Source: Sipunculus nudus (Eukaryota; Annelida; Sipuncula; Golfingiida; Sipunculidae). From it: a stretch of 64,000 nt of DNA. The DNA lies in NCBI GenBank assembly GCA_026874595.1, contig CM049313.1:18969508-19033507 (forward strand), in the 5' to 3' direction. The notes below the pieces were generated by a model. The model saw nothing but the letters and a program-made list of their open reading frames with translations. It was not told the DNA's origin and made no database searches. This document shows, in pieces, positions 1 to 64,000 of the stretch; positions within the stretch are counted from its first letter, which is position 1, and each line of letters opens with the position of its first letter. The translations under genes and the position numbers were made by a program.

Positions 1-420
1 ATATGTCCTGCAGGGACACTTGATTTAGTTTTGATGATTGTGTTGATCCATTTTTTTTTGCCAGCATGCATTGTTACAGCTGGTATAGTTATTATCAAGC
101 ATTTACTGATGTGACAGTGTGTATTGTTGATGTATTGTTATGGTACAGGCTCAAAGTCCTGATGATGAATCATCATTCTGACTATCACCATGTTCACTGC
201 ACATTCATGTACAAGTGCTTTGTGCTTTTAAACACAATTATACACATACACACATGCAGACAGACATACATATACACACATGTTGCCAGGGATCAACATC
301 AGCAGAATAGTATCAATCTTCCGGAGGACCAGCAAAACTATCAAATCTCAATGTTTTCATTCTTAAAGAGTAAACAACAACAAAAAACAACAACAAAAAC
401 AAATTCAGGTATAGGTTAGT
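1..420. repeat. Left copy of a duplicated 0.4 kb segment (partner 11808-12270)
   Basis: The run from CCTGCAGGGACAC through GATGATTGTGTTGATCCA, the ACAGCTGGTATAGTTATTAT tract, a CA-rich stretch (235-285) and CTTCCGGAGGAC recurs in the same order and direction at 11808-12270. Similarity looks about 80% by eye. The translated 66-419 ORF is not preserved in the partner, so it is not a gene. Confidence 0.8.
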
Positions 421-1328
421 TTTTTACATGGTCTTAATTATTTCCCCCTCTCCCCCGGGCCCCCTCTTTCCAGCCCCTGTTGTTTCCGGCCATCTTCTGT
501 TGTCACTAATTGTCATTTGAAGGATATCTTGTGAACACCATAACTTTTGAAGGGACCCAATTTTTTCTCCAAATTTCAATCACAACATGTTGCAACCAAA
601 ATCTCCGAGGTTGAAAAATCTTGACCTTGATCTTCAAGGTCAAATCTGCCCAAAACATATTGCACAATTTGTTCTCAGATTTGAAATACAAGTTCTTTCA
701 ACCATGTTCTTGAATGAGTTTGAAACTGGTGACCTTGATGTAACACGTAACATGTAACCAAAGGTGGTAGGTTGCATATATGCAGAGGTAGAAAGGTCAC
801 TTGTTGCAAAACGCCATTTGCATAGCTCTGGCTTATCTGACTTGCTGCAAGATGTCCTTGTTGAATTTGTTTTGATTATATTGGCAGGCCCCAATATATT
901 GTAAACAAGATGATATAAACAAAACAAGCAGCCTGTATACAGTGACATCCACGTGTTCTGGCATATTTTTTATAAAAAATCCAAGGGATTATCTTTTATT
1001 TATAAAGGCGGGATACTTGGTTGGGCCCCTTTAAGTTTTGTTCAATTAACAATATTTAAAGTTACCACTTCATAACAATATTGTTATCTATGTCCTCATT
1101 TAAAATACAGGGTAAGCTTGCAATCTAAAGGCCTTGGTTGTATTCTCAACAAAAAAAAATATCCTTATCAGCTGCAGCAGATGTGTGGCCCATATAATAT
1201 ATACCGTCTTGGAACAAAGTTACTGATACTATATAGGACAAAATAAATGTTCTCAGTGAAGCAATAATGGGCAAATATCACTTTATAACAGTCAAGAAAA
1301 TGACCAAACGATAGTATTTGTAAGTAAT
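421..1328. other. Non-coding AT-rich stretch with one nuclear-receptor-like inverted repeat
   Basis: No exon is visible. At 622-642 it holds TGACCTTGA and TCAAGGTCA separated by three bases, part of a repeat family also present at 19371-19830. The remainder shows nothing I can name. Confidence 0.5.
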
Positions 1329-1855
1329 TGTATCCCCAGACAAAGTCGGGGGATACTATGTTTTCATGCCAGTCCCCCCGCCGCTGCCGCATATAAATCT
1401 TGTTGGCGCGATAACTCAAAAAATATTTCACGGATCTTTACCAAACTTGGGTGAGAGGACAGCACCAAAATGAGGTCATGACCTTTAATAGGAGAGTGTC
1501 CTTGACCTTAAATAGGTCCAATTTTGGGGAAAATCACTCAAATTCTTTAATATCTCAAGGAATCTTGCATGGATTGATCCCAAAATCAAGTGGATCAAAG
1601 ATCATGGATAGGGTTGTCATGTTCCAGAAATTGGTGGTGCCACCTGTTATTCTTTTCTTGTTTTTGTGCCTTTAATACCCCCAAAATTGCCATTTGACAG
1701 TACTTTGTGCATTATAATTAAAAAACATTATGCATATACATAGAAATGGGTTATGGAATGATGTTTTTTTTAAATTGGGGTCATGACCTTTTCTATGAGA
1801 GTGGCCAAGCCAAAAGAGGTATACGCTCATCGAGGAGCTACAGGTTGCTGCGGTC
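1329..1855 (+). mobile_element. Left part of a Helitron-like repeat with a GTATCCCC/GGGGGATAC head, interrupted
   Basis: The head GTATCCCC-n10-GGGGGATACTATG (1330-1360) parallels the heads at 3133 and 8160. It is followed by a monomer of about 330 bp (GGTCATGACCTT..., ATATCTCAAGG-AT-TTGCATGGATTG, GGTGGTGCCACCTGTTATTC). The same monomer recurs at 10770-11450, which ends in CTAG|T at 11562. The two parts look like one element split by the intervening 9 kb. Confidence 0.5.
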
Positions 1856-2341
1856 AAGACCTGAGCCCTGTGCGCTCCTTAAGCATGTTCTCTAGCAAAC
1901 AGTCGCAGTGCCACGCCAAGCCAAGCAGGGAGCCGCAGAGGCCGCCATCATCCATCCCGAGCCGGTGACCTTTTTAGCGAACCTGTGAGCTTATGCGATG
2001 GTGCGGCGTCGTCCGTCATGTGTCGTGCGTGGTCTGTACGTTAACCATAGCTATCTCAAACACGGCAGGAGCTAGCATCACCAAATTTTTTGCAAATAAT
2101 CAGTCATCCAAAAAACTATATCGGATTTTGTTTATTTTTTTTCTAACTGCATTTTCTTAGATTTTATAGGGAAAAAGCTTTAAAAATCTTCTTCTCCGAA
2201 ACTGTCCAGCCAAATTGTCCAATATTTCACAGAAATGATCCCTGGAACAATCTTTCTCAAGTTTGTTCGAATGGTTTAAGTTCGGAGATTTTTGGCTGAG
2301 TTACAGGAGGTTGAACTTTGTTAACTGTGCAAAAAAGCATA
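1856..2341. repeat. Diverged repeat units, GC-richer patch at 1830-2050
   Basis: The stretch GCGAACCTGTGAGCTTATGC through the run of CG-rich triplets to GTTAACCATAGC (1975-2050) recurs in reverse complement at about 37745-37835. The following unit (CAAGTTTGTTCGAATGGTTT, TTTTTGGCTGAGTTA) recurs at 6540-6800. No coding sequence is seen. Confidence 0.6.
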
Positions 2342-2796
2342 TCTATATATTAATAGCGTAAGGCGATTTTTGTGATTTTCCGTATCTCCTCTGATACCGC
2401 CGTACGGATTGCCGTGATTTTACATACATATGCTCTGGGTTTGTCTGAAGAGATTCCGCCCCCCTTCATTTGCAATATTTGCGTATTACGTGCATACCGT
2501 AATTAATAATTTTAATATTCGCTCCCCCGCGGGCGCCTCTTTTCTTTGTGTCTTCGGGCCTGGTAACACAATGGTCACAGAGTGTTTGATGGCGGGACAG
2601 AGTTTTTCTCCGGGGTTCCTATCTGGGCTTTTCTTAAATATGCGGTGACAGGCCCGAAATAATCCCCATTGGTGATCCCTTCTCAAAAGGCAACCTCCGT
2701 GCAGCGAAAAGATCTATTGTGCACAAGGAGATCTCGCGTGAGGAAAATGCTCAAAAGGGGGATCTTTCAAAGAATGAACATTTTCCGAGCGGTAGT
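2342..2796 (+). mobile_element. Helitron-like 5' end (TCTATATATTAATAGCGTA)
   Basis: The start TCTATATATTAATAGCGTA follows an A, as expected for Helitron insertion between A and T. The next 130 bases (TGATTTTCCGTATCTCCTCT..., ACATACATATGCTC, GGTTTGTC) recur at 6033-6180 in a complete short copy. Its own 3' end is not resolved; sequence becomes unrelated at about 2797. Confidence 0.6.
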
Positions 2797-3127
2797 GAAT
2801 GCAGGGTAGTGTGTAAAACCCGAACCCCACGGTCCCCAGACCCAATAAACCTATTTTTTCTCATTTTCCATTATTTATACTGATAAAAACACCACTATTG
2901 TTGATGTTAGGACAGAGCAAAGTCCCTAAATATTGCACATTTGTAAATGACCGATTCACTGAAAGATTTATAATTACAAAAATATTTCAATGAAGACGGA
3001 CCTCATTTACTTGAATTTGCCGACTGTTCAATTTTGACGGACCCCAGTAACCACCACTCATATTTTTATTTATGACTAAAAGAGGACAAAAATAGCACTC
3101 ATGTCACACACTAAATATAATATTTGT

Positions 3128-4952
3128 TATTGTATCCGCCAAAACAGAGTTTTGCGGATACTATGTTTTCAGCTGGACGCCGCCGCCGCGGCCGCGTAGG
3201 TATCCAGAGAACTCCTCCGTAATCGCTGGGCGGAATTTTCCGAAACCCGGGATTATGTTCGGGTCACATGTGAACTGCTGCGCCCCGATTTTGTTTTGAC
3301 CTCTGACCTTTCCTTTGCGCTCTGCGTCCGTTTGTGCGTCTGTTTCCACACATAAACCCACATATCTCGGGAACCGTTTGACTGATCAGGAACATTTTTT
3401 TGCACAAATGTAGCCCTCGGAGAGCTTTATAACATACACCAAAAATGGTGGCGCCACCTGCAACCATGTTTGCACAGTGTCCATCTGTTCGTCTGCCTTG
3501 GGTTAAAATCACTCATATCTCTGCAGTTACTTGACTAATTCACCTGAAATTGGGCATGCGTAAACATCCTGGATAGCTTTTCTGATTTTATGACAGGTGG
3601 CGCCACCTACATTCACGTTTACGCTGCAGACATCCAAGCTCATATCTCGGGAACCGTTTGACCGATCAGGAAAATTCTTTTGCACAAATGTAGCCCTTGG
3701 AGCGCTTTATAACATACACCAAAAATGGTGGCGCCACCTGCAACCATGTTTGCACAGTGTCCATCTGTTCGTCTGCCTTGGGTTAAAATCACTCATATCT
3801 CTGCAGTGACTTGACTAATTCACCTGAAATTGGGCATGCGTATACATCCTGGATAGCTTTTCTGATTTTATGACAGGTGGCGCCACCTACATTCACGTTT
3901 ACGCTGCAGACATCCAAGCTCATATCTTGTGAACCGTTTGACCGATCAGGAAAATTCTTTTGCACAAATGTAGTCCTTGGAGAGCTTTATAACATACACC
4001 AAAAATGGTGGCGCTACCTGCAACCATGCTTGCACAGTGTCCATCTGTTTGTCTGCCTTTTGTTAAAATCACTCATATCTCTGCAGTGACTTGACTAATT
4101 CACCTGAAATTGGGCATGCGTATACATCCTGGATAGCTTTTCTGATTTTATGACAGGTGGCGCCACCTACATTCACGTTTACGCTGCAGACATCCAAGCT
4201 CATATCTCGGGAACCGTTTGACCGATCAGGAAAATCTTTTTGCACAAATGTAGCCCTTGGAGAGCTTTATAACATACACCGAAAATGGTGGCACCACCTG
4301 CAACCATGTTTGCACAGTGTCCATCTGTTCGTCTGCCTTGGGTTAAAATCACTCATATCTCTGCAGTGGTTTGACTAATTCACCTGAAATTCGGCATGCT
4401 TATACATCCTGGATAGCTTTTCTGATTTTATGACAGGTGGCGCCACCTTCAATCAAGTTTACGCTGCAGACATCCAAGCTCATATCTAGGGAACCGTTTG
4501 ACCGATTGGGCCAAAATTTTGCATGTGTATAAATCTCACATAGCTCTCTATCATATGCAAAACTGGTGGCGCCACCTGCAGCCATGTTTGCACAGCTCCC
4601 ATCTGTTTGTCTGCCATGGGATAAAATCACTCATATCTCGGCAGTGGTTTGACATATCTGCCTAAAATTTTGCAAGTTTATACATCCCCGACAGCTCTCT
4701 TGATTTTATGACAGGTGGCGCCACCTGCATTCTAGTTTATGCAGCAGATATCCAAGCTCATATCTTGGGAACCGTTTGACCGATTGGGCCAAAGTTTTGC
4801 ATGTGTATAGAGCTTTCTGGATTTTTTCGTAGGTAGCGCAACCTACATACACAATTTGGCTGCAGACATCCATGCTAATATGCAACACTTCACCCGTTCC
4901 ACTCTGATTTAGGCGGATACAAGTAGTCGCTTGTTGACTACCCGTATTCTAG
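3128..4952 (+). mobile_element. Helitron-like non-autonomous element carrying a 280-bp dimer array
   Basis: The head at 3133-3162 is GTATCCGCC-AAAACAGAGTTTT-GCGGATAC. The 3' end has a hairpin GTAGTC-n7-GACTAC (4923-4941), then eight bases later CTAG (4949-4952) followed by T. A short hairpin shortly before CTRR|T is the Helitron 3' hallmark. The body is the GGTGGCGCCACC array. A second copy with the same head and tail is at 8157-10386. There is no Rep/helicase ORF, so it is non-autonomous. Confidence 0.65.
3380..4890 (+). repeat. Tandem array of about 280-bp dimers with GGTGGCGCCACC twice per unit
   Basis: Units repeat at 3597, 3877, 4157 and 4437, exactly 280 bp apart, nearly identical for the first three, then diverge to 4890. 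Within a unit the palindrome occurs at alternating gaps of 149 and 131 bp (3447, 3596, 3727, 3876). The two halves share CATATCTC-G and a temperature-like series of matching words, so the 280-bp unit is a dimer of diverged units of about 140 bp. Short ORFs (3597-3809, 3877-4089, 4157-4378) repeat with the units and are not genes. Confidence 0.9.
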
Positions 4953-5625
4953 TTTTAAATGAAAATATAATAGTGCGGACACAGTGGGGGAGATTTCATT
5001 TGAAGTGCACTAACAGTTGAGCGGACCTGAGACTGATATATCAGAGCACTTCCACATAACAACAGGTTTCGTGCTCCGTTCATAACAACCATGCAATTTT
5101 AAAGTTGGCAATAATATAAATACCGAAAGGAATTGTTGATTACTTGCATTTCAAGCAACTACAGGTTCTAAAATAATGATTTTGTAAATGTTTTAAATTA
5201 TTATACTTTTTAAAACGCTACACAAATGAAATAAATAGCAAATATGAAATTATGAATAAAAACTGAGACAGAAATGTAAAAATACAGATACAAACACAAT
5301 AATAAATCACAAATGTGTCATGGCTAAACGTGATGTCAAATACATGTATGTACTAAAGAAATGGTAAAACAACGAGAAAACGGGGTCCATGTAATCCGTG
5401 AGGTCCGTGCTCCAGGGTCCGTAAGTGTTTTTTTTTTATCAAATTTTGTTGCAAAACAGACTATTTTTTTTATGTTTTAACCAAACATAATATAAAATAT
5501 GTCTTTAGATACAATTATGCTAAAATATCTGGACAAATTACCATGAGAGTTTAAGAATTACAAATTTTCTTGGGTTCCGGGATCCAGAGTGGGATCCGGG
5601 TTTAACACACTGCATGCCTGAACGC

Positions 5626-6032
5626 AGTGACTGTCTCACTGGAAAACATTGGCTCAGCTTTCAAACAGAAAGGAGTGCGTGATATTTAAAATATATACAG
5701 CCATTAAATGTACCACATAATATAATGCTACCACGAACTTTTGCTCAGCGGGATTGCCAGGCCATGTGAGTGCTCAGTTTTTGTGCGTTATAACGGAATG
5801 CAATTATCGAGATCACGTCTCAGGGCTGTACTGTACTACCATGCAAGATAACAGGTTCCTTTACTGGCGGATTCACGGGCGCGGAGGGCAACTTTAAATG
5901 GCAATGTTCAGCATAATATATATTTTCATATAAAAATAATTTTATTTAACATATCAAATTGTTCGAAAATTCTCCGGCCAACCTCTCGGCTTCAATTAGA
6001 GTTTTTATGCATAACACCATGCATATAATGGA
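5626..6032. other. Non-coding stretch between elements
   Basis: AT-rich with a few short GC patches (TTCACGGGCGCGGAGG near 5872). No ORF of note and no recognised repeat. Confidence 0.4.
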
Positions 6033-6343
6033 TCTATATATTAATAGCGTATAACGCGATTTGTGTTAATTTACATGTCTCCTCTGACACTACGGTTTGC
6101 CGTGATTTTTTACATACATATGCTCCAGGTTTGTCCGAAGACATTCCACCATTCGGACAAGAATGTATTTGTCCAGGTCATTCAGACTCCGACACAAGGT
6201 TAACTCAGAGACAGAACACATACCAAATGTCGGATTCAAAGAGACAGTAACATTGTACACCCAAGACATGAAACTCTGACAGACTATTTGACATCAGAAC
6301 TAAATGCTCGCCCAAAACCGTGCGTAGCACGGGTAATTGCTAG
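6033..6343 (+). mobile_element. Complete 311-bp mini-Helitron
   Basis: Begins TCTATATATTAATAGCGTA after an A and ends CTAG (6340-6343) before a T. Seven bases upstream of CTAG is a perfect hairpin CCGTGC-GTA-GCACGG (6318-6332). All Helitron end rules are met: A|TC start, GC-rich hairpin, CTAG|T end. It is too short to code for anything. Confidence 0.85.
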
Positions 6344-8156
6344 TTAAAATTTAAATCTCAGAAACAGCTGGAGCTATCATCACCAAATTTTATGCCAATG
6401 TTGGTCACATAGGTCATATCTGAAATTGAGGTATTGGTGGCGCCACCTGCATCAGCCTTTTTTGTACGGGGTCATCAGTGCCTGTATCACACTGAGGGCT
6501 ACAAAAATCTTCTTCTCTGAAACCATATGGCCAAAATATTTAATATTGCACAGAAATGATCCTAGGGTAGTGCTTTCTCAAGTTTGTTCAAATGGTCTCT
6601 TTTCAGTGACTTTTGGCTAAGTTATGGGAAGCTGAATTTAGTCATAGGCCATAACAGCCCATTTTAGGTCAGTGGCTATGAAGATCTTCTTCTCAAAAAC
6701 CACTGGGCCAAATTCTGAAATCTTACACATTAATAATCCTCAGATGTTGATAATTCAAGTTTGTTCAAATGGTTTTGGTTCAGTGCTTTTTGGCTGAGTT
6801 ATGGGAAGCTGTACTTAGCCAGTTTGCTTTAACTTCCTATATGAGTTATAAACCTGCGAATGTTTTTCGACTGATGCCACTGAAGCCAGTTTGTTTAATA
6901 TTTTTCAAGAATAATCCCTACAATAATTCTTATAATAATTGTCATTAATGGTTCCACATGAATGATTTTTGGCTGAATTATGGAGATTGAATTGAGTCAT
7001 TTTACCATATATGTTAGCAGTGTTATGCTGTTACATCTAGCCTGGCACCAGTTTATCAGCATCTATTACATCATGCCACTAGACATTTAGATTTCAGGTT
7101 ATCTTTGGTTAATATTGACAAGAAAGGTTTTTAAAAGCTTTTAAAAAATTTAGATATATGATTTTAGTTATTCATCATACCAGGCAATGTTACAATCTTG
7201 GATATTCAGTTCTCAGTGGCTATATAAAGACAACTGTATGTGGATTATAAATTATTGGTATCCCTACTCAACTTAATTCAAGAATTTGCCATCAGTGAGA
7301 TATATCTGTATTTTAATTTTGCATTCAGTATGCATCCGTAATAATTTCACATATATTCCTGATTTCTTTTTTATAAAAAGTCAGCTGAAGAGCATTTTGT
7401 ATTGGAAAAATAAATTTCAAAGTTATTTCAAGTAGGGACCACTTTTGTGTATAGATGGCAGCACTTGGTTTACCATTGGCAGATTGCCAGTGCCTTGATG
7501 TTGGCTATTAGCCAAGATGATGTCAGCTCTATAAATAGTTTTGGCACAGTGCCAGGATGGAAGAAGTGCAGCCAGGTATGGGTCAAGAGTTCACTCAGTG
7601 CAGTAGCTGCATTCTATTTATAGCTTTGGCAGACTGCTCACTGCATCATATTTGGCACCCAAGTTCAGCCTGAATCTATTTATAGCTTTGGCAGACTGCC
7701 AACTGTGTCAGATTATGCAACAGGTCAAGAGTTCGCTCAGTGCAGCCAGGTACAGGTCAATAGTTCACTCAGTCTAGCCAGGTGCAGGTCAAGAGTTCAC
7801 TCAGTGCAGTAGCCTTGTCAGCCCAGTGCATCAAACTCTGGGGAAGTTTGACCTGTCTTTGCATCTTTGGTGGTATTCTCATTTACAAGACAGGTGGTAC
7901 CACCTACATTGACTTTTGCAGTGTATGCACCTGCTTAGTTCTACAGAGGAATTTGATATATCACCCTAAAATTAGGCATGTTTATACATATCGGGTAGCT
8001 TTATAGTGTACAAGACTGGTGGCGCCACCTACAATAATTTTTGCACAGTGTATGTCCCTGCTTATTTAACAGGAGGGGTTTGACATATCAGTCTGACATT
8101 GGGCATATTTATATATCTCTTCATTGTATAAAAGACTGGTGGTGCCAGCTACAATC
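6344..8156 (+). repeat. Diverged tandem units related to the GGTGGCGCCACC family
   Basis: Units of roughly 200 bp share AAGATCTTCTTCTC-AAACC, TTCAAGTTTGTTCAAATGGT and TTTTTGGCTGAGTTATGGGA (6490-6990). GGTGGCGCCACC occurs at 6436 and 8020, with a variant near 7891. A second motif family (TTTGGCAGACTGCCAACTGT, CAGTGCAGCCAGGTACAGGT) at 7620-7810 recurs at 37431-37560 in the same direction. Confidence 0.65.
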
Positions 8157-10386
8157 ATTGTATTCGCCAAAACAGAGTTTTGCGGATACTATGTATTCAG
8201 TCGGACGCCTAACCATGCCGCCATCGCCGCATAGGTTTCCAGACAACTCCTCCATAACCACTGGGCAGAATTTTTTAAAATAGGAATTATGATCGGTCAC
8301 ATGTGAACTGCTGCGCCCTTATTTTTGGTTGACCTCTGACCTTTCCTCTCTGCCCAGCGTCCATTTGTGCGTCTGTTTCCACACATCAACCCACATATCT
8401 CGGGAACCGTTAGACCGATCAGGCTAAAAATTTTGCACAAATGTAGCCCTTTGATAGCTTTATATCATACACTTAAAATGGTGGCACAACCTGCAACAAT
8501 TTTTGCACAGTGTCCACCTGTTCATCTGCCTTGGGATTAAATCACTCATATCTCAGCAGTGGTTTGACTTTTCCACCTGAAATTTTGCAGGTTTATACAT
8601 CATGGACAGCTTTCTCGATTTTATGACAAGTGGCGCTACCTACATTCAAGTTTACTGTGCAGACATCCAAGCTCATATCTCGGGAACCTTTTGACCGATT
8701 GGGCCAAAATTTTGCATGTGAATAGATCTCACATAGCTCTTCATTATAGGCAAAAGTGTGGCGCCACCTGCAACCATTTATGCACAGCGTCCATCTGTTC
8801 ATCCGCCTTGGGATAAAATCACTCATATCTCAGCAGTGGTTTGACTTTTCCACCTGAAATTTTGCAGGTTTATACATCCTGGACAGCTTTCTCGATTTTA
8901 TGACAGGTGGCGCTACCTACATTCAGGTTTACTCTGCAGACATCCAAGCTCATATCTCGGGAACCTTTAGACCGATTGGGCCAAAATATTGCATGTGTAT
9001 AGATCTCACATAGCTCTTCATTATAGGCAAAAGTGGTGGTGCCACCTGCAACCATTTATGCACAGCGTCCATCTGTTCATCTGCCTTGGGATAAAATCAC
9101 TCATATCTCAGCAGTGGTTTGACTTTTCCACCTGAAATTTTGCAGGTTTATACATCCTGGACAGCTCTCTTGATTTTATGACAGGTGGTGCCACCTACAT
9201 ACAGGTTTACCCTGCAGACATCCAAGCTCATATCTCAGGAACCGTTTGACCGACTGGGCCAAAATTTTGCATGTGTATAGATCTCACATAGCTCTTCATC
9301 ATAGGCAAAATTAGTGGCGCCACGAGCAACCATTCATGCACAGCGTCCATCTGTTCGTCTGCCTTGGGATAAAATCACTCATATCTCAGCAGTGGTTTGA
9401 CTTTTCCACCTGAAATTTTGCAGGTCTATACATCCTGGACAGCTTTCTCGATTTTATGACGGGTGGCCCCACCTACATTCAAGTTTACACTGCAGACATC
9501 CAAACTCATATCTCGGGAACCGTTTGACCGATTGGGCCAAAATTTTGCTTGTGTATAGATCTCACATAGCTCTTTGTCATAGGCAAAACTGGTGGCGCAA
9601 CCTGCAACCATTTATGCACAGTGTCCATCTGTTCATCTGCCTTGGGATAAAATCACTCATATCTCAGCAGTGGTTTGACTTTTCCACCTGAAATTTTGCA
9701 GGTCTATACATCCTGGACAGCTTTCTCGATTTTTTGACGGGTGGCCCCACCTACATTCAAGTTTACTCTGCAGACATCCAAACTCATATCTCGGGAACCG
9801 TTTGACCGATTGGGCCAAAATTTTGCTTGTGTATAGATCTCACATAGCTCTTCATCATAGGCAAAACTGGTGGCGCCACCTGCAACCATTTATGCACAGC
9901 GTCCATCTGTTCATCTGCCTTGGGATAAAATCACTCATATCTCAGCAGTGGTTTGACTTTTCCACCTGAAATTTTGCAGGTTTATACATCCTGTACAGCT
10001 TTCTCGATTTTATGACAGGTGGCCCCACCTAAATTCAGGTTTACTCTGCAGACATCTAAGCTCATATCTTGGGAACCGTTTGACCGATTGGGCCAAAATT
10101 TTGCTTGTGTATAGATCTAAAATAGCTCTTCATCATAGGCAAAACTGGTGGCGCCACCTGCAACCACTGATGCACAGCGTCTATCTGTTCATCTGCCTTG
10201 GGATAAAATCACTCATATCTCAGCAGTGGTTTGACTTTTCCACCTGAAATTTTGCAGGTTTATATATGCTAATAAGCAACACATCTCACTCTATTCCCCT
10301 TGCCACTTAATCCATGCCTCACTTCACCCGTCCCACTCTGATTTCTGCGGATACACATAGTCGCTTGTCGACAACCCATATTCTAG
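8157..10386 (+). mobile_element. Second Helitron-like element with the dimer array
   Basis: Head at 8160-8190 (GTATTCGCC-AAAACAGAGTTTT-GCGGATAC), tail with a decayed AGTCG-CTTGT-CGACa hairpin (10359-10373) and CTAG at 10383-10386 followed by T. The body from about 8390 holds some seven dimers of 276-280 bp (start points near 8593, 8870, 9149, 9426, 9704, 9983). This copy is longer than the one at 3128-4952, so the array length varies between insertions. Confidence 0.65.
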
Positions 10387-11562
10387 TTTTAAAATGTCCT
10401 TGTCTGAAACTTGCAGGTCCGAAATGTCCATTTTGCTATAATAATAATGACTAAGTTAGATATGCAGGACTTAAGAGGATCAATATTAACTTTTAAAAAT
10501 GAACCTCCATTCATACTCCCAAACTTTGCACAGGTTCGCATTAGGCCTGTAGGCCTTGTTAGAAAGCTACAGCATCCACAGCCACAAAGCTAGAAGAAAC
10601 CCACATTCCCTCCACCGATCCCAGCAGCGGAGACCCAGCTATGCCATTCGAGAGCCGAACTTGATCTTGTGAACGACACTGTTTCGAGACCCATAGCCCT
10701 TGAACTTGCAGTTTTGGCCATTTGGATCGTATTAACTGGGTTTCCCAGTAATGCAAGTTTTAGCAAGTTTTTTTATGAGAGTGGCGTTGACCTTGAATAT
10801 TGCCATATATGGTGAAACTCACAAAATCATTAATATCTCAATAAGGGATGCATGGATTGGTCCAAAAATCAACTTGACTGAAGATCTTAGATAGTATTGT
10901 CATGAACCAGAAACTGGTGGCGCCATCTGTTATTCTTTTACTTGTTTTTGTGCTGTTTAATACCCCAATCATTGCCTCTTAACAGTACTGTGAGCATAAT
11001 AAGTCAAAAACTAATGGACAGATTTCTTTCATATTATGCATATACATAGACATGGATTATGGGATGATGTATATATAAATTGGGTCATGACCTTTCCTAT
11101 GAGAGTGGCTTTGACCTTGAATATTGCCATATAATAATTTGGTGAAAATCACACAAAATCATTAATATCTCAGTAAGTGATGCATGGATTGGTCCAAAAA
11201 TCAACTTGACCGAAGATCTTGGATAGTGTTGTCATGTACCAGAAACTGGTAGTGCTATCTGATATTCTTTTACTTGTTTTCGTGCTGTTTAATACCCCAT
11301 CATTGCCACTTAACAGTACTGTGGGCATTATAAGTCAAATACTAATAGACAGATTTCTTTCATATTATGCATATACATAGACATGGGTTAGGGGATGGTG
11401 TAAATTGAAATTGGGGTGATGACCTTTTCTATGAGAGTGACCTTTTCCTAGAGAGTGGTCTGATATAAATTGTTGCTGAAGAAGGGGGGCCTATTCTTAA
11501 AGGGGAGGGGGGATTAATTGTCTTGGGATACTATGGCACCTGAGGTGGCAAGAAATATCTAG
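10387..11562 (+). mobile_element. Right part of the split Helitron-like repeat, ending CTAG|T
   Basis: Monomers of about 330 bp at 10770-11090 and 11093-11400 share ATGAGAGTGGC-TTGACCTTGA, ATGCATGGATTGGTCC, CTGGTGGCGCCATCTGTTAT and TAATACCCC. They match 1480-1850. The 3' end AAATATCTAG|T is at 11562, 11 bases after a weak GCACC/GGTGGC stem. 10387-10760 is unassigned. Confidence 0.5.
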
Positions 11563-11807
11563 TTTTAAAATGAAGTAAAGAAAACCAAACTTTCATATGT
11601 AATAATGTTATGACTCATGTAAGCTTTGGTGCTAACATAAGTGAATTCCTAGGTGTTTACATAGATTGTGAATTATTATATCTGAGTTAATGTACTATCA
11701 TATACATGCCTGGAAAACTAAGTAATTAGAAAATTTGTAATCCAGTCATGTCATAGGTTGTGACTTAGTTAATTAAGCAAGAGTCTCACTTTCCTCTGAG
11801 TACTGGT

Positions 11808-12270
11808 GGATATGACCTGCAGGGACTCTTGGTTTAATTAGTTTTGATGATTGTGTTGATCCATTTCTTTAAGCCAGCATGTATTGTCACAGCTGGTATA
11901 GTTATTATCAAACATTTACTGAAGTGACAGTGTATATTGTTGGTGTATTGTTATTGGACAGGCTCAAAGTCCTGGTGATGATTCATCATTTTGACTGTCA
12001 ATAGGATCACTATAGATACATGTACAGGTGTTCAGTGCTTTTTTACACAATTGTACACATACAGACACTGTCAGACAGACATACACATACCCACATACAC
12101 ACACACATGGCTAAGGATCTTTACATTTGCAGAACAGTATCACTCTTCCGGAGGACTATCAAAGCTATAAATCCCAATGGTCATTAAAGGGAAAACAATT
12201 AGTCCAAAAATGTATTTTGTTTACATACTTAAAATGTAAAGGCACAACAAAAAACAAATTTAGGTGTAGG
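11808..12270. repeat. Right copy of the duplicated 0.4 kb segment
   Basis: Matches 1-420 in the same direction, including CCTGCAGGGACTC, TGATTGTGTTGATCCATTT, ACAGCTGGTATAGTTATTAT, the CA-rich tract (12055-12105) and CTTCCGGAGGAC (12147-12158). 11563-11807 between it and the Helitron end shows nothing I can name. Confidence 0.8.
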
Positions 12271-12589
12271 TTAAGCCTAGGTTACATTGTTACGGATCTC
12301 ACCTCTGATCATAACAGATGGGCTGCTCAGTACCATCCCTGGTTATCCGTAATAATCCCTACTGAACTGTGGGGATCAAATCATAGAGAGTCCATGGCTC
12401 TGTCGGTGGTCATGATCCCTGCTGACAGTTTTTCATCCATCAAACTCTATCAAACTTTTGAAATGTTCAAAACTTCCATGTGGTGCTGGTACAGATGAGC
12501 AGTAGTGGGATGAGCCAATTCATAGATAGGCCAAGGCACTGCCACCATTGGCTGTAAACACCAATGTGCTTGTCTTTGTATGTCCCTAC

Positions 12590-13115
12590 TATAGTCCGTT
12601 TCATCCCCTCATGTCCACTTGTTTTTTGCTATGAAAATTTTTATTAGGTACATTTCAAGGGAAACAATTATAGTGTAGAGGAGAGGATTACAGAACCTAA
12701 TTTAGTAACCTAACTAGGTAACTAAATTCCTACCTTCTGCCATTTTTGAGTGACAGAATTTTCTGAAAATATGAGAAATCAGTCTATATTTTACAACATA
12801 CCAGACCCACTTATGGCGGTCAAGGTCATTGGTCACATGCAAAAACAGCCTCAACTGACAGCTGCTGATTGGATGACCTCATGTAAACACTCTAAAAAAT
12901 GTAACAAGGAAAACAAAGATGGCTACTTATGGAGGGAAACACCATATCTCCCAGATCATGATAAAGAGACAAAAATGTTGTGAAACATAAACGGGCGTTT
13001 TATTGTAAAATTTTTAACTGCCATATTAGGTTGTCACTTCCATATGTTGCTTACTTGGAAAATATTGAAAAATATAAATTTTCAAGTAAATCATCTACAA
13101 AAAACAGGTGGACAG
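12590..13115 (+). repeat. Dispersed repeat, copy 1 (copy 2 at 25500-26050)
   Basis: Both copies share TTTCATCCCCTCATGTCCAC, ATGAAAATTTTTATTAG, ATGAGAAATCAGTCTATATT, GTCAAGGTCATTGGTCACAT and AAAACAGGTGGACAGCAG in order. ORFs inside the two copies differ in length and frame, so this is not a shared exon. Confidence 0.75.
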
Positions 13116-13320
13116 CAGGTGGTGAAATGGACTATACCTATGTACATACCGGTAGTACATCCTTGGTCACTGTCTTCCCTGGTTGATCTTCAGTGCCGGA
13201 GTAGAGATTTTCCTGTTTTGCAAGAGCATTGCAACACAACCAGATGTGCTTAACAGATCGTGAAAATCCGTAGCCCTTCCTGAAGGTCTCTATTGAGACC
13301 TCCCCAAGCCACTGGAATAG

Positions 13321-13502
13321 GTACAGTGGAACCCCACAATTACGACCACCTTGGGGACTGACCAAAGTGGTCGTTATTTGGGGGTGGTCGTATTTGTGAA
13401 ACTCTAAGTTACCTGGATCGTGTATTTGGGACCAAAAATAGTGGTCGTAATTGTGGGGTGGTCGCAATTGTGGGGTGGTCGCAAGGCGGGGTTCCACTGT
13501 AC
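13321..13502. mobile_element. MITE of pogo/Tigger type (TA, CAGTGGAACCCC ends)
   Basis: CAGTGGAACCCC after TA at the left and GGGGTTCCACTG before TA at the right form exact inverted ends. The inside repeats GTGGTCGTAATTGTGGGG-like words. A TA target and CAGTGGAACC ends are usual for pogo-like elements of the Tc1/mariner superfamily. It has no coding capacity. Confidence 0.75.
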
Positions 13503-14148
13503 TCTTTTTCGCCATTATCTGTATATTGTCTGTGGCTGACTGAAGAAATCTCTCACATTTCATGATGTTACCGAGTGCAACCGTAGCAAAGCTGTGCCGA
13601 GGCCCTCAACAAGAGTGTGGGAATCAGCCCCAAAAGCAAAGTCGCCGTACTCGAACTGTGAAAATCTCCCATGACTGCTTGGCTGTGATAAAAAAATGCG
13701 CTTTTCCCACAGATTGTCCGTGAACAGTCGACCTGGGACTGTCCGTCAAGGTCCGTAACCTATTCCGTGACAGTGTGACCTAGGCTTAAGTTTCTAAAAA
13801 TTGTATCAGAGCTCTCATATGCATGGTGTTAAAAATGTGACTTGACAGTATATGTTTATATAATTTAAAGAAATAAAAAACACTGTTTAATTGAAATATA
13901 ATTCATACTCTGTATATATAATATAATTCAAGTATTCAAACTGCAGTACCAGTTACTTCTGATTTAGTTAAACAACCACTGGATCCAATTTAAAAAGAGA
14001 CCAAATCATGGCTGATAAGCCACTTTTACTGAAACAGTGTCCAGTGGGTGGAGTCATTAGCTGCCTACAGATTGGCTTATAGCTGGTGGTCAGTTGATTG
14101 ACAAGTGAACAGACATAGACTAGTGACAGGAGAGTAGAGGGAAGTTAC
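13503..14148. other. Non-coding stretch
   Basis: It contains GTCCGTGAACAGTCGACC and TCCGTCAAGGTCCGTAACC near 13720-13765, possibly repeat-derived. No exon is seen. Confidence 0.35.
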
Positions 14149-14162
14149 ATCCTGACACAGGT

Positions 14163-14447
14163 GACCGGCTTCTGTGGCTCAGGGGTAGAGTGCAGGACTC
14201 AAAGCCGGGAGATCGTGGGTTCGATTGGGGATGATTATACACCCAGGACCTGCAGGTGCGGTAGACACTGGGCCTGGGTGACACCAGGATATAAAAATGA
14301 TAGGAAGCAAGTGCTACCGCCCTGTCAAGTAGTCCCCAACCGAAATGGAAACTCTGCAGATGTACATACTTAGGTTAAGGATTAGATGAGACAGCATTAA
14401 AAAAATGGAGGCGGTTACCTCCACCAAAAAAAAATATTAAAAAAAAA
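14163..14447 (+). mobile_element. tRNA-derived SINE with 14-bp target duplication
   Basis: The head is tRNA-like: A-box-like TGGCTCAGGGGTAGAGTGC (14174-14192) and B-box-like GGTTCGATTGG (14218-14228) at normal spacing. A tRNA-unrelated body follows, then A-rich sequence (about 14398-14447). The flanks carry ATCCTGACACAGGT at 14149-14162 and 14448-14461, a perfect 14-bp direct repeat. This supports retroposition in one recent event. Confidence 0.88.
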
Positions 14448-14461
14448 ATCCTGACACAGGT

Positions 14462-17400
14462 TCAATGTCCTAGCTGTCAGGGGATAAGATCACTACAGAT
14501 TTATTTATAGGACACCAGTGCAGATGTACACACAATCTGACATTCATGTAAAAACATGAATATACCTACAAGGCTGATGTACAAATACAACCGTGCATTA
14601 TCATACACATAGCTGACACATTTGAGTGTAATGTTAGGTTTGTAATTTTAGATGCTGAATACTCCTGCATACAATAAAGAAATGGGCGATAAAAAATAAA
14701 CAACTGAGATGTGTCAGGAAATAAGACAGTAAAGAAATCCTTGCTCTATATGTGTATGAGGAAGCAATAAAGAATGCCTGTCATGATGACAGTGTCATCT
14801 GTTTAATGTACCACATGCTCTATGTCAGTAAAACCTGAACATCAACAGCCCTCTGCTGTAATGGACATGAGGTTTAGCTTACTCTGTGTGTCTGTTTTAC
14901 TGCCCTGTTGTCTTTCTCCTGGACAGTGGTGACGACTCTGACTCAGCATGTTTTAATTGTCTTTATCATATGTCTGTCTCTAAGCCCTGATTTCCAAGAT
15001 ATACTTTTTAATATGTTTGCATGTCAGCATGTGTCAGTTCAGGTTTGAACCATTTTAGGTTATGAGTTAGTACAAATAATTATTATAATGAAATTCAATT
15101 AATAACTTTTTGTTCTCATCAATTAAGCTGAAACTTTATTAATTTTGGAGTCGAAGGTTAAAATCTCATCAAATTTATTCATAATTTAGTATTCAGGTGT
15201 TGTTCTATCCTTTGCACTGACATAAATTTATTTGTTGAGCATGCAGAAAGCTCCAGCTTCACATTAGCATATGGCCTGATGGGATTTCTCAGTTTACATG
15301 AGAAGAGGTCACTGTGACCAATATTCCCTCTATTAAGGGAGTACAAAAAAGTTTTTTTTTTCCTTATAAGTACAGGTAGTCTCTTGTCAATTCAAAATTG
15401 TTGTTTTTCAGAAACTGCTGGTTTTATCCGTTGCAACAAATTTTCACCAGTGGATATAGTAATACGCCTCAGTGGCCCATTCATTCATGCAATTACATTA
15501 ATTACATTGATTACATTATTGGCTCATAGATCCGCATGTAAAGCCAAACTCTCAGACCAAAACCTTCCATCTTTAATACACTCATTTAATTACTGAGAGA
15601 GGAAGAACCCTTCTGGTTTAGAGGCCACAAGGTCAAAGGTCAAGGTCACAGGATCCACTTTTTTAAAAGATTGTCGATACCTTTTAAGCCAAACTTTTAA
15701 TCCCACACCTTCCAGCTTTCACGATTGGCTCACCTAAAAATAGGAGTAGAATCCTATCAATTTTGAGGCCCAAGGTCAAAATGACAGGACTAGGCATGCA
15801 GTTTTTAATACATTTGTGTGCAATTAAGCCTCTGTTATGATTATTTGCTCGGTGTTGTTATGTAATAATTGTTATGATCTTATTTTGATATTGGGTGTTA
15901 TACTACAACTGTCAGGTATAAGACAAGAGGTCCCATTTCATTGCCACCTTAAAAGCACTTCAACATTTGTTATAAACTGATAGAGGCGGGTAATATTAAA
16001 TTCTTTCAGTGTAATTATTAACTTCTTTGATTTATGTAAATATGCAAAATATTTTTTTCTTTAGGAAAAGAGCACCATGTAAGGTTTTATATTGTATCAA
16101 TAAAGTAAAAATGTCCAATTGTGTACCCCAGATATCCAACCATATGTTGCTGTGATAACATTTGGGAGCCTGATTGGTATTTACAAAATTGTTTAGTGTG
16201 TTGTGCACTTTAAACAAATGCCACCACTGTATAAGCTTATTTTATAATTATTATTATTTTTTGGTAGACAGGTTGACAATCATTCATGCGTGCCAAGCTA
16301 TAGAGAGTCCCTGATTAGTCAGGTCATAAAATGTAAATGTTAGAGGCAAAAACTTCTAATTTGACATTCAGGTAGGTGTAGTCAAGATTTCTTTATCATT
16401 TATAAGTTACTGTCCCATAAGTAATATCCCCCATATGTCTGTATTACTGTCTACCTGTATATTTGAAGATAATCTGCTTATCCCCTTCTTCATGGCTTTC
16501 TGTCTCTAACAAAATCTAAACATTGTTAACGGCCCTCTTTGAGTAAAGTGAATAACAAAATAAAAAATGAATAAAAAACAATATTATCCAGTCATGATGG
16601 CTGTAGGGATTATCCCTGAAATTTGTTACTCTCATTGATAATATAGGTATCTTTCAGTGCCACAAAACTGGTGGTAACACCAATATTTGAGCCTTTTATA
16701 TATATGTTGGCTTTGATTTAGATATATCAGAGAAATCCTGAGAAAGTTTTCATTTCAGGTTCAATTGTCATTTATCTGAGGGACTAAATGTTATATGAAC
16801 GATTTGTAGATTTTGAAGGTTTTCAGTCATTCAGGACAACATCCATGGACAGCTCAGACTTTAACCTAGCCTGGCAGTTTGAGTTACTCTAAATATGTTA
16901 TGATAACATTCTTATCTCCTTATTATGATTATATTGAAATACCTTCACACAAATGGGAAACAATAGTAACTTTGTCCAGCATGATTGACAACATACTGAT
17001 TGTTTAGGATGTTGAACTTTGACCTTTATTGATCAGGTTTCATCTGTCATCTTTATATCTGAAATTCTTAAAGTAACCTATTCACATACCAGGTATGTTA
17101 AATATACATGTCATATAGTGTGTTCTCCTTAAAATATTATGTTATCTGCCAATATCTCGTTTGAAAACCTGATCATGAGTGGGATAAATCTTGCATTGTA
17201 TGCAATCAGTGGGGCTAACATAAACATAAACGCACGCTAACAAAAGAAGATATTTATAATAAGCTTGTGTGTTACCTGTATTGTTTATTATCATATTTTA
17301 TATGATCATTTAGACTACAATTTATACAATAATTTCAGATAAACCATCTATTTAAGACCGCATCCCAAGTTCAGAAAAAAGTCAAGGTTTTTAATTTTGA

Positions 17401-17470
17401 GTTTGTTTTTAAGGCCGCGGCAATAAAAACAGGATTTACAGTATTGTTTATATAATTTTTGTATTTTCAG
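14462..17470. other. Upstream region or intron 1 of the SWEET gene
   Basis: No firm exon. At 15630-15648 it holds three AGGTCA half-sites in a row (AGGTCA-A-AGGTCA-AGGTCA) inside a degenerate repeat (15600-15790). A truncated TIR-like fragment (GCGGCAATAAAAACAGG) lies at 17418-17434. Otherwise nothing recognised. Confidence 0.4.
14861..14925 (+). CDS. Weak candidate for the missing first coding exon of the SWEET gene
   Basis: The first visible SWEET exon begins with the third base of a codon, so a 5' exon ending after two codon bases is needed. At 14861 an ATG opens 21 codons plus two bases of hydrophobic sequence (MDMRFSLLCVSVLLPCCLSP and then GQ once joined), ending just before GTGGTG. The phase fits, and a LSPGQSPC segment ahead of MYKTG resembles the end of helix 1 in the family. 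Against it: the donor is poor, the exon lies 2.5 kb upstream, and only length, phase and hydrophobicity support it. The real exon may lie elsewhere. Confidence 0.18.
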
Positions 17471-17548
17471 ATCACCATGTTTCAGTATGTACAAGACAGG
17501 AGACACAAAGAATGTACCGTACACGATATTCCTTCTGAGTGCTATAGG
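17471..17548 (+). CDS. SLC50A1: SWEET exon A (end of helix 1, helix 2)
   Basis: Acceptor TTTTCAG ends at 17470 and donor GTAGGT begins at 17549. Read from the second base it gives SPCFSMYKTGDTKNVPYTIF and then LLSAIG. MYKTG-T-NV-P is the SWEET signature between helices 1 and 2. It starts with one base of a split codon and ends with two. Confidence 0.88.
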
Positions 17549-20500
17549 GTAGGTGGAGATTTTGTCTTTTGTGCCCAGACACTACAAAATGTGTGCTAAC
17601 TTGAAGACTAGATTTGAAAAATCATTGGTCATATCTGCCCTTGGTTCGCATCTAAACCGGATTACTCATAACTGGTTTACTTCAGTCTCAAAGTAGTCCG
17701 CTTTGCATCCACACTGTAGTTCAATTTACCCAAGCCTAAATCAGGTTATTCCATAAAACATGAGTTTGCAGTAAGGCTGCCCTTGTTTGTTAACCAGATT
17801 AACCCTGCTGCAAAAAGTGATATTTTCGGGGAAAGATTAGGTCAAATGGTAGCTATAAACTGGCCTGATGTAGACTAGAATTGGATTAAATTGGCCTGTA
17901 TGCAGTAGGAATCAGTTTACTGTAAACTGGACCAAGTAAACTGAACTACTGTAGACTTGCCTTACAAGTGGACTACAGTAAACTGATGTGAATTAGTGGC
18001 TTAGTGTGACCAAGAGACCTAGTGAGTAAATCGATTCATGATCCATATTATTTGCTAGTGCAGATACGTCTATTGATAAGACCAAAAATATGTTGGTTTC
18101 TCATGCACCCTTAGCATTGGTTTTGACCTCCTGCATTAAAAGTGTTTATTTTTTAGCCAGTAAAAATAAGTTAGCAATTTTGGGCTCAAACTGCTTATGC
18201 ATTTCTTTATGGATAAAAATAGTAAATTTTGATAAAATTTCCTTCAGTTATATTGGGCTTTAACTGGTTTAGCAAAACAACTCTGTTTTAATTATGTTGT
18301 CCCCTGGTCATATATACCATATGGACAGAGGATTTGGTCCTGTGGGCAACTTTTACTAGTTTGCTTAATTAAATGAAGGGCTTATTTAAATGTCCTTATT
18401 TTTCCTCACCATTTCTACAGTCCAGGATTGATATATTGGTATATATAATCAGGGTTATAGCCACGCTGGTGGGTGCCATTTGGGGATAGCCAGGCCTGGC
18501 TTCCGCTGGCCAGCACAAAGTTAATATTTCCAATCCACCAACCGGCACAAAAGATCTTAAAGATCTTAAAAAAAAACAGCTGTAACGAGCAATGAAACTT
18601 TGGTTATTTATTACCCCAAACTGCATTTCATTTGTACCTTATAATTATGTTAACAAAATTGATTCAGTCAGGAGCCAAAATTATCAATAAAAATAGTTAT
18701 AACACAAAGAACAAAGCAAAGATAAAGCTTACATATTCCAAAACCAAGTGTGTGCACTTAGTGTAAGTATGACCATGCACCTCCTCTTGTTAAAATTCTT
18801 TAAATTTAGTTGGCTCTCAAATTTGTACTACATAAATGTTTATTCTCTATATATGTGGATGTGTAAATCTAGTTAATCATGAACTAAGTGGTCATTTTTC
18901 CATATTTTCCAAAGTAGAGGAGTGTGTATTATTCATGGAACTTCTTAATAATGTCTGTTATGTGAACTGTCTAGGACTCAATGCTTTATTAGTTGTTTTA
19001 TTTCTCAGGTGTATTGGAATGACCCATTATGGAATTCTGCTGGACAACACTATGCTAGTGCTCCTGAATTTGATTGGTTCTTCACTCAATGTAATCTACT
19101 CTGTACTCTACCTATACCTGGTCAAAGATAAGGTAATGTATATTATATAAAAAACAACGTTACTGATCTAGCACATATAGAATCTTTTAGGATTATCTGA
19201 AAAAATCACCCTCATCACAGAACATCCCTCCCCAAAGTCTTGAGTGGACCAGCCCAATTTACATTGACCCATGCAGATATATTAACATTTAGAAATAATG
19301 TATTTCTGTAGAATACTTTTCATGCAACTGATTATGTATGACAAACAACTAGTGTTATGCCAAACCTGATGACCTTGACCTTCATTTTCAAGGTCATATC
19401 TGCCAAAATAAAAATTTTTTTGTGCACCCCACTTTGTGAAAGTATTTCACATCTTGTCTTCAAATTTAGTAAACAACTTGTTTCAACAAAGTTCATGCAT
19501 GAGTTCGAAAACCAGCAACCTTGACCAGGATCTTCAAGGTCAAATATAATTATTGTCTTATGAACATAATAACTTATGAAGTAATGTGTTTTTTTCCCCC
19601 AGATTCAACACACAAGTTGTTTCCCCTGAGTTCTTGGAAAAGTACAGTTACTGGTGACCTTGACCTTGATTTTCAAGGTCAAATCTGGGCAATCCTAGGA
19701 TAATTGTAACCCCATAACTTTGAAAGTACTGATCAGATGTTTCTTCAAATTTGACACAACAGTTCTTTCTGCCAAAATCTCGGAGGAGTTATAATATTGG
19801 TGACCTTGATCTTCAAGGTCAAATCTGTTGAAATCTAGTCCTGTATGTCAGCATTTTTATACATGACTGTCATTGATTCAGACATGGTGAAACCTTCATT
19901 GGGTTTTTGAATACTGTAAAGGGCACATGTGTAAATCTTTCTTGTATTACCAGGTCTGGCCCCCCTCAAAACATTAAACAATGTTAAGCCTCATTTATAG
20001 CCACATTTATTTCTTTAAGCCAATATAATTTTATATTAGCCACATTCATGTATTTTTTGTCACAGTATTATTTTTGGGTTAAAATTATAATCCATCACAA
20101 AAAAACATTACTTGTTATGTGTTTGCATGTATCACAATTGTATTTCTGAAAGATAAAAAAACTATTACTTGATTAAATGACACTGTATTTCATAGTGACA
20201 TCCAAGTGAACATAAAGTAGGAGGTATTCAACAGTACATCTGCCACTTTATCCAAAATAAGGTCTTAAGTCTTTTTTTTTCAATTTTGATGGTTAGTTAC
20301 ATTGAAAGTGGGCTAAGATATTCAGTTGCCAAAACTTAAGTCACTTGACATTTTCCCTAGCCATTCTGGTTGAACTTTAGTTAAGGCTTAAGATTATATA
20401 AGGCTCACGGGCCCTGATTAGTGTTAACATAAATACAGTGTAAAGTGTTAGTTCCCTATGTCACTACATGTAATCAGCTCCTTAATTTGATTTATCTAAA

Positions 20501-23500
20501 ATCAATCAGCCAATACATGAAGGTTACAGGTCTTTTACAGGGCTCTTCCTGACTGTCAGTATTTTAGTTTGAATAAAACCAGAAAGTGGATATATTTGTG
20601 TTATGTGAGTGCATCGTAAAAAAAAATTTGCTATTCATATACATATAGATTAATAAGTATGTAACATAATGGATTGAAAATTGAATTATATTGAATCAGT
20701 CAAATGTGAAACCAATCACTCTTGGAATATTTCAAATCCTAGAAAGTATGAAATCATCTGTGTCCTCAATGCAGCAAGTAGAAGGAAAAAAAAATACAAT
20801 TTTGCAGCACCAAGAATGTTGTCACCTCTTGCAGTGACATTTTAAATTCTGCCCCAGATAGTCACAAATGGTATTGGGAACCCTCTAGGGAGAACCAGAC
20901 TCATGGAGTATCTTTGTACATGTTTTTAGCAAGAGTATTGTTTTGTTGACTTTCCTTGAAGGTCACAATGTGTGCAAGCTTAGTATCATGACCAAGGGGT
21001 CACTTGTTTGGGGATGTGTTATGTACGGGGGAGATTCATTTTTACTCTGACCATATGCTGGTTCATTTTGAAGTCTGCCCAACAGTATAAAGTGTAAATT
21101 GCTACAAGGCAGCAAATATTATTACATCAACGTAAAATTAATCTGAATTTTGTGTTTAATGTGCTGCTTTTTGTTATCACATTTAAAAAGCCCTATGACC
21201 ATCTCTCCCTGTTCCTGTTTTAATGCCTTCTTCCCCAGATATTGTCAAAGTAATAAAAAATGTGGATGCTAAGTCAAGCTTCCACTTATAATGAATGTCA
21301 GAGCAACATGACCCATGACTACCAATTACACCGTTTTACCATAGTTGAGTTTATGGCCTGGCTCACTGTTTCTGAGTTCTGTTTGTGAGAGTCACCCAAA
21401 TTCTGCAAATTTTGTACTGATCAGGTGATTCATTGTTTACATTGCCAACAGTAAATGGATAGGTTGCTGGCAACAGCTCTGCTCATGGTTAATCATTTAA
21501 TGGGTACAAGTATACTATTAAGGTCATGCATAGTTCATGGTTAGGCCAATTTCCTTGCATCTGTTATGATGAAAAATTAAAACATAATGTCACCTTATCA
21601 TAAAGGTCACCATAAAAAAAATTGTTTTCTCCCTTTAAAAATGATATGTACACATAACTGGTTAAGCCTAAGGTGCATTCTCCATATCTTCTCAATTTGT
21701 TTTATGAAATTTAAACTTTAAGTACATTGGCCTAATTTCAGATTACATTTTAAATGAAAGTGCAAATATCTCACATTCCAGCGTATTGGTGGAATTTGGT
21801 TCTGTTTAAATTATTTTCTAATTATCATTAGCTTCTCTGTAATTTTAGTATGTTAAAACATGCATCTTTCATGTTTCAGCCAAAGCCTCTGTTCTACATG
21901 AGCCTGTTTATTCTGTACTTTGTGGTGTTGTATGGTTATGTGTTGGGAGATGTTGTGGATGATAACACCAGAGCTGAAACTATTGGGAAATGGTCCAGTA
22001 CTGTCACTATGGTGACTGTCTCCCTGCCTGCAGTTGAAATTGTAAGTATAAAAAGAACAGTGATAAAGAAGTTGATAAAATATGCAAAGTGAACTTATAA
22101 CATGCTGACCTAAAATGCTACAGTCTGTAAGAATTATATAAAAACATGCTCTTAGGCCAAAAAGATGAAAGGAATATTTCCCAGGCACTGCCCTCATCAA
22201 TTTTAAACCCTGCATCAAATTTTTAGCTCAGCTGACTATAAGTCAGCTGAGCTATAGTTATGGTCCTTTGTCCGTCCGTCCGTCCGTCCGTTAACAGGGC
22301 ACGTTTTAAAACTGTTGGACCTACGAATCCAAAATTCTGCATACCATTAGATGTCCCCAAAATCTCCTACCATACCAAAAATTGGGTCATTAGACCTTCG
22401 TTCCTTCGAGATATTAAGAAAAAACCTCCGTTTTCCATAAAAAAGCCATTGTTTCACTTCAAGGCTGCCTAATATCAAAACCACTGATCTGTTTTTGATC
22501 AGATTTAGTATTCATATTCTTCCATACATTTTCTGTGCACATACAAAAAATTAGGTCAGTATTGGGTATTATTTTGAAGTTATAGGCCCAAATATAATGC
22601 AATTTTTTAAAAATCAGGAAATATTTTTGCTCACTTAACATGAGAATTGCTGAAGCTGGAGACTTTTTTTCAGGAATATAACTTTATTTAATCAAGATTC
22701 AATTGTTTACCCAAAATTAGATCTGAATTTTGCAAATTGTTCAAGTTATTAGCATAAATAAAAAATCAGTACCTTAAATTTTGTCCAAATTTGGCAGTGG
22801 CACGTTTTTTCCCTGTAAGTACTGTTGATTTTATTTTCACAGCATATATACATAAGGATTTAATCTTTTAAAATCTGAAATTTCAAAGAAATTGTTTGAA
22901 AAGAGTAGCTTTTATTTAAGTTTTCATACACCATGTCAAGTGTTGTTTACATCTGGCCCACCTAGTAGTACAGCCTTCACTTGCATTATGTAACCCACCC
23001 CAGGCAGCTTGCCTTGACCCATCTTGGCCACTACTAGCAGGCTTCCCCTCTGCCCTGCACTCACCCCCCCCCCCCCCAGCTGGTGCATAAACTAGATGAA
23101 TGTTATAATTTTCTGTATTTTATTTTATTCTTGGACATGCTACATTTTAGATTTTGTATTGTACCACCAGGGTTACTATGATTAAAGTGCACATTTAATT
23201 GTGTCCACAAAGTGATGTATTGCTATGAAAGTGTGGATGTTCATCAGATAAGTAATGCTTTACTTCAGAAGAGTAAAACTTCACCAGGTGTGAAATTGAC
23301 TATTAATTCCAGTAATTAATTATAGCTGAGATTGTAATTAGCATAATGATATTGTTTGTCCCTCATTCAACCAACAGTGTGTATACTTTATTTGAAAAGT
23401 TGTTTTTATTTTATCAAATGTACTGAATCTTTTATTTTTTTCGGTGAATAAAATTAAGCATGTACTGAAAACTCCAATGTGCAAAACGTTTTAATAGGGA

Positions 23501-26500
23501 TTCAAGGAATAATTTTGTAGATGCCATGTTGTTATATATAAACTTAAATGCATTATTCCCTTGAAAGTGAAATGAAGGTATTAGTCCATTCTGTCCACTT
23601 GACTGTCCATCTGCAAATTTTTCATATGCATCACAGTATCTCAAAACTTTTACTGTTTTTTTTCATGACATCATATATTGAGAACTTTACTATAACCAAG
23701 TAGGAGGGCCCTTTCCTCTTAGCTTCTCATATGCTTATATAAATAAAAAACATTACAATAGAATATTTTTCATATTTTGCATTTGCAAAAATTTCAAACT
23801 TAAGCTGGTTGTCGTGACCCATGGGTCCTTTGTTTATATTTAGGATTCTCACCATCATTGTTTGGCTAAAACTGAATAAATACCAGACATGGTGCGAATA
23901 CTTGGCAAATGTATATGAATATGAATATGAATATGTACTCCATTATAAAATTTCTTGCATAAGAATGGGAATTCAGGTAAAAATGAAAGTATTTGAATAC
24001 CAGTGCAAATACTTTCAAAATGTATTCATGAATGCATTCATGAATATATTCTATAATATTATTTTAATAATCACTTCAGTTATATTTTATTTAAAAAATC
24101 ATATGATTCTCTTATTATTTTTAATAAAAATTATATTTGGCACAATATTTGTTATTAAATTTTAATAAATAGTTAAACTCTTTATCTTATATGTGCTGCT
24201 TATCAGTTATATGGCCAGGTCAAAATCTGTATGACAGTGGCACTCCATTTGTTAATAAAATAAATGAAATCAATCTCTTCCCTGTCTCCAAAGAAACTAT
24301 CAAAATCATACATAAGCTTAACACTAACAACTCATAATACAGCTTATATTTATTTCCACACAAAAGCAGCATGTGCCTCATTTCAAAATCATATTTTTTT
24401 ATCTTATATAACAGCTGAGCGCCGTGACCCATAGGTCCCTTGTTTTATTTAATAACTCTCCTATTTTGAGCTCCAGCCTTTTAAGAAGATGAAATAATAC
24501 AATTCTGATAAATTTTCCTTAGTTTTGTAGTGCTTTTACTTGCTAAGCATAAATATCTGTAATTATCATACTTTTCCTTGATCATATGAAATATTTGTAG
24601 AAACGTACAAAAAAAGGTAACAAATAAAAAATCGCCACCTGCATTGATTTCTGTAAAAAAAAGTGCCTGAGAACCAAACCTTGCCTAAATGATACAAAAT
24701 ATTATACTCCTTGTGCAGTGGATATATACTGTAATTGCTCTAATAATTACTTCAACACAACCAATAATAGCAGGGTATCACAGGTTTTAAACTTGGATGC
24801 ACAATGCAAAACAGAGCTCTCATTTGTCTAAACCGACTTGGCTCTGTGCCAACTGCTTGAATGCAAAACCCAGCCAACCATGCCATAGAAAGCAGTAGTT
24901 TTGTGGATTAGGAGTTACAGAATGAATGCAGCTTGTAACCATAGTTTTTTTAAGTGCACAGTATATACAAAATTTCTTTAAAAAAAGCAAAATATATGCA
25001 TCAAATGATACACTTGAACATTAAGAGTTTTATCAAGTGTTTTTATTATTTTTACAGACAATGGATGTAAAGCATAAGACAAAAAAAATTGATAAAATAA
25101 GTTAAATCTCGTACTCATAAACTCAAAGACTTTCAGCTGGTGTTCATGCTGCAACTAGTGTGCTTTTAGTTAATGCCGACAGGAAATGATAGGCATGGAA
25201 TAAAAACTACCAGCTGTTTGTTTTATTTTTTATTGATGCCTGTTATTATATTTTCAGATAGACAATTTGAAGAATAAGAATGCGGATGGTATGCCAACCA
25301 TAATGTTACTGGGTGGTTTATTGTGTGGTAGCTCATGGCTTATATATGGCTTTATGCTGCAAGATCCCAACATATATGTGAGTATATAAACTTAAAGCGT
25401 ACTCTTAAGGAAGATGCACTCACTTCTGATCAACCATTGATGATATGGCATCAAAAATATATGTTGCCATATTATTTACATGAAAATGATTTTGGCCTGT
25501 AGTCCTTTTCATCCCCTCATGTCCACCTGTTCTTTTTATGAAAATTTTTATTAGTTACATTTCTAGGGACACAATTATGGTGTAGAGGATGAAAGGACTT
25601 GTTTTCAACAAGGTAAAAAATTTCCAGCCTTACACCTTATTTAAAAAAGAATCATTTGTAAATATGAGAAATCAGTCTATATTTTACAACATATCAGACC
25701 CATTTATGATGGTCAAGGTCATTGGTCACATGCAAAAACAGCCTCAATTGACAGCTTTTGATAAGGTGATGTCATGTGAACACTCTAAAAAATATAGCCA
25801 GCTAAAACAAAGATGGCTACTAATGCAGGGACACATCATATCTGCCAGATCATAGTGAAGAGGCTACTAAAGATGTGAAAAATAAGCTGGGGATTTATTG
25901 TAAAATTCTAAATTGCCATATTAGGATGTCACTTGCATATGTAGTTTTCCAGGAAATAATTGAAAGAAATAAACTTTTTAGAAAATTTTTTACAAAAAAA
26001 CAGGTGGACAGCAGTTGGTACATGAAACAGACTATAGCTGACTGTAAGCCGTTCTGAGCTCATGTGGTGACCCTCTTTAATATGGCAGTCCTATCAATCC
26101 AGTAGTTGACAAGCCATCTGTCAAAACTGTCAGGCATACAAAAAAAAGTTTTGTTCTACTGATTCGTCGCTCCAATTTTTAGCTCAGCTGACTATAAGTC
26201 ATCTGAGCTATAGTCGTAGTCCATTGTCTGTCCGTCTGTCCGTCCGTCTGTCTGTCCGTCCGTCCGTAGATGTGGCACGTTTTGAAACCGTAAGACCTAG
26301 GAATCCGAAATTCAGCATAATGTTAGATGTCCCCAAGATCTCCTACCAAGCCGAAAACTTGGTCTTTGCGACTTCGTTCCTTTGAGAAATTAAGGAAAAA
26401 CCTCAATTTTTTATTAAAAACCTATTTTGACACTTCAGGACTGCCTAATATCAAAACCACTCATCTGTTTTTCCTCATATTTAACATAAATATTCCTCTA

Positions 26501-29500
26501 TATAGTTCCTATATACATGCCAGAAATTATGTCTGTATTATATAATTTTGAAAAAGTTATGGGCCCAAACATAATGCATTTTGTAAAAAATTAGGAAAGA
26601 TATTTGATCACTTAACACAAAACATGTTAAAGCTATGGACTTTTTTACAGTAATATAACTTTAATTAATCAAAATTAAATTGTACACCCAAAATTAGATC
26701 AAAATCTTTTAATTTTTTTAAAATATAAACAAAAATAAAAAATTTGTACCTTAAATTTTGCCCAACTTTCACCGTGGCACGTTTTTTTCCTGTAAGTACT
26801 GTGGATTTAATTTTCACAGCATGTTTTTGTTAGCATTTTGTCTGTTAACACCAAAAATTTGAAACCAGTTGATCAAAAACTGTAGATTTTATTCAAGTTT
26901 TCAAGCACCATGTAACATATTGTTTACATCAAGCTAGTGTTATGCAGTTTGCAAGAGCTCAGCTCCCCAGCTTCAGCTCTCAGTTCCTAAAATTTGGCAT
27001 ACAATAAGAAGTCTCCAAAATCCCCTACCATGCCAAGAATTTGGTCACTAGGACTTATTATCGAGATAATATTGAAAAACTTCGTTTTTCCATAACAAAC
27101 CCATTGTTTCACTTCAAGACTGCCTAATATCAAAACTACTGATCTGACTTTAATCATATATAATATACATCTTTTTCTATTCATTTTCTATGCACATGCC
27201 AGAAATGATGTCAGTATTGTGTAATTGTTTTAAGTTATGGGCCCAAACATTATGCACTTTGTAAAAAAATCAAGAAATATATTTACTCCCTTAACAAGGG
27301 GATTGCTGAAGCTAGAGATTTTTTGTCAGGGATGTAACATTATTTAATCAAGATTCAATTTAATACCCAAAATTAGTTCTGAATTTTTCAAATTTTATAA
27401 GGATTTCAGCTTTTTAGTTTAGAAAGCTGAAAGAAATTGGCCAAAAATTGTAGCTTTTATTAATATTTTTATGAGACCATGTCAGACCTTGACTCTCTCC
27501 AGCCCCTCTTGAGTCACCTGTATGTTGACCTTGTTGAACTTTCAGCAAATTATGCATGCTTGAGGTGAGACATACACTGGGGCAGCCTGGCAGCTTATGG
27601 CCAGCCACAGTTGATCCAGGTGTCCAACCCAACTCATCTAGTAACCATTTAACCAACAACATAACAATAAACAATAAATTAATAAATTTTTATTGGTTTT
27701 TAATAACAAATTAAAGAAAAATAGAAAAGGAATTTGTTAGTTTATAATAACAGGAAATTAACTTGCAGTTACTGATGATATAAGAATCTTGTATCAATGG
27801 ATAGAATGTCATGTATTCCAAATAACACCATGCAGTCACCTATGGTATTTTTCAGTTCAATTTTAATGATAAAAAGGTAAATCATATTATTCATTACTAA
27901 TCATTAAGGATCATATGAAGGAAATTAATGATAGACAAAGATGCAGTTGATAATAGTAATCTAGATTCCTACTGTGTCTAGTGTGTACATTGATGTGAAA
28001 TTAGTCCAAAATGAATATATGACATTTATTTTTTTAAATATAAATAAAAGCCATAAAACCAGGTACTTATGATCATTATTTAAAGGTGTGAATTTTGTAT
28101 ATTCTGGATTCTCAACATCATTGTTTGGTGAAAACTGTGCAATTGTATTTAAATACGAATATGAATATGTACTCCATTATAAAATTGCTTGCATAAAGAA
28201 TGGGAATTCAGGTAAAAATGAAAGTATATGAATACCAGTGCAAATACTTTCAAAATGTATTCATGAATGCATTCATGAATATATTCTTTAATATTATTTA
28301 AATAATCATTTCAGTTATATTTCATTTTAAAAAATTACGATTCTCTTATTATATTTAATAAAAATTATATTTGGGACAATATTTGTAATTTTTTTTAATA
28401 AATAGTTAAACTCTTATATTATATGTTCTGCTTATAAGTTATATGGCCAAGTCAAAATCTGTGTGACAGTAGTACTCCATTTGTTTATAAAATAAATGAA
28501 ATCAATTCTCTTCCCTGTCTCCAAAGGTACTATCAAAATCATACATAAGCTAAACAACAACAACTCATAATACAGCTTATATTTATTACCACACAAAACC
28601 AGCATGTGCCTCATTTCTAAATCATATTTTTTATCATATATAACAGCTGAGCGCCGTGACCCATAGGTCCCTTGTTTGAGGATTGAACTTATTTTTGCAA
28701 ATGAAGGCCAGGCCCTTAGTAAATTTTGTATTTTCTAGGCCACCCAGCAAATTTCCACACAATGTGTCTCGACCAATTAAAAAAAAACCTTTTTGTTCCA
28801 GTCTGTAGAACTATACATATTTTGTGTGGCCTTAAGGATACAGAATTTCCATTTAACTTAAAGGGGCCCATTCTTTTACCAGGCATATTAGGTATACATA
28901 AAATCCTGTAAAGTGTTCTTTGGAAATATGTTATCATCTGCCAAGATTTTGTTTTGAAAACACAAAAATAAACTTGCACCTGGCACAATCAGTGGCATGA
29001 CAGAAAACATAAAGATAGCATCTCACTCTATTTTCATGAATCAAGATGGTAAACAATAGTAAAAATATCTTCTCTATTTGTGATTCATGACAAGTATATC
29101 TTCTTTCTCTGAGTGTAAGTGTTTGTACAAGTGCAATTATTGTACCTTTGGCCATTAGGTCTTGTTATAGTAAACAAAGACAAAGGTATTGTATTTATAA
29201 ATACATAGATAAACAATATCTTAAACAGCTGAAAAAAGATAAACTTAGCCTGTAAGCATGGTAATATCACTAAAAAACTTTATTCAGTCAAACTGAACTG
29301 ATAGCGGAAGGTAGTATACATTATTGCAAGTAACTAGGTACCTTTAACAGGTAATCAAATTGCAGAGTTTCATATGTTAATATACTGCAAACTATTTTAA
29401 TCATTAATTTGAAGAAGATGTAAAATATAACATTTTTAAGAGTGTTTATATTCATTGATTTCTGTTATATGAATATGTTTGATATATTATGTGGTTTTCT

Positions 29501-29619
29501 GGTGATTAACTGAACATTTTCATTTTCAGGCACCAAATTTTCCTGGTATTGCCATCAACCTGGCTAAGCTCTACATTGTCAGCTTGTATGGTTCCTCAGA
29601 TCACAAGAAAGTGGAATAA
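17471..29619 (+). CDS. SLC50A1: SWEET family sugar transporter (SLC50/MtN3), five visible exons, 5' exon unresolved
   Basis: SWEET proteins are seven-helix membrane carriers (two three-helix MtN3 repeats joined by a linker helix) that let sugars move down their gradient across plasma or Golgi membranes. Exons are 17471-17548, 19009-19132, 21880-22041, 25258-25377 and 29530-29619; all junctions are GT-AG, phases match, and together they give 190 residues to the TAA. Visible family marks are the MYKTGDTKNVPY motif after helix 1, LNLIGSSLN in helix 3, SLPAVEI in helix 5, MPTIML then SSWLIYGF in helix 6, and DPNIYAPNFPGIAINLAKLY in helix 7. These include the four family prolines (SPC, VPY, LPA, MPT) and the pocket Asn and Trp residues. 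The length fits a SWEET of about 215 residues once a first exon of some 20-30 codons is added. Introns are 1.5-4.2 kb and full of repeats. The family call is firm; which animal paralogue it is remains open, so the symbol is provisional. Confidence 0.9.
17640..18000. repeat. Short region rich in AAACTG/CAGTTT inverted words in SWEET intron
   Basis: GGTTTACTTCAGT, CAGTTTACTGTAAACTGG and ACTACAGTAAACTGATGTG recur in both directions across 360 bases. This is typical of a decayed MITE with subterminal inverted repeats. The ends are not exact enough to name a family. Confidence 0.35.
18380..18620. repeat. Unclassified GC-richer repeat fragment in SWEET intron
   Basis: The segment GGGGATAGCCAGGCCTGGCT through CCACCAACCGGC (18480-18545) stands out in composition from its AT-rich intron. 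It ends with a duplicated AAGATCTTAAAGATCTT. It is not coding. Confidence 0.3.
19009..19132 (+). CDS. SLC50A1: SWEET exon B (helices 2-3)
   Basis: Acceptor TTTCTCAG ends at 19008 and donor GTAATG begins at 19133. The first base completes a Gly codon. The exon encodes CIGMTHYGILLDNTMLVLLN followed by LIGSSLNVIYSVLYLYLVKDK. It holds helix 3 with the conserved Asn-rich LNLIGSSLN segment and ends in phase 0 after the Lys of KDK. Confidence 0.9.
19340..19840 (+). repeat. Tandem units of about 140 bp carrying TGACCTTGA / TCAAGGTCA sites
   Basis: TCAAGGTCA occurs at 19388, 19534, 19673 and 19813 (gaps 146, 139, 140). In the last two units it is preceded three bases earlier by TGACCTTGA (19661-19669 and 19801-19809). 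Between them run shared words (AACTT-TGAAGTA, TTCAAATTTG, CAA-TTGTTTC). The unit is also present once at 540-745. It lies in the SWEET intron before exon C. Confidence 0.75.
19850..21879. other. SWEET intron, no recognised feature
   Basis: AT-rich intron sequence. I see no exon, no exact repeat and no tRNA-like structure. Confidence 0.5.
21880..22041 (+). CDS. SLC50A1: SWEET exon C (linker helix 4 and helix 5)
   Basis: Fifty-four codons in phase 0, from PKPLFYM to SLPAVEI, between a TTTCAG acceptor and a GTAAGT donor. It holds the linker helix (LFILYFVVLYGYVLG), a charged loop (DVVDDNTRAE) and the start of the second MtN3 repeat. The proline of SLPAVE corresponds to a family hinge proline. 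Confidence 0.9.
22224..24445 (+). mobile_element. Hairpin-ended TCCG element, copy 1, inserted in another repeat
   Basis: It begins with a perfect hairpin: 14-base arms TAGCTCAGCTGACT and its complement around ATA (22224-22254). (TCCG)5 follows at 22271-22290, and after about 2.2 kb it ends CAGCTGAGCGCCGTGACCCA-TAGGTCCCTTGTTT. An internal ending-like motif (GTGACCCATGGGTCCTTTGT) is at 23814-23833, so the copy may be a fusion of two. Left of it is the first part of the TGGTTCTCAG repeat (from about 22152), and right of it the rest (24446-24690), so the insertion point is visible. No long ORF. Confidence 0.75.
24446..24690 (+). mobile_element. Right part of a TGGTTCTCAG MITE, split by the hairpin element
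   Basis: Matches the uninterrupted copies at 31231-31545 and 40927-41235: AAGAAGAT-AAATAATACAATT, TTTTGTAGTGCTTTTA, and the inverted end GTGCCTGAGAACCAAACC at 24663-24680. Its left part lies at about 22152-22223 (GGCACTGCCC, CCTGCATCAAATTTTT). Confidence 0.7.
24700..25257. other. SWEET intron, no recognised feature
   Basis: AT-rich sequence with an ordinary polypyrimidine run before exon D. Nothing else seen. Confidence 0.45.
25258..25377 (+). CDS. SLC50A1: SWEET exon D (helix 6)
   Basis: Forty codons in phase 0 between acceptor ATTTTCAG and donor GTGAGT. It begins IDNLKNKNADGMPTIMLLGG, the family's loop and helix 6 entry (K-K-xx-MP). It continues through SSWLIYGFML, containing the pocket Trp, to QDPNIY. 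Confidence 0.92.
25500..26050 (+). repeat. Dispersed repeat, copy 2 (copy 1 at 12590-13115)
   Basis: Same direction and order of shared words as copy 1, about 85% similar by eye. It lies in the last SWEET intron, just after exon D. Confidence 0.75.
26180..28678 (+). mobile_element. Hairpin-ended TCCG element, copy 2
   Basis: The hairpin at 26180-26210 (one mismatch, GTCATCTGAG) is followed by a TCYG run (26227-26270). A body similar to copy 1 follows (ATGTCCCCAAGATCTCCTAC, CTGCCTAATATCAAAACCAC, a GTGGCACGTTTTTTTCC word and ATTCATGAATGCATTCATGA). The end GAGCGCCGTGACCCA-TAGGTCCCTTGTTT is at 28649-28677. 23821-24440 and 28081-28678 are near-identical 3' parts of the two copies. Confidence 0.75.
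28679..29529. other. SWEET intron, no recognised feature
   Basis: AT-rich intron sequence before the last exon. Short ORFs on both strands are not supported by splice or composition signals. Confidence 0.4.
29530..29619 (+). CDS. SLC50A1: SWEET last exon (helix 7 and short tail)
   Basis: Begins after CATTTTCAG. It encodes APNFPGIAINLAKLYIVSLY followed by a short polar tail (GSSDHKKVE) and TAA at 29617-29619. PNF-G and the Asn in AINLAKLY match the helix 7 signature. The 3' UTR end is unclear; no close AATAAA follows in the next 100 bases. Confidence 0.92.
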   Translation, partial: APNFPGIAINLAKLYIVSLYGSSDHKKVE

Positions 29620-30934
29620 TGCTCAACCAAGAGATATCCTCTAGAATAATGTGCCTTTTCATAATACAAATTTATTTTAAAACATTTTGAGCACGGCAAA
29701 TGATTTATATAGATACAGGGGCGTCAGTACAGGAAGGGGGGGGGGGGAGGGTAGGGAGTATATATACCCCCCCCCCCCCACTATTTAGCTAGGGGGGATG
29801 GTCAATGTAAATATCTCCCTGTAATTCAGAGAATAATATTTATGTATTGGAAATGAAATATATTAATAATTATAATTTTAGACTGTGGCTCCATTTCTGA
29901 GTTAATAATGAAATTTTATATATCTAAACCTGATTTAGAATTAACCTATACGGGAAACATAATATCTTATTTCTTTAAATCTTATACTTAATTGTAATAC
30001 ATTTGAGTAATACATAAAAATATATATATATATAAACTAAATATATATGCTTATAAAAAGGCCCCAAGTTTGATTATCCCCCCCCCCCCCACCCCTTTCC
30101 CACTCCTGCGAGTCATTCGATCCCCCCCACCTCACCCACCCCCACCCTTGAGGATACGTTGACGCCAAAGCAGTGTATAGATATAAGCTTATTTTTGCGT
30201 TCAGAAGCACATAAGGCAAAAAAAAGGCAGTATGCCAAAATGTTGTCATTTAGATACATATTTTCATTGTTTATTGATCAGTCATTGCTTTGAAAAAGCA
30301 CTCACAGCGAAAAAAGCATTCACTTTTTCTCATTGGCAGCTGTTGTTTTTGACTCGTGCCAAAATATTTTGAGTAGGATTCAAATTGATCAGAAAGAATT
30401 ACATTAACAACTTTTTTGGATTGCCATGTGATTACTCAAAACTTTTGGCATCAGCTTTGTGGAAAAGATATCATTCAGTTGAAGATATACATAACTTGGT
30501 AATTTTATTCACACAGAATACTATAGTCAACTATAATATAAATATATTAAAGAATTTTGAAGCCATAGAGAGTAGCAGTAGTGTTCAGTTATAAGCAATT
30601 TTGCTAAATATCTCCATCAGCTATTAGTTGAGTTGGCATATACTCAGTGAAATATAGTATTTTTATGAATGTAATAATGTGAACATGATGTTATTTGCAG
30701 CAGACAGATCAGAAATTTTTCTACCTATTTGTAGGCTAATATATTTCTGTGATAAAAATACTTGAAATGTAAGGTGTCTGCAACATGTATTGAGTCTTTA
30801 AATGTTCTCCTTTATACAGTGTTAAATATTTTAGCAAAATGTGAAGTGTTAAAGTATAGTTTCAGGTAGACTAGTTTTACAGGGCTAATCAGGGTTATAC
30901 ATGTATCGTCAGCATAGTATATGCTCTATCTTTT
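29620..30934. other. 3' flank of SWEET with homopolymer runs
   Basis: Runs of G (29738-29748) and C (29767-29779 and 30080-30090) lie in inverted order, and GGCGTCAGTACAGG (29720) pairs with CGTTGACGCC (30156-30165). A decayed inverted-repeat element spanning about 29718-30170 is possible. The ORF at 30385-30594 is unremarkable. The 3' UTR end is not resolved. Confidence 0.35.
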
Positions 30935-30936
30935 TA

Positions 30937-31113
30937 CAGTAAAACCTCGCTCAACGACCACCTCAGTTAAGTGACCACCTCAAAATAATGACCACCTTTT
31001 CTAGGTCCCAATTCGTTTTTGCCCTTTATATCAGACCTCGTTTAGATGACCAAGCTGAAAATGCGAGGACTACATCAGGTCCTGTAGGTGGTCATAATTT
31101 TGAGGTTTTACTG
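30937..31113. mobile_element. MITE of pogo/Tigger type (TA, CAGTAAAACCTC ends)
   Basis: CAGTAAAACCTCGC after TA at the left, and GAGGTTTTACTG before TA at the right. The inside carries GACCACCT words in one half and AGGTGGTC in the other. It is 177 bp and non-coding, and is related in layout to 13321-13502. Confidence 0.78.
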
Positions 31114-31230
31114 TAGACAGATTATAAGTGGTAGGAATTTGTTGTAAAATGGTGTTTGATGATTGAAAACAAGACCAATGATCTATTTTTACTTGATTAT
31201 GTACCTTACTTATTACCATGAAATCTCATG

Positions 31231-31545
31231 TTAGGAGCCAAAAAAAAAGGTCTGGTTCTCAGCCACTGCCCATGTCATTTTTAACCCCCCGCATCAGAAA
31301 TTGTTATTTTGATTTTCTACTTTCAAGAAGATAAAATAATACAATTTTGAGAAGATTTCCTTTTTTTATGTAGTGCTTTAACCTGTTTAGCAAAAAAATT
31401 CTGTTATTATCATGCTTTTCCTGATCATATGAAATTTTTTATTGAAACATACAAAAAAAGGTAAAAAAATTTTAAAATTGCCAGCCCACACTGATTTCTG
31501 AAAAAAAGTTCCTGAGAACCATACCTTTTATTTTTTCGGCCTTAC
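31231..31545. mobile_element. TGGTTCTCAG MITE, uninterrupted copy with about 30-bp inverted ends
   Basis: The left end GGAGCCAAAAAAAAAGGTCT-GGTTCTCAG pairs with the right end CTGAGAACCATACCTTTTAT-TTTTTCGGCC. About 315 bp, no ORF. Related copies are at 40927-41235 and, split, at 22152-24690. A right end alone lies at 45740-45780. Confidence 0.75.
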
Positions 31546-33540
31546 CGGTATACCATAAATATTGACCAATTATATTCAGTCTGACTTGTACATCACGCTG
31601 AAAGGTCAAGGCGAATGCCTGGTTGTTGTTGACAGTTGCTCGCTGCACATGCAAGGATCAGTTTTAAGGCTGTTCACTTCTTTGTATCCTGGCTTTCTTA
31701 TATCTTTGACAAGATTAGACTTCAGGATATAAAAATGTGTTTATGACTTTCTTCCCATTCCACACATAATATTAATGATCAATTATGCAAAAATATGAGA
31801 AATTTTATTAATTATGAAAGAAAACTACGAGTCATTGCTGTAATTGATTAATCATCACACCACAACAGATAACATGATTGTTTTCTTTGGATATAAGCAG
31901 GATAATAAAATAATGATCAGACATGGTCTACTCCTCAGGATATGGCTATACACTTGCAGTCTTCCCAGATCTCCTTTGTTTCAAACACTGTTTTGTATAG
32001 CAATATTCTCAGGGTTTGGCCACCAGGGTGAGCACAGAGCAAAGAATTGTAAACAGACTAATGAGAGCATTGTATTGCATTGGGCATCCAGCTCCAAATT
32101 TAAATATGTGACACCCAGCTCTCAATGGTCTGATCCTTGGCCCTGTGCTAGAGCTGATGTAGTCAGACCAAGGAGAGTGAACGTCAGCATATGTAAGATG
32201 TGGAGCTGGATGCACAATGCAATACCACCCTCTCATTAGTCTGATAACAGACTGCAGAATATAACTGCTGTGTGAGGAGCATAGATATACATATCACAGC
32301 CATATAATATCTCTCTGGTAAGAGTCATGTTGAATTATACAACCTGTTCTGATTTCTTGTTGTTCACTGTTGATGAATTATTCAGGAAATTTGTTACAAG
32401 TATATAACCTTCTTGTTTATTGTTGAATGATTACATTGTTTTTGTTGTTTCTAGACCTTAATATGTGCATTACTTTAGAAGAGTAATGCTTGTTGAATTA
32501 AACTTTGAATATATCTCACAAGGAGTGAATTCAGCCAAATATTTTTACAGTTTATGGTGGGCAAGAGTGCACAACCACACACCTGAATTCAAAATATATA
32601 TATACAATCCTTTTATGTCATATCAAGTGCAATAATTTTCCATATTCACAATTTGAAGGATCAATTGCACTGCTGTGATAATTGATGGCTTGCAATGTAT
32701 TGTGTCCATCAGTTAGCCAAGTTATAAAGTGTAAAACCCATTTAGAAGAGTATGGGTTTATGCTTGAACAATCACTCATTTGATATTTCAAATGGATAAA
32801 ATTGGTTGTCAGTGTACATGCATGTCTGGGTATATACATGAAAATTTTCAAAGGAGTAATTTTCACATAAAGGGCCTTTGTGAATGGCAGGATTCCTTGC
32901 AAAAATATGAGTGCAATGTCTTCTATACCACTGCAAGCTTCTGCCATTTTAAGATTAAGTTTTGTACCTGCCAGGCTATCAAAAGTGATATGCTTTCAGA
33001 GGAAGCATTCTTCTTTGAAGGAACCACTGATCATAACTGAGGGCACGTCATAACAGACATGAGTTATCTATTGCTGCATGCTTCTTGGTTATATGGATTA
33101 GTTTTACCATAAATTGTGGGTTTGCCTAAGTTGGTATGTTTAATTCAGGTATTGCTTAGTGCTTTATAAGGTAACATTTTTATAGGATTTTATTTTATAC
33201 TTGTAATATACCAATATATTGGATCCATAGATTCTGCTTTGGTTGCTCAACTTTGTGTGCTTTAAGTGATTTGATATGCAGGGTCAGGTTTTAGTTTCTC
33301 ACCCATGTCCCCACACCTGCCAAATGCAAATATTTAGTGAAACTTGTGTAAAGGACCACTCTGGGACTGGCAAAATGTATTCTTAATTTACAGGTGTCCT
33401 TATTAGATGGGTCAGTTATAAACAATATGAATACTTTCTGTTCACTCAAGGGTGGTCTAAATTAATAGAAAGGTGGTCTTTCAGACAGGTTCCACTGTAT
33501 ATACAAATTAATTTGTCTTGAATCAAGACCATCGAGAACA
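31546..33540. other. Non-coding stretch with a lone MITE right end
   Basis: An AGGTTCCACTGTA end at 33488-33500 with GGTGGTC words upstream (33452, 33472) looks like the right side of a pogo-type relic. Two short overlapping ORFs (31844-32239 and 32009-32236) face each other and have no recognisable motif. No exons seen. Confidence 0.35.
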
Positions 33541-34480
33541 GTTACACTCAAAACACTGCTCTGTGATGTAAACTGATCAGGGCATCTCCTACCGATGCAG
33601 AGGCAGATTAAACAGACTCTGACACAGATCAGAAATAAAACTTTAAAATAATACACAAACACTGATACACAATACTCTGACATAGAGTACGACACTGAAA
33701 CCATAGACCCTGAGACAAAATACACAGACACAGATTAGACACAGAGTTCACAGACACAGAGTCCACAGACACAAAAAAAAATGGAAACAGAATGCAAAAC
33801 ACAGAATATTCTGATACAAATAACACAGACATAGACAAAGAATCAGAGACTACATGTACACTGGCACAAAATACATAGTGAGGCAGAATACACAATCACT
33901 GACACAAAACACACAACACATATATAGAATAAATTAACACTAATACATAACAGGATGTATCCAAACCCTGATACAGAATACACAGAGACAACATTGACAT
34001 ATAATACACAATTATTGACACAAAATGCAAAACTACATACACTGATATAGAATACTCTGGCACTAGGACAGAATGTATTGACACTAGGACAGAATACACC
34101 GGTACTGAGTCAGACTACACAGAAAATTAACCAGAAAACACAATCTCTGACACATAATGCATAATACAGAGACAAACCACAGACCCATAATACACAGACA
34201 AAGAATACACAAATATAATGCACAGACGCAATACACAGAGGACACAGAATACACAAGCAGCATACACAGACACAGACTACACAGCTTAATACACAGAATA
34301 TACAGACACAAAATACACAGTCACAGAATACACAGACATTATCAGAGAATACACAGACACCAAATACACAAACACTGACAAAGAATTTAATACACAGACA
34401 CAATACACAGACACAGAATATACAAACATAGTCAGAGAATACATAGTAATGGAATATAAATTGGACACAGGTATGTCAGC
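33541..34480 (+). repeat. Imperfect ACACAGA-type tandem array
   Basis: Words ACACAGA, AATACACAGACAC and TCTGACACA repeat every 7-18 bases over 0.9 kb. On the - strand this gives several overlapping Cys/Val/Leu/Ser-rich ORFs (for example 33462-33731, 33896-34099 and 34110-34403). They are by-products of the repeat. Confidence 0.85.
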
Positions 34481-35260
34481 AGCAGAGTTTACACAGAAAC
34501 AGTACTTTACAGAGCCAGTTCACAGACAGACATGTCTTCATGTCTTGCCATGATTCTTTAATGATCATACGCTGCAGCTCGTTAGGATTATTACAGGATT
34601 GAAAAGCCTGTCAGATAAATGCCAGAAAAGGAATATAGTTTCTTGTTTAAACCTAATTGAATATAGCAATTGTACTGTTATGTTAAGATTCAGGTATATG
34701 TTACAAGAACTACATGGCAGATACAAAACAACACTGCAGTGCTTTAACCCAGGATTCGGGTCAAGAGATCCAAATTTGGGCATTAAATAAATTCATTGTG
34801 ACCAGAAATTCATAAACAGCTTTAGCGTCTGTTTTATATACAGGTACTGCATATATTATAGGTAAAGATGGAACATTTTACTTCCTAATTGTTATATATT
34901 TCTACATTATTTTAATTGTTATGGATTGCAATAAATAAATTGTTCATATATTTGTTGCCTTTGTTTGATATGTTATAAACTTATATTCTGCTGTACATCT
35001 TCTTCTTTTCTACATATCATACATATCCTATGACATTATATTTGATTGTCATTTGTGGTGATAGAAGCACAATAAGAGGAAGATATAATAACAAGTTGAA
35101 GCATTGTCATTGGTCTCTCTACACAGCTCTGTTCACTTAAAATACACAAAAGGTTGCCCCCCTACTTGTGACTTAGTCCACCCCTCCCCACCCCTAAATC
35201 CCTCACATTCATGACATGGATATTGTTATCCCCTCTGTATAAACATGCCAAGGACATGGT
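34481..35260. other. Non-coding stretch between two tandem arrays
   Basis: AATAAA motifs occur at 34786 and 34931. If SWEET has a very long 3' UTR one could serve as a poly(A) signal, but no evidence ties them to it. Nothing else seen. Confidence 0.3.
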
Positions 35261-35286
35261 AAATCACATGGCACCCCTTGGTCCAA

Positions 35287-36858
35287 CATGGTGTAAACAT
35301 GACACAGTTGTTGATCAATCAGTGCTTCATAGTCTGTACACTTTTAAAAATGACATGATTGAATCCACTCCACCACTGAGTTTCTCCTGGTCTCCACACA
35401 GTGTAAACATGACATGATCTAGTCTGCTCTACCGCTTGGTTCCTCCTGGTCTCTACACAGTGTAAACATGACATGATATAGTCCACTCCACCGCTGGGTG
35501 CCTCCTGGTCTCTACACAGTGTAAACATGACATGATATAGTCCACTACACCACTGGGTGCTTTCTGGTCTCTACACAGTGTAAACATGACATGATATAGT
35601 CCGCTCCACTGCACTGTGCCTCCTGGTCTGTACACAGTGTAAACATGACATGATATAGTCCACTTAACTACTCGTTGCCTCCTGGTCTCCACACAGTGTA
35701 AACATGACATGATATAATCTGCTACACTGCACTGTGCCTCATGATCTCTACACAGTGTAAACATGACATGATATAGTCCACTCCACCACTGGGTGCCTCC
35801 TGGTCTGTACACAGTGTAAACATGACATGATATAGCCCGTTCCACTGCACTGTGCCTCCTGGTCTGTACACAGTGTAAACATGACATGATATAGTCCACT
35901 CCACCGCTGGGTGCCTCCTGGTCTCCACACAGTGTAAACATGATATAGTCCACTCTACCACTTGGTTCCTCCTTGTCTCTACACAGTGTAAACATGACAT
36001 GATATAGTCCACTCCACCACTGGGTGCCTCCTTGTCTCTACACAGTGTAAACATGACTTAATATAGTCCACTACACAGTGCCTCCTTGTCTCTACACAGT
36101 GTAAAAATGACATGATATAGTCCACTCCACCGCTGGGTGCCTCCTGGCCTGTACACAGTGTAAACATGACATGATATAGTCCGCTCCACTGCACTGTGCC
36201 TCCTGGTCTGTACACAGACTAAATATGACATGATATAGTCCGCTCAACTGGACTGTGCCTCCTGGTCTGTACAAAGTGTAAACATGACATGATATAGTCC
36301 ACTCTACTGCTTGGTTCCTCCTTGTCACTACACAGTGTAAACATGACATGATATAGTCAACTCCACTGCTGGATGCCTACAAGTCTCTTCACATTGTAAA
36401 CAGGATAAAGTTCACTCCACCGCGGGGTGCCTCCTTGTCTCTATACAGTGTAAACATGACATGATATAGTCCACTCCACTGCTTGGTGCCTCCTGGTCTG
36501 TACACAGTGTAAACATGACATGATATAGTCCACTCCACCACTGGGTGCCTCCTGGTCTGTACACAGTGTAAACATGACATGATATAGTCCACTCTACCGC
36601 TTGGTTCCTCCTTGTCTCTACACAGTCTAAACATGACATGATATAGTCCTCCCCACCGCTGGGTGCCTCCTGGTCTCTACACATAGTTAACCTGATATAG
36701 TCCACTGCATGGTGCCTCCTTGTCTCTACATAGTGTAAACATAACATGATATAGTCCCCTCCACTGCTGGGTGCCTCCAAGTCTCTACACTTTGTAAACA
36801 TGATATGGATAGTCCACTCCACTGGTGGGTGCCTCTTAGTTTTTATACGGTGTAAACA
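35287..36858. repeat. 59-bp minisatellite, about 26 units
   Basis: The unit GTAAACATGACATGATATAG-TCCACTCCACCGCTGGGTGC-CTCCTGGTCTCTACACAGT recurs with a strict 59-base step, best between 35392 and 36660. A few units are shortened (35935, 36050, 36690). Variants alternate between GCTGGGTGCC and GCACTGTGCC. Since 59 is not a multiple of 3, every third unit is in the same frame, yet long - strand ORFs (35453-35995, 36412-36822 and others) stay open in all three frames. Confidence 0.95.
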
Positions 36859-36862
36859 TTGT

Positions 36863-37260
36863 ATTACTGGGCCAGTAAAGTGAATTTAGCTCATATGGTC
36901 TGAGAAAAACAACGCTTACAGGCTTAATGCGAACCTGTGCAATGAGATATACACCAGGTATAATGCTTCAATGCTTGACCATTACTTTTTAAGTACACAT
37001 GTAACATGTATATGATCAATGCAAGTACTAAACATTTTGAATAAGAAACAATTATACAAACATCACTGCTGAAATTCTGGCATGGCATTACTGGGCCAGT
37101 AAAGTGAATTTAGCTCATATGAACTGAGAAAATCAAGGCCTTCAGGCCTAATGTGAACCTGAGCAATGGGATATACATGTGGTATAATGCTTCAATGCTG
37201 GACCATTACTTTTCAAGTACATCAATGCAAGTACTAAACATTTTGAATATGAAACAATTA
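36863..37260. repeat. Tandem duplication with 224-bp step
   Basis: ATTACTGGGCCAGTAAAGTG at 36863 recurs at 37087. The following 150 bases repeat (TTTAGCTCATATG, CTTCAATGCT-GACCATTACTTT). It directly follows the 59-bp array. Confidence 0.85.
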
Positions 37261-37264
37261 TACA

Positions 37265-38720
37265 AACATACACTGTGCGAAAAAATTTTTGTAGGTGGCA
37301 CCACCAGTCTTGTATACAACATAGCTATTTGATATGTATAAATAAGCCCCAATTTCAGGCTGATATAACAAATTCCTCTGTAGAAATAAGCAGGCACATA
37401 CACTGTGCAAAAGTCAACGTAGGTAAACTATAGCTTTGGCAGACTGCCAACTGTGTCAGATTATGCAACTGGTCAAGAGTTCACTCAGTGCAGCCAGGTA
37501 CAGATCAAAAGTTCACTCAGTCTAGCCAGGTGCAGGTCAACAGTTCACTCAGTGCAGTAGCTTGAGCCAGCAATTTGTCACAGTTCACTCGGGGGCAACT
37601 GGTCAGCCTAGTGCATCTGACACAAGGTAAGTTTGATGTATGTGCCTTATATTTTGACCTGTCTAAGCATCTTTGATGGCTTTCTCGTTTACAAAACAGG
37701 CTAATTTTTTGCATAAAATTTTGTGATGCTAGCTTCTGTTGTTTTCGAGATAGTGTGGGTTAACATACAGACAACGGACGCCAGATGCCGGACGACGCCA
37801 CACCATTGCATTAGCTCACAGGTTCACTAAAAAAAAGTGTCAATATAACTGTATCCTTAAAGCTGGAATGTGTTTGTCTGAGTAATGGAAGTATTGAAAG
37901 TCAGGCCTCAGCTTGGTCAGGTCACTAAAGCTGAATGTTCTGTGGTGGAACAAGGAAAATATCAGGTATCTTCTGAGAGTAACTAGAAGACTGGTAGTTG
38001 ACAAGTGACTACATGTATCCACCGAAATCAGTGGTGTGGATGAAGTGAGGCATGCCACACCAGTCCTGAGATCGTAGCATGTATGTCTAGCTGCCAAGTA
38101 AATGTGTTTATAGGTGGTGCCAACTCAAAGAAATGTCTATCAACTAAGTATACACATGCAAAATTTCAGGCAAATAAATAAACATGATATATAGTCAGGC
38201 AAATAAGTCAAACCACTGCCAGGAGTGTTTTTTTAGCCTAGACAGACAAACAGACGGAGACCAGGCAAAAATAGTTAAGGTGGTGCCACCAGTTTGTGAA
38301 TGATAAAGAGCTTTGTAAGATCTAAACACATGCAAAATTTCGGGTTGATTAGGCAAACCAGTCCTAAGATATTAGCATGGATGTCTGCAGCATAAACAAA
38401 ATGTGGGTGGCGCCACCTGTCATATAAACAAGAAACCTATCCATGATGTCTGTATGTGCAATTTTTCAAGGGAATAAGTTAATCAACTGCAGATATACGG
38501 TTTGAGTGAATTTTAGCCTGGACCGACAAACAGGTGGACATCATGCAAAATAATTGTAGGTGACACCACTAGTTTTGTGTATGATAAAAAGCTATGTAAG
38601 ATTGATACACATGCAAAATTTCAGGCCAATTTTGCAAATCAGTCCTGAGATATTAGCATGTATGTCTGCAGTATAAAGGTGATTGTAGGTCGCACCATCC
38701 ATTGTACAAATGAGAAACCT
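37265..38720 (-). repeat. Reversed GGTGGCGCCACC-family units and linked repeats
   Basis: 37280-37430 is a reverse copy of part of 7870-8000, and 37431-37560 is a direct copy of 7640-7800. 37745-37835 is a reverse copy of 1975-2060. 38100-38705 holds - strand dimer units with GGTGGCGCCACC at 38407 and variants near 38282, 38556 and 38690. The order differs from the left end of the window, so this is a rearranged copy. Confidence 0.65.
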
Positions 38721-40926
38721 ATCCATTATGTCTTATAGACTAGTTCGGTAGTTTGAACTACTCTTTGATTGGGATCTGTTGCTCATGCACAAAACGGACC
38801 TTCGGACAGAGAACTTTGTTATTGTAAACAGATACACATGGTATGGTCTGCGTTTACTCACACACAGAACCATAACAAGGTGTTCTAAAGCTCAATGGAC
38901 GTACTGACTGAGTTTTCCTGAAAATTTTTGTATTAAGCAAAGGTGAATATGCATAATATTTCTCCTGATTATTTCCCTCTAATAAGCCCTTCAAAAACCC
39001 TCTATGGAAACTGATGTTTGTGTTACATAAAACAGAGATTTTCAAAATGTGATAGGAACACAAACCACAGTTTTTTTTTCTTCAAAAATAAAAGTCAAAG
39101 ACCATCTCTATGTGTTATCTTGATCCATCTATCCTACGGACCAACTTTTGTCTGGCAACCATGCAGGATTCCATGGGGTTTGCCACCGACCCAGTTATAA
39201 ATGAGTTTTGTCAAACTTTTTAATGAGGTAATGTCAAATATTAAATTTCATGCTATGTATTTGCACTGAGAAGACAAAATGACCACTAAAAGTATCAGTA
39301 AAAGTTACAGAAAAACTAGAATAACATATTTCCTATTCTGAGCATATGATGTGTGGCCATAAAAATCATGACTTTTGATTGAGCTTATAACAAATAAGTA
39401 AACATTACAAAAGCAATATAAATTATCAAACAGAAATCTGGGTTTGGCATTTATAATGACAACATACTAACACCTGAAGGAAAGAGTGCAAACTGTTTGG
39501 TTTGTTATTTTTGTCAAGTCAGCCAAGGAGGTTTGTCAGAAAGCACTTGAAGATGTTGACAAAGACAAACATGTCCCATAGTAAAACAAATCAGAAGTCA
39601 TGTCATTTAAAATATAATGAAAGCAGGAAATATGAAAATGAATTTATTAATAACATATAAATTTATCATAATCTCATTCTATCCTCTTCAACAACTAACC
39701 ATAAACATATCTCACATGCAGGATAAGTTCACTATGGGTACATAATATAACCAACCAAGATTTCTATATTACAGTTCGATTCATTTTACAAACTGGAAAA
39801 TGATACCGTGAAGGTTTAAAAATAATGCAAATTTATAAATGTGAAAGAAAGTATGAAAGGATGTAAAAAGCACCATCCCTAACTATAATCCTAAGGAATT
39901 CATTGTGGTAGAGGGACAAAAGACTTGATTCATGTATTTCCAATCATTATCAATTAACACCCTTTGCATTATAAATACAAGTTTTACTATGTGGAAGGGG
40001 TCTCAGCATATAATAAGTCAGAACAAGCCATGGTTTTCAATTTCCTGGGGTAAAACCAATTTTACCCAAACCAGTGGGTAAATTTTGAAAAAGGGTATTT
40101 TACCCAGATTTTACCTATGGTTTTGCTAAATTTATAAATTATCCAAGTTTTCCCCCAATGTTTCTCTGCCTTTAAAAAGTAGGGCCCAAGCTTAGTTTCT
40201 TCCTGATTAGTTAGCAGTGGTTATGCACATAATGTTGTAACATTGGTATCATGTAAGGTGGCTCTGACCACATCATCCCCCGGCAAAGATGAAGCCATTT
40301 AAGACTTACAGGAACTTATGTTTGGCTCTCAATAGAAATCAACAGAAATGACAGATAAAACTGAGGAATTCTTGATAAACCCCAGGTAAAACCTATTTTA
40401 CCATTCATGTGTATAACTGGGGTATAACTGACTTACTGGTATGTATCCTGGAGGTTCTCCATGTAATAGCATTGTCTGTACCATACAGCATTAGGCTCTT
40501 AAATACAAATTCTTTATAGTTTCATACATTTATAAGCTTAAATATATGTCATTTAGGTTCTTGTCATGTATAGCCTATTAAATCACAGTTTCACTGCATA
40601 CACTAGCTTAAATAATCGTTTTATTCTGTATGTTGGATCCTGTCCTTGCAGAATCTGTTACAGTAAAAACTTCCAACTCAGGGAGTTGCACTTTAAAGTC
40701 AGAGCAGTTGAAAGTATCACAATCAACGTCAGCAGCTCAAAAATGTCCCCGCAGTTGAGAATTAATTTTTACTTACTCTTTTTCATGTTTTTCATGTTGA
40801 ATGCATGAAAGTGTTTTACTGCACAAGTATATGAACTGCATGTCGACAACCAACGCCTCACAAGGGGAAAAATGTTTTCTCAAAAGACCTTCTTGTTTGT
40901 TTGTATGAACTGATTTAATATAGCAG
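38721..40926. other. Non-coding stretch with a TTTACCC-rich patch
   Basis: At 40045-40120 GGGGTAAAACCAATTTTACCC and GGGTATTTTACCCAGATTTT form local inverted words. A related CCCAGGTAAAACCTATTTTAC lies at 40381. This resembles the ends of the hAT-like element at 55403 but has no exact termini. No exons. Confidence 0.3.
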
Positions 40927-41240
40927 AATTAGGCCAAAAATTAAAAGGTGTGGTTCTGAGGCACCGCCCACAACAATTTTAAACCCCCGCATCAAATTTT
41001 TTTATTTTGATTTTCAATACAGACTCACTGATTTTTAGTTCCAGCTGCTCAGACATATCTTTCAAGAAGATTAAATGATACAATTCTGATAAAATTTCCT
41101 TTGTTTTGTAGTGTTTTTATTTGTTTAGCAAAAAAAAATGTTATAACATGCTTTTACGTGATCGTATGACATTTGTAACAAAACATACAAAAACAGGTAA
41201 AGAAAACAATTGCCTGCACGCATTGATTTATAAACAAGTG
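40927..41240. mobile_element. TGGTTCTCAG MITE, copy with decayed right end
   Basis: Starts TTAGGCCAAAAATTAAAAGG and TGTGGTTCTGAGGCACCGCCC and follows the 31231 copy to about 41235. It is uninterrupted at the place (CATCAAATTTTTTTATTTTG) where the hairpin element sits in the 22152-24690 copy. Confidence 0.65.
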
Positions 41241-41859
41241 ACCCATGGGTCATGATGCTCCTCTGCCCTCACTTTTCCCTTCTCCGAACCCCATCCCAAA
41301 GTCAGCCTCAGTAAGCAAGAACAAGATGAATCAGATATATTCATACTTTAATATTTTGTATAACTATTCGTCCATAGGTACCTATGTACATGCCAGAAAT
41401 TATGTCAATATTGTGTAATATGTAGACATAGTGGGCATCACAATAATTTACCTTGTCAAGACTAAAGAGATATTGTGTCATACAGTCACAAATTCATAAA
41501 TCACTTCATCAGCATAGTTAATCATAACATCATATCTGTCAAATTGAAAGCTTGCAGACTACCATACACTTTAGATCCTTCAACAAATAGCATTATCATC
41601 ATTCTACTACTGCTTATTACTGCTGTCATTGCATTCATATTTGCTCAAATATATCACAATTTTCAACCCCTCCTAAATAAATAAAAAATAAACCACTGTA
41701 TTTGACTCTATTAATCCATCAGTCAGGTAATTTCATTTATCTTTTACTCACATATTACATTACATTCCTTTAAAATAGCCCAACATGTCCATGATATTCA
41801 TAAGCTTTATCGACTCGATATAGTATCACAGTGGAGAAACATTTATAGTACAATCACGA

Positions 41860-42420
41860 TCAGCTGAGCGCAGTGACCCATGGGTCCCTTGTTTTCTCTA
41901 TTTTTGAGACCTTCAAAGATGCAGTCATCCGTTAACATGGCACAAATTGTAACCATTGGTCCTAGATTCTTCTAACTTGACTTCCAGTGAGGTCTTTGAA
42001 AAATATCTTTGGAAACTTGAAATTAGGTCTCTGTTACCCATATTCTCTGAGCTATGGGGCTTATAAGCACCCCCCAGCATTATTAAAAATTTGATACCAA
42101 GGCAGGGCACAAATCATAAACATTGGACCTGGAATGTTCTGTCCTAAAATCTAGGGAGGTCCATGAAAAGTCTCCTTGGAAACTTGAATTTAGATCTCTG
42201 GTACCCATATTTTCTGAGCTATGGGGCATATAAGCACCCCTCAGAATAATTGAAAATTTGATACAGAGTAGGGCACAAATCATAACCGTTGGACCCAGAA
42301 TCTTCTAACTTGATCTCCTGAGAGTTCCTCAAAAGTTTTCCCTAGAAACTTGAAATTCGATCACTGTGATCTATATTCTCAGAGTTTTGGGGTGTGTTTA
42401 AGGACCCCAGAAATAATGCA
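41860..42420 (+). repeat. Hairpin-element 3' end followed by tandem units of about 165 bp
   Basis: CAGCTGAGCGCAGTGACCCA-TGGGTCCCTTGTTTT lies at 41861-41895. Three units then start GGCACAAAT at about 41939, 42106 and 42270 and share GGAAACTTGAA, TCTCTG-TACCCATATT and GAGCTATGGGGC. Reverse copies of the same unit lie at 45190-45330 and 45510-45660. Confidence 0.75.
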
Positions 42421-42499
42421 AAATACACACATATTGCCAGATTCCTCAGGAAAGGCTGGTTTGATTGTCATCAAATTTGTTATGTTATGCTTATGTGGA

Positions 42500-44937
42500 T
42501 GTAGAAATATTCTATTGCAATGTTTTTCATTTATATAAGAATATGAAAAGCTAAGAGGAAAGGGGCCCTCCCAGTTCGTTATAGTAAAGTTCTAAATATA
42601 TGATTGCAAACTAGTACTCTGACAAGACTGTCATGAAGAAAAACAGTAAAATTTAGAGATACTGTGATGCATATGAAAATTTACAGATGGACAGGCAAGT
42701 GGACAGAATGGACTAATACCTTTATTTCACTTTCAAGGGAATAATGCATTTAAGTTTATATATAATCCTATTTTTTTTAAGCATATCCATTTTTTTCATT
42801 AAGAAGTTTTTATCTGAATCATTTTTTTATTTACAGGTTTTATAAATTTTTAATAAAAAAACCTAAAAAAATAAGTGAAAATATTAGAATTGTTGCAAAA
42901 GTTGCAATCATCATATATCCAGAGTGTAGCTCATATTGGGTCATATTATGCATACACATATATTTTATTTTTTTAAATCATAAATGTTTAAACTGAATTT
43001 AAAAGAAAATAATGCCACAACATGGCATCTACAAGAATATTCCTTGAATCACTATTAAAAAATTTTTCACATTGGAGTTTTCAGTACATGCTTAATGTTA
43101 TTCACCAAAATAAAATAAAAGTAAATTTGATAAAGTAAAACATCTTTTCAAATAAAGTATACACACTGTTGGTTGAATGAGGGACAAACAAAATCATTGT
43201 GCTAATTACTATCCCAGTTTTAATTTATTACTGGAATCAATAGTCAATTTCACACCTGGAGAAGTTTTTACTCTTCTGAAGTAAGGAATTACTTATCTGA
43301 TGAACATCCACACTTTCATAGCAATACACCACTTTGTGGACACAATTAAATGTACACTTTAATCATTGTAACCCTGGTGGTACAATACAAAATCTAAAAT
43401 GTAGCATAGCCTAGAATAAGAATGAATCAAATACAGAAAATAATAACATTCATCTAGTTTATGCACCATCTGGGGGGGGGGGGGGGGAATGCAGGGCAGA
43501 GGGGAAGCCTGCTGGTAGTGGCCAGGCTGACCCAAGGCAAGCTGCCTGGGGTGGGTTACATAATGCAAGTGAAGATTGTACTACTAGGTGTGCTAGATGT
43601 AAACAACACTTGACATGGTGTATGAAAACTTGAATAAAAGCTATTCTTTCCAATCAATTTCTTTGAAATTTCATATTTTAAAAGATTAAATCCTTATGTA
43701 TATATGCTGTGAAAATTAAATCAACAGTGCCAAAGTTGGACAAAATTTAAGGTACTGATTTTTTATTTATGCTAATAACTTGAAAAATTTGCAAAATTCA
43801 GATCTAATTTTGGGTCAACAATTGAATCTTGATTAAATAAAGTTATATTCCTGAAAAAAAGTCTCTAGGTTCAGCAATTCTCATGTTAGGTGAGTAAATA
43901 TATTTTCCTGATTTTTTAAAAAATTGCATTATGTTTTGGCCCATAACTTCAAAATAATACCCAATACTGACCTAATTTTTGGTATGTTCATAGAAAATGT
44001 ATTAAAGAATGTGAATACTAAATACGATCAAAAACAGATCAGTGGTTTTGATATTAGGCAGCCTTGAAGTGTAACAATGGCTTTTTTTATGAAAAACTGA
44101 GTTTTTTTTCCTTAATATCTCGAAGGAACAAAGTCCTAATGACCAAATGTTCGGTATGGTAGGAGATTTTGGGGACATCTAAAATTATGCCAACAGCCTG
44201 GGGAGCATAGAGATGTGCACTGAATGACCTTCAGTCATCAAACTGGACTGCTTGACAATGTAAGGGAATACAACAAGAGCCTCCAAAAAAATTAAATAAC
44301 TAGCCTAATTTTGCAGCTTTTATTTTCAAGTTTCAGATTTTAACAGATTAAATCCTTATGTATACATGCTGTGAAAATTAAATCCACAGTACTTACAGGA
44401 ATAAAACGTGCCGTGGCCAAAGTTGGGCAAAATTTAAGGTACCAATTTTATATTTTTGCCAATATTTCAAAAATTTAACAGATTTTGATCTAATTTTTGG
44501 TATACAATTAAATTTTGATTAATTAAAGTTGTATAACTGGAAAAAAGTCCCTACCTTTAACACTTTTGGTCTTAAGTGACCAAATATCTTCCTGATTTTT
44601 TTACAAAGTCCATTATGTTTGGGCCCATAACTATTTTAAATTATACAATACTGACTTAATATCTGGCATGTACATAGGAACTATATAGAGGAATATTTAT
44701 GGTAAATATGAAGAAAACCAGATGAGTGGTTTTGATATTAGGCAGTCCTGAAGTGTGAAAATAGATTTCTAATAAAAAATTGAGGTTTTTCCTTAATATC
44801 TCGAAGGAACAAAGTCCTATTGACCCAATTTTCGGCATGGTAGGAGATTTTGGGGACATCTAACTGTATGCCGAATTTCAGATTTGTAGGTCCAACGGTG
44901 TCGAAATGTGCCAGTCTTACGGACGGACATCTGGACG

Positions 44938-44968
<31 letters not shown>

Positions 44969-45026
44969 AGACGGACGGACGACGGACAACTACTATAGCT
45001 CAGATGACTTATAGTCAGCTGAGCTA
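42500..45026 (-). mobile_element. Hairpin-ended TCCG element, copy 3, inverted
   Basis: The hairpin at 44996-45026 has one mismatched arm and is followed leftwards by GGAC/AGAC runs (44932-44990). The body matches copies 1 and 2 in reverse: GGTAGGAGATTTTGGGGACA, TGGTTTTGATATTAGGCAG, the G-run at 43471-43487 against the C-run of copy 1, and TGATGCATATGAAAATTTAC. The match with copy 1 continues to about 42500. Two head-like segments (44030-44200 and 44700-45000) suggest a tandem or fused copy. Confidence 0.75.
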
Positions 45027-45029
45027 AAA

Positions 45030-45790
45030 ATGTGTTAAATTTTTTTTAAAGATCCAGGTGGCACCACCAGTCTGCAAGAACTGATGAAACACTCCATGAT
45101 GAATAAGCATACATAGAATCAGGGTGATCAATGCATTAGTTGTTCAGATACTGGAGCTTTTGTATCAAATTTTAGTTATTCTGGGGGGGTACTTGGAAGC
45201 CCCATAGCTCACAGGTTTTTGGTAATAGAGGCCTAATTCGAGATTTCCAAGGAGACTTTTCATGGGCCTCCCTGCATTTCAAGACTCTAGGTCTAGGTCT
45301 AGTTGTTACAATTTGTGCCCTGTTAACAGATGACCACATCTTTTTAAGGTAAAAAAAAATTGAAAAAAAATCGTAAAAATAAAAAAATACAGGTGGCGCC
45401 ACCAGTCTGCAGAAACTGATGAACCACTCAATGATCAATATCCATGCAAAGAATCATGGTGAGCAATGCATTAGTTGTTCAGATACTTGAGCTTTTGTAT
45501 CAAATTTTTTCTGGGGGATAATTCGGAGCCCTATAGCTTGAAGAATATGGGTAACAGAGACCTAATTCCAGGTTTCCAAAGAGATTTTTCATGGACCTCT
45601 CTGGATGTTAAGTGAGAAGATTCCAGGTCCAGTGGTTATGATTTGTGCCCTGTTAAAGGACAGACAGACAGAAGGCCGGACAAACGACGGACAAAGAGTG
45701 ATCGCTATAGCTCAAATGACTTACAGTCAGCTGAGCTAAAAAATGTGCCTGAGAACCAAACCATATTTTTTTTGGCCTTACTGATATCTA
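45030..45790 (-). repeat. Reversed units, a fourth hairpin (45708-45738) and a lone MITE end
   Basis: Variant GGTGGCACCACC at 45058 and exact GGTGGCGCCACC at 45393, then reversed 165-bp-type units. A GGACAGACAGACAG run and the hairpin TAGCTCAAATGACT-TAC-AGTCAGCTGAGCTA close the stretch. It is followed by GTGCCTGAGAACCAAACC, the MITE right end. The same hairpin-next-to-MITE order is seen at 22152-24690. Confidence 0.65.
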
Positions 45791-46017
45791 TTAAAGGGTC
45801 AACAGTTGTTGCTTTCCAGAAACATAGTGTTTTTTACTAAAGTCACTAGCCAGGTATAACAATTTGTCATGAACATATTACTTTTCTCAAGTTTCACTGA
45901 ACGAGCGCTGTCAGCATATGAAAATAGATCTCTTTTTTTCATTTAACACATTGGGCCCTCAAGAAATAAACAAACCACAGTAATTTCCTGAGATTCATAA
46001 GTTTACAGATTTATGAA
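45791..46017. other. 3' flank of the zinc-finger gene
   Basis: AT-rich sequence holding no recognised element. On the - strand the first AATAAA-like signals are not clear. Confidence 0.3.
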
Positions 46018-46359
46018 TCATATTTGCTGGACATTTTCACCTTTTACGTCAAGATTCTTGTGAGCTTTAAGCACGTGTCGCATAGCAGTGTTATGTCTGG
46101 TATGTGCTGCTCCACATATTATACATATATATCTTTGTCCCAGGTGCTGAGTTCTTATATGTACATGCATGTTTGCCCTGTATTTGACTGACAGACGGCA
46201 GATAGGACAGTGAGAGCCTGTTGGACTGTCTGTTTTGTGTAACATCAGATGTTTTGCCAGCAGCTTGGTTGAAGGAAAGTTTCGATCACACAAGGGACAA
46301 ACTTTGATGCTTTCTGTATATGATGACACAATGAATGACATGGCCTTCTGTTGTCTGTC
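46018..46359 (-). CDS. Zinc-finger gene, 3' coding exon with all three C2H2 fingers
   Basis: Starts at 46359 after TTGTTTTCAG and ends at the TGA at 46020-46018. It opens DRQQKAMSFIVSS and carries the three fingers CPLC...H...H, CPIC...H...H and CIIC...H...H. The tail is KNLDVKGENVQQI. All twelve zinc ligands are present. Confidence 0.88.
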   Translation of the reverse strand, partial: DRQQKAMSFIVSSYTESIKVCPLCDRNFPSTKLLAKHLMLHKTDSPTGSHCPICRLSVKYRANMHVHIRTQHLGQRYICIICGAAHTRHNTAMRHVLKAHKNLDVKGENVQQI

Positions 46360-48033
46360 CTGAAAACAAGGAAAACACTGTTAACCTGACTGTATTACAT
46401 CTGTAAAACTAAGTAACAAACATAAATGTAAGTATATTCACAAAAATTTTGTGAAACTCTAATTAAACTGAATTAACTAATTTGAACAAAGATTGTATGA
46501 CCCATTATGTTATATCATTAGTATGTTGTAAAACCTTTTTAAATTATAAGGGTGGGAAAAAATACTCTGAAGATTCATTAATTCAATGTGACTGATTTAA
46601 TGACACTCTGAAGATTATAGTCATATGTTTGATGAATGGGGCCTTAAAAATTTTAGAAAGGATGGATCCAATTGGACAAATCTTTAATGTCATAAAAGCA
46701 GATCAATTACTGTATTAAAATATTTAAGATAAGAATGATCATAAATAAGATAAGAATGATCATAAATAAGATAAGAATGATCATTTTTCCTTTTCCTTTG
46801 TTTTTGCTGTACAGTTTTAACTGCTCATCATTATTTTCTCTTAAATAATAAAGAATTATTTGATGAATATTCACTAGTGTTAAACAATGTGAAAACTGAG
46901 CTCAGATGTTTCTTGACTGTTTTAAAGAAGAATTTTAAAATAAAGAGAACGACTGAACAAAATACTAAATATGTCTCACTATTTGGAAGTGACAATGTTT
47001 TCTTATATATAGCAGTCATATGCACTTATGATTATGTACAAATAATAATTAACTATTCAGTGACAGATACCTGTGAGTGTCCACTTGTTCCTGGTGCCAG
47101 TCCTTTCCGATGTGTTATTGTTTCAGCAGGTTCAAAGTTAGATACAGCATTGGGAGAGGCCAGAGTATACTGTAATCCTGGAACAGTGGAAGACTGGAAG
47201 ACAGAGACACCTGGTGGCACACCACTGGTACTATCATCAGTAGCCATTGATGTGGATGGAACTGGTCCCTGCCTTGTGATTGGTTCTGTTACCTGACTTC
47301 CTGTAGCCATACTGTTTTGCTCTGCTTGCGTTGCTGTCAATGTAGCACAGGGCTGAGTATTTGTGCCCCATAATCCTACTGGATATAAAGAGTAGGCATC
47401 CTGTTGTTCTGGCTGGAACTGCGTGGTGTTTTCTGTGGTGTACACCAGCTGGTTCGGTTGTGATGTGGGTGTAAGCTGTACCTGGCTGGCTGACACTGGA
47501 CGGACTCTCTCGTATGCCTGGTTTACAGGTGTCTGCTCCACACCTGTTATCTGCAGTTCATCATCGCTTGGTATTTCATGTTTTACGACAGTTAAAGTGT
47601 CATTATCCATATCTTGTTCTGTATCCCAATCAACAGATTCTGCCTTATCTGACTTAACCTGGGAAGCAGTGCTGTGTCTTCTAAGCTCTGGGTTTCTCAT
47701 TGATGCCTTTGCTGTTTCGAGCCTTACATCTGATGCTGTACTGTCTGGTTTACGTCGCTGTGGTGATGAATCCTGACCTTCATGACCTGTCTTGGATGAA
47801 GGAGAACTGATGTTACGCCCCTTTTCTTCACTCCCCGTTTTTGACATCTTCCATCTTGGATCAGGATGTACCGTCTCGTTCACTTTCACGAGAAACACTT
47901 GATCACGATCAAGGGTGATTCCTAGAAGACCATCCACAGACAGTTCTAGGTCATACTTCAGACTGTTCCGACACAGGGTTGTGATTGTTTCAACCAGTAA
48001 ATTCCGCACAAGCTGCTTCTGTATATCTGTCAT
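46018..48033 (-). CDS. Three-finger C2H2 zinc-finger protein, 434 aa, two coding exons
   Basis: Probable nuclear DNA-binding protein of unknown targets. Coding exons read 48033-47071 then 46359-46018; the junction is CAG|GTATCT to TTTTCAG|GAC in phase 0. Residues 1-55 form a compact block (QKQLVRNLLVETITTLCRN, then LELSVDGLLGITLDRDQVFL) that I do not recognise by name. Residues 56-320 are polar and low in complexity (Ser, Thr, Pro, Gln), probably disordered, with acidic and basic patches. Three C2H2 fingers end the protein: C342/C345/H358/H362, C372/C375/H388/H393 and C400/C403/H416/H421, each with 12 residues between Cys and His pairs. The ATG at 48033 is chosen for its good context (AACATGA); the exon stays open to its acceptor at 48058, so an upstream coding exon adding at least eight residues is possible. 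Finger spacing differs from the TGEKP-linked KRAB type. Fold firm, function unknown. Confidence 0.82.
46360..47070 (-). other. Intron of the zinc-finger gene with a 21-bp triplicate
   Basis: GT-AG intron on the - strand. It contains a 21-bp unit (ATAAGAATGATCATAAATAAG less its last base, in 20-base form) repeated almost three times at 46729-46785. No coding sequence on either strand. Confidence 0.75.
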
Positions 48034-48057
48034 GTTGGCATATGTGTCCAGTGATTC
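47071..48057 (-). CDS. Zinc-finger gene, large 5' coding exon
   Basis: The exon is 987 bases, exactly 329 codons, all open. Its acceptor reads GTTTGTTTTTCAG upstream (at 48058 and above on the + strand) and its donor GTATCT lies at 47070-47069. The first eight codons (ESLDTYAN) precede the chosen Met. The codons through IQKQLVRNLLVETITTLCRN look conserved in style; the rest is a polar linker. A + strand ORF at 46877-47296 overlaps its end and is only a shadow. Confidence 0.82.
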
Positions 48058-49168
48058 CTGAAAAACAAACCAATCAAATTTATTGAGGGTCATAAATTTG
48101 AGCAAACCTTCAGCAAATCTATTAAAAAAGATTCATCTGTAATTTATTAATGAAGTATAACCCCAATTTTTTTACTTCAAACTGATATATTGATATAATA
48201 TTTAACTTTGAACTGGGAATATGCATTTAAAGAAATGCAATCCTCTGCCTAAATGGTGCTTCCCTATTGTGATGCTCCTAAAACCGTATGTGCATTCACT
48301 TTTTCGGCACACATTTCCAGGTTCATTCGGGAATGCAAAAGTGACTGTTCATTTGTGAAAATTCCTTGACAATGTTCCTGAATCCAGGTCATGTGGCACA
48401 TCCACACCAATTTGTAACTGTTTCTTCACTGGCCCTTTCCAAAATTGACCTAAAAAATTTCATGAGATTCCATTCATGACCGCAGTTAGATATATGCTGT
48501 GAACAAACACACAATACACAAACACACACATGAACAGGGATGAAAAACGCACACCCTCCTGGCGGAGGCAAAATTTATGACAGTCCAATGAGTAATGACT
48601 GATTAAACAGTCTGGTTTGTGCCAACCCTGAATTATTTGGGGGCAACTGTTATATATGTTTCATAACAAAATGTCATACAGTTTCAATGAACCCCATCCT
48701 CTGATACTAACATTATTGAAGCTATTACCATCCACTATAAAAAGTAATCAAATTGCATGCTAGTTCGACAAGTCCCTTTTGGACGTTCCCATTTATACTT
48801 TTCAATTTAGAAAAATTTCTCTTGCACACTCTATCATACTGTTAATTGGGAATGGAGATTTTAAATTTCCTGAAACATTTAATTAGTAACATTTATTCTG
48901 ATGCCAACATCAAATATTAGGTCAACTTCATAACATAAAATATTCCTTCCCAATGTATTCATTTTATCTTTCACAGAAGCTATAATTAAATACTGTGATC
49001 TCATAACCTGTGTCAATCTAAATCAAAGGTTCATGTCAAGTGTGAAAAAGTATCTTTTTTAGCTTTGTTTAAAGAAATTAAAGATTAATATAGAAAGTTT
49101 ATAGTATAACATTTTGGTATAAGAATTTAGCTTCCTAGGAAGATTTCTGTATCTATAATGTTTTCCAG
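48058..49168. other. 5' side of the zinc-finger gene, probably intron
   Basis: An acceptor on the - strand at 48058 shows that a 5' exon lies to the right, but I cannot place it. Repeat-like GCATTCACTTTT and GAATGCAAAAGTGACTG words lie at 48290-48350. Nothing else. Confidence 0.4.
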
Positions 49169-49170
49169 TA

Positions 49171-50252
49171 CAGTCAAGCCCGCTTATTGTCATATCAGTG
49201 GGGCATGACAATAACGAGGAAGTGATATTGTGCAGGCTTCATCATCCATGTCCTTTTCAGTCACAGAAGATGTCTCAAATGATATTAAATAAATTGTCAA
49301 TAAAAAAAAACCAGAACAGTTCATGAATATTTTTTATGCACAACAGCATATCAAATTCTGTTTGAGCACAACTTATTTCATGTAAGTGTTGTGCTGCATA
49401 CTACAATAACTGACCAAAATCTGACTTGCCAACAGAAAGAGACGTATCGTCTGGGTCATGAGGTCAAATGTCTGCATATATGTGGCATATTTATAACATT
49501 ATGCATAGGCAATCTTTTTAACTTGATAATTCTTTTTCCGACTATTGCGCCTTATTTTTCGCTTGTCTGATTAATGACTCAATTTTCCATGATCATCTTT
49601 ATGATAGGACTGTTCGGGAAGCGGGCATCATCAAGCGATTGTCAATATTCTGAAGTTTCGTGGTGATTGAGGTTTTTGACCAGGTATCTCCTCCAGTGCT
49701 TACAAACCCTTTAGCTTATGTGGACCCTTAAAGGGGATTTCAGGTCGAAGGCAATGTTAACAGCTCGTGCTTCATATCATCTCGGGGAAACTTCTACGAG
49801 GCGTAAACTGCAGCTTGAAAAGGCCAGAGTTCATTATGTAAGACATGTGATCACAAACATCGCCCTTGCTAACGTCCGAAGAAACGCAATGATCTGGATT
49901 ACCATGGTATCTTAAGATGTTAATTAGCTAAGTGATAGGGAGTGACCCTCATGCATCACTACACTTGCCTGCTGCACACAGGTGGAAGATGTGATCGTTT
50001 GAAACTCCTGACTGATTACAGGCTCTTGGCCTCATTGATCACCGTGTTGGCGTTTGATGTGATATTAACTGCGAACTGGTACCACTGTCAAGGGTTCCAC
50101 ACATGACAATAAACGGGATCATGACAATATTCCATGATATTAACCTGTCAGATTTACCATTCTTTATATAGGAAATGGTTTGGGATTTCAGATTTATGTG
50201 AAAATAAACAGGATTTTCCATTAACCGATATGACACAAAGTGGGCTCGACTG
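49171..50252. mobile_element. DNA transposon relic, 1.08 kb, TA target, CAGTCAAGCCCGC-type ends
   Basis: CAGTCAAGCCCGCTTATTGT-CATATC follows TA at 49169-49170. GATATGACACAAAGTGGGCT-CGACTG precedes TA at 50253-50254, its complement with five mismatches over 26 bases. TA target and CAGT ends suggest a Tc1/mariner or pogo-like relic. The internal ORF 49718-49915 (65 aa, basic) has no motif I recognise, so no transposase can be claimed. Confidence 0.72.
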
Positions 50253-50254
50253 TA

Positions 50255-50782
50255 TATATATACATATATAATATAATGGTCAGAGGCCATGTATATCTAC
50301 TATTTTGCATCTAATCCGAAGCTAACAAAACTTATCTTTTCTCAAATTTAAAAGAATAAAATTCTTTAAAAATTGTAAAAAAATCACTTTCCAAGCATTG
50401 CTCATCTAATACTTATAAAAGGAATTCGGTTCACGTTTGTTCGCAGTGTTCTCTAAAACCGCGTTGTGTACAATATTGTGCCATACATCATTTTAAAGAT
50501 TATTATCCCTGCAGTGACATAGGCGATATGAAAATAAATCATTTTTAATATACAAATAATTTTGAGTGATTTTTCCGTTTTTTTACCGAGCACAGCCGAA
50601 CTGCCTTCGGCAATCACCGGAATGCGTGCATTGTGGTCACTTAACCTCTAACACTAAGGACTATTGTTCATATGAATAACGCTTGCTTTCAGTGAAGGAT
50701 TTGACACACGTGCGTGGTCAGTAAAAGAGAAAAACACTTGTTTCTCGCTTTATGAAATGGAGAGTTCAACCCAGGAGGATTA
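50255..50782. other. Upstream flank with possible - strand 5' UTR exon
   Basis: Around 50590-50640 the composition turns GC-richer. On the - strand a segment ends GGCTGTGCTCG before GTAAAAAAAC, a tolerable splice donor. It could be the untranslated first exon of the zinc-finger gene, since only a short ORF (MHAFR) precedes it. Speculative. Confidence 0.2.
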
Positions 50783-51172
50783 ATGACAAAACCTAATTCA
50801 AGGTCCCAATTTCAGGAACAGGGCTGGGGTGGTGCCGGGGGTTTAAGGGCTCAACATTTGTCTGATACGATGAAAAAGAGGTTGCGGTGGCTGCATGGAG
50901 TCCCGCTGGGTCTGCTATTGCTACTTACAATGTATGCGTATTTATGTTTCCTTCTTCAGGAACAGTTTCCTTGCAACGTACATTTAATTAATCTTTCATG
51001 CGTTCCTCACACCAACCTTTTCTTTATACGTCCAACGATAGAAACCAGTCAAATATCAACAAAACACTGTATGCCTCCGCGTCTCATTCCGCTTCGCAAT
51101 ATAAACCATCACGTATTCCGAGAGTATGCCACTAAAAATCTATATTTTTTTTACTTTTATAATAAAAAATGA
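50783..51172 (+). CDS. Unrecognised ORF with a type II membrane-anchor-like N terminus (129 aa, or 101 aa from 50870)
   Basis: I do not recognise this protein. From the second Met (50870) it starts MKKRLRWLHGVPLGLLLLLT and continues MYAYLCFLLQEQFPC: a basic cytoplasmic tip, about 20 hydrophobic residues, then a lumenal-type stretch, as in Golgi glycosyltransferases or sulfotransferases. The rest (VHLINLSCVPHTNLFFIRPT onward) has no motif I know, and the ORF ends in a Phe/Tyr-rich tail that looks non-coding. It could be the first exon of a gene that runs on, a captured exon, or chance. GC is higher here than around it. A Helitron-like 3' end lies 76 bases past the stop. Confidence 0.35.
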   Translation: MTKPNSRSQFQEQGWGGAGGLRAQHLSDTMKKRLRWLHGVPLGLLLLLTMYAYLCFLLQEQFPCNVHLINLSCVPHTNLFFIRPTIETSQISTKHCMPPRLIPLRNINHHVFREYATKNLYFFYFYNKK

Positions 51173-51248
51173 GCCAACATTCAATATCTCAGTAAATATA
51201 TCTCCTAAAAGGCGGTAAAAAGCCCAGTGTACCGGGTTTATCAGCTAG
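51173..51248 (+). mobile_element. Helitron-like 3' end
   Basis: CTAG at 51245-51248 is followed by T. Eight bases upstream is a hairpin CCCAGTG-TACCGGG (51223-51236) with one mismatched pair. This fits a Helitron 3' terminus. A matching TC 5' end was not found, so the element's length is unknown. Confidence 0.45.
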
Positions 51249-51399
51249 TATTTATATAGACTTGTCCACACAAGATACAGGGATTGGTACAACAAACAGC
51301 AATCTTTATTCTTTACAATGAAAAAGACATTTCATCCTGTAAAGGATACTACAGTATTTCTAACTGAAAATATAAACATTTGATAATTCTGTGACCTAT

Positions 51400-51835
51400 G
51401 TCCCAACCTCCGACCTCTCTCTCCTTATTACTGTCCTCTTAATATTTGTTTCCATTTTTCTATATTTCTCTTACATTTTCTCTCCTTTTTTGTCTTTATC
51501 TCTTTTTCCTGTATCTCATTTCCTTTCTCTCTCATTTTTTCTTTCTGTCCAGGTCATTCTGGTCTCTTTCATTCATTGTTTTTCTTCCTTTTTTCATTAT
51601 ATCTCTCCTTTCCTTCTTTCTTAATTTCTCTTTGAATTTCTTTTCACCTCTGTCTCTAAATGTACATCTCTTTATTTCTTTGAATCTCTTTCACACATTC
51701 TCTATCATTTATTGAAACTCACTGCTTTAATTACAACTTACGTACATAAATTATTATATGTGTCCTATTCCCCCTTCTTCCTTTCTCTTTCTCTCTCTAT
51801 TTTTATACTGTTTTCCTTATTATAATAAAGATGGC
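51400..51835 (+). repeat. Polypyrimidine (CT/TTTC) low-complexity tract
   Basis: More than 400 bases of C and T with few purines on the + strand. The Phe/Leu/Ser-rich ORFs at 51391-51715 are products of this composition and are not genes. Confidence 0.9.
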
Positions 51836-52535
51836 AGAGTAAAATGAAAATGTATGAATTTACATTCAAATAACATTTATGACAATATAGATTCTCTTAA
51901 TTGACATTTCTTGTGTGTGGTTCATATTCATCATTTTAAGTTCATTTTTTGTTAATGACACCTGTGCAGGTTTTTCAAAAACATGTTAAGCTATATTAAA
52001 AAAATGAGGTCTACATTGAATTTGTAAAATATTTCCTAAAAATGTCAGTGATGCTGTAAATCATCAATGGATGTGGTGTCATCCATGTCATGCTGCATCT
52101 CATGATGCAAGGAGTTTGACAGATATCCACTTGTCAATTAACTGACCACTGGCATGTCTACCAATCAGTAAACTGCTCAAGTGACCCCGCCCACATTGCT
52201 TAGGCAAAACTGGTGTCTCAGGATGGCATCATCTCTGGTGAGTCCCAGCTCCTGGTTGCAACATGAGTGAGGGTTGATTTATGGCTGTGCCTGTTACCTC
52301 CTGTTGCTACCTACTTCTCAACATCAGTCATCTTACCAGCTTAATTAAGCAGCCTATAGCTAGGTCATAATTTCCATTTTAACTTCATGATTAACTTACC
52401 AAAGACTTGCAAAGTACTGCCGCAGTTTGATCTTTCGAGAGTTTAATTATATGTAAATTAAACAGTCTTGCTTTATTTCTTTAAATTATGTTGATGCTCA
52501 TTCCAGTCACAATTTACCCACAATTTTATAATATA

Positions 52536-53596
52536 CTGTGGTTGCCTTTATATCGGCGGGGCTGAATTTTCACATTTTTTTAAAAATTTTTAAAACCTTC
52601 ATGGGGTTCCTTTTCGCGCTCTGTAATTAGTGTAGTAGTATATTTTACTTATCAAATATAAAACTTTAAAATGTAGTGACCAAATTATTTCATAAATCGC
52701 TGATTTAACTTTTATCTATTATATGCCCACTATTTCTCTTTCCAGATATCACGTTTGAACAGCCACGGACGGCTGAGCAGACGCTTGTAGGAAGCAATGA
52801 CCCTGCTGGCTGTAATTAGTTCAGGGCCAAGTCTCAATAAAAACAACTCACATGTCAGTAAAGGTGTGAGAAACCAACCTGTGACTACACAACCGTTTAA
52901 TAACTTTAGGGAAACTGTCTTGATAAGGCCAGTATTAAGGTTATCAAACATAGTTTGGTGCATCATTTGATTTCGGTTGTGACATCAGCATTAGTCCTTT
53001 ATACAGATACAAGGTGGCGCTACCCTAAAGCAGCTACGCTCACTACTTTAGGTAGCAAATTTTATTCATTAATAATAACTAAATACGGCAAAATGTGAAA
53101 GAGTACCTACTATTAAATATTCATTTTAAGTGCCCCTAGATGTCATATACTTGGCACACATACACTTCAAATGAATCCGATAGGGGTCACTAGTTGAAAT
53201 ACAGGTTAAACACTGCAAGAAAAGTGTGCACGCGTGCATTTTTTTTCACTGCTTAAATATTTTAAAATATTACTGCCGGTCATGCACTGACACTTTCCAG
53301 TCGTGCTGGGCAGCAGGAAACAATGCAAAAGGTCACGGTTTTCGCATAAAAGCAAAACAATACTATTATAAATGGCCCCCGTTATTCTCCAAGAATCACT
53401 TCAAGTTAAAGTAAATCCACCAGGCTCGATGGACATCACTACGTGGCTGAAGATTAATCACGAATATCGGCAGTTTCTAAAGTTTATGCTCATGGCCTGG
53501 TTTGTATTCAAATCTGTGTGATTTCAATTTAGCATTCACAGGGCATCTGCGAATAACGCAAATTTGAAGCCACCGCAAATAAGAAGGCAACCACAG
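52536..53596. mobile_element. DNA transposon relic, 1.06 kb, TA target, CTGTGGTTGCCTT ends
   Basis: CTGTGGTTGCCTTTATAT after TA (52534-52535) and ATAAGAAGGCAACCACAG before TA (53597-53598) are inverted over 13 exact bases and most of the next five. Related ends occur at 57350-57783. No transposase is visible; an internal ORF at 52730-52966 shows no motif. Confidence 0.75.
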
Positions 53597-53599
53597 TAA

Positions 53600-54137
53600 C
53601 TTGACTGAATCAGGAACAGCAGCTGCGTTTTTAGGAATCTTTATTATACTGAATTTCAGAGTCACGTTCCAACTGTAACTGGAAACCGTCCATATAGGAT
53701 GATAAACTCCAGACCCGCCCAAACAGCACTTGTCCATCTGGGATGATATTGATAACAACAAAAATCCCCCCCCCCCCCCCCCCATTTCTCCCTACAGTAG
53801 TCTATTATCGCCCATCTTCCTCTGCTTTGCACACTGGACGTTAGCAGAATTAAGCTGGACCTATATCTTAAACCAAACAGAGATTGCTAATGAAGCTTAA
53901 CTTATCGTATCATAACAATATGGCAATATAAATATGAATGAAGAACATACGTTTTCTGCAATATTCACATTCCCCAAAGCTGTTATTGCTTCTGGTGTAT
54001 TTACATAGAGTTACGGTTAAATATTTTGCCGCAACAGGTGAATTTGGTGAAACCAGATCGTCGTCGCGTCGGAGTTCAGTTATTTTACAACATTCATCAC
54101 AGATGATTATATCTTGTCATTAATCTGTCAGGAAGAG
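53600..54137. promoter_or_regulatory. Probable 5' region of NOL6
   Basis: The 500 bases before the NOL6 start codon hold a C-run (53766-53783) and a patch with several CG pairs (54055-54075, ATCGTCGTCGCGTCGGAG). That patch is the only CpG-rich spot nearby and may mark the promoter or 5' UTR. No TATA box can be assigned. Confidence 0.35.
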
Positions 54138-54188
54138 ATGAATAAAAGGATGAAAAGAAAGGCGTCTATGAAGCGAACTGTGAAAGAG
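54138..54188 (+). CDS. NOL6: NOL6 exon 1 coding part
   Basis: Seventeen codons (MNKRMKRKASMKRTVKE), ending before GTATCC. The ATG has G at -3 and A at +4. The assignment rests on exact phase with exon 2, the basic nucleolar-type sequence, and its place upstream on the same strand; it is less certain than exons 3-4. Confidence 0.65.
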
Positions 54189-57100
54189 GTATCCATATTG
54201 CTACCCGTTCTATCTTGTTTCTGTTATTATCGCCCATAGCCATGCGGTGCCTGACAAGTTCACAGACATAAAGCTACGCCAAATTACTCCAGAAGGCACA
54301 CAAACACCTAGTCATATCAAAAATAGGAGAGTCTGAGAAGAGGGAGCTAGCAGTGTTACTTGTATTGGTCTTGAACCAGACATCATCAAACAAGCAACCG
54401 TTTTATATGTATTATGGTTTCGAGTTAAGATTTTTGGCAGAACTATAGAAACCGGGCTTCAGCCTTCTGCCGGTAAAACGGGTGTCGCATAATAAATTGT
54501 TTCCTGGAAAAGGCCGATACATATCATTTTTCTCAGAATTCCCGTATTTAATTTTGCTCATAGCTGGAGTTTATTATATTAGAGGAGGAGGGGTCTGGGG
54601 AACCTGGGTTCCCCGTCTGAAGGGGGGTGTGGGGGCGGAGCCCCCACCTAAAGCTTGATTTTCCTGTTAAAATAGTAAATGGTTTCCCATTTTCGCGATA
54701 GATGCCTCTTCAATCGCAGATATAAATGAACAAAATTTGCTCCTGCTGGTATCTCGTCTTCACGGCTCACTTAGTAGCGTGTAGGGCTCCTAGTCCAGAG
54801 ATCGTAGGTTCGATTCCGGATTCAGGCAACTTCTGATGCTTAGCAGTTGTCTATGTTAGAAGAGTTGAATGTAGGGACATCTACAGGGAAAAGTAGGAGT
54901 TAAAATAGGGAGTAAGAGGTGACAATTTTATATATGTTCCTCAATACAAGCGAAGCCCGCGTTCTATAGTGGCTCCGACAGAAAAGCAGAAAGCACTGAT
55001 ACAGAAGTTGGTTGTAGTGTACCCTCCCCCCTCCTCTTCCCTAAAAAGGCCCTTCTACCTTAATTATTAAAAGGACAAAATTTTGTTCTAGATGTAAACA
55101 AAACCCTTACTCTTGAAAAAATGTAAAATATGTAATACCTATCTTCTTTAAAATCAAAATTTGATACGTGCATAACTATTTTTTTTTATTAAGACCCCTA
55201 AGTTCATTTTAAGTTTCTACTAAACTTTGCATTAGAAACCACACACACCCACTGTGCATGCTCTGCACTATTCTTGTAGTTTCGTTTGGATTAAACAGGT
55301 TGTTGCCTCCATGATGTCTTTGTGTTTCTCATCTGACTGGCAGTAGTTATTGGGCCCTTTTTCCCCAAAACATGACAATACTGATATTCAACAGAACATA
55401 TTCAGGATTGGGCGGATAATACCCAGGCTGGTAAACCCAGGCGGGTAATACCACTTATTACCCGGGTTGGGTAATAAGCATTAAAATCCACATGTATGTG
55501 GGTTTTAAGTTTATGGACTACTTTTCTTATATGTTTTCCTGTTTATATAAATTCCAAAGCATAGTATAATATAGGATATCCTGTCATATATACAGATTAA
55601 TATCACTATTTACCTGTGATTGTATTGTAAATAATCAAGTCAATAACTGTGCATAAAAGTGAATTTAAATGAACAGTATCATCAATAATCCATGTCAGAT
55701 TTCCATATCAAAACCCTATGGAAAGCATCAGCTTGGAAGCCTTCTTTGACCCAGTCAGTGTGGCTTCCTTTAATGTGCATTGCTCTCTCATTCAGCACAG
55801 ATGAGGAGATAAGATGCATTTACATGGTTGTAACATTATGACTAGCCCTTCTTGACAGCCTAACAGGAGATATTTCAATGGTTTCAAGGTTGCTGAAGAA
55901 TACCCTTCTCACCTACCACCTACTTGAACTCCCTGATATCTGCATCAGGACATTTGCTAACAATTAAAAGTGCACAAGTCCTCCTTTAGCCTGGCCATAA
56001 ATACTGGTAACAAGAGAGGATGTGGTGTGCACTGCACAAGCTAGGTGGTGAATGAGCAGGCTATTGTTAATTGGATATCAGCCAGCCTATGCTTGATCAT
56101 CATTATCAACAGGGTGGGATTATGGTACCCCTTAATGGCCTTGATGAAGATCGATCATTACTGAATTTTGTATTTAAGAGGTCCAATGTATGGAGGGTAT
56201 AAATATTTTTACACAAGGGTGTGAAAAAACTGTTTTAAGCATGATTTATATTAAGAGTGTGAGTGAAGTTAGTGTAAAGACTTGCCAACCCTGCTACATT
56301 TTATGTTCACACTGAAAAAAATCCTAAAATAAAATTATAGTCAGTAGCCATATTCAATTTCAATTGAAACCATATTGCCCACAAAAGCCGTAAAACCTGG
56401 GTCTACCCAGGAAAACCCACTGGGCTGGGCTTTATGCTTAAAACCTGGGTTTTGCCCAACCCTGACCATATTTCAAAATACAAATTAGCTGCCAAATGAA
56501 CATATATAATATAGACATATTTGTCTTAGTCTGGTACATAAATAAAAGTCATTAAGTTAAAACTGTAATGTGGCATAGTTAATGATAGTTTTCTAATTTA
56601 CTTAAAAATGAGATGATTTGTAATTTGTGCAGAAAGATATCATGGTTGAGATTTTGAATAAATTTAAGAATAGGTTTACTTTATAAAAGTGTAACCTTTG
56701 TCTTCAAAAGAAATTGATTATAAATTTCTGACATTGACTTTGTGTATTACATAAAACTGTTACCACAAAATGTACTGCTCCATATGTTTGTAGGGAGTAA
56801 ATATTAAGAAACTAAAACTATTCTGAAATTTTTTTTATCTTGGGGGGGGGGGTAGGGTTGTACCCTTTATGTTTAAGGTAGGGGGGTTTTACTATGAAAG
56901 CCACCATCATACCCACACTGCCTGAGAGTAAATGATGTTTGTATAGGATTTCTGGCCTCTGAATACCTCTGGCCTATCGCGGTCTTCCCTGTATGAATTA
57001 CTCCTTACTTTCTCATCAATATACAAGTTTATCCTTGACATCAATAAAAAACCTCTGTTAAAGAGAATGGTGTGTCATACATGCCACCTGGTAATTGTGC

Positions 57101-60100
57101 AAACTTTAGGAACAACTGTCATGCCTAGGGAAGCTAAACTTTTCAAGTGATTTCAGTTTATTCACTAAAGCAGGAATTTCAGCGAAATTTCTTGGTCATT
57201 TGGATACATTGACATTTTCTGACCCAGAATGCATAAGTTTCCCTGTCATACACATAACATTTGATTTTATACAATTTTTAGTCTTGCGCAGGATTTATGC
57301 TCTTGCATTTTCTTGAAGCTTTTTATTCAGCGGGTATCCAGTGCATATATTGTGGTTGGCTTCATATTTGCGGGTTAAATTTTTCACTAATTCCACATTA
57401 TGATTGTTTTGTGAGGGTTTCATCTATGTGATCTGCCGATGGTGCAAACTACACTGAGCATATCCAGCAAAACTTACATGAATTATTTATATGAAATATT
57501 TTGTACACAAATAAAAAAATTGGACGACAACACAGAACAAGTTCAAATTCTTGTTGATTATCGGCAGATTATTTAAAACATTTGATATCATTTATTATAG
57601 CACTAGCAGTCTTTGATTTACAGGTACCGAACAAGATCTATTATTATTATATTCCAATATTTTGCTTTATGACTTTCTTTTGACTATGGGGCCTCATGTT
57701 CACAAGGGTGTTATTTTCACAATAATTCTCCTTTTGCAAATATTGTAAATTTGAAACCCTCGCGAACATAATGGCATCCACAGTATGCAGTTGCCTTTGG
57801 CTTGATTATCTGAGGTCTATCTACATGCTATATATGAATACTCAGCAATTTTACCAAAAATAAATATCTTCTTTGTTTGAAACTGTAGGTAGATGCAGAG
57901 TCGAGTGATGAAGAACAGCTGTCAGATGATGCTGATGTCAGTGAGGAGGAGGAGGAAGACAGTTTGATGAGTACAGGTGAGCATCTTACTGTAACTGTTA
58001 TTGAAATGAGGGGAGGAGAGGGTTTATTCTGTAAGATTACGTGTCAGTTGGACAGGCGCCAGTTGGACGGGTCCCATTTAGACAGTCCCAGTTAGAGGGG
58101 TCCCAGTTGGATGGGTCCCATTTAGATGCTATGTAATATTTATGTACTTAATTACATATGTAAGTAGCCGGGAATGGAAGCTTTATGTAAAAGCCTAACT
58201 TAAATAATAAAAGCTTATATATGCTGGTCAAACACAATATAGCTATGAAATTTTTTGCAAGCCCTTATACCTGTGTACATGAATTATTGTTCAAAGAGCT
58301 ATAGATTTTAACCATTATATTGTTTTCTTCCCTGACGTTGCTTTCGTGAAAACTGAAATCATCCTAATATTATCTGTTTCTTCAGAGTTACAATAACGAA
58401 TCAACATGCAATCAAATGTCAAATAAGTTAGCGATATCTACTATAGTAACCGACGTGCGGTCGACATGCTCTGCCTATTAATATAAATATGCAAAATATA
58501 TCAGCTAGGTTTTCGGAGAATTCTCATATTTTATTCCGATACAGATTCCGATATCACAAAATCCATGTGCTGCCATATTGTCAGACCAAAATAATGCACA
58601 TTTCCAAGAAACAAGAGTAGAAAGTCAGTTTGGAAACCCCTTACCACATCAGGGATATATGACAGGGAAACCTGCACCTCTGACACGGTCACCGCACTTC
58701 AAAGGCAAGTGAGGTCGCTTTATAATTAACTTATTGTGTAAATAACGAGACTAATTAAGTTGAGTTTCACAATGAATATTATGGTAAGGCATTTTATAAT
58801 TTCAGTAAAAACAGCCGATTACCCTTTGATAGGTGTTTTATTAATCAATAAGATACAACCCCACAAACAAGGTAAACAGAACAACAGTTTCCTCTCGTGG
58901 TCCCTTCTATTATTTATTGAAAATGAGCTGAGGAAAGGCTTTATGCATGTAAATATACACATTTATGTTTGTGTTGTCGTATGTATTTTGGGTAAAGTTT
59001 ATATTCACTTATTGCTATCCGCTAAATACACGGGTAATATACGTACTTGGTAAATACATGAACAGAGAGAGAGAGATAATGCCTTAGAGAGATATGATAG
59101 AAAGAAAGGAGAAAGATGTTATTTTCATAAAAAACGAATGGTTTGAAAAATGAAATTATTATCATATAATACACATTTGTTTTATTTCCCAGGGAACTTT
59201 AATGTTTGGTGGTTCATGTTAATCAACAGTATATTTATCAAAGACCACTGTGCTGTTATTATAACAGTTACAACATGGCTTAGACATCTGGTGCGGAACG
59301 AAACCTAATCACAGTAACTGGTTAATTAACAAGAAGATGCACTTATTTGGTTTCCCTTTGAAACGTGGTAAATGGGATGTACAGTTTTCTCATTCCTGTT
59401 AAGGTCCTTGAAGACAGTGATTTATATATTAATTTATTTAAGGATTTAATAAATAAATGTGAAATCTATTACCTGTTTGTCTATCTATCTATTTATCTAT
59501 CGCTCTATATCTATCTACCAACTAAAATGAAAGGCAATTTGTACGATACAAGTCCGTAAGAATCACTGAATTAAATACTAAAAGGCAGTGTAGGATAACC
59601 TACACCTGTGAGTAAAGAAGCTTTGAATTCAATAACCAAAGGCTATTTATGGAAGAAAAATATGTAATATATGAAATGAATAACTCATATTTTATTGACT
59701 GACTACGTAACTCGGCTTTGAAATAAGGACAACTCTGATTTTATTGATGTCACAAGCAAGCAATAATTCTTTAAGCTCTGTACACGTTTCATAAAAAATT
59801 ATGAACTGCATTTATTTTAAGATAACATCTCATAAATTATCGTTCCAGTGAATAAATTAAATATAGACTTCAACAATGCCGAATACATGATGTTTTAATG
59901 ATTGCATTTTATGTCGCCAGTTGGGGGTTCTATATAAATAGGCCGTTAATATTTCATGGCGTTGCAAATTGTTTGATATTATCATATATACAATTAAAAA
60001 TATATATATATAATAAGACAAAAATACAGCAAAATATCCTTGATATTAATCGGTAAGTGATAATAAAATGAGACATAATGCTTGCACATGCTGTCGGCGT

Positions 60101-60207
60101 CGCCAGTCAGCCGGGTGGTCTATGTAAATAGGCCGTTCATCCTTCATGGCGTTGCAAATTGTTCCATATTTTCATACATATACAATTGAATGCTATATAT
60201 ATCTATA

Positions 60208-60262
<55 letters not shown>

Positions 60263-62904
60263 AGACAACAAGACAGCAAAATACCCTATATATTGCAAGG
60301 TAAGTGATGATAAAACGAGACAATGTAACGTGTTGCCATATAGCCAGGTGGTCTATGCGAATGAGCCGTTCATCCTTCAGGACGTTTCAAACTGCTTGAT
60401 ATTTTCATATATTCATTCATATTACTATATATAATATAAAAATGCTTATATTATAGCCTTAGTGTATTAAACCCATACGTTATTGATAGAGCGTCTGACT
60501 GGGACCCGTCCAACTGGTACCCGTCGGACTGGGACCCGTCCAGATGGGATCGAAAAAATCTGACCCGTCTATCTGAAACCCGTCCATTTGGGATGACACC
60601 TTCTGTAAAAACAAACACATAATCTTTATTTATGGATCATGTTAAGTTACGCATGTCATACAAGGGTTCTGAAATGAAAAAAAGTGGATAATTCATAATT
60701 CCTAATAACAGAATGGAATGTACTTTGGCAAGGCACATTCATCGATGGATCAGCATAAAGGTTCTGACAATGTTTTCCTGAGTGTACTAAAACTGTTTCA
60801 GATAATATGAATAAATTTCATGAAGCTTAGACAAAGTAATTTCACTAGAGTACCCTTATCACAGATAATTTTATTTCTGATATAAGTCCACACACAAAAA
60901 TGTATTGCTTTTCGGAGTCTGGATAAAAATTTCATATTATGCAAGCAGGCAGTTGTTTTTTTTTCCTTTTTTTTACCAATTGAAATAACATAGTTGGCAT
61001 TTTGCCCACTTGCCTAAAAAATGCAAAAAAATGCTTCAGTTCTTGAAATGGTGTAACTGATCAACAAAAAATTTAGTCCATTTTCCATACCTTTAAAAAT
61101 TCTTAAATTAGGGAAACTGTGCCATAGCACAAATTAGCAGCATCACTAAGGACCTTGTCTTCATTTGGAAAAAAATTGATCACAAAAAATCAGAGCAGTG
61201 AATCTGTAAAAGAAAAATTTTATTTTTTTTGCCTCAATTATTAAACCAAATCTTTTTCAAGCACTATTTAGGCCCTCTGACATTAGAGAGTCTACAACCA
61301 GTGTACTGGCTGTCAAGAGCGCCATTACATCCTTCAGCAAGGAATGCACTTAAAGGCTCTATGAGGAAGCAAATATTTTCGTCATTTCTAGTACGCTGTC
61401 ACTCGACATAAACCAGACTAATCATTGGCATGTCTAGTATACTTTCAAACAACGCTACCATGTGCAAGAAAAATTCTGTTTTAACACAGCATATTGGTAA
61501 ATCTCTCTGCATTTTTGTTTAATTTCTGATTGTATGAATACAAGCAAGGCAAGCAAGGGTTACTGGCCGCAGCCAACTTGTATATGATACAGGAAATGAC
61601 GCATTACCATACCAACAGACTTTCAGTTTGGGTTTTGAGTTCACATGTAGTTCATTGAGTTAATTCATCATTTGTAGCCTAATGTTAAGATCATGGGCTG
61701 TTTACCATGATATGAATGCAACATGATGGAAGACCACTGCAATGCATTCCTTAGGCTTACCACTTTACCAACCAAATATAGGTTAGAGCGACCTATTTCC
61801 GGGTCCAGTCAGGGTCGGCCCAATTTGTGGCGTCAAGAGTGAGCGGGCATTAAATATTGAAGGGCAGCAGAAAATTTCAGGGAAAAAATATTTCAGGATG
61901 CATACAATATGTATGGAAGGTGGGTGATAGGAGAAATTAAATAAATAAAAAAATAGCAGGGTTGGCCTTTTTTGTCAATGCTGGAGGGGACGAAAATTGT
62001 ATATGTGATTCCTGGAAATATCTTGAGAGGTGGCGACATATAATGGCCAGTTTTAGAAGCTGTAGCTTTCTGTCATATACTGCGAAAATGAGATACTGAA
62101 CCCCCTGTTTTCCTGGAACAAAATAAAAATGCAGGAGGTGAGCATGATTTTGATGTATCACATGATGCCAAACACTCGATAGAAAAAACTTTCCCAGAGC
62201 CCCCAACATGTGCATCTTATATGATAATATATACAGCCTGGAAATAGGTCCCTCCAACCTGTAAGTGCCTACTGAGTGGTGTTGTCACAGCTAATCTTTT
62301 TCAAGCCTTGACAGTGTCTTCTCATTTTGATCAGAACCACCTGCTGAGCCAGCCAGTGATGAACCTCCCAAGAAGCAAGCAAAGCTGACACAAGCAGAGC
62401 TGTATAAACCTCCCACCAGCACAGAGCTACACCAGCTTCAGGAGACAGAAAATCTCTTCCAGTCCAGTCTGTTTCGTATGCAGGTTAGGTAGCATCATAC
62501 CTACATATTATTGTCAAAGTATTCCCAGGTCCATCACAAGGGATTACTGTTGAGAAATTTGTTATATTGTTATTTGCCAAGCACTCTGTATTTGCATTGG
62601 CAAATAATTTGAAATGAGATAGATTACTATTTGACCCATAATTAAAATTTAGAGCTTATAGTGTAAGTATTGCACTATTTTTCATAATGTTACATGTTGC
62701 AAAGGGTAACAGCACAATTTTATGTGGTTTTAATTTGTAAGACAAAAATGCAAGAATCATTCATGGTGAAAATTATCTGATTTACAGATAACAGAACTCC
62801 TTGGGGAAATATCTGTAACATCAAAAAAGAAAAAGCAGATTGAAGGATTCATCTCTCAGCTCAGAAGTCATCTTACAGGGCTCAAGGAAGGGCCAGAACA
62901 AAAT
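54138..62904 (+). CDS. NOL6: NOL6 (nucleolar protein 6 / Nrap), first four coding exons; continues past the window
   Basis: NOL6 (Utp22 in yeast) is a nucleolar component of the UTP-C part of the small-subunit processome, needed for pre-rRNA processing. Exons 54138-54188, 57889-57976, 62335-62483 and 62788-62904 join in consistent phases (0, 0, 1, 0) to give the first 135 residues. They show a basic start (MNKRMKRKASMKR), an acidic nucleolar-type run (residues about 20-43, EEEEED), and then the family's N-terminal segment: KLTQAELYKPPTSTELHQL, ETENLFQSSLFRMQITELLG and KKKKQIEGFISQLR. From memory, human NOL6 has a closely similar AELY-PT--EL--L-ETE-LF-SSL-R-Q--ELL-E series just before its Nrap domain. 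The Nrap domain itself must lie to the right; the family is about 1,100 residues. A further acceptor (TTTATCCCAG at 63984-63993) may start exon 5 at 63994. Confidence 0.9.
54590..54660. other. GC-rich hairpin in NOL6 intron 1
   Basis: GTGGGGGC-GGA-GCCCCCAC (54629-54647) is a perfect 8-base stem, unusual in this AT-rich DNA. AACCTGGGTTCCCC upstream (54601-54614) also folds on itself. Possibly the end of a mobile element; its partner was not found. Confidence 0.5.
54763..54960 (+). mobile_element. tRNA-derived SINE relic in NOL6 intron 1
   Basis: An A-box-like GGCTCACTTAGTAGCG (54764-54779) is followed 27 bases later by the consensus B box GGTTCGATTCC (54807-54817). The acceptor stem is not formed, so a working tRNA is unlikely. 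No clear target duplication or A-tail, so the right end is a guess. Confidence 0.5.
55403..56464. mobile_element. Non-autonomous hAT-like transposon, 1.06 kb
   Basis: The left end is CAGGATTGGGCGGATAATAC-CCAGG and the right end CCTGGGTTTTGCCCAACCCTG. Inverted, the right end reads CAGGGTTGGGCAAAACCCAGG. The flanks AACATATT (55395-55402) and ACCATATT (56465-56472) agree at 7 of 8, the target length of hAT elements, and CAGGGTTGGGC is a hAT-style end. Subterminal CCCAGG/CCTGGG words repeat at both ends. No ORF of note. It lies in NOL6 intron 1. Confidence 0.82.
57350..57783. mobile_element. TGTGG-type MITE in NOL6 intron 1
   Basis: The left end TTGTGGTTGGCTTCATATTT-GCGGG and the right end CCCTCGCGAACATAATGGCA-TCCACAG are imperfect inverses. 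TA lies outside both ends. It ends only 105 bases before exon 2. It belongs with the 52536 element. Confidence 0.65.
57889..57976 (+). CDS. NOL6: NOL6 exon 2 (acidic stretch)
   Basis: Acceptor ACTGTAG ends at 57888 and donor GTGAGC begins at 57977. It encodes VDAESSDEEQLSDDADVSEE, then more Glu/Asp and SLMST, with one base of a split codon left. Ser-Asp-Glu runs are typical casein-kinase-2-type acidic segments of nucleolar proteins. Confidence 0.82.
58035..60600. mobile_element. 2.57 kb DNA element with inverted arrays of 15-bp units and an 8-bp target duplication
   Basis: At 58040-58130 six units of about 15 bp (type CCCAGTTGGACGGGT) stand in tandem. At 60480-60600 seven stand in the opposite sense (type GACCCGTCCAACTGG). 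The outermost words are GTGTCA at the left and TGACAC at the right. TTCTGTAA flanks both sides (58027-58034 and 60601-60608). The 8-bp duplication fits MULE, hAT or P superfamilies; tandem-repeat TIRs recall MULE or foldback elements. No transposase is visible. It lies in NOL6 intron 2. Confidence 0.8.
59900..60440. repeat. Three tandem units with an internal TA run
   Basis: Units starting at about 59915, 60100 and 60330 share GTCGCCAGT, CTAT-TAAATAGGCCGTTCAT, TTCATGGCGTTGCAAATTGT and ATAATAAGACAA-A-ACAGC. The second unit holds a long TA run (60213-60258). They lie inside the 2.57 kb element. Confidence 0.8.
60609..62334. other. Right part of NOL6 intron 2, no recognised feature
   Basis: AT-rich intron sequence. 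The ORFs at 61229-61411 and 61937-62257 have no motif and no splice support. The acceptor of exon 3 closes it. Confidence 0.45.
62335..62483 (+). CDS. NOL6: NOL6 exon 3 (conserved N-terminal segment)
   Basis: Acceptor TTGATCAG ends at 62334 and donor GTTAGG begins at 62484. The exon gives EPPAEPASDEPPKKQAKLTQ, then AELYKPPTSTELHQLQETEN and LFQSSLFRMQ. The AELY-P-T--EL--L-ETE-LF-SSL-R-Q pattern is the key match to NOL6. Confidence 0.92.
62788..62904 (+). CDS. NOL6: NOL6 exon 4
   Basis: Thirty-nine codons between acceptor GATTTACAG and donor GTAAGT: ITELLGEISVTSKKKKQIEG, then FISQLRSHLTGLKEGPEQN. It continues the match to NOL6 (ELL-E---S-KKK--I--F---). A CT run (62929-62945) follows in the next intron. 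Confidence 0.92.
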
Positions 62905-63993
62905 GTAAGTGCTTTCCTTCTCTCTTTTCTCTCTCTCTCTCTCTCGTTTGTGTGCAGGTCTTCTTGATAAATTATCTCTGTATTCTCCTCAGTACTGCTG
63001 GGTCGGTTATAATTTCTGTACCAGTATGTTTTAGGTCACATCTTCTATAGGCCATGGTTAAATAATGGTAAGCACTGTCAGCATGTAATGGCAGATTTTT
63101 CGTATGCATCCTGTACAAATTGTTCCCGTATTAAAGCCCCTAACCATATTTACCTGAAGGATGTGCTTTCTTCTCCCAATAGTGAATCAAGCTAGTAAAT
63201 TAAGAATTAATAACTCTCACATTCTCTTTATGGCTGCTTTGGTTTCACTTTGGTTGACTTTTTCTTTCCGAGGGTTTATAATTTATGATATTCACTAATA
63301 GAAAATTAACCTGATAATTTCATGAATTAGAGGCTCCAACAACACAATTAAAAAGTCATATTTACTGTAGCATCATTGGTATCTCTTGTACATAATCCTT
63401 GCTTGTATCGTCAAAATGCAAAAAATTATATTATTAAAATAACCCATAAAACAAAATTTTAGGATATTGATAATAAACTAAAATCTTTTAAATCATCAGT
63501 TTATTGTGAACAAAAACTTAACTTATTTGATCTACCTTTGGGTCTTAATTGTTTAACCATATTACAATTTTCTGCACATATAAAATATTTCATATAATAA
63601 GGTACACAATGTATTCTCAATGTAGGGTACTTTAAGGCAACATCGCAAAATTTTACCATCATGAATGAAAATTTAACCTCACAAATGTGAATCAACACAT
63701 TACCTTGCGCAGCCAACAATCGTCTGACGGCAAGTCAACCTTGAATGTGGATGGATTGATGGTTTCATTATGAATACCAATGAACATTTCAGACTATATA
63801 CTTGGGTCAGTAGTTTAGGTGCCAATATGCTGCAGATTTCAGGGTAATATAGAAGGTACACAAAATAATCCATTATTAATCCATCATCAGTTGTTTTTAT
63901 TTTTCAACCATCGATTATTAATTTAAAACAAATTCCTACCCGTAGTAACCAACTATGTATACAAATGTTTTTTTTTCAACTACTTTATCCCAG
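62905..63993. other. NOL6 intron 4
   Basis: Begins GTAAGT and holds a CT microsatellite at 62929-62945. No other feature seen. Confidence 0.5.
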
Positions 63994-64000
63994 TTTCCTG
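63994..64000 (+). CDS. NOL6: Possible first bases of NOL6 exon 5, cut by the window edge
   Basis: A pyrimidine-rich run ending in CCCAG sits at 63969-63993. Seven bases of possible coding sequence (TTTCCTG, Phe-Pro in phase 0) follow. The acceptor is good, but seven bases cannot prove an exon. Confidence 0.35.

Follow-up and report, generated by a model that had tools for sequence, protein, structure and literature searches.

A probable family of non-autonomous Helentrons (HINEs) in a 64-kb stretch of the Sipunculus nudus genome

Element A and its surroundings

The window, by which we mean the whole stretch of 64,000 nucleotides of contig CM049313.1 that was analysed, contains four heads of one family of gene-less, hairpin-headed repeats (A, B, C and D), a plus-strand member reduced to a fragment (E), and copies of an older MITE family in which A and D lie (Table 1). 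In the first-pass annotation, element A was described as a mobile unit that begins with a perfect 14-base-arm hairpin and a tetranucleotide run and has a defined 3' end, and both ends were found as described. The hairpin sequence is TAGCTCAGCTGACT-ATA-AGTCAGCTGAGCTA, with perfect arms and a 3-base loop, and none of 200 shuffles folds equally well as DNA (z = -5.6). A scan of the whole window for perfect 12-base arms with loops of 3-12 bases gave only two other places, one at 23984 (within A) and one in a TA run at about 60212-60259, and no perfect hairpin with 12-base arms arose in any of five first-order Markov simulations of the window. At the 5' terminus, the T residues of the element are indistinguishable from those of the target. 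The 3' end reads GACCCATAGGTCCCTTGTTT (24426-24445). Three features had been overlooked earlier: the subterminal repeats, the 3' palindrome, and an extra tail within A (23816-23835).

Table 1. Positions in the window of element A, its relatives and the MITE copies
Feature	Positions	Strand	Remarks
Element A, gene-less hairpin-headed repeat	22220-24445	+	lies within MITE
A, 5' terminus T5	22220-22224	+	at least 5 T's before AGCTC in 4 of 4 heads
A, 5' hairpin, 14-base arms	22224-22254	+	subTIR AGCTCAGCTGA at 22225-22235 and its complementary inverted repeat
A, (GTCC)n microsatellite	22270-22292	+	heads B, C and D have GTCC/GTCT-like runs too
A, core	22339-23532	+	90% identical to copy C (44190-43017); includes ~680-bp unit repeated in B and C
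A, internal relic 3' terminus GACCCATGGGTCCTTTGTTT	23816-23835	+	pattern match and tail alignment
A, 3' segment	23896-24445	+	92% identical to copy B (28130-28677)
A, 3' subTIR CAGCTGAGC	24412-24420	+	counterpart of head subTIR
A, 3' near-palindrome GACCCATAGGTC	24426-24437	+	5 of 6 pairs
A, 3' terminus CCTTGTTT	24438-24445	+	similarity of six tails stops here
Copy B, head to tail	26176-28677	+	core unit repeated, 679-bp spacing
Insertion D in MITE	41232-45743	-	head 45743, tail 41251-41232; members nested inside
Copy C	42505-45030	-	head 45030; sits in T-rich spacer of D core repeat; core unit spacing 681-684 bp
Fragment E	41348-41894	+	core piece 41348-41419; subTIR 41861; tail 41875-41894
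Interrupted MITE, left half	22152-22219	+	BLAST 22152-22224 vs 40929-41001, 81% over 74 bp, E 7e-12
Interrupted MITE, right half	24446-24682	+	BLAST 24478-24682 vs 31320-31527, 82% over 211 bp, E 9e-49
MITE copy without insertion	31231-31545	+	clean empty site for D, poorer for A
MITE copy	40927-41231	+	empty site for A; right end cut by insertion D

Six-frame translations of A, B and 41238-45742, with stops written as X, gave no Pfam match above cutoff. With E values up to 0.1 admitted, there were no matches at all in B or 41238-45742, and the sole match in A, to RecO_N_2 (E 0.058), lies far below its cutoff (13.5 bits vs 27). Nor was any Helitron domain found in 20 of the 23 open reading frames of at least 100 amino acids (Pfam, E up to 0.05), the remaining three, which lie in or over a 59-bp tandem array, having been omitted from the search; below cutoff, there were matches to Telomerase_RBD (12115) and DUF2070 (23818). 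Rfam gave no match in the window at the gathering score. A tRNA-derived SINE was considered and is unsupported, the tRNA scan of the window having returned zero. Exact head and tail patterns had no matches in collections of viral and genome contigs, which comprise viruses and prokaryotes and hence carry little weight here, and the GTCC run was found in none of the literature matches listed.

Shared ends of the family

The four heads agree from at least five T's onward, in an alignment whose start was set by us at the T's. Upstream of these, the only letters shared, as judged by eye, are A (-1) and C (-4), and at the A site both letters can be assigned to the target, since the empty copy has the same ones. 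Six tails (A, B and E on the plus strand, the relic within A, D on the minus strand, and a diverged one at 20990) agree up to TTGTTT and then differ. The end signatures of the family are T5-AGCTCAGCTGA for heads and GACCCATRGGTCNCTTGTTT for tails, and the common boundaries expected of a unit that moves with defined ends are present within the window. The tail pattern gave eight matches, and those at 13360 (plus strand, without TTGTTT) and 31183 (minus strand, with a shorter GATC..GGTC stretch) are not counted. Sequences at 46899, 50589, 55794 and 62378 that differ from AGCTCAGCTGA at two positions at most, as well as further loose matches at 37112, 52174, 15129 and 11625, were not taken as heads, since the adjoining printed bases contain no hairpin or microsatellite.

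Element A had been thought to lack terminal inverted repeats. Inverted repeats do exist, but they are subterminal (subTIRs; AGCTCAGCTGA/CAGCTGAGC). On both strands of the 64 kb, CAGCTGAGC occurs eight times, always within a head (five; two in A and one each in B, C and D) or a tail (three; A, B and E), where base composition predicts 0.15 occurrences, a figure that is only a guide because the word was chosen from the ends. The subTIR pair AGCTCAGCTG/CAGCTGAGC matches exactly over 9 bp in A and B and over 10 bp in E. From the 3' subTIR to the 3' end is a distance of 25 nt, and in three of the six tails the subTIR is degenerate. In all four heads, the 5' subTIR is accompanied by a complementary inverted repeat, after which comes the microsatellite; the resulting hairpin is perfect only in A, and each of the four head hairpins folds better than all 200 of its shuffles (z -2.8 to -5.6).

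Close to the 3' end, five of the six tails contain the palindrome GACCCATRGGTC, and the sixth has a variant of it. The word is found at five places in the window, against about 0.005 expected. Of the six tails, three pair without a mismatch and those of A and B have one mispaired position, and the bases that follow are CTTGTTT in five tails and TTTGTTT in the relic. As a fold, the palindrome does not surpass shuffles in any of the four tails examined (z -0.67 to 0.50); for the D tail, the sequence folded was four bases short at its end.

Insertion sites and core modules

The claim that two MITE halves flank element A was upheld, both by BLAST (81% and 82%) and by the flanks of A, which once joined align with both of the other MITE copies (31231 and 40927). 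These two copies had been regarded as uninterrupted empty sites. The one at 31231 is indeed without insertion, but the right end of the one at 40927 is split off by the nested minus-strand insertion at 41232-45743. As empty sites for A, both align with the joined flanks, but the copy at 31231 lacks a clean T-run: its equivalent site reads CATCAGAAATTGTTATTTT, and about 40 bases are missing just beyond. The better empty site is therefore the MITE at 40927, which has the same CATCAAATTTTT and seven T's, two more than the A site. Here the sequences to compare are CATCAAATTTTT and TATTT to the left and right of A and CATCAAATTTTTTTATTT in the empty copy, and nothing beyond T's is duplicated.

For D, the site is GGCACATTTTTT on one side and ATAAATCAATGC on the other vs GGCACTTTTTTTTACAGAAATCAATGC in the empty copy, with no duplication beyond the T's. 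On the minus strand, CAGGCACATTTTTT-element-ATAAATCAATGC may be compared with CAGGCACTTTTTTTTACAGAAATCAATGC in that MITE half which adjoins A. Apart from the number of T's, the D site differs from the empty site by an extra A on the left, and by ATA in place of ACAG on the right. The target is thus a T-run without target duplication at both insertions that have an empty copy (A and D), a comparison that rests on these two insertions within the window.

Insertion D is a nest of 4.5 kb made up of the D core, copy C, a plus-strand array and the 3' end of E. The MITE at 40927 meets the minus-strand tail (41251-41232) at about 41231, and its missing end (TGGTTCTCAGGCAC on the minus strand) is found just past the minus-strand head at 45743. 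These MITE halves suggest that the D head and the tail at 41232 were formerly one element. The D core repeats with a spacing of about 335 bp, and the array (41939-42306, plus strand) consists of 167-bp units that are 76-80% like the D core. The similarity of copy C to A stops at 42505, and no tail of its own was found for C. The core piece and the 3' end assigned to E probably derive from one copy.

The cores of A, B and C are built from a different unit of about 680 bp, which is present twice in B and twice in C (the two copies being 74% and 77% alike) and once in A. Spacings in B and C are 679, 681 and 684 bp. A period of about 170 bp within this unit was not singled out by whole-copy autocorrelation; in B, lag 166 ranks sixth with a value of 0.317, vs 0.354 for lag 679. 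The core of A (22339 to 23532) is 90% identical to C vs 77-81% to B, and the last 550 bases of A are 92% identical to B. The relic terminus (23816-23835) adjoins the start of the B-like segment, 23835-23874 matching 28098-28137 of B at 87.5%, and there is no such terminus at the matching position in B. Judged from these similarities, A is a mosaic, in which a core closest to C and a 3' segment closest to B meet at an old 3' terminus. This junction could have arisen by bypass of the terminus, by recombination, or by a nested insertion with subsequent loss. We consider it possible, if on balance doubtful, that A is a HINE caught in the act of growing, in which a C-like element had its 3' terminus bypassed, gained a second 3' end downstream, and then moved as a composite unit that ends like B.

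Class assignment and mobilisation

The class of element A, at first called unclear, can be resolved from the architecture of the ends and from published signatures. The family very probably consists of HINEs, that is, non-autonomous Helentrons, which are gene-less derivatives of rolling-circle transposons that retain only the end signals. This assignment is based on the T-run, the 5' subTIR with its complementary inverted repeat, the GTCC microsatellite, the variable core, the 3' subTIR, the palindrome and TTGTTT, along with insertion into T-runs without duplication and the absence of any protein domain match above cutoff. In PMC4067079, HINEs are characterized by subTIRs, T-rich insertion sites with a variable number of T's and no modification of the target, and a palindrome that lies 8-35 bp before the 3' end. 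There is a close likeness to Cg_HINE of Crassostrea gigas, for which PMC7492417 describes a 5' subTIR with a complementary inverted repeat and a GTCY/GTCC/GTCK microsatellite, a 3' subTIR with a palindrome, a TT target and no target site duplication. The present family shares the 5' arrangement with its GTCC-like microsatellite, the central repeats, the 3' subTIR and palindrome, and T-rich TT insertion without duplication. It differs in its exact subTIR, which is 9-10 bp here vs the usual 11-12 bp in Cg_HINE, and in the B/C core unit of about 680 bp; the two were compared by architecture, not by sequence. The heads may also resemble repeats of molluscs.

HINE-Mo of a mite and DINE-1 of Drosophila, as described in PMC4067079, are similar to the present elements in their subTIRs, near-3' palindrome, T-rich target, variable numbers of end T's and lack of coding capacity, and DINE-1 is additionally similar in having a microsatellite and an inverted repeat next to the 5' subTIR. 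Unlike in these two, with which comparison was by description and not by sequence, the 3' subTIR lies nearer the 3' end here; in mite HINEs, according to PMC4067079, it lies 38-60 bp away from that end. The bivalve Pearl family (PMC7492417 and PMC5139131) is also modular, with short arrays of central repeats of about 160 bp, comparable to the 167-bp units at 41939-42306. Again by description rather than sequence, it differs in that the D core itself repeats at about 335 bp and in that the core of A, B and C is a different one.

Several observations weigh against HINEs. The exact subTIR, at 9 bp (A and B) or 10 bp (E), is under the published lengths and does not reach the 11 or more identical base pairs used in PMC4067079 for family grouping, although this 11-bp rule serves to group families and not to decide Helentron status. 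In addition, the subTIR is degenerate in half of the tails, the 3' subTIR lies nearer the end than in mite HINEs, the 3' palindrome does not outdo shuffles in the four tails that were folded, the D site departs from its empty site in more than the number of T's, the window offers empty sites for just two insertions, and no autonomous partner was seen.

A derivative of a canonical Helitron, which would begin with 5'-TC, end with 3'-CTRR and be inserted between A and T (termini as given for oyster Helitrons in PMC7992393), would account for the position of the palindrome, 8 nt before the 3' end, and for the lack of target duplication. The ends found here are instead T5-AGC and TTGTTT, both sites with an empty copy show insertion into a T-run rather than between A and T, and subTIRs are present, so that we regard this origin as improbable. 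Still less probable is a foldback or TIR-type DNA transposon (MITE) moved by cut and paste, which would fit the hairpin at one end and the inverted repeats near both, but not the subterminal and asymmetric position of these repeats or the two empty sites without duplication. That the hairpin element and the MITE form one composite family with no insertion, as their adjacency at two of the four heads (A and D) might suggest, is already refuted within the window, where A and D sit at separate points of the MITE and run opposite ways relative to it, B and C are flanked by other sequence, and the MITE at 31231 carries no insertion; the mobile unit does not include the MITE.

As HINEs, the elements would be mobilised in trans by the rolling-circle mechanism of a Helentron Rep/helicase, as is expected from their class. 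The Rep/helicase, encoded elsewhere, would nick the T-run, a single strand would be displaced as far as the 3' palindrome, acting as the signal, and the displaced strand would be joined into another T-run. The core would be unneeded for recognition, and so free to change.

These elements are a known type of mobile DNA, one seen before in flies, mites and oysters, and not a new class, and they leave the picture of the HINE class unchanged. They add another genome with dense oyster-type HINEs (a single family has four heads within 64 kb), and two insertions whose empty sites can be read in copies of a single MITE family. The mosaic copy A bears on the exchange of central modules: if terminus bypass did occur and were common, it would account for the exchange of HINE cores between ends that do not change.

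The MITE and a diverged HINE-like terminus

The MITE that hosts the insertions is about 315 bp long, with roughly 80% similarity between copies, and its inverted termini are centred on TGGTTCTCAGGCAC, outward of which lie an A-run and TAGGCC/TAAGGCC-like letters. Two insertions of HINEs (non-autonomous Helentrons) were received in its T-runs. The diverged HINE-like 3' terminus, for which no head was found in the window, is perhaps that of another HINE subfamily. The zinc-finger and SWEET ORFs are possibly host exons.

Coordinates of repeats and ORFs in the window
Feature	Position	Strand	Details
MITE	22152-24682		split
MITE	31231-31545		
MITE	40927-41231 with 45744-45787		split
Diverged HINE-like 3' terminus	20990-21009		GACCAAGGGGTCACTTGTTT
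Minisatellite	35345-36859		59-bp unit, about 26 copies
ORF, C2H2 zinc finger	46018-46380	-	PF00096, 28 bits (Pfam cutoff 25.2)
ORF, MtN3/SWEET sugar transporter	18836-19150	+	PF03083, 26.4 bits (Pfam cutoff 23.7)

A second hairpin-headed family

Another family, with a plan like that of the HINE, is represented by two copies, at about 3128-4956 and 8158-10390. Its head hairpin is GTATCCGCCAAAACAGAGTTTTGCGGATAC, from which the copy at 8158-10390 differs by one base, and its tandem array has a unit of 278-280 bp. The 3' part consists of GCGGATACA, a short inverted repeat and CTAG, after which comes TTTTAAA; the inverted repeat reads GTAGTC..GACTAC for the copy at 3128-4956 and TTGTCGACAA for the other. 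In combining a CTAG end with subterminal inverted repeats (subTIRs), this family recalls the oyster Helitrons with subTIRs, as these are described in PMC7992393.
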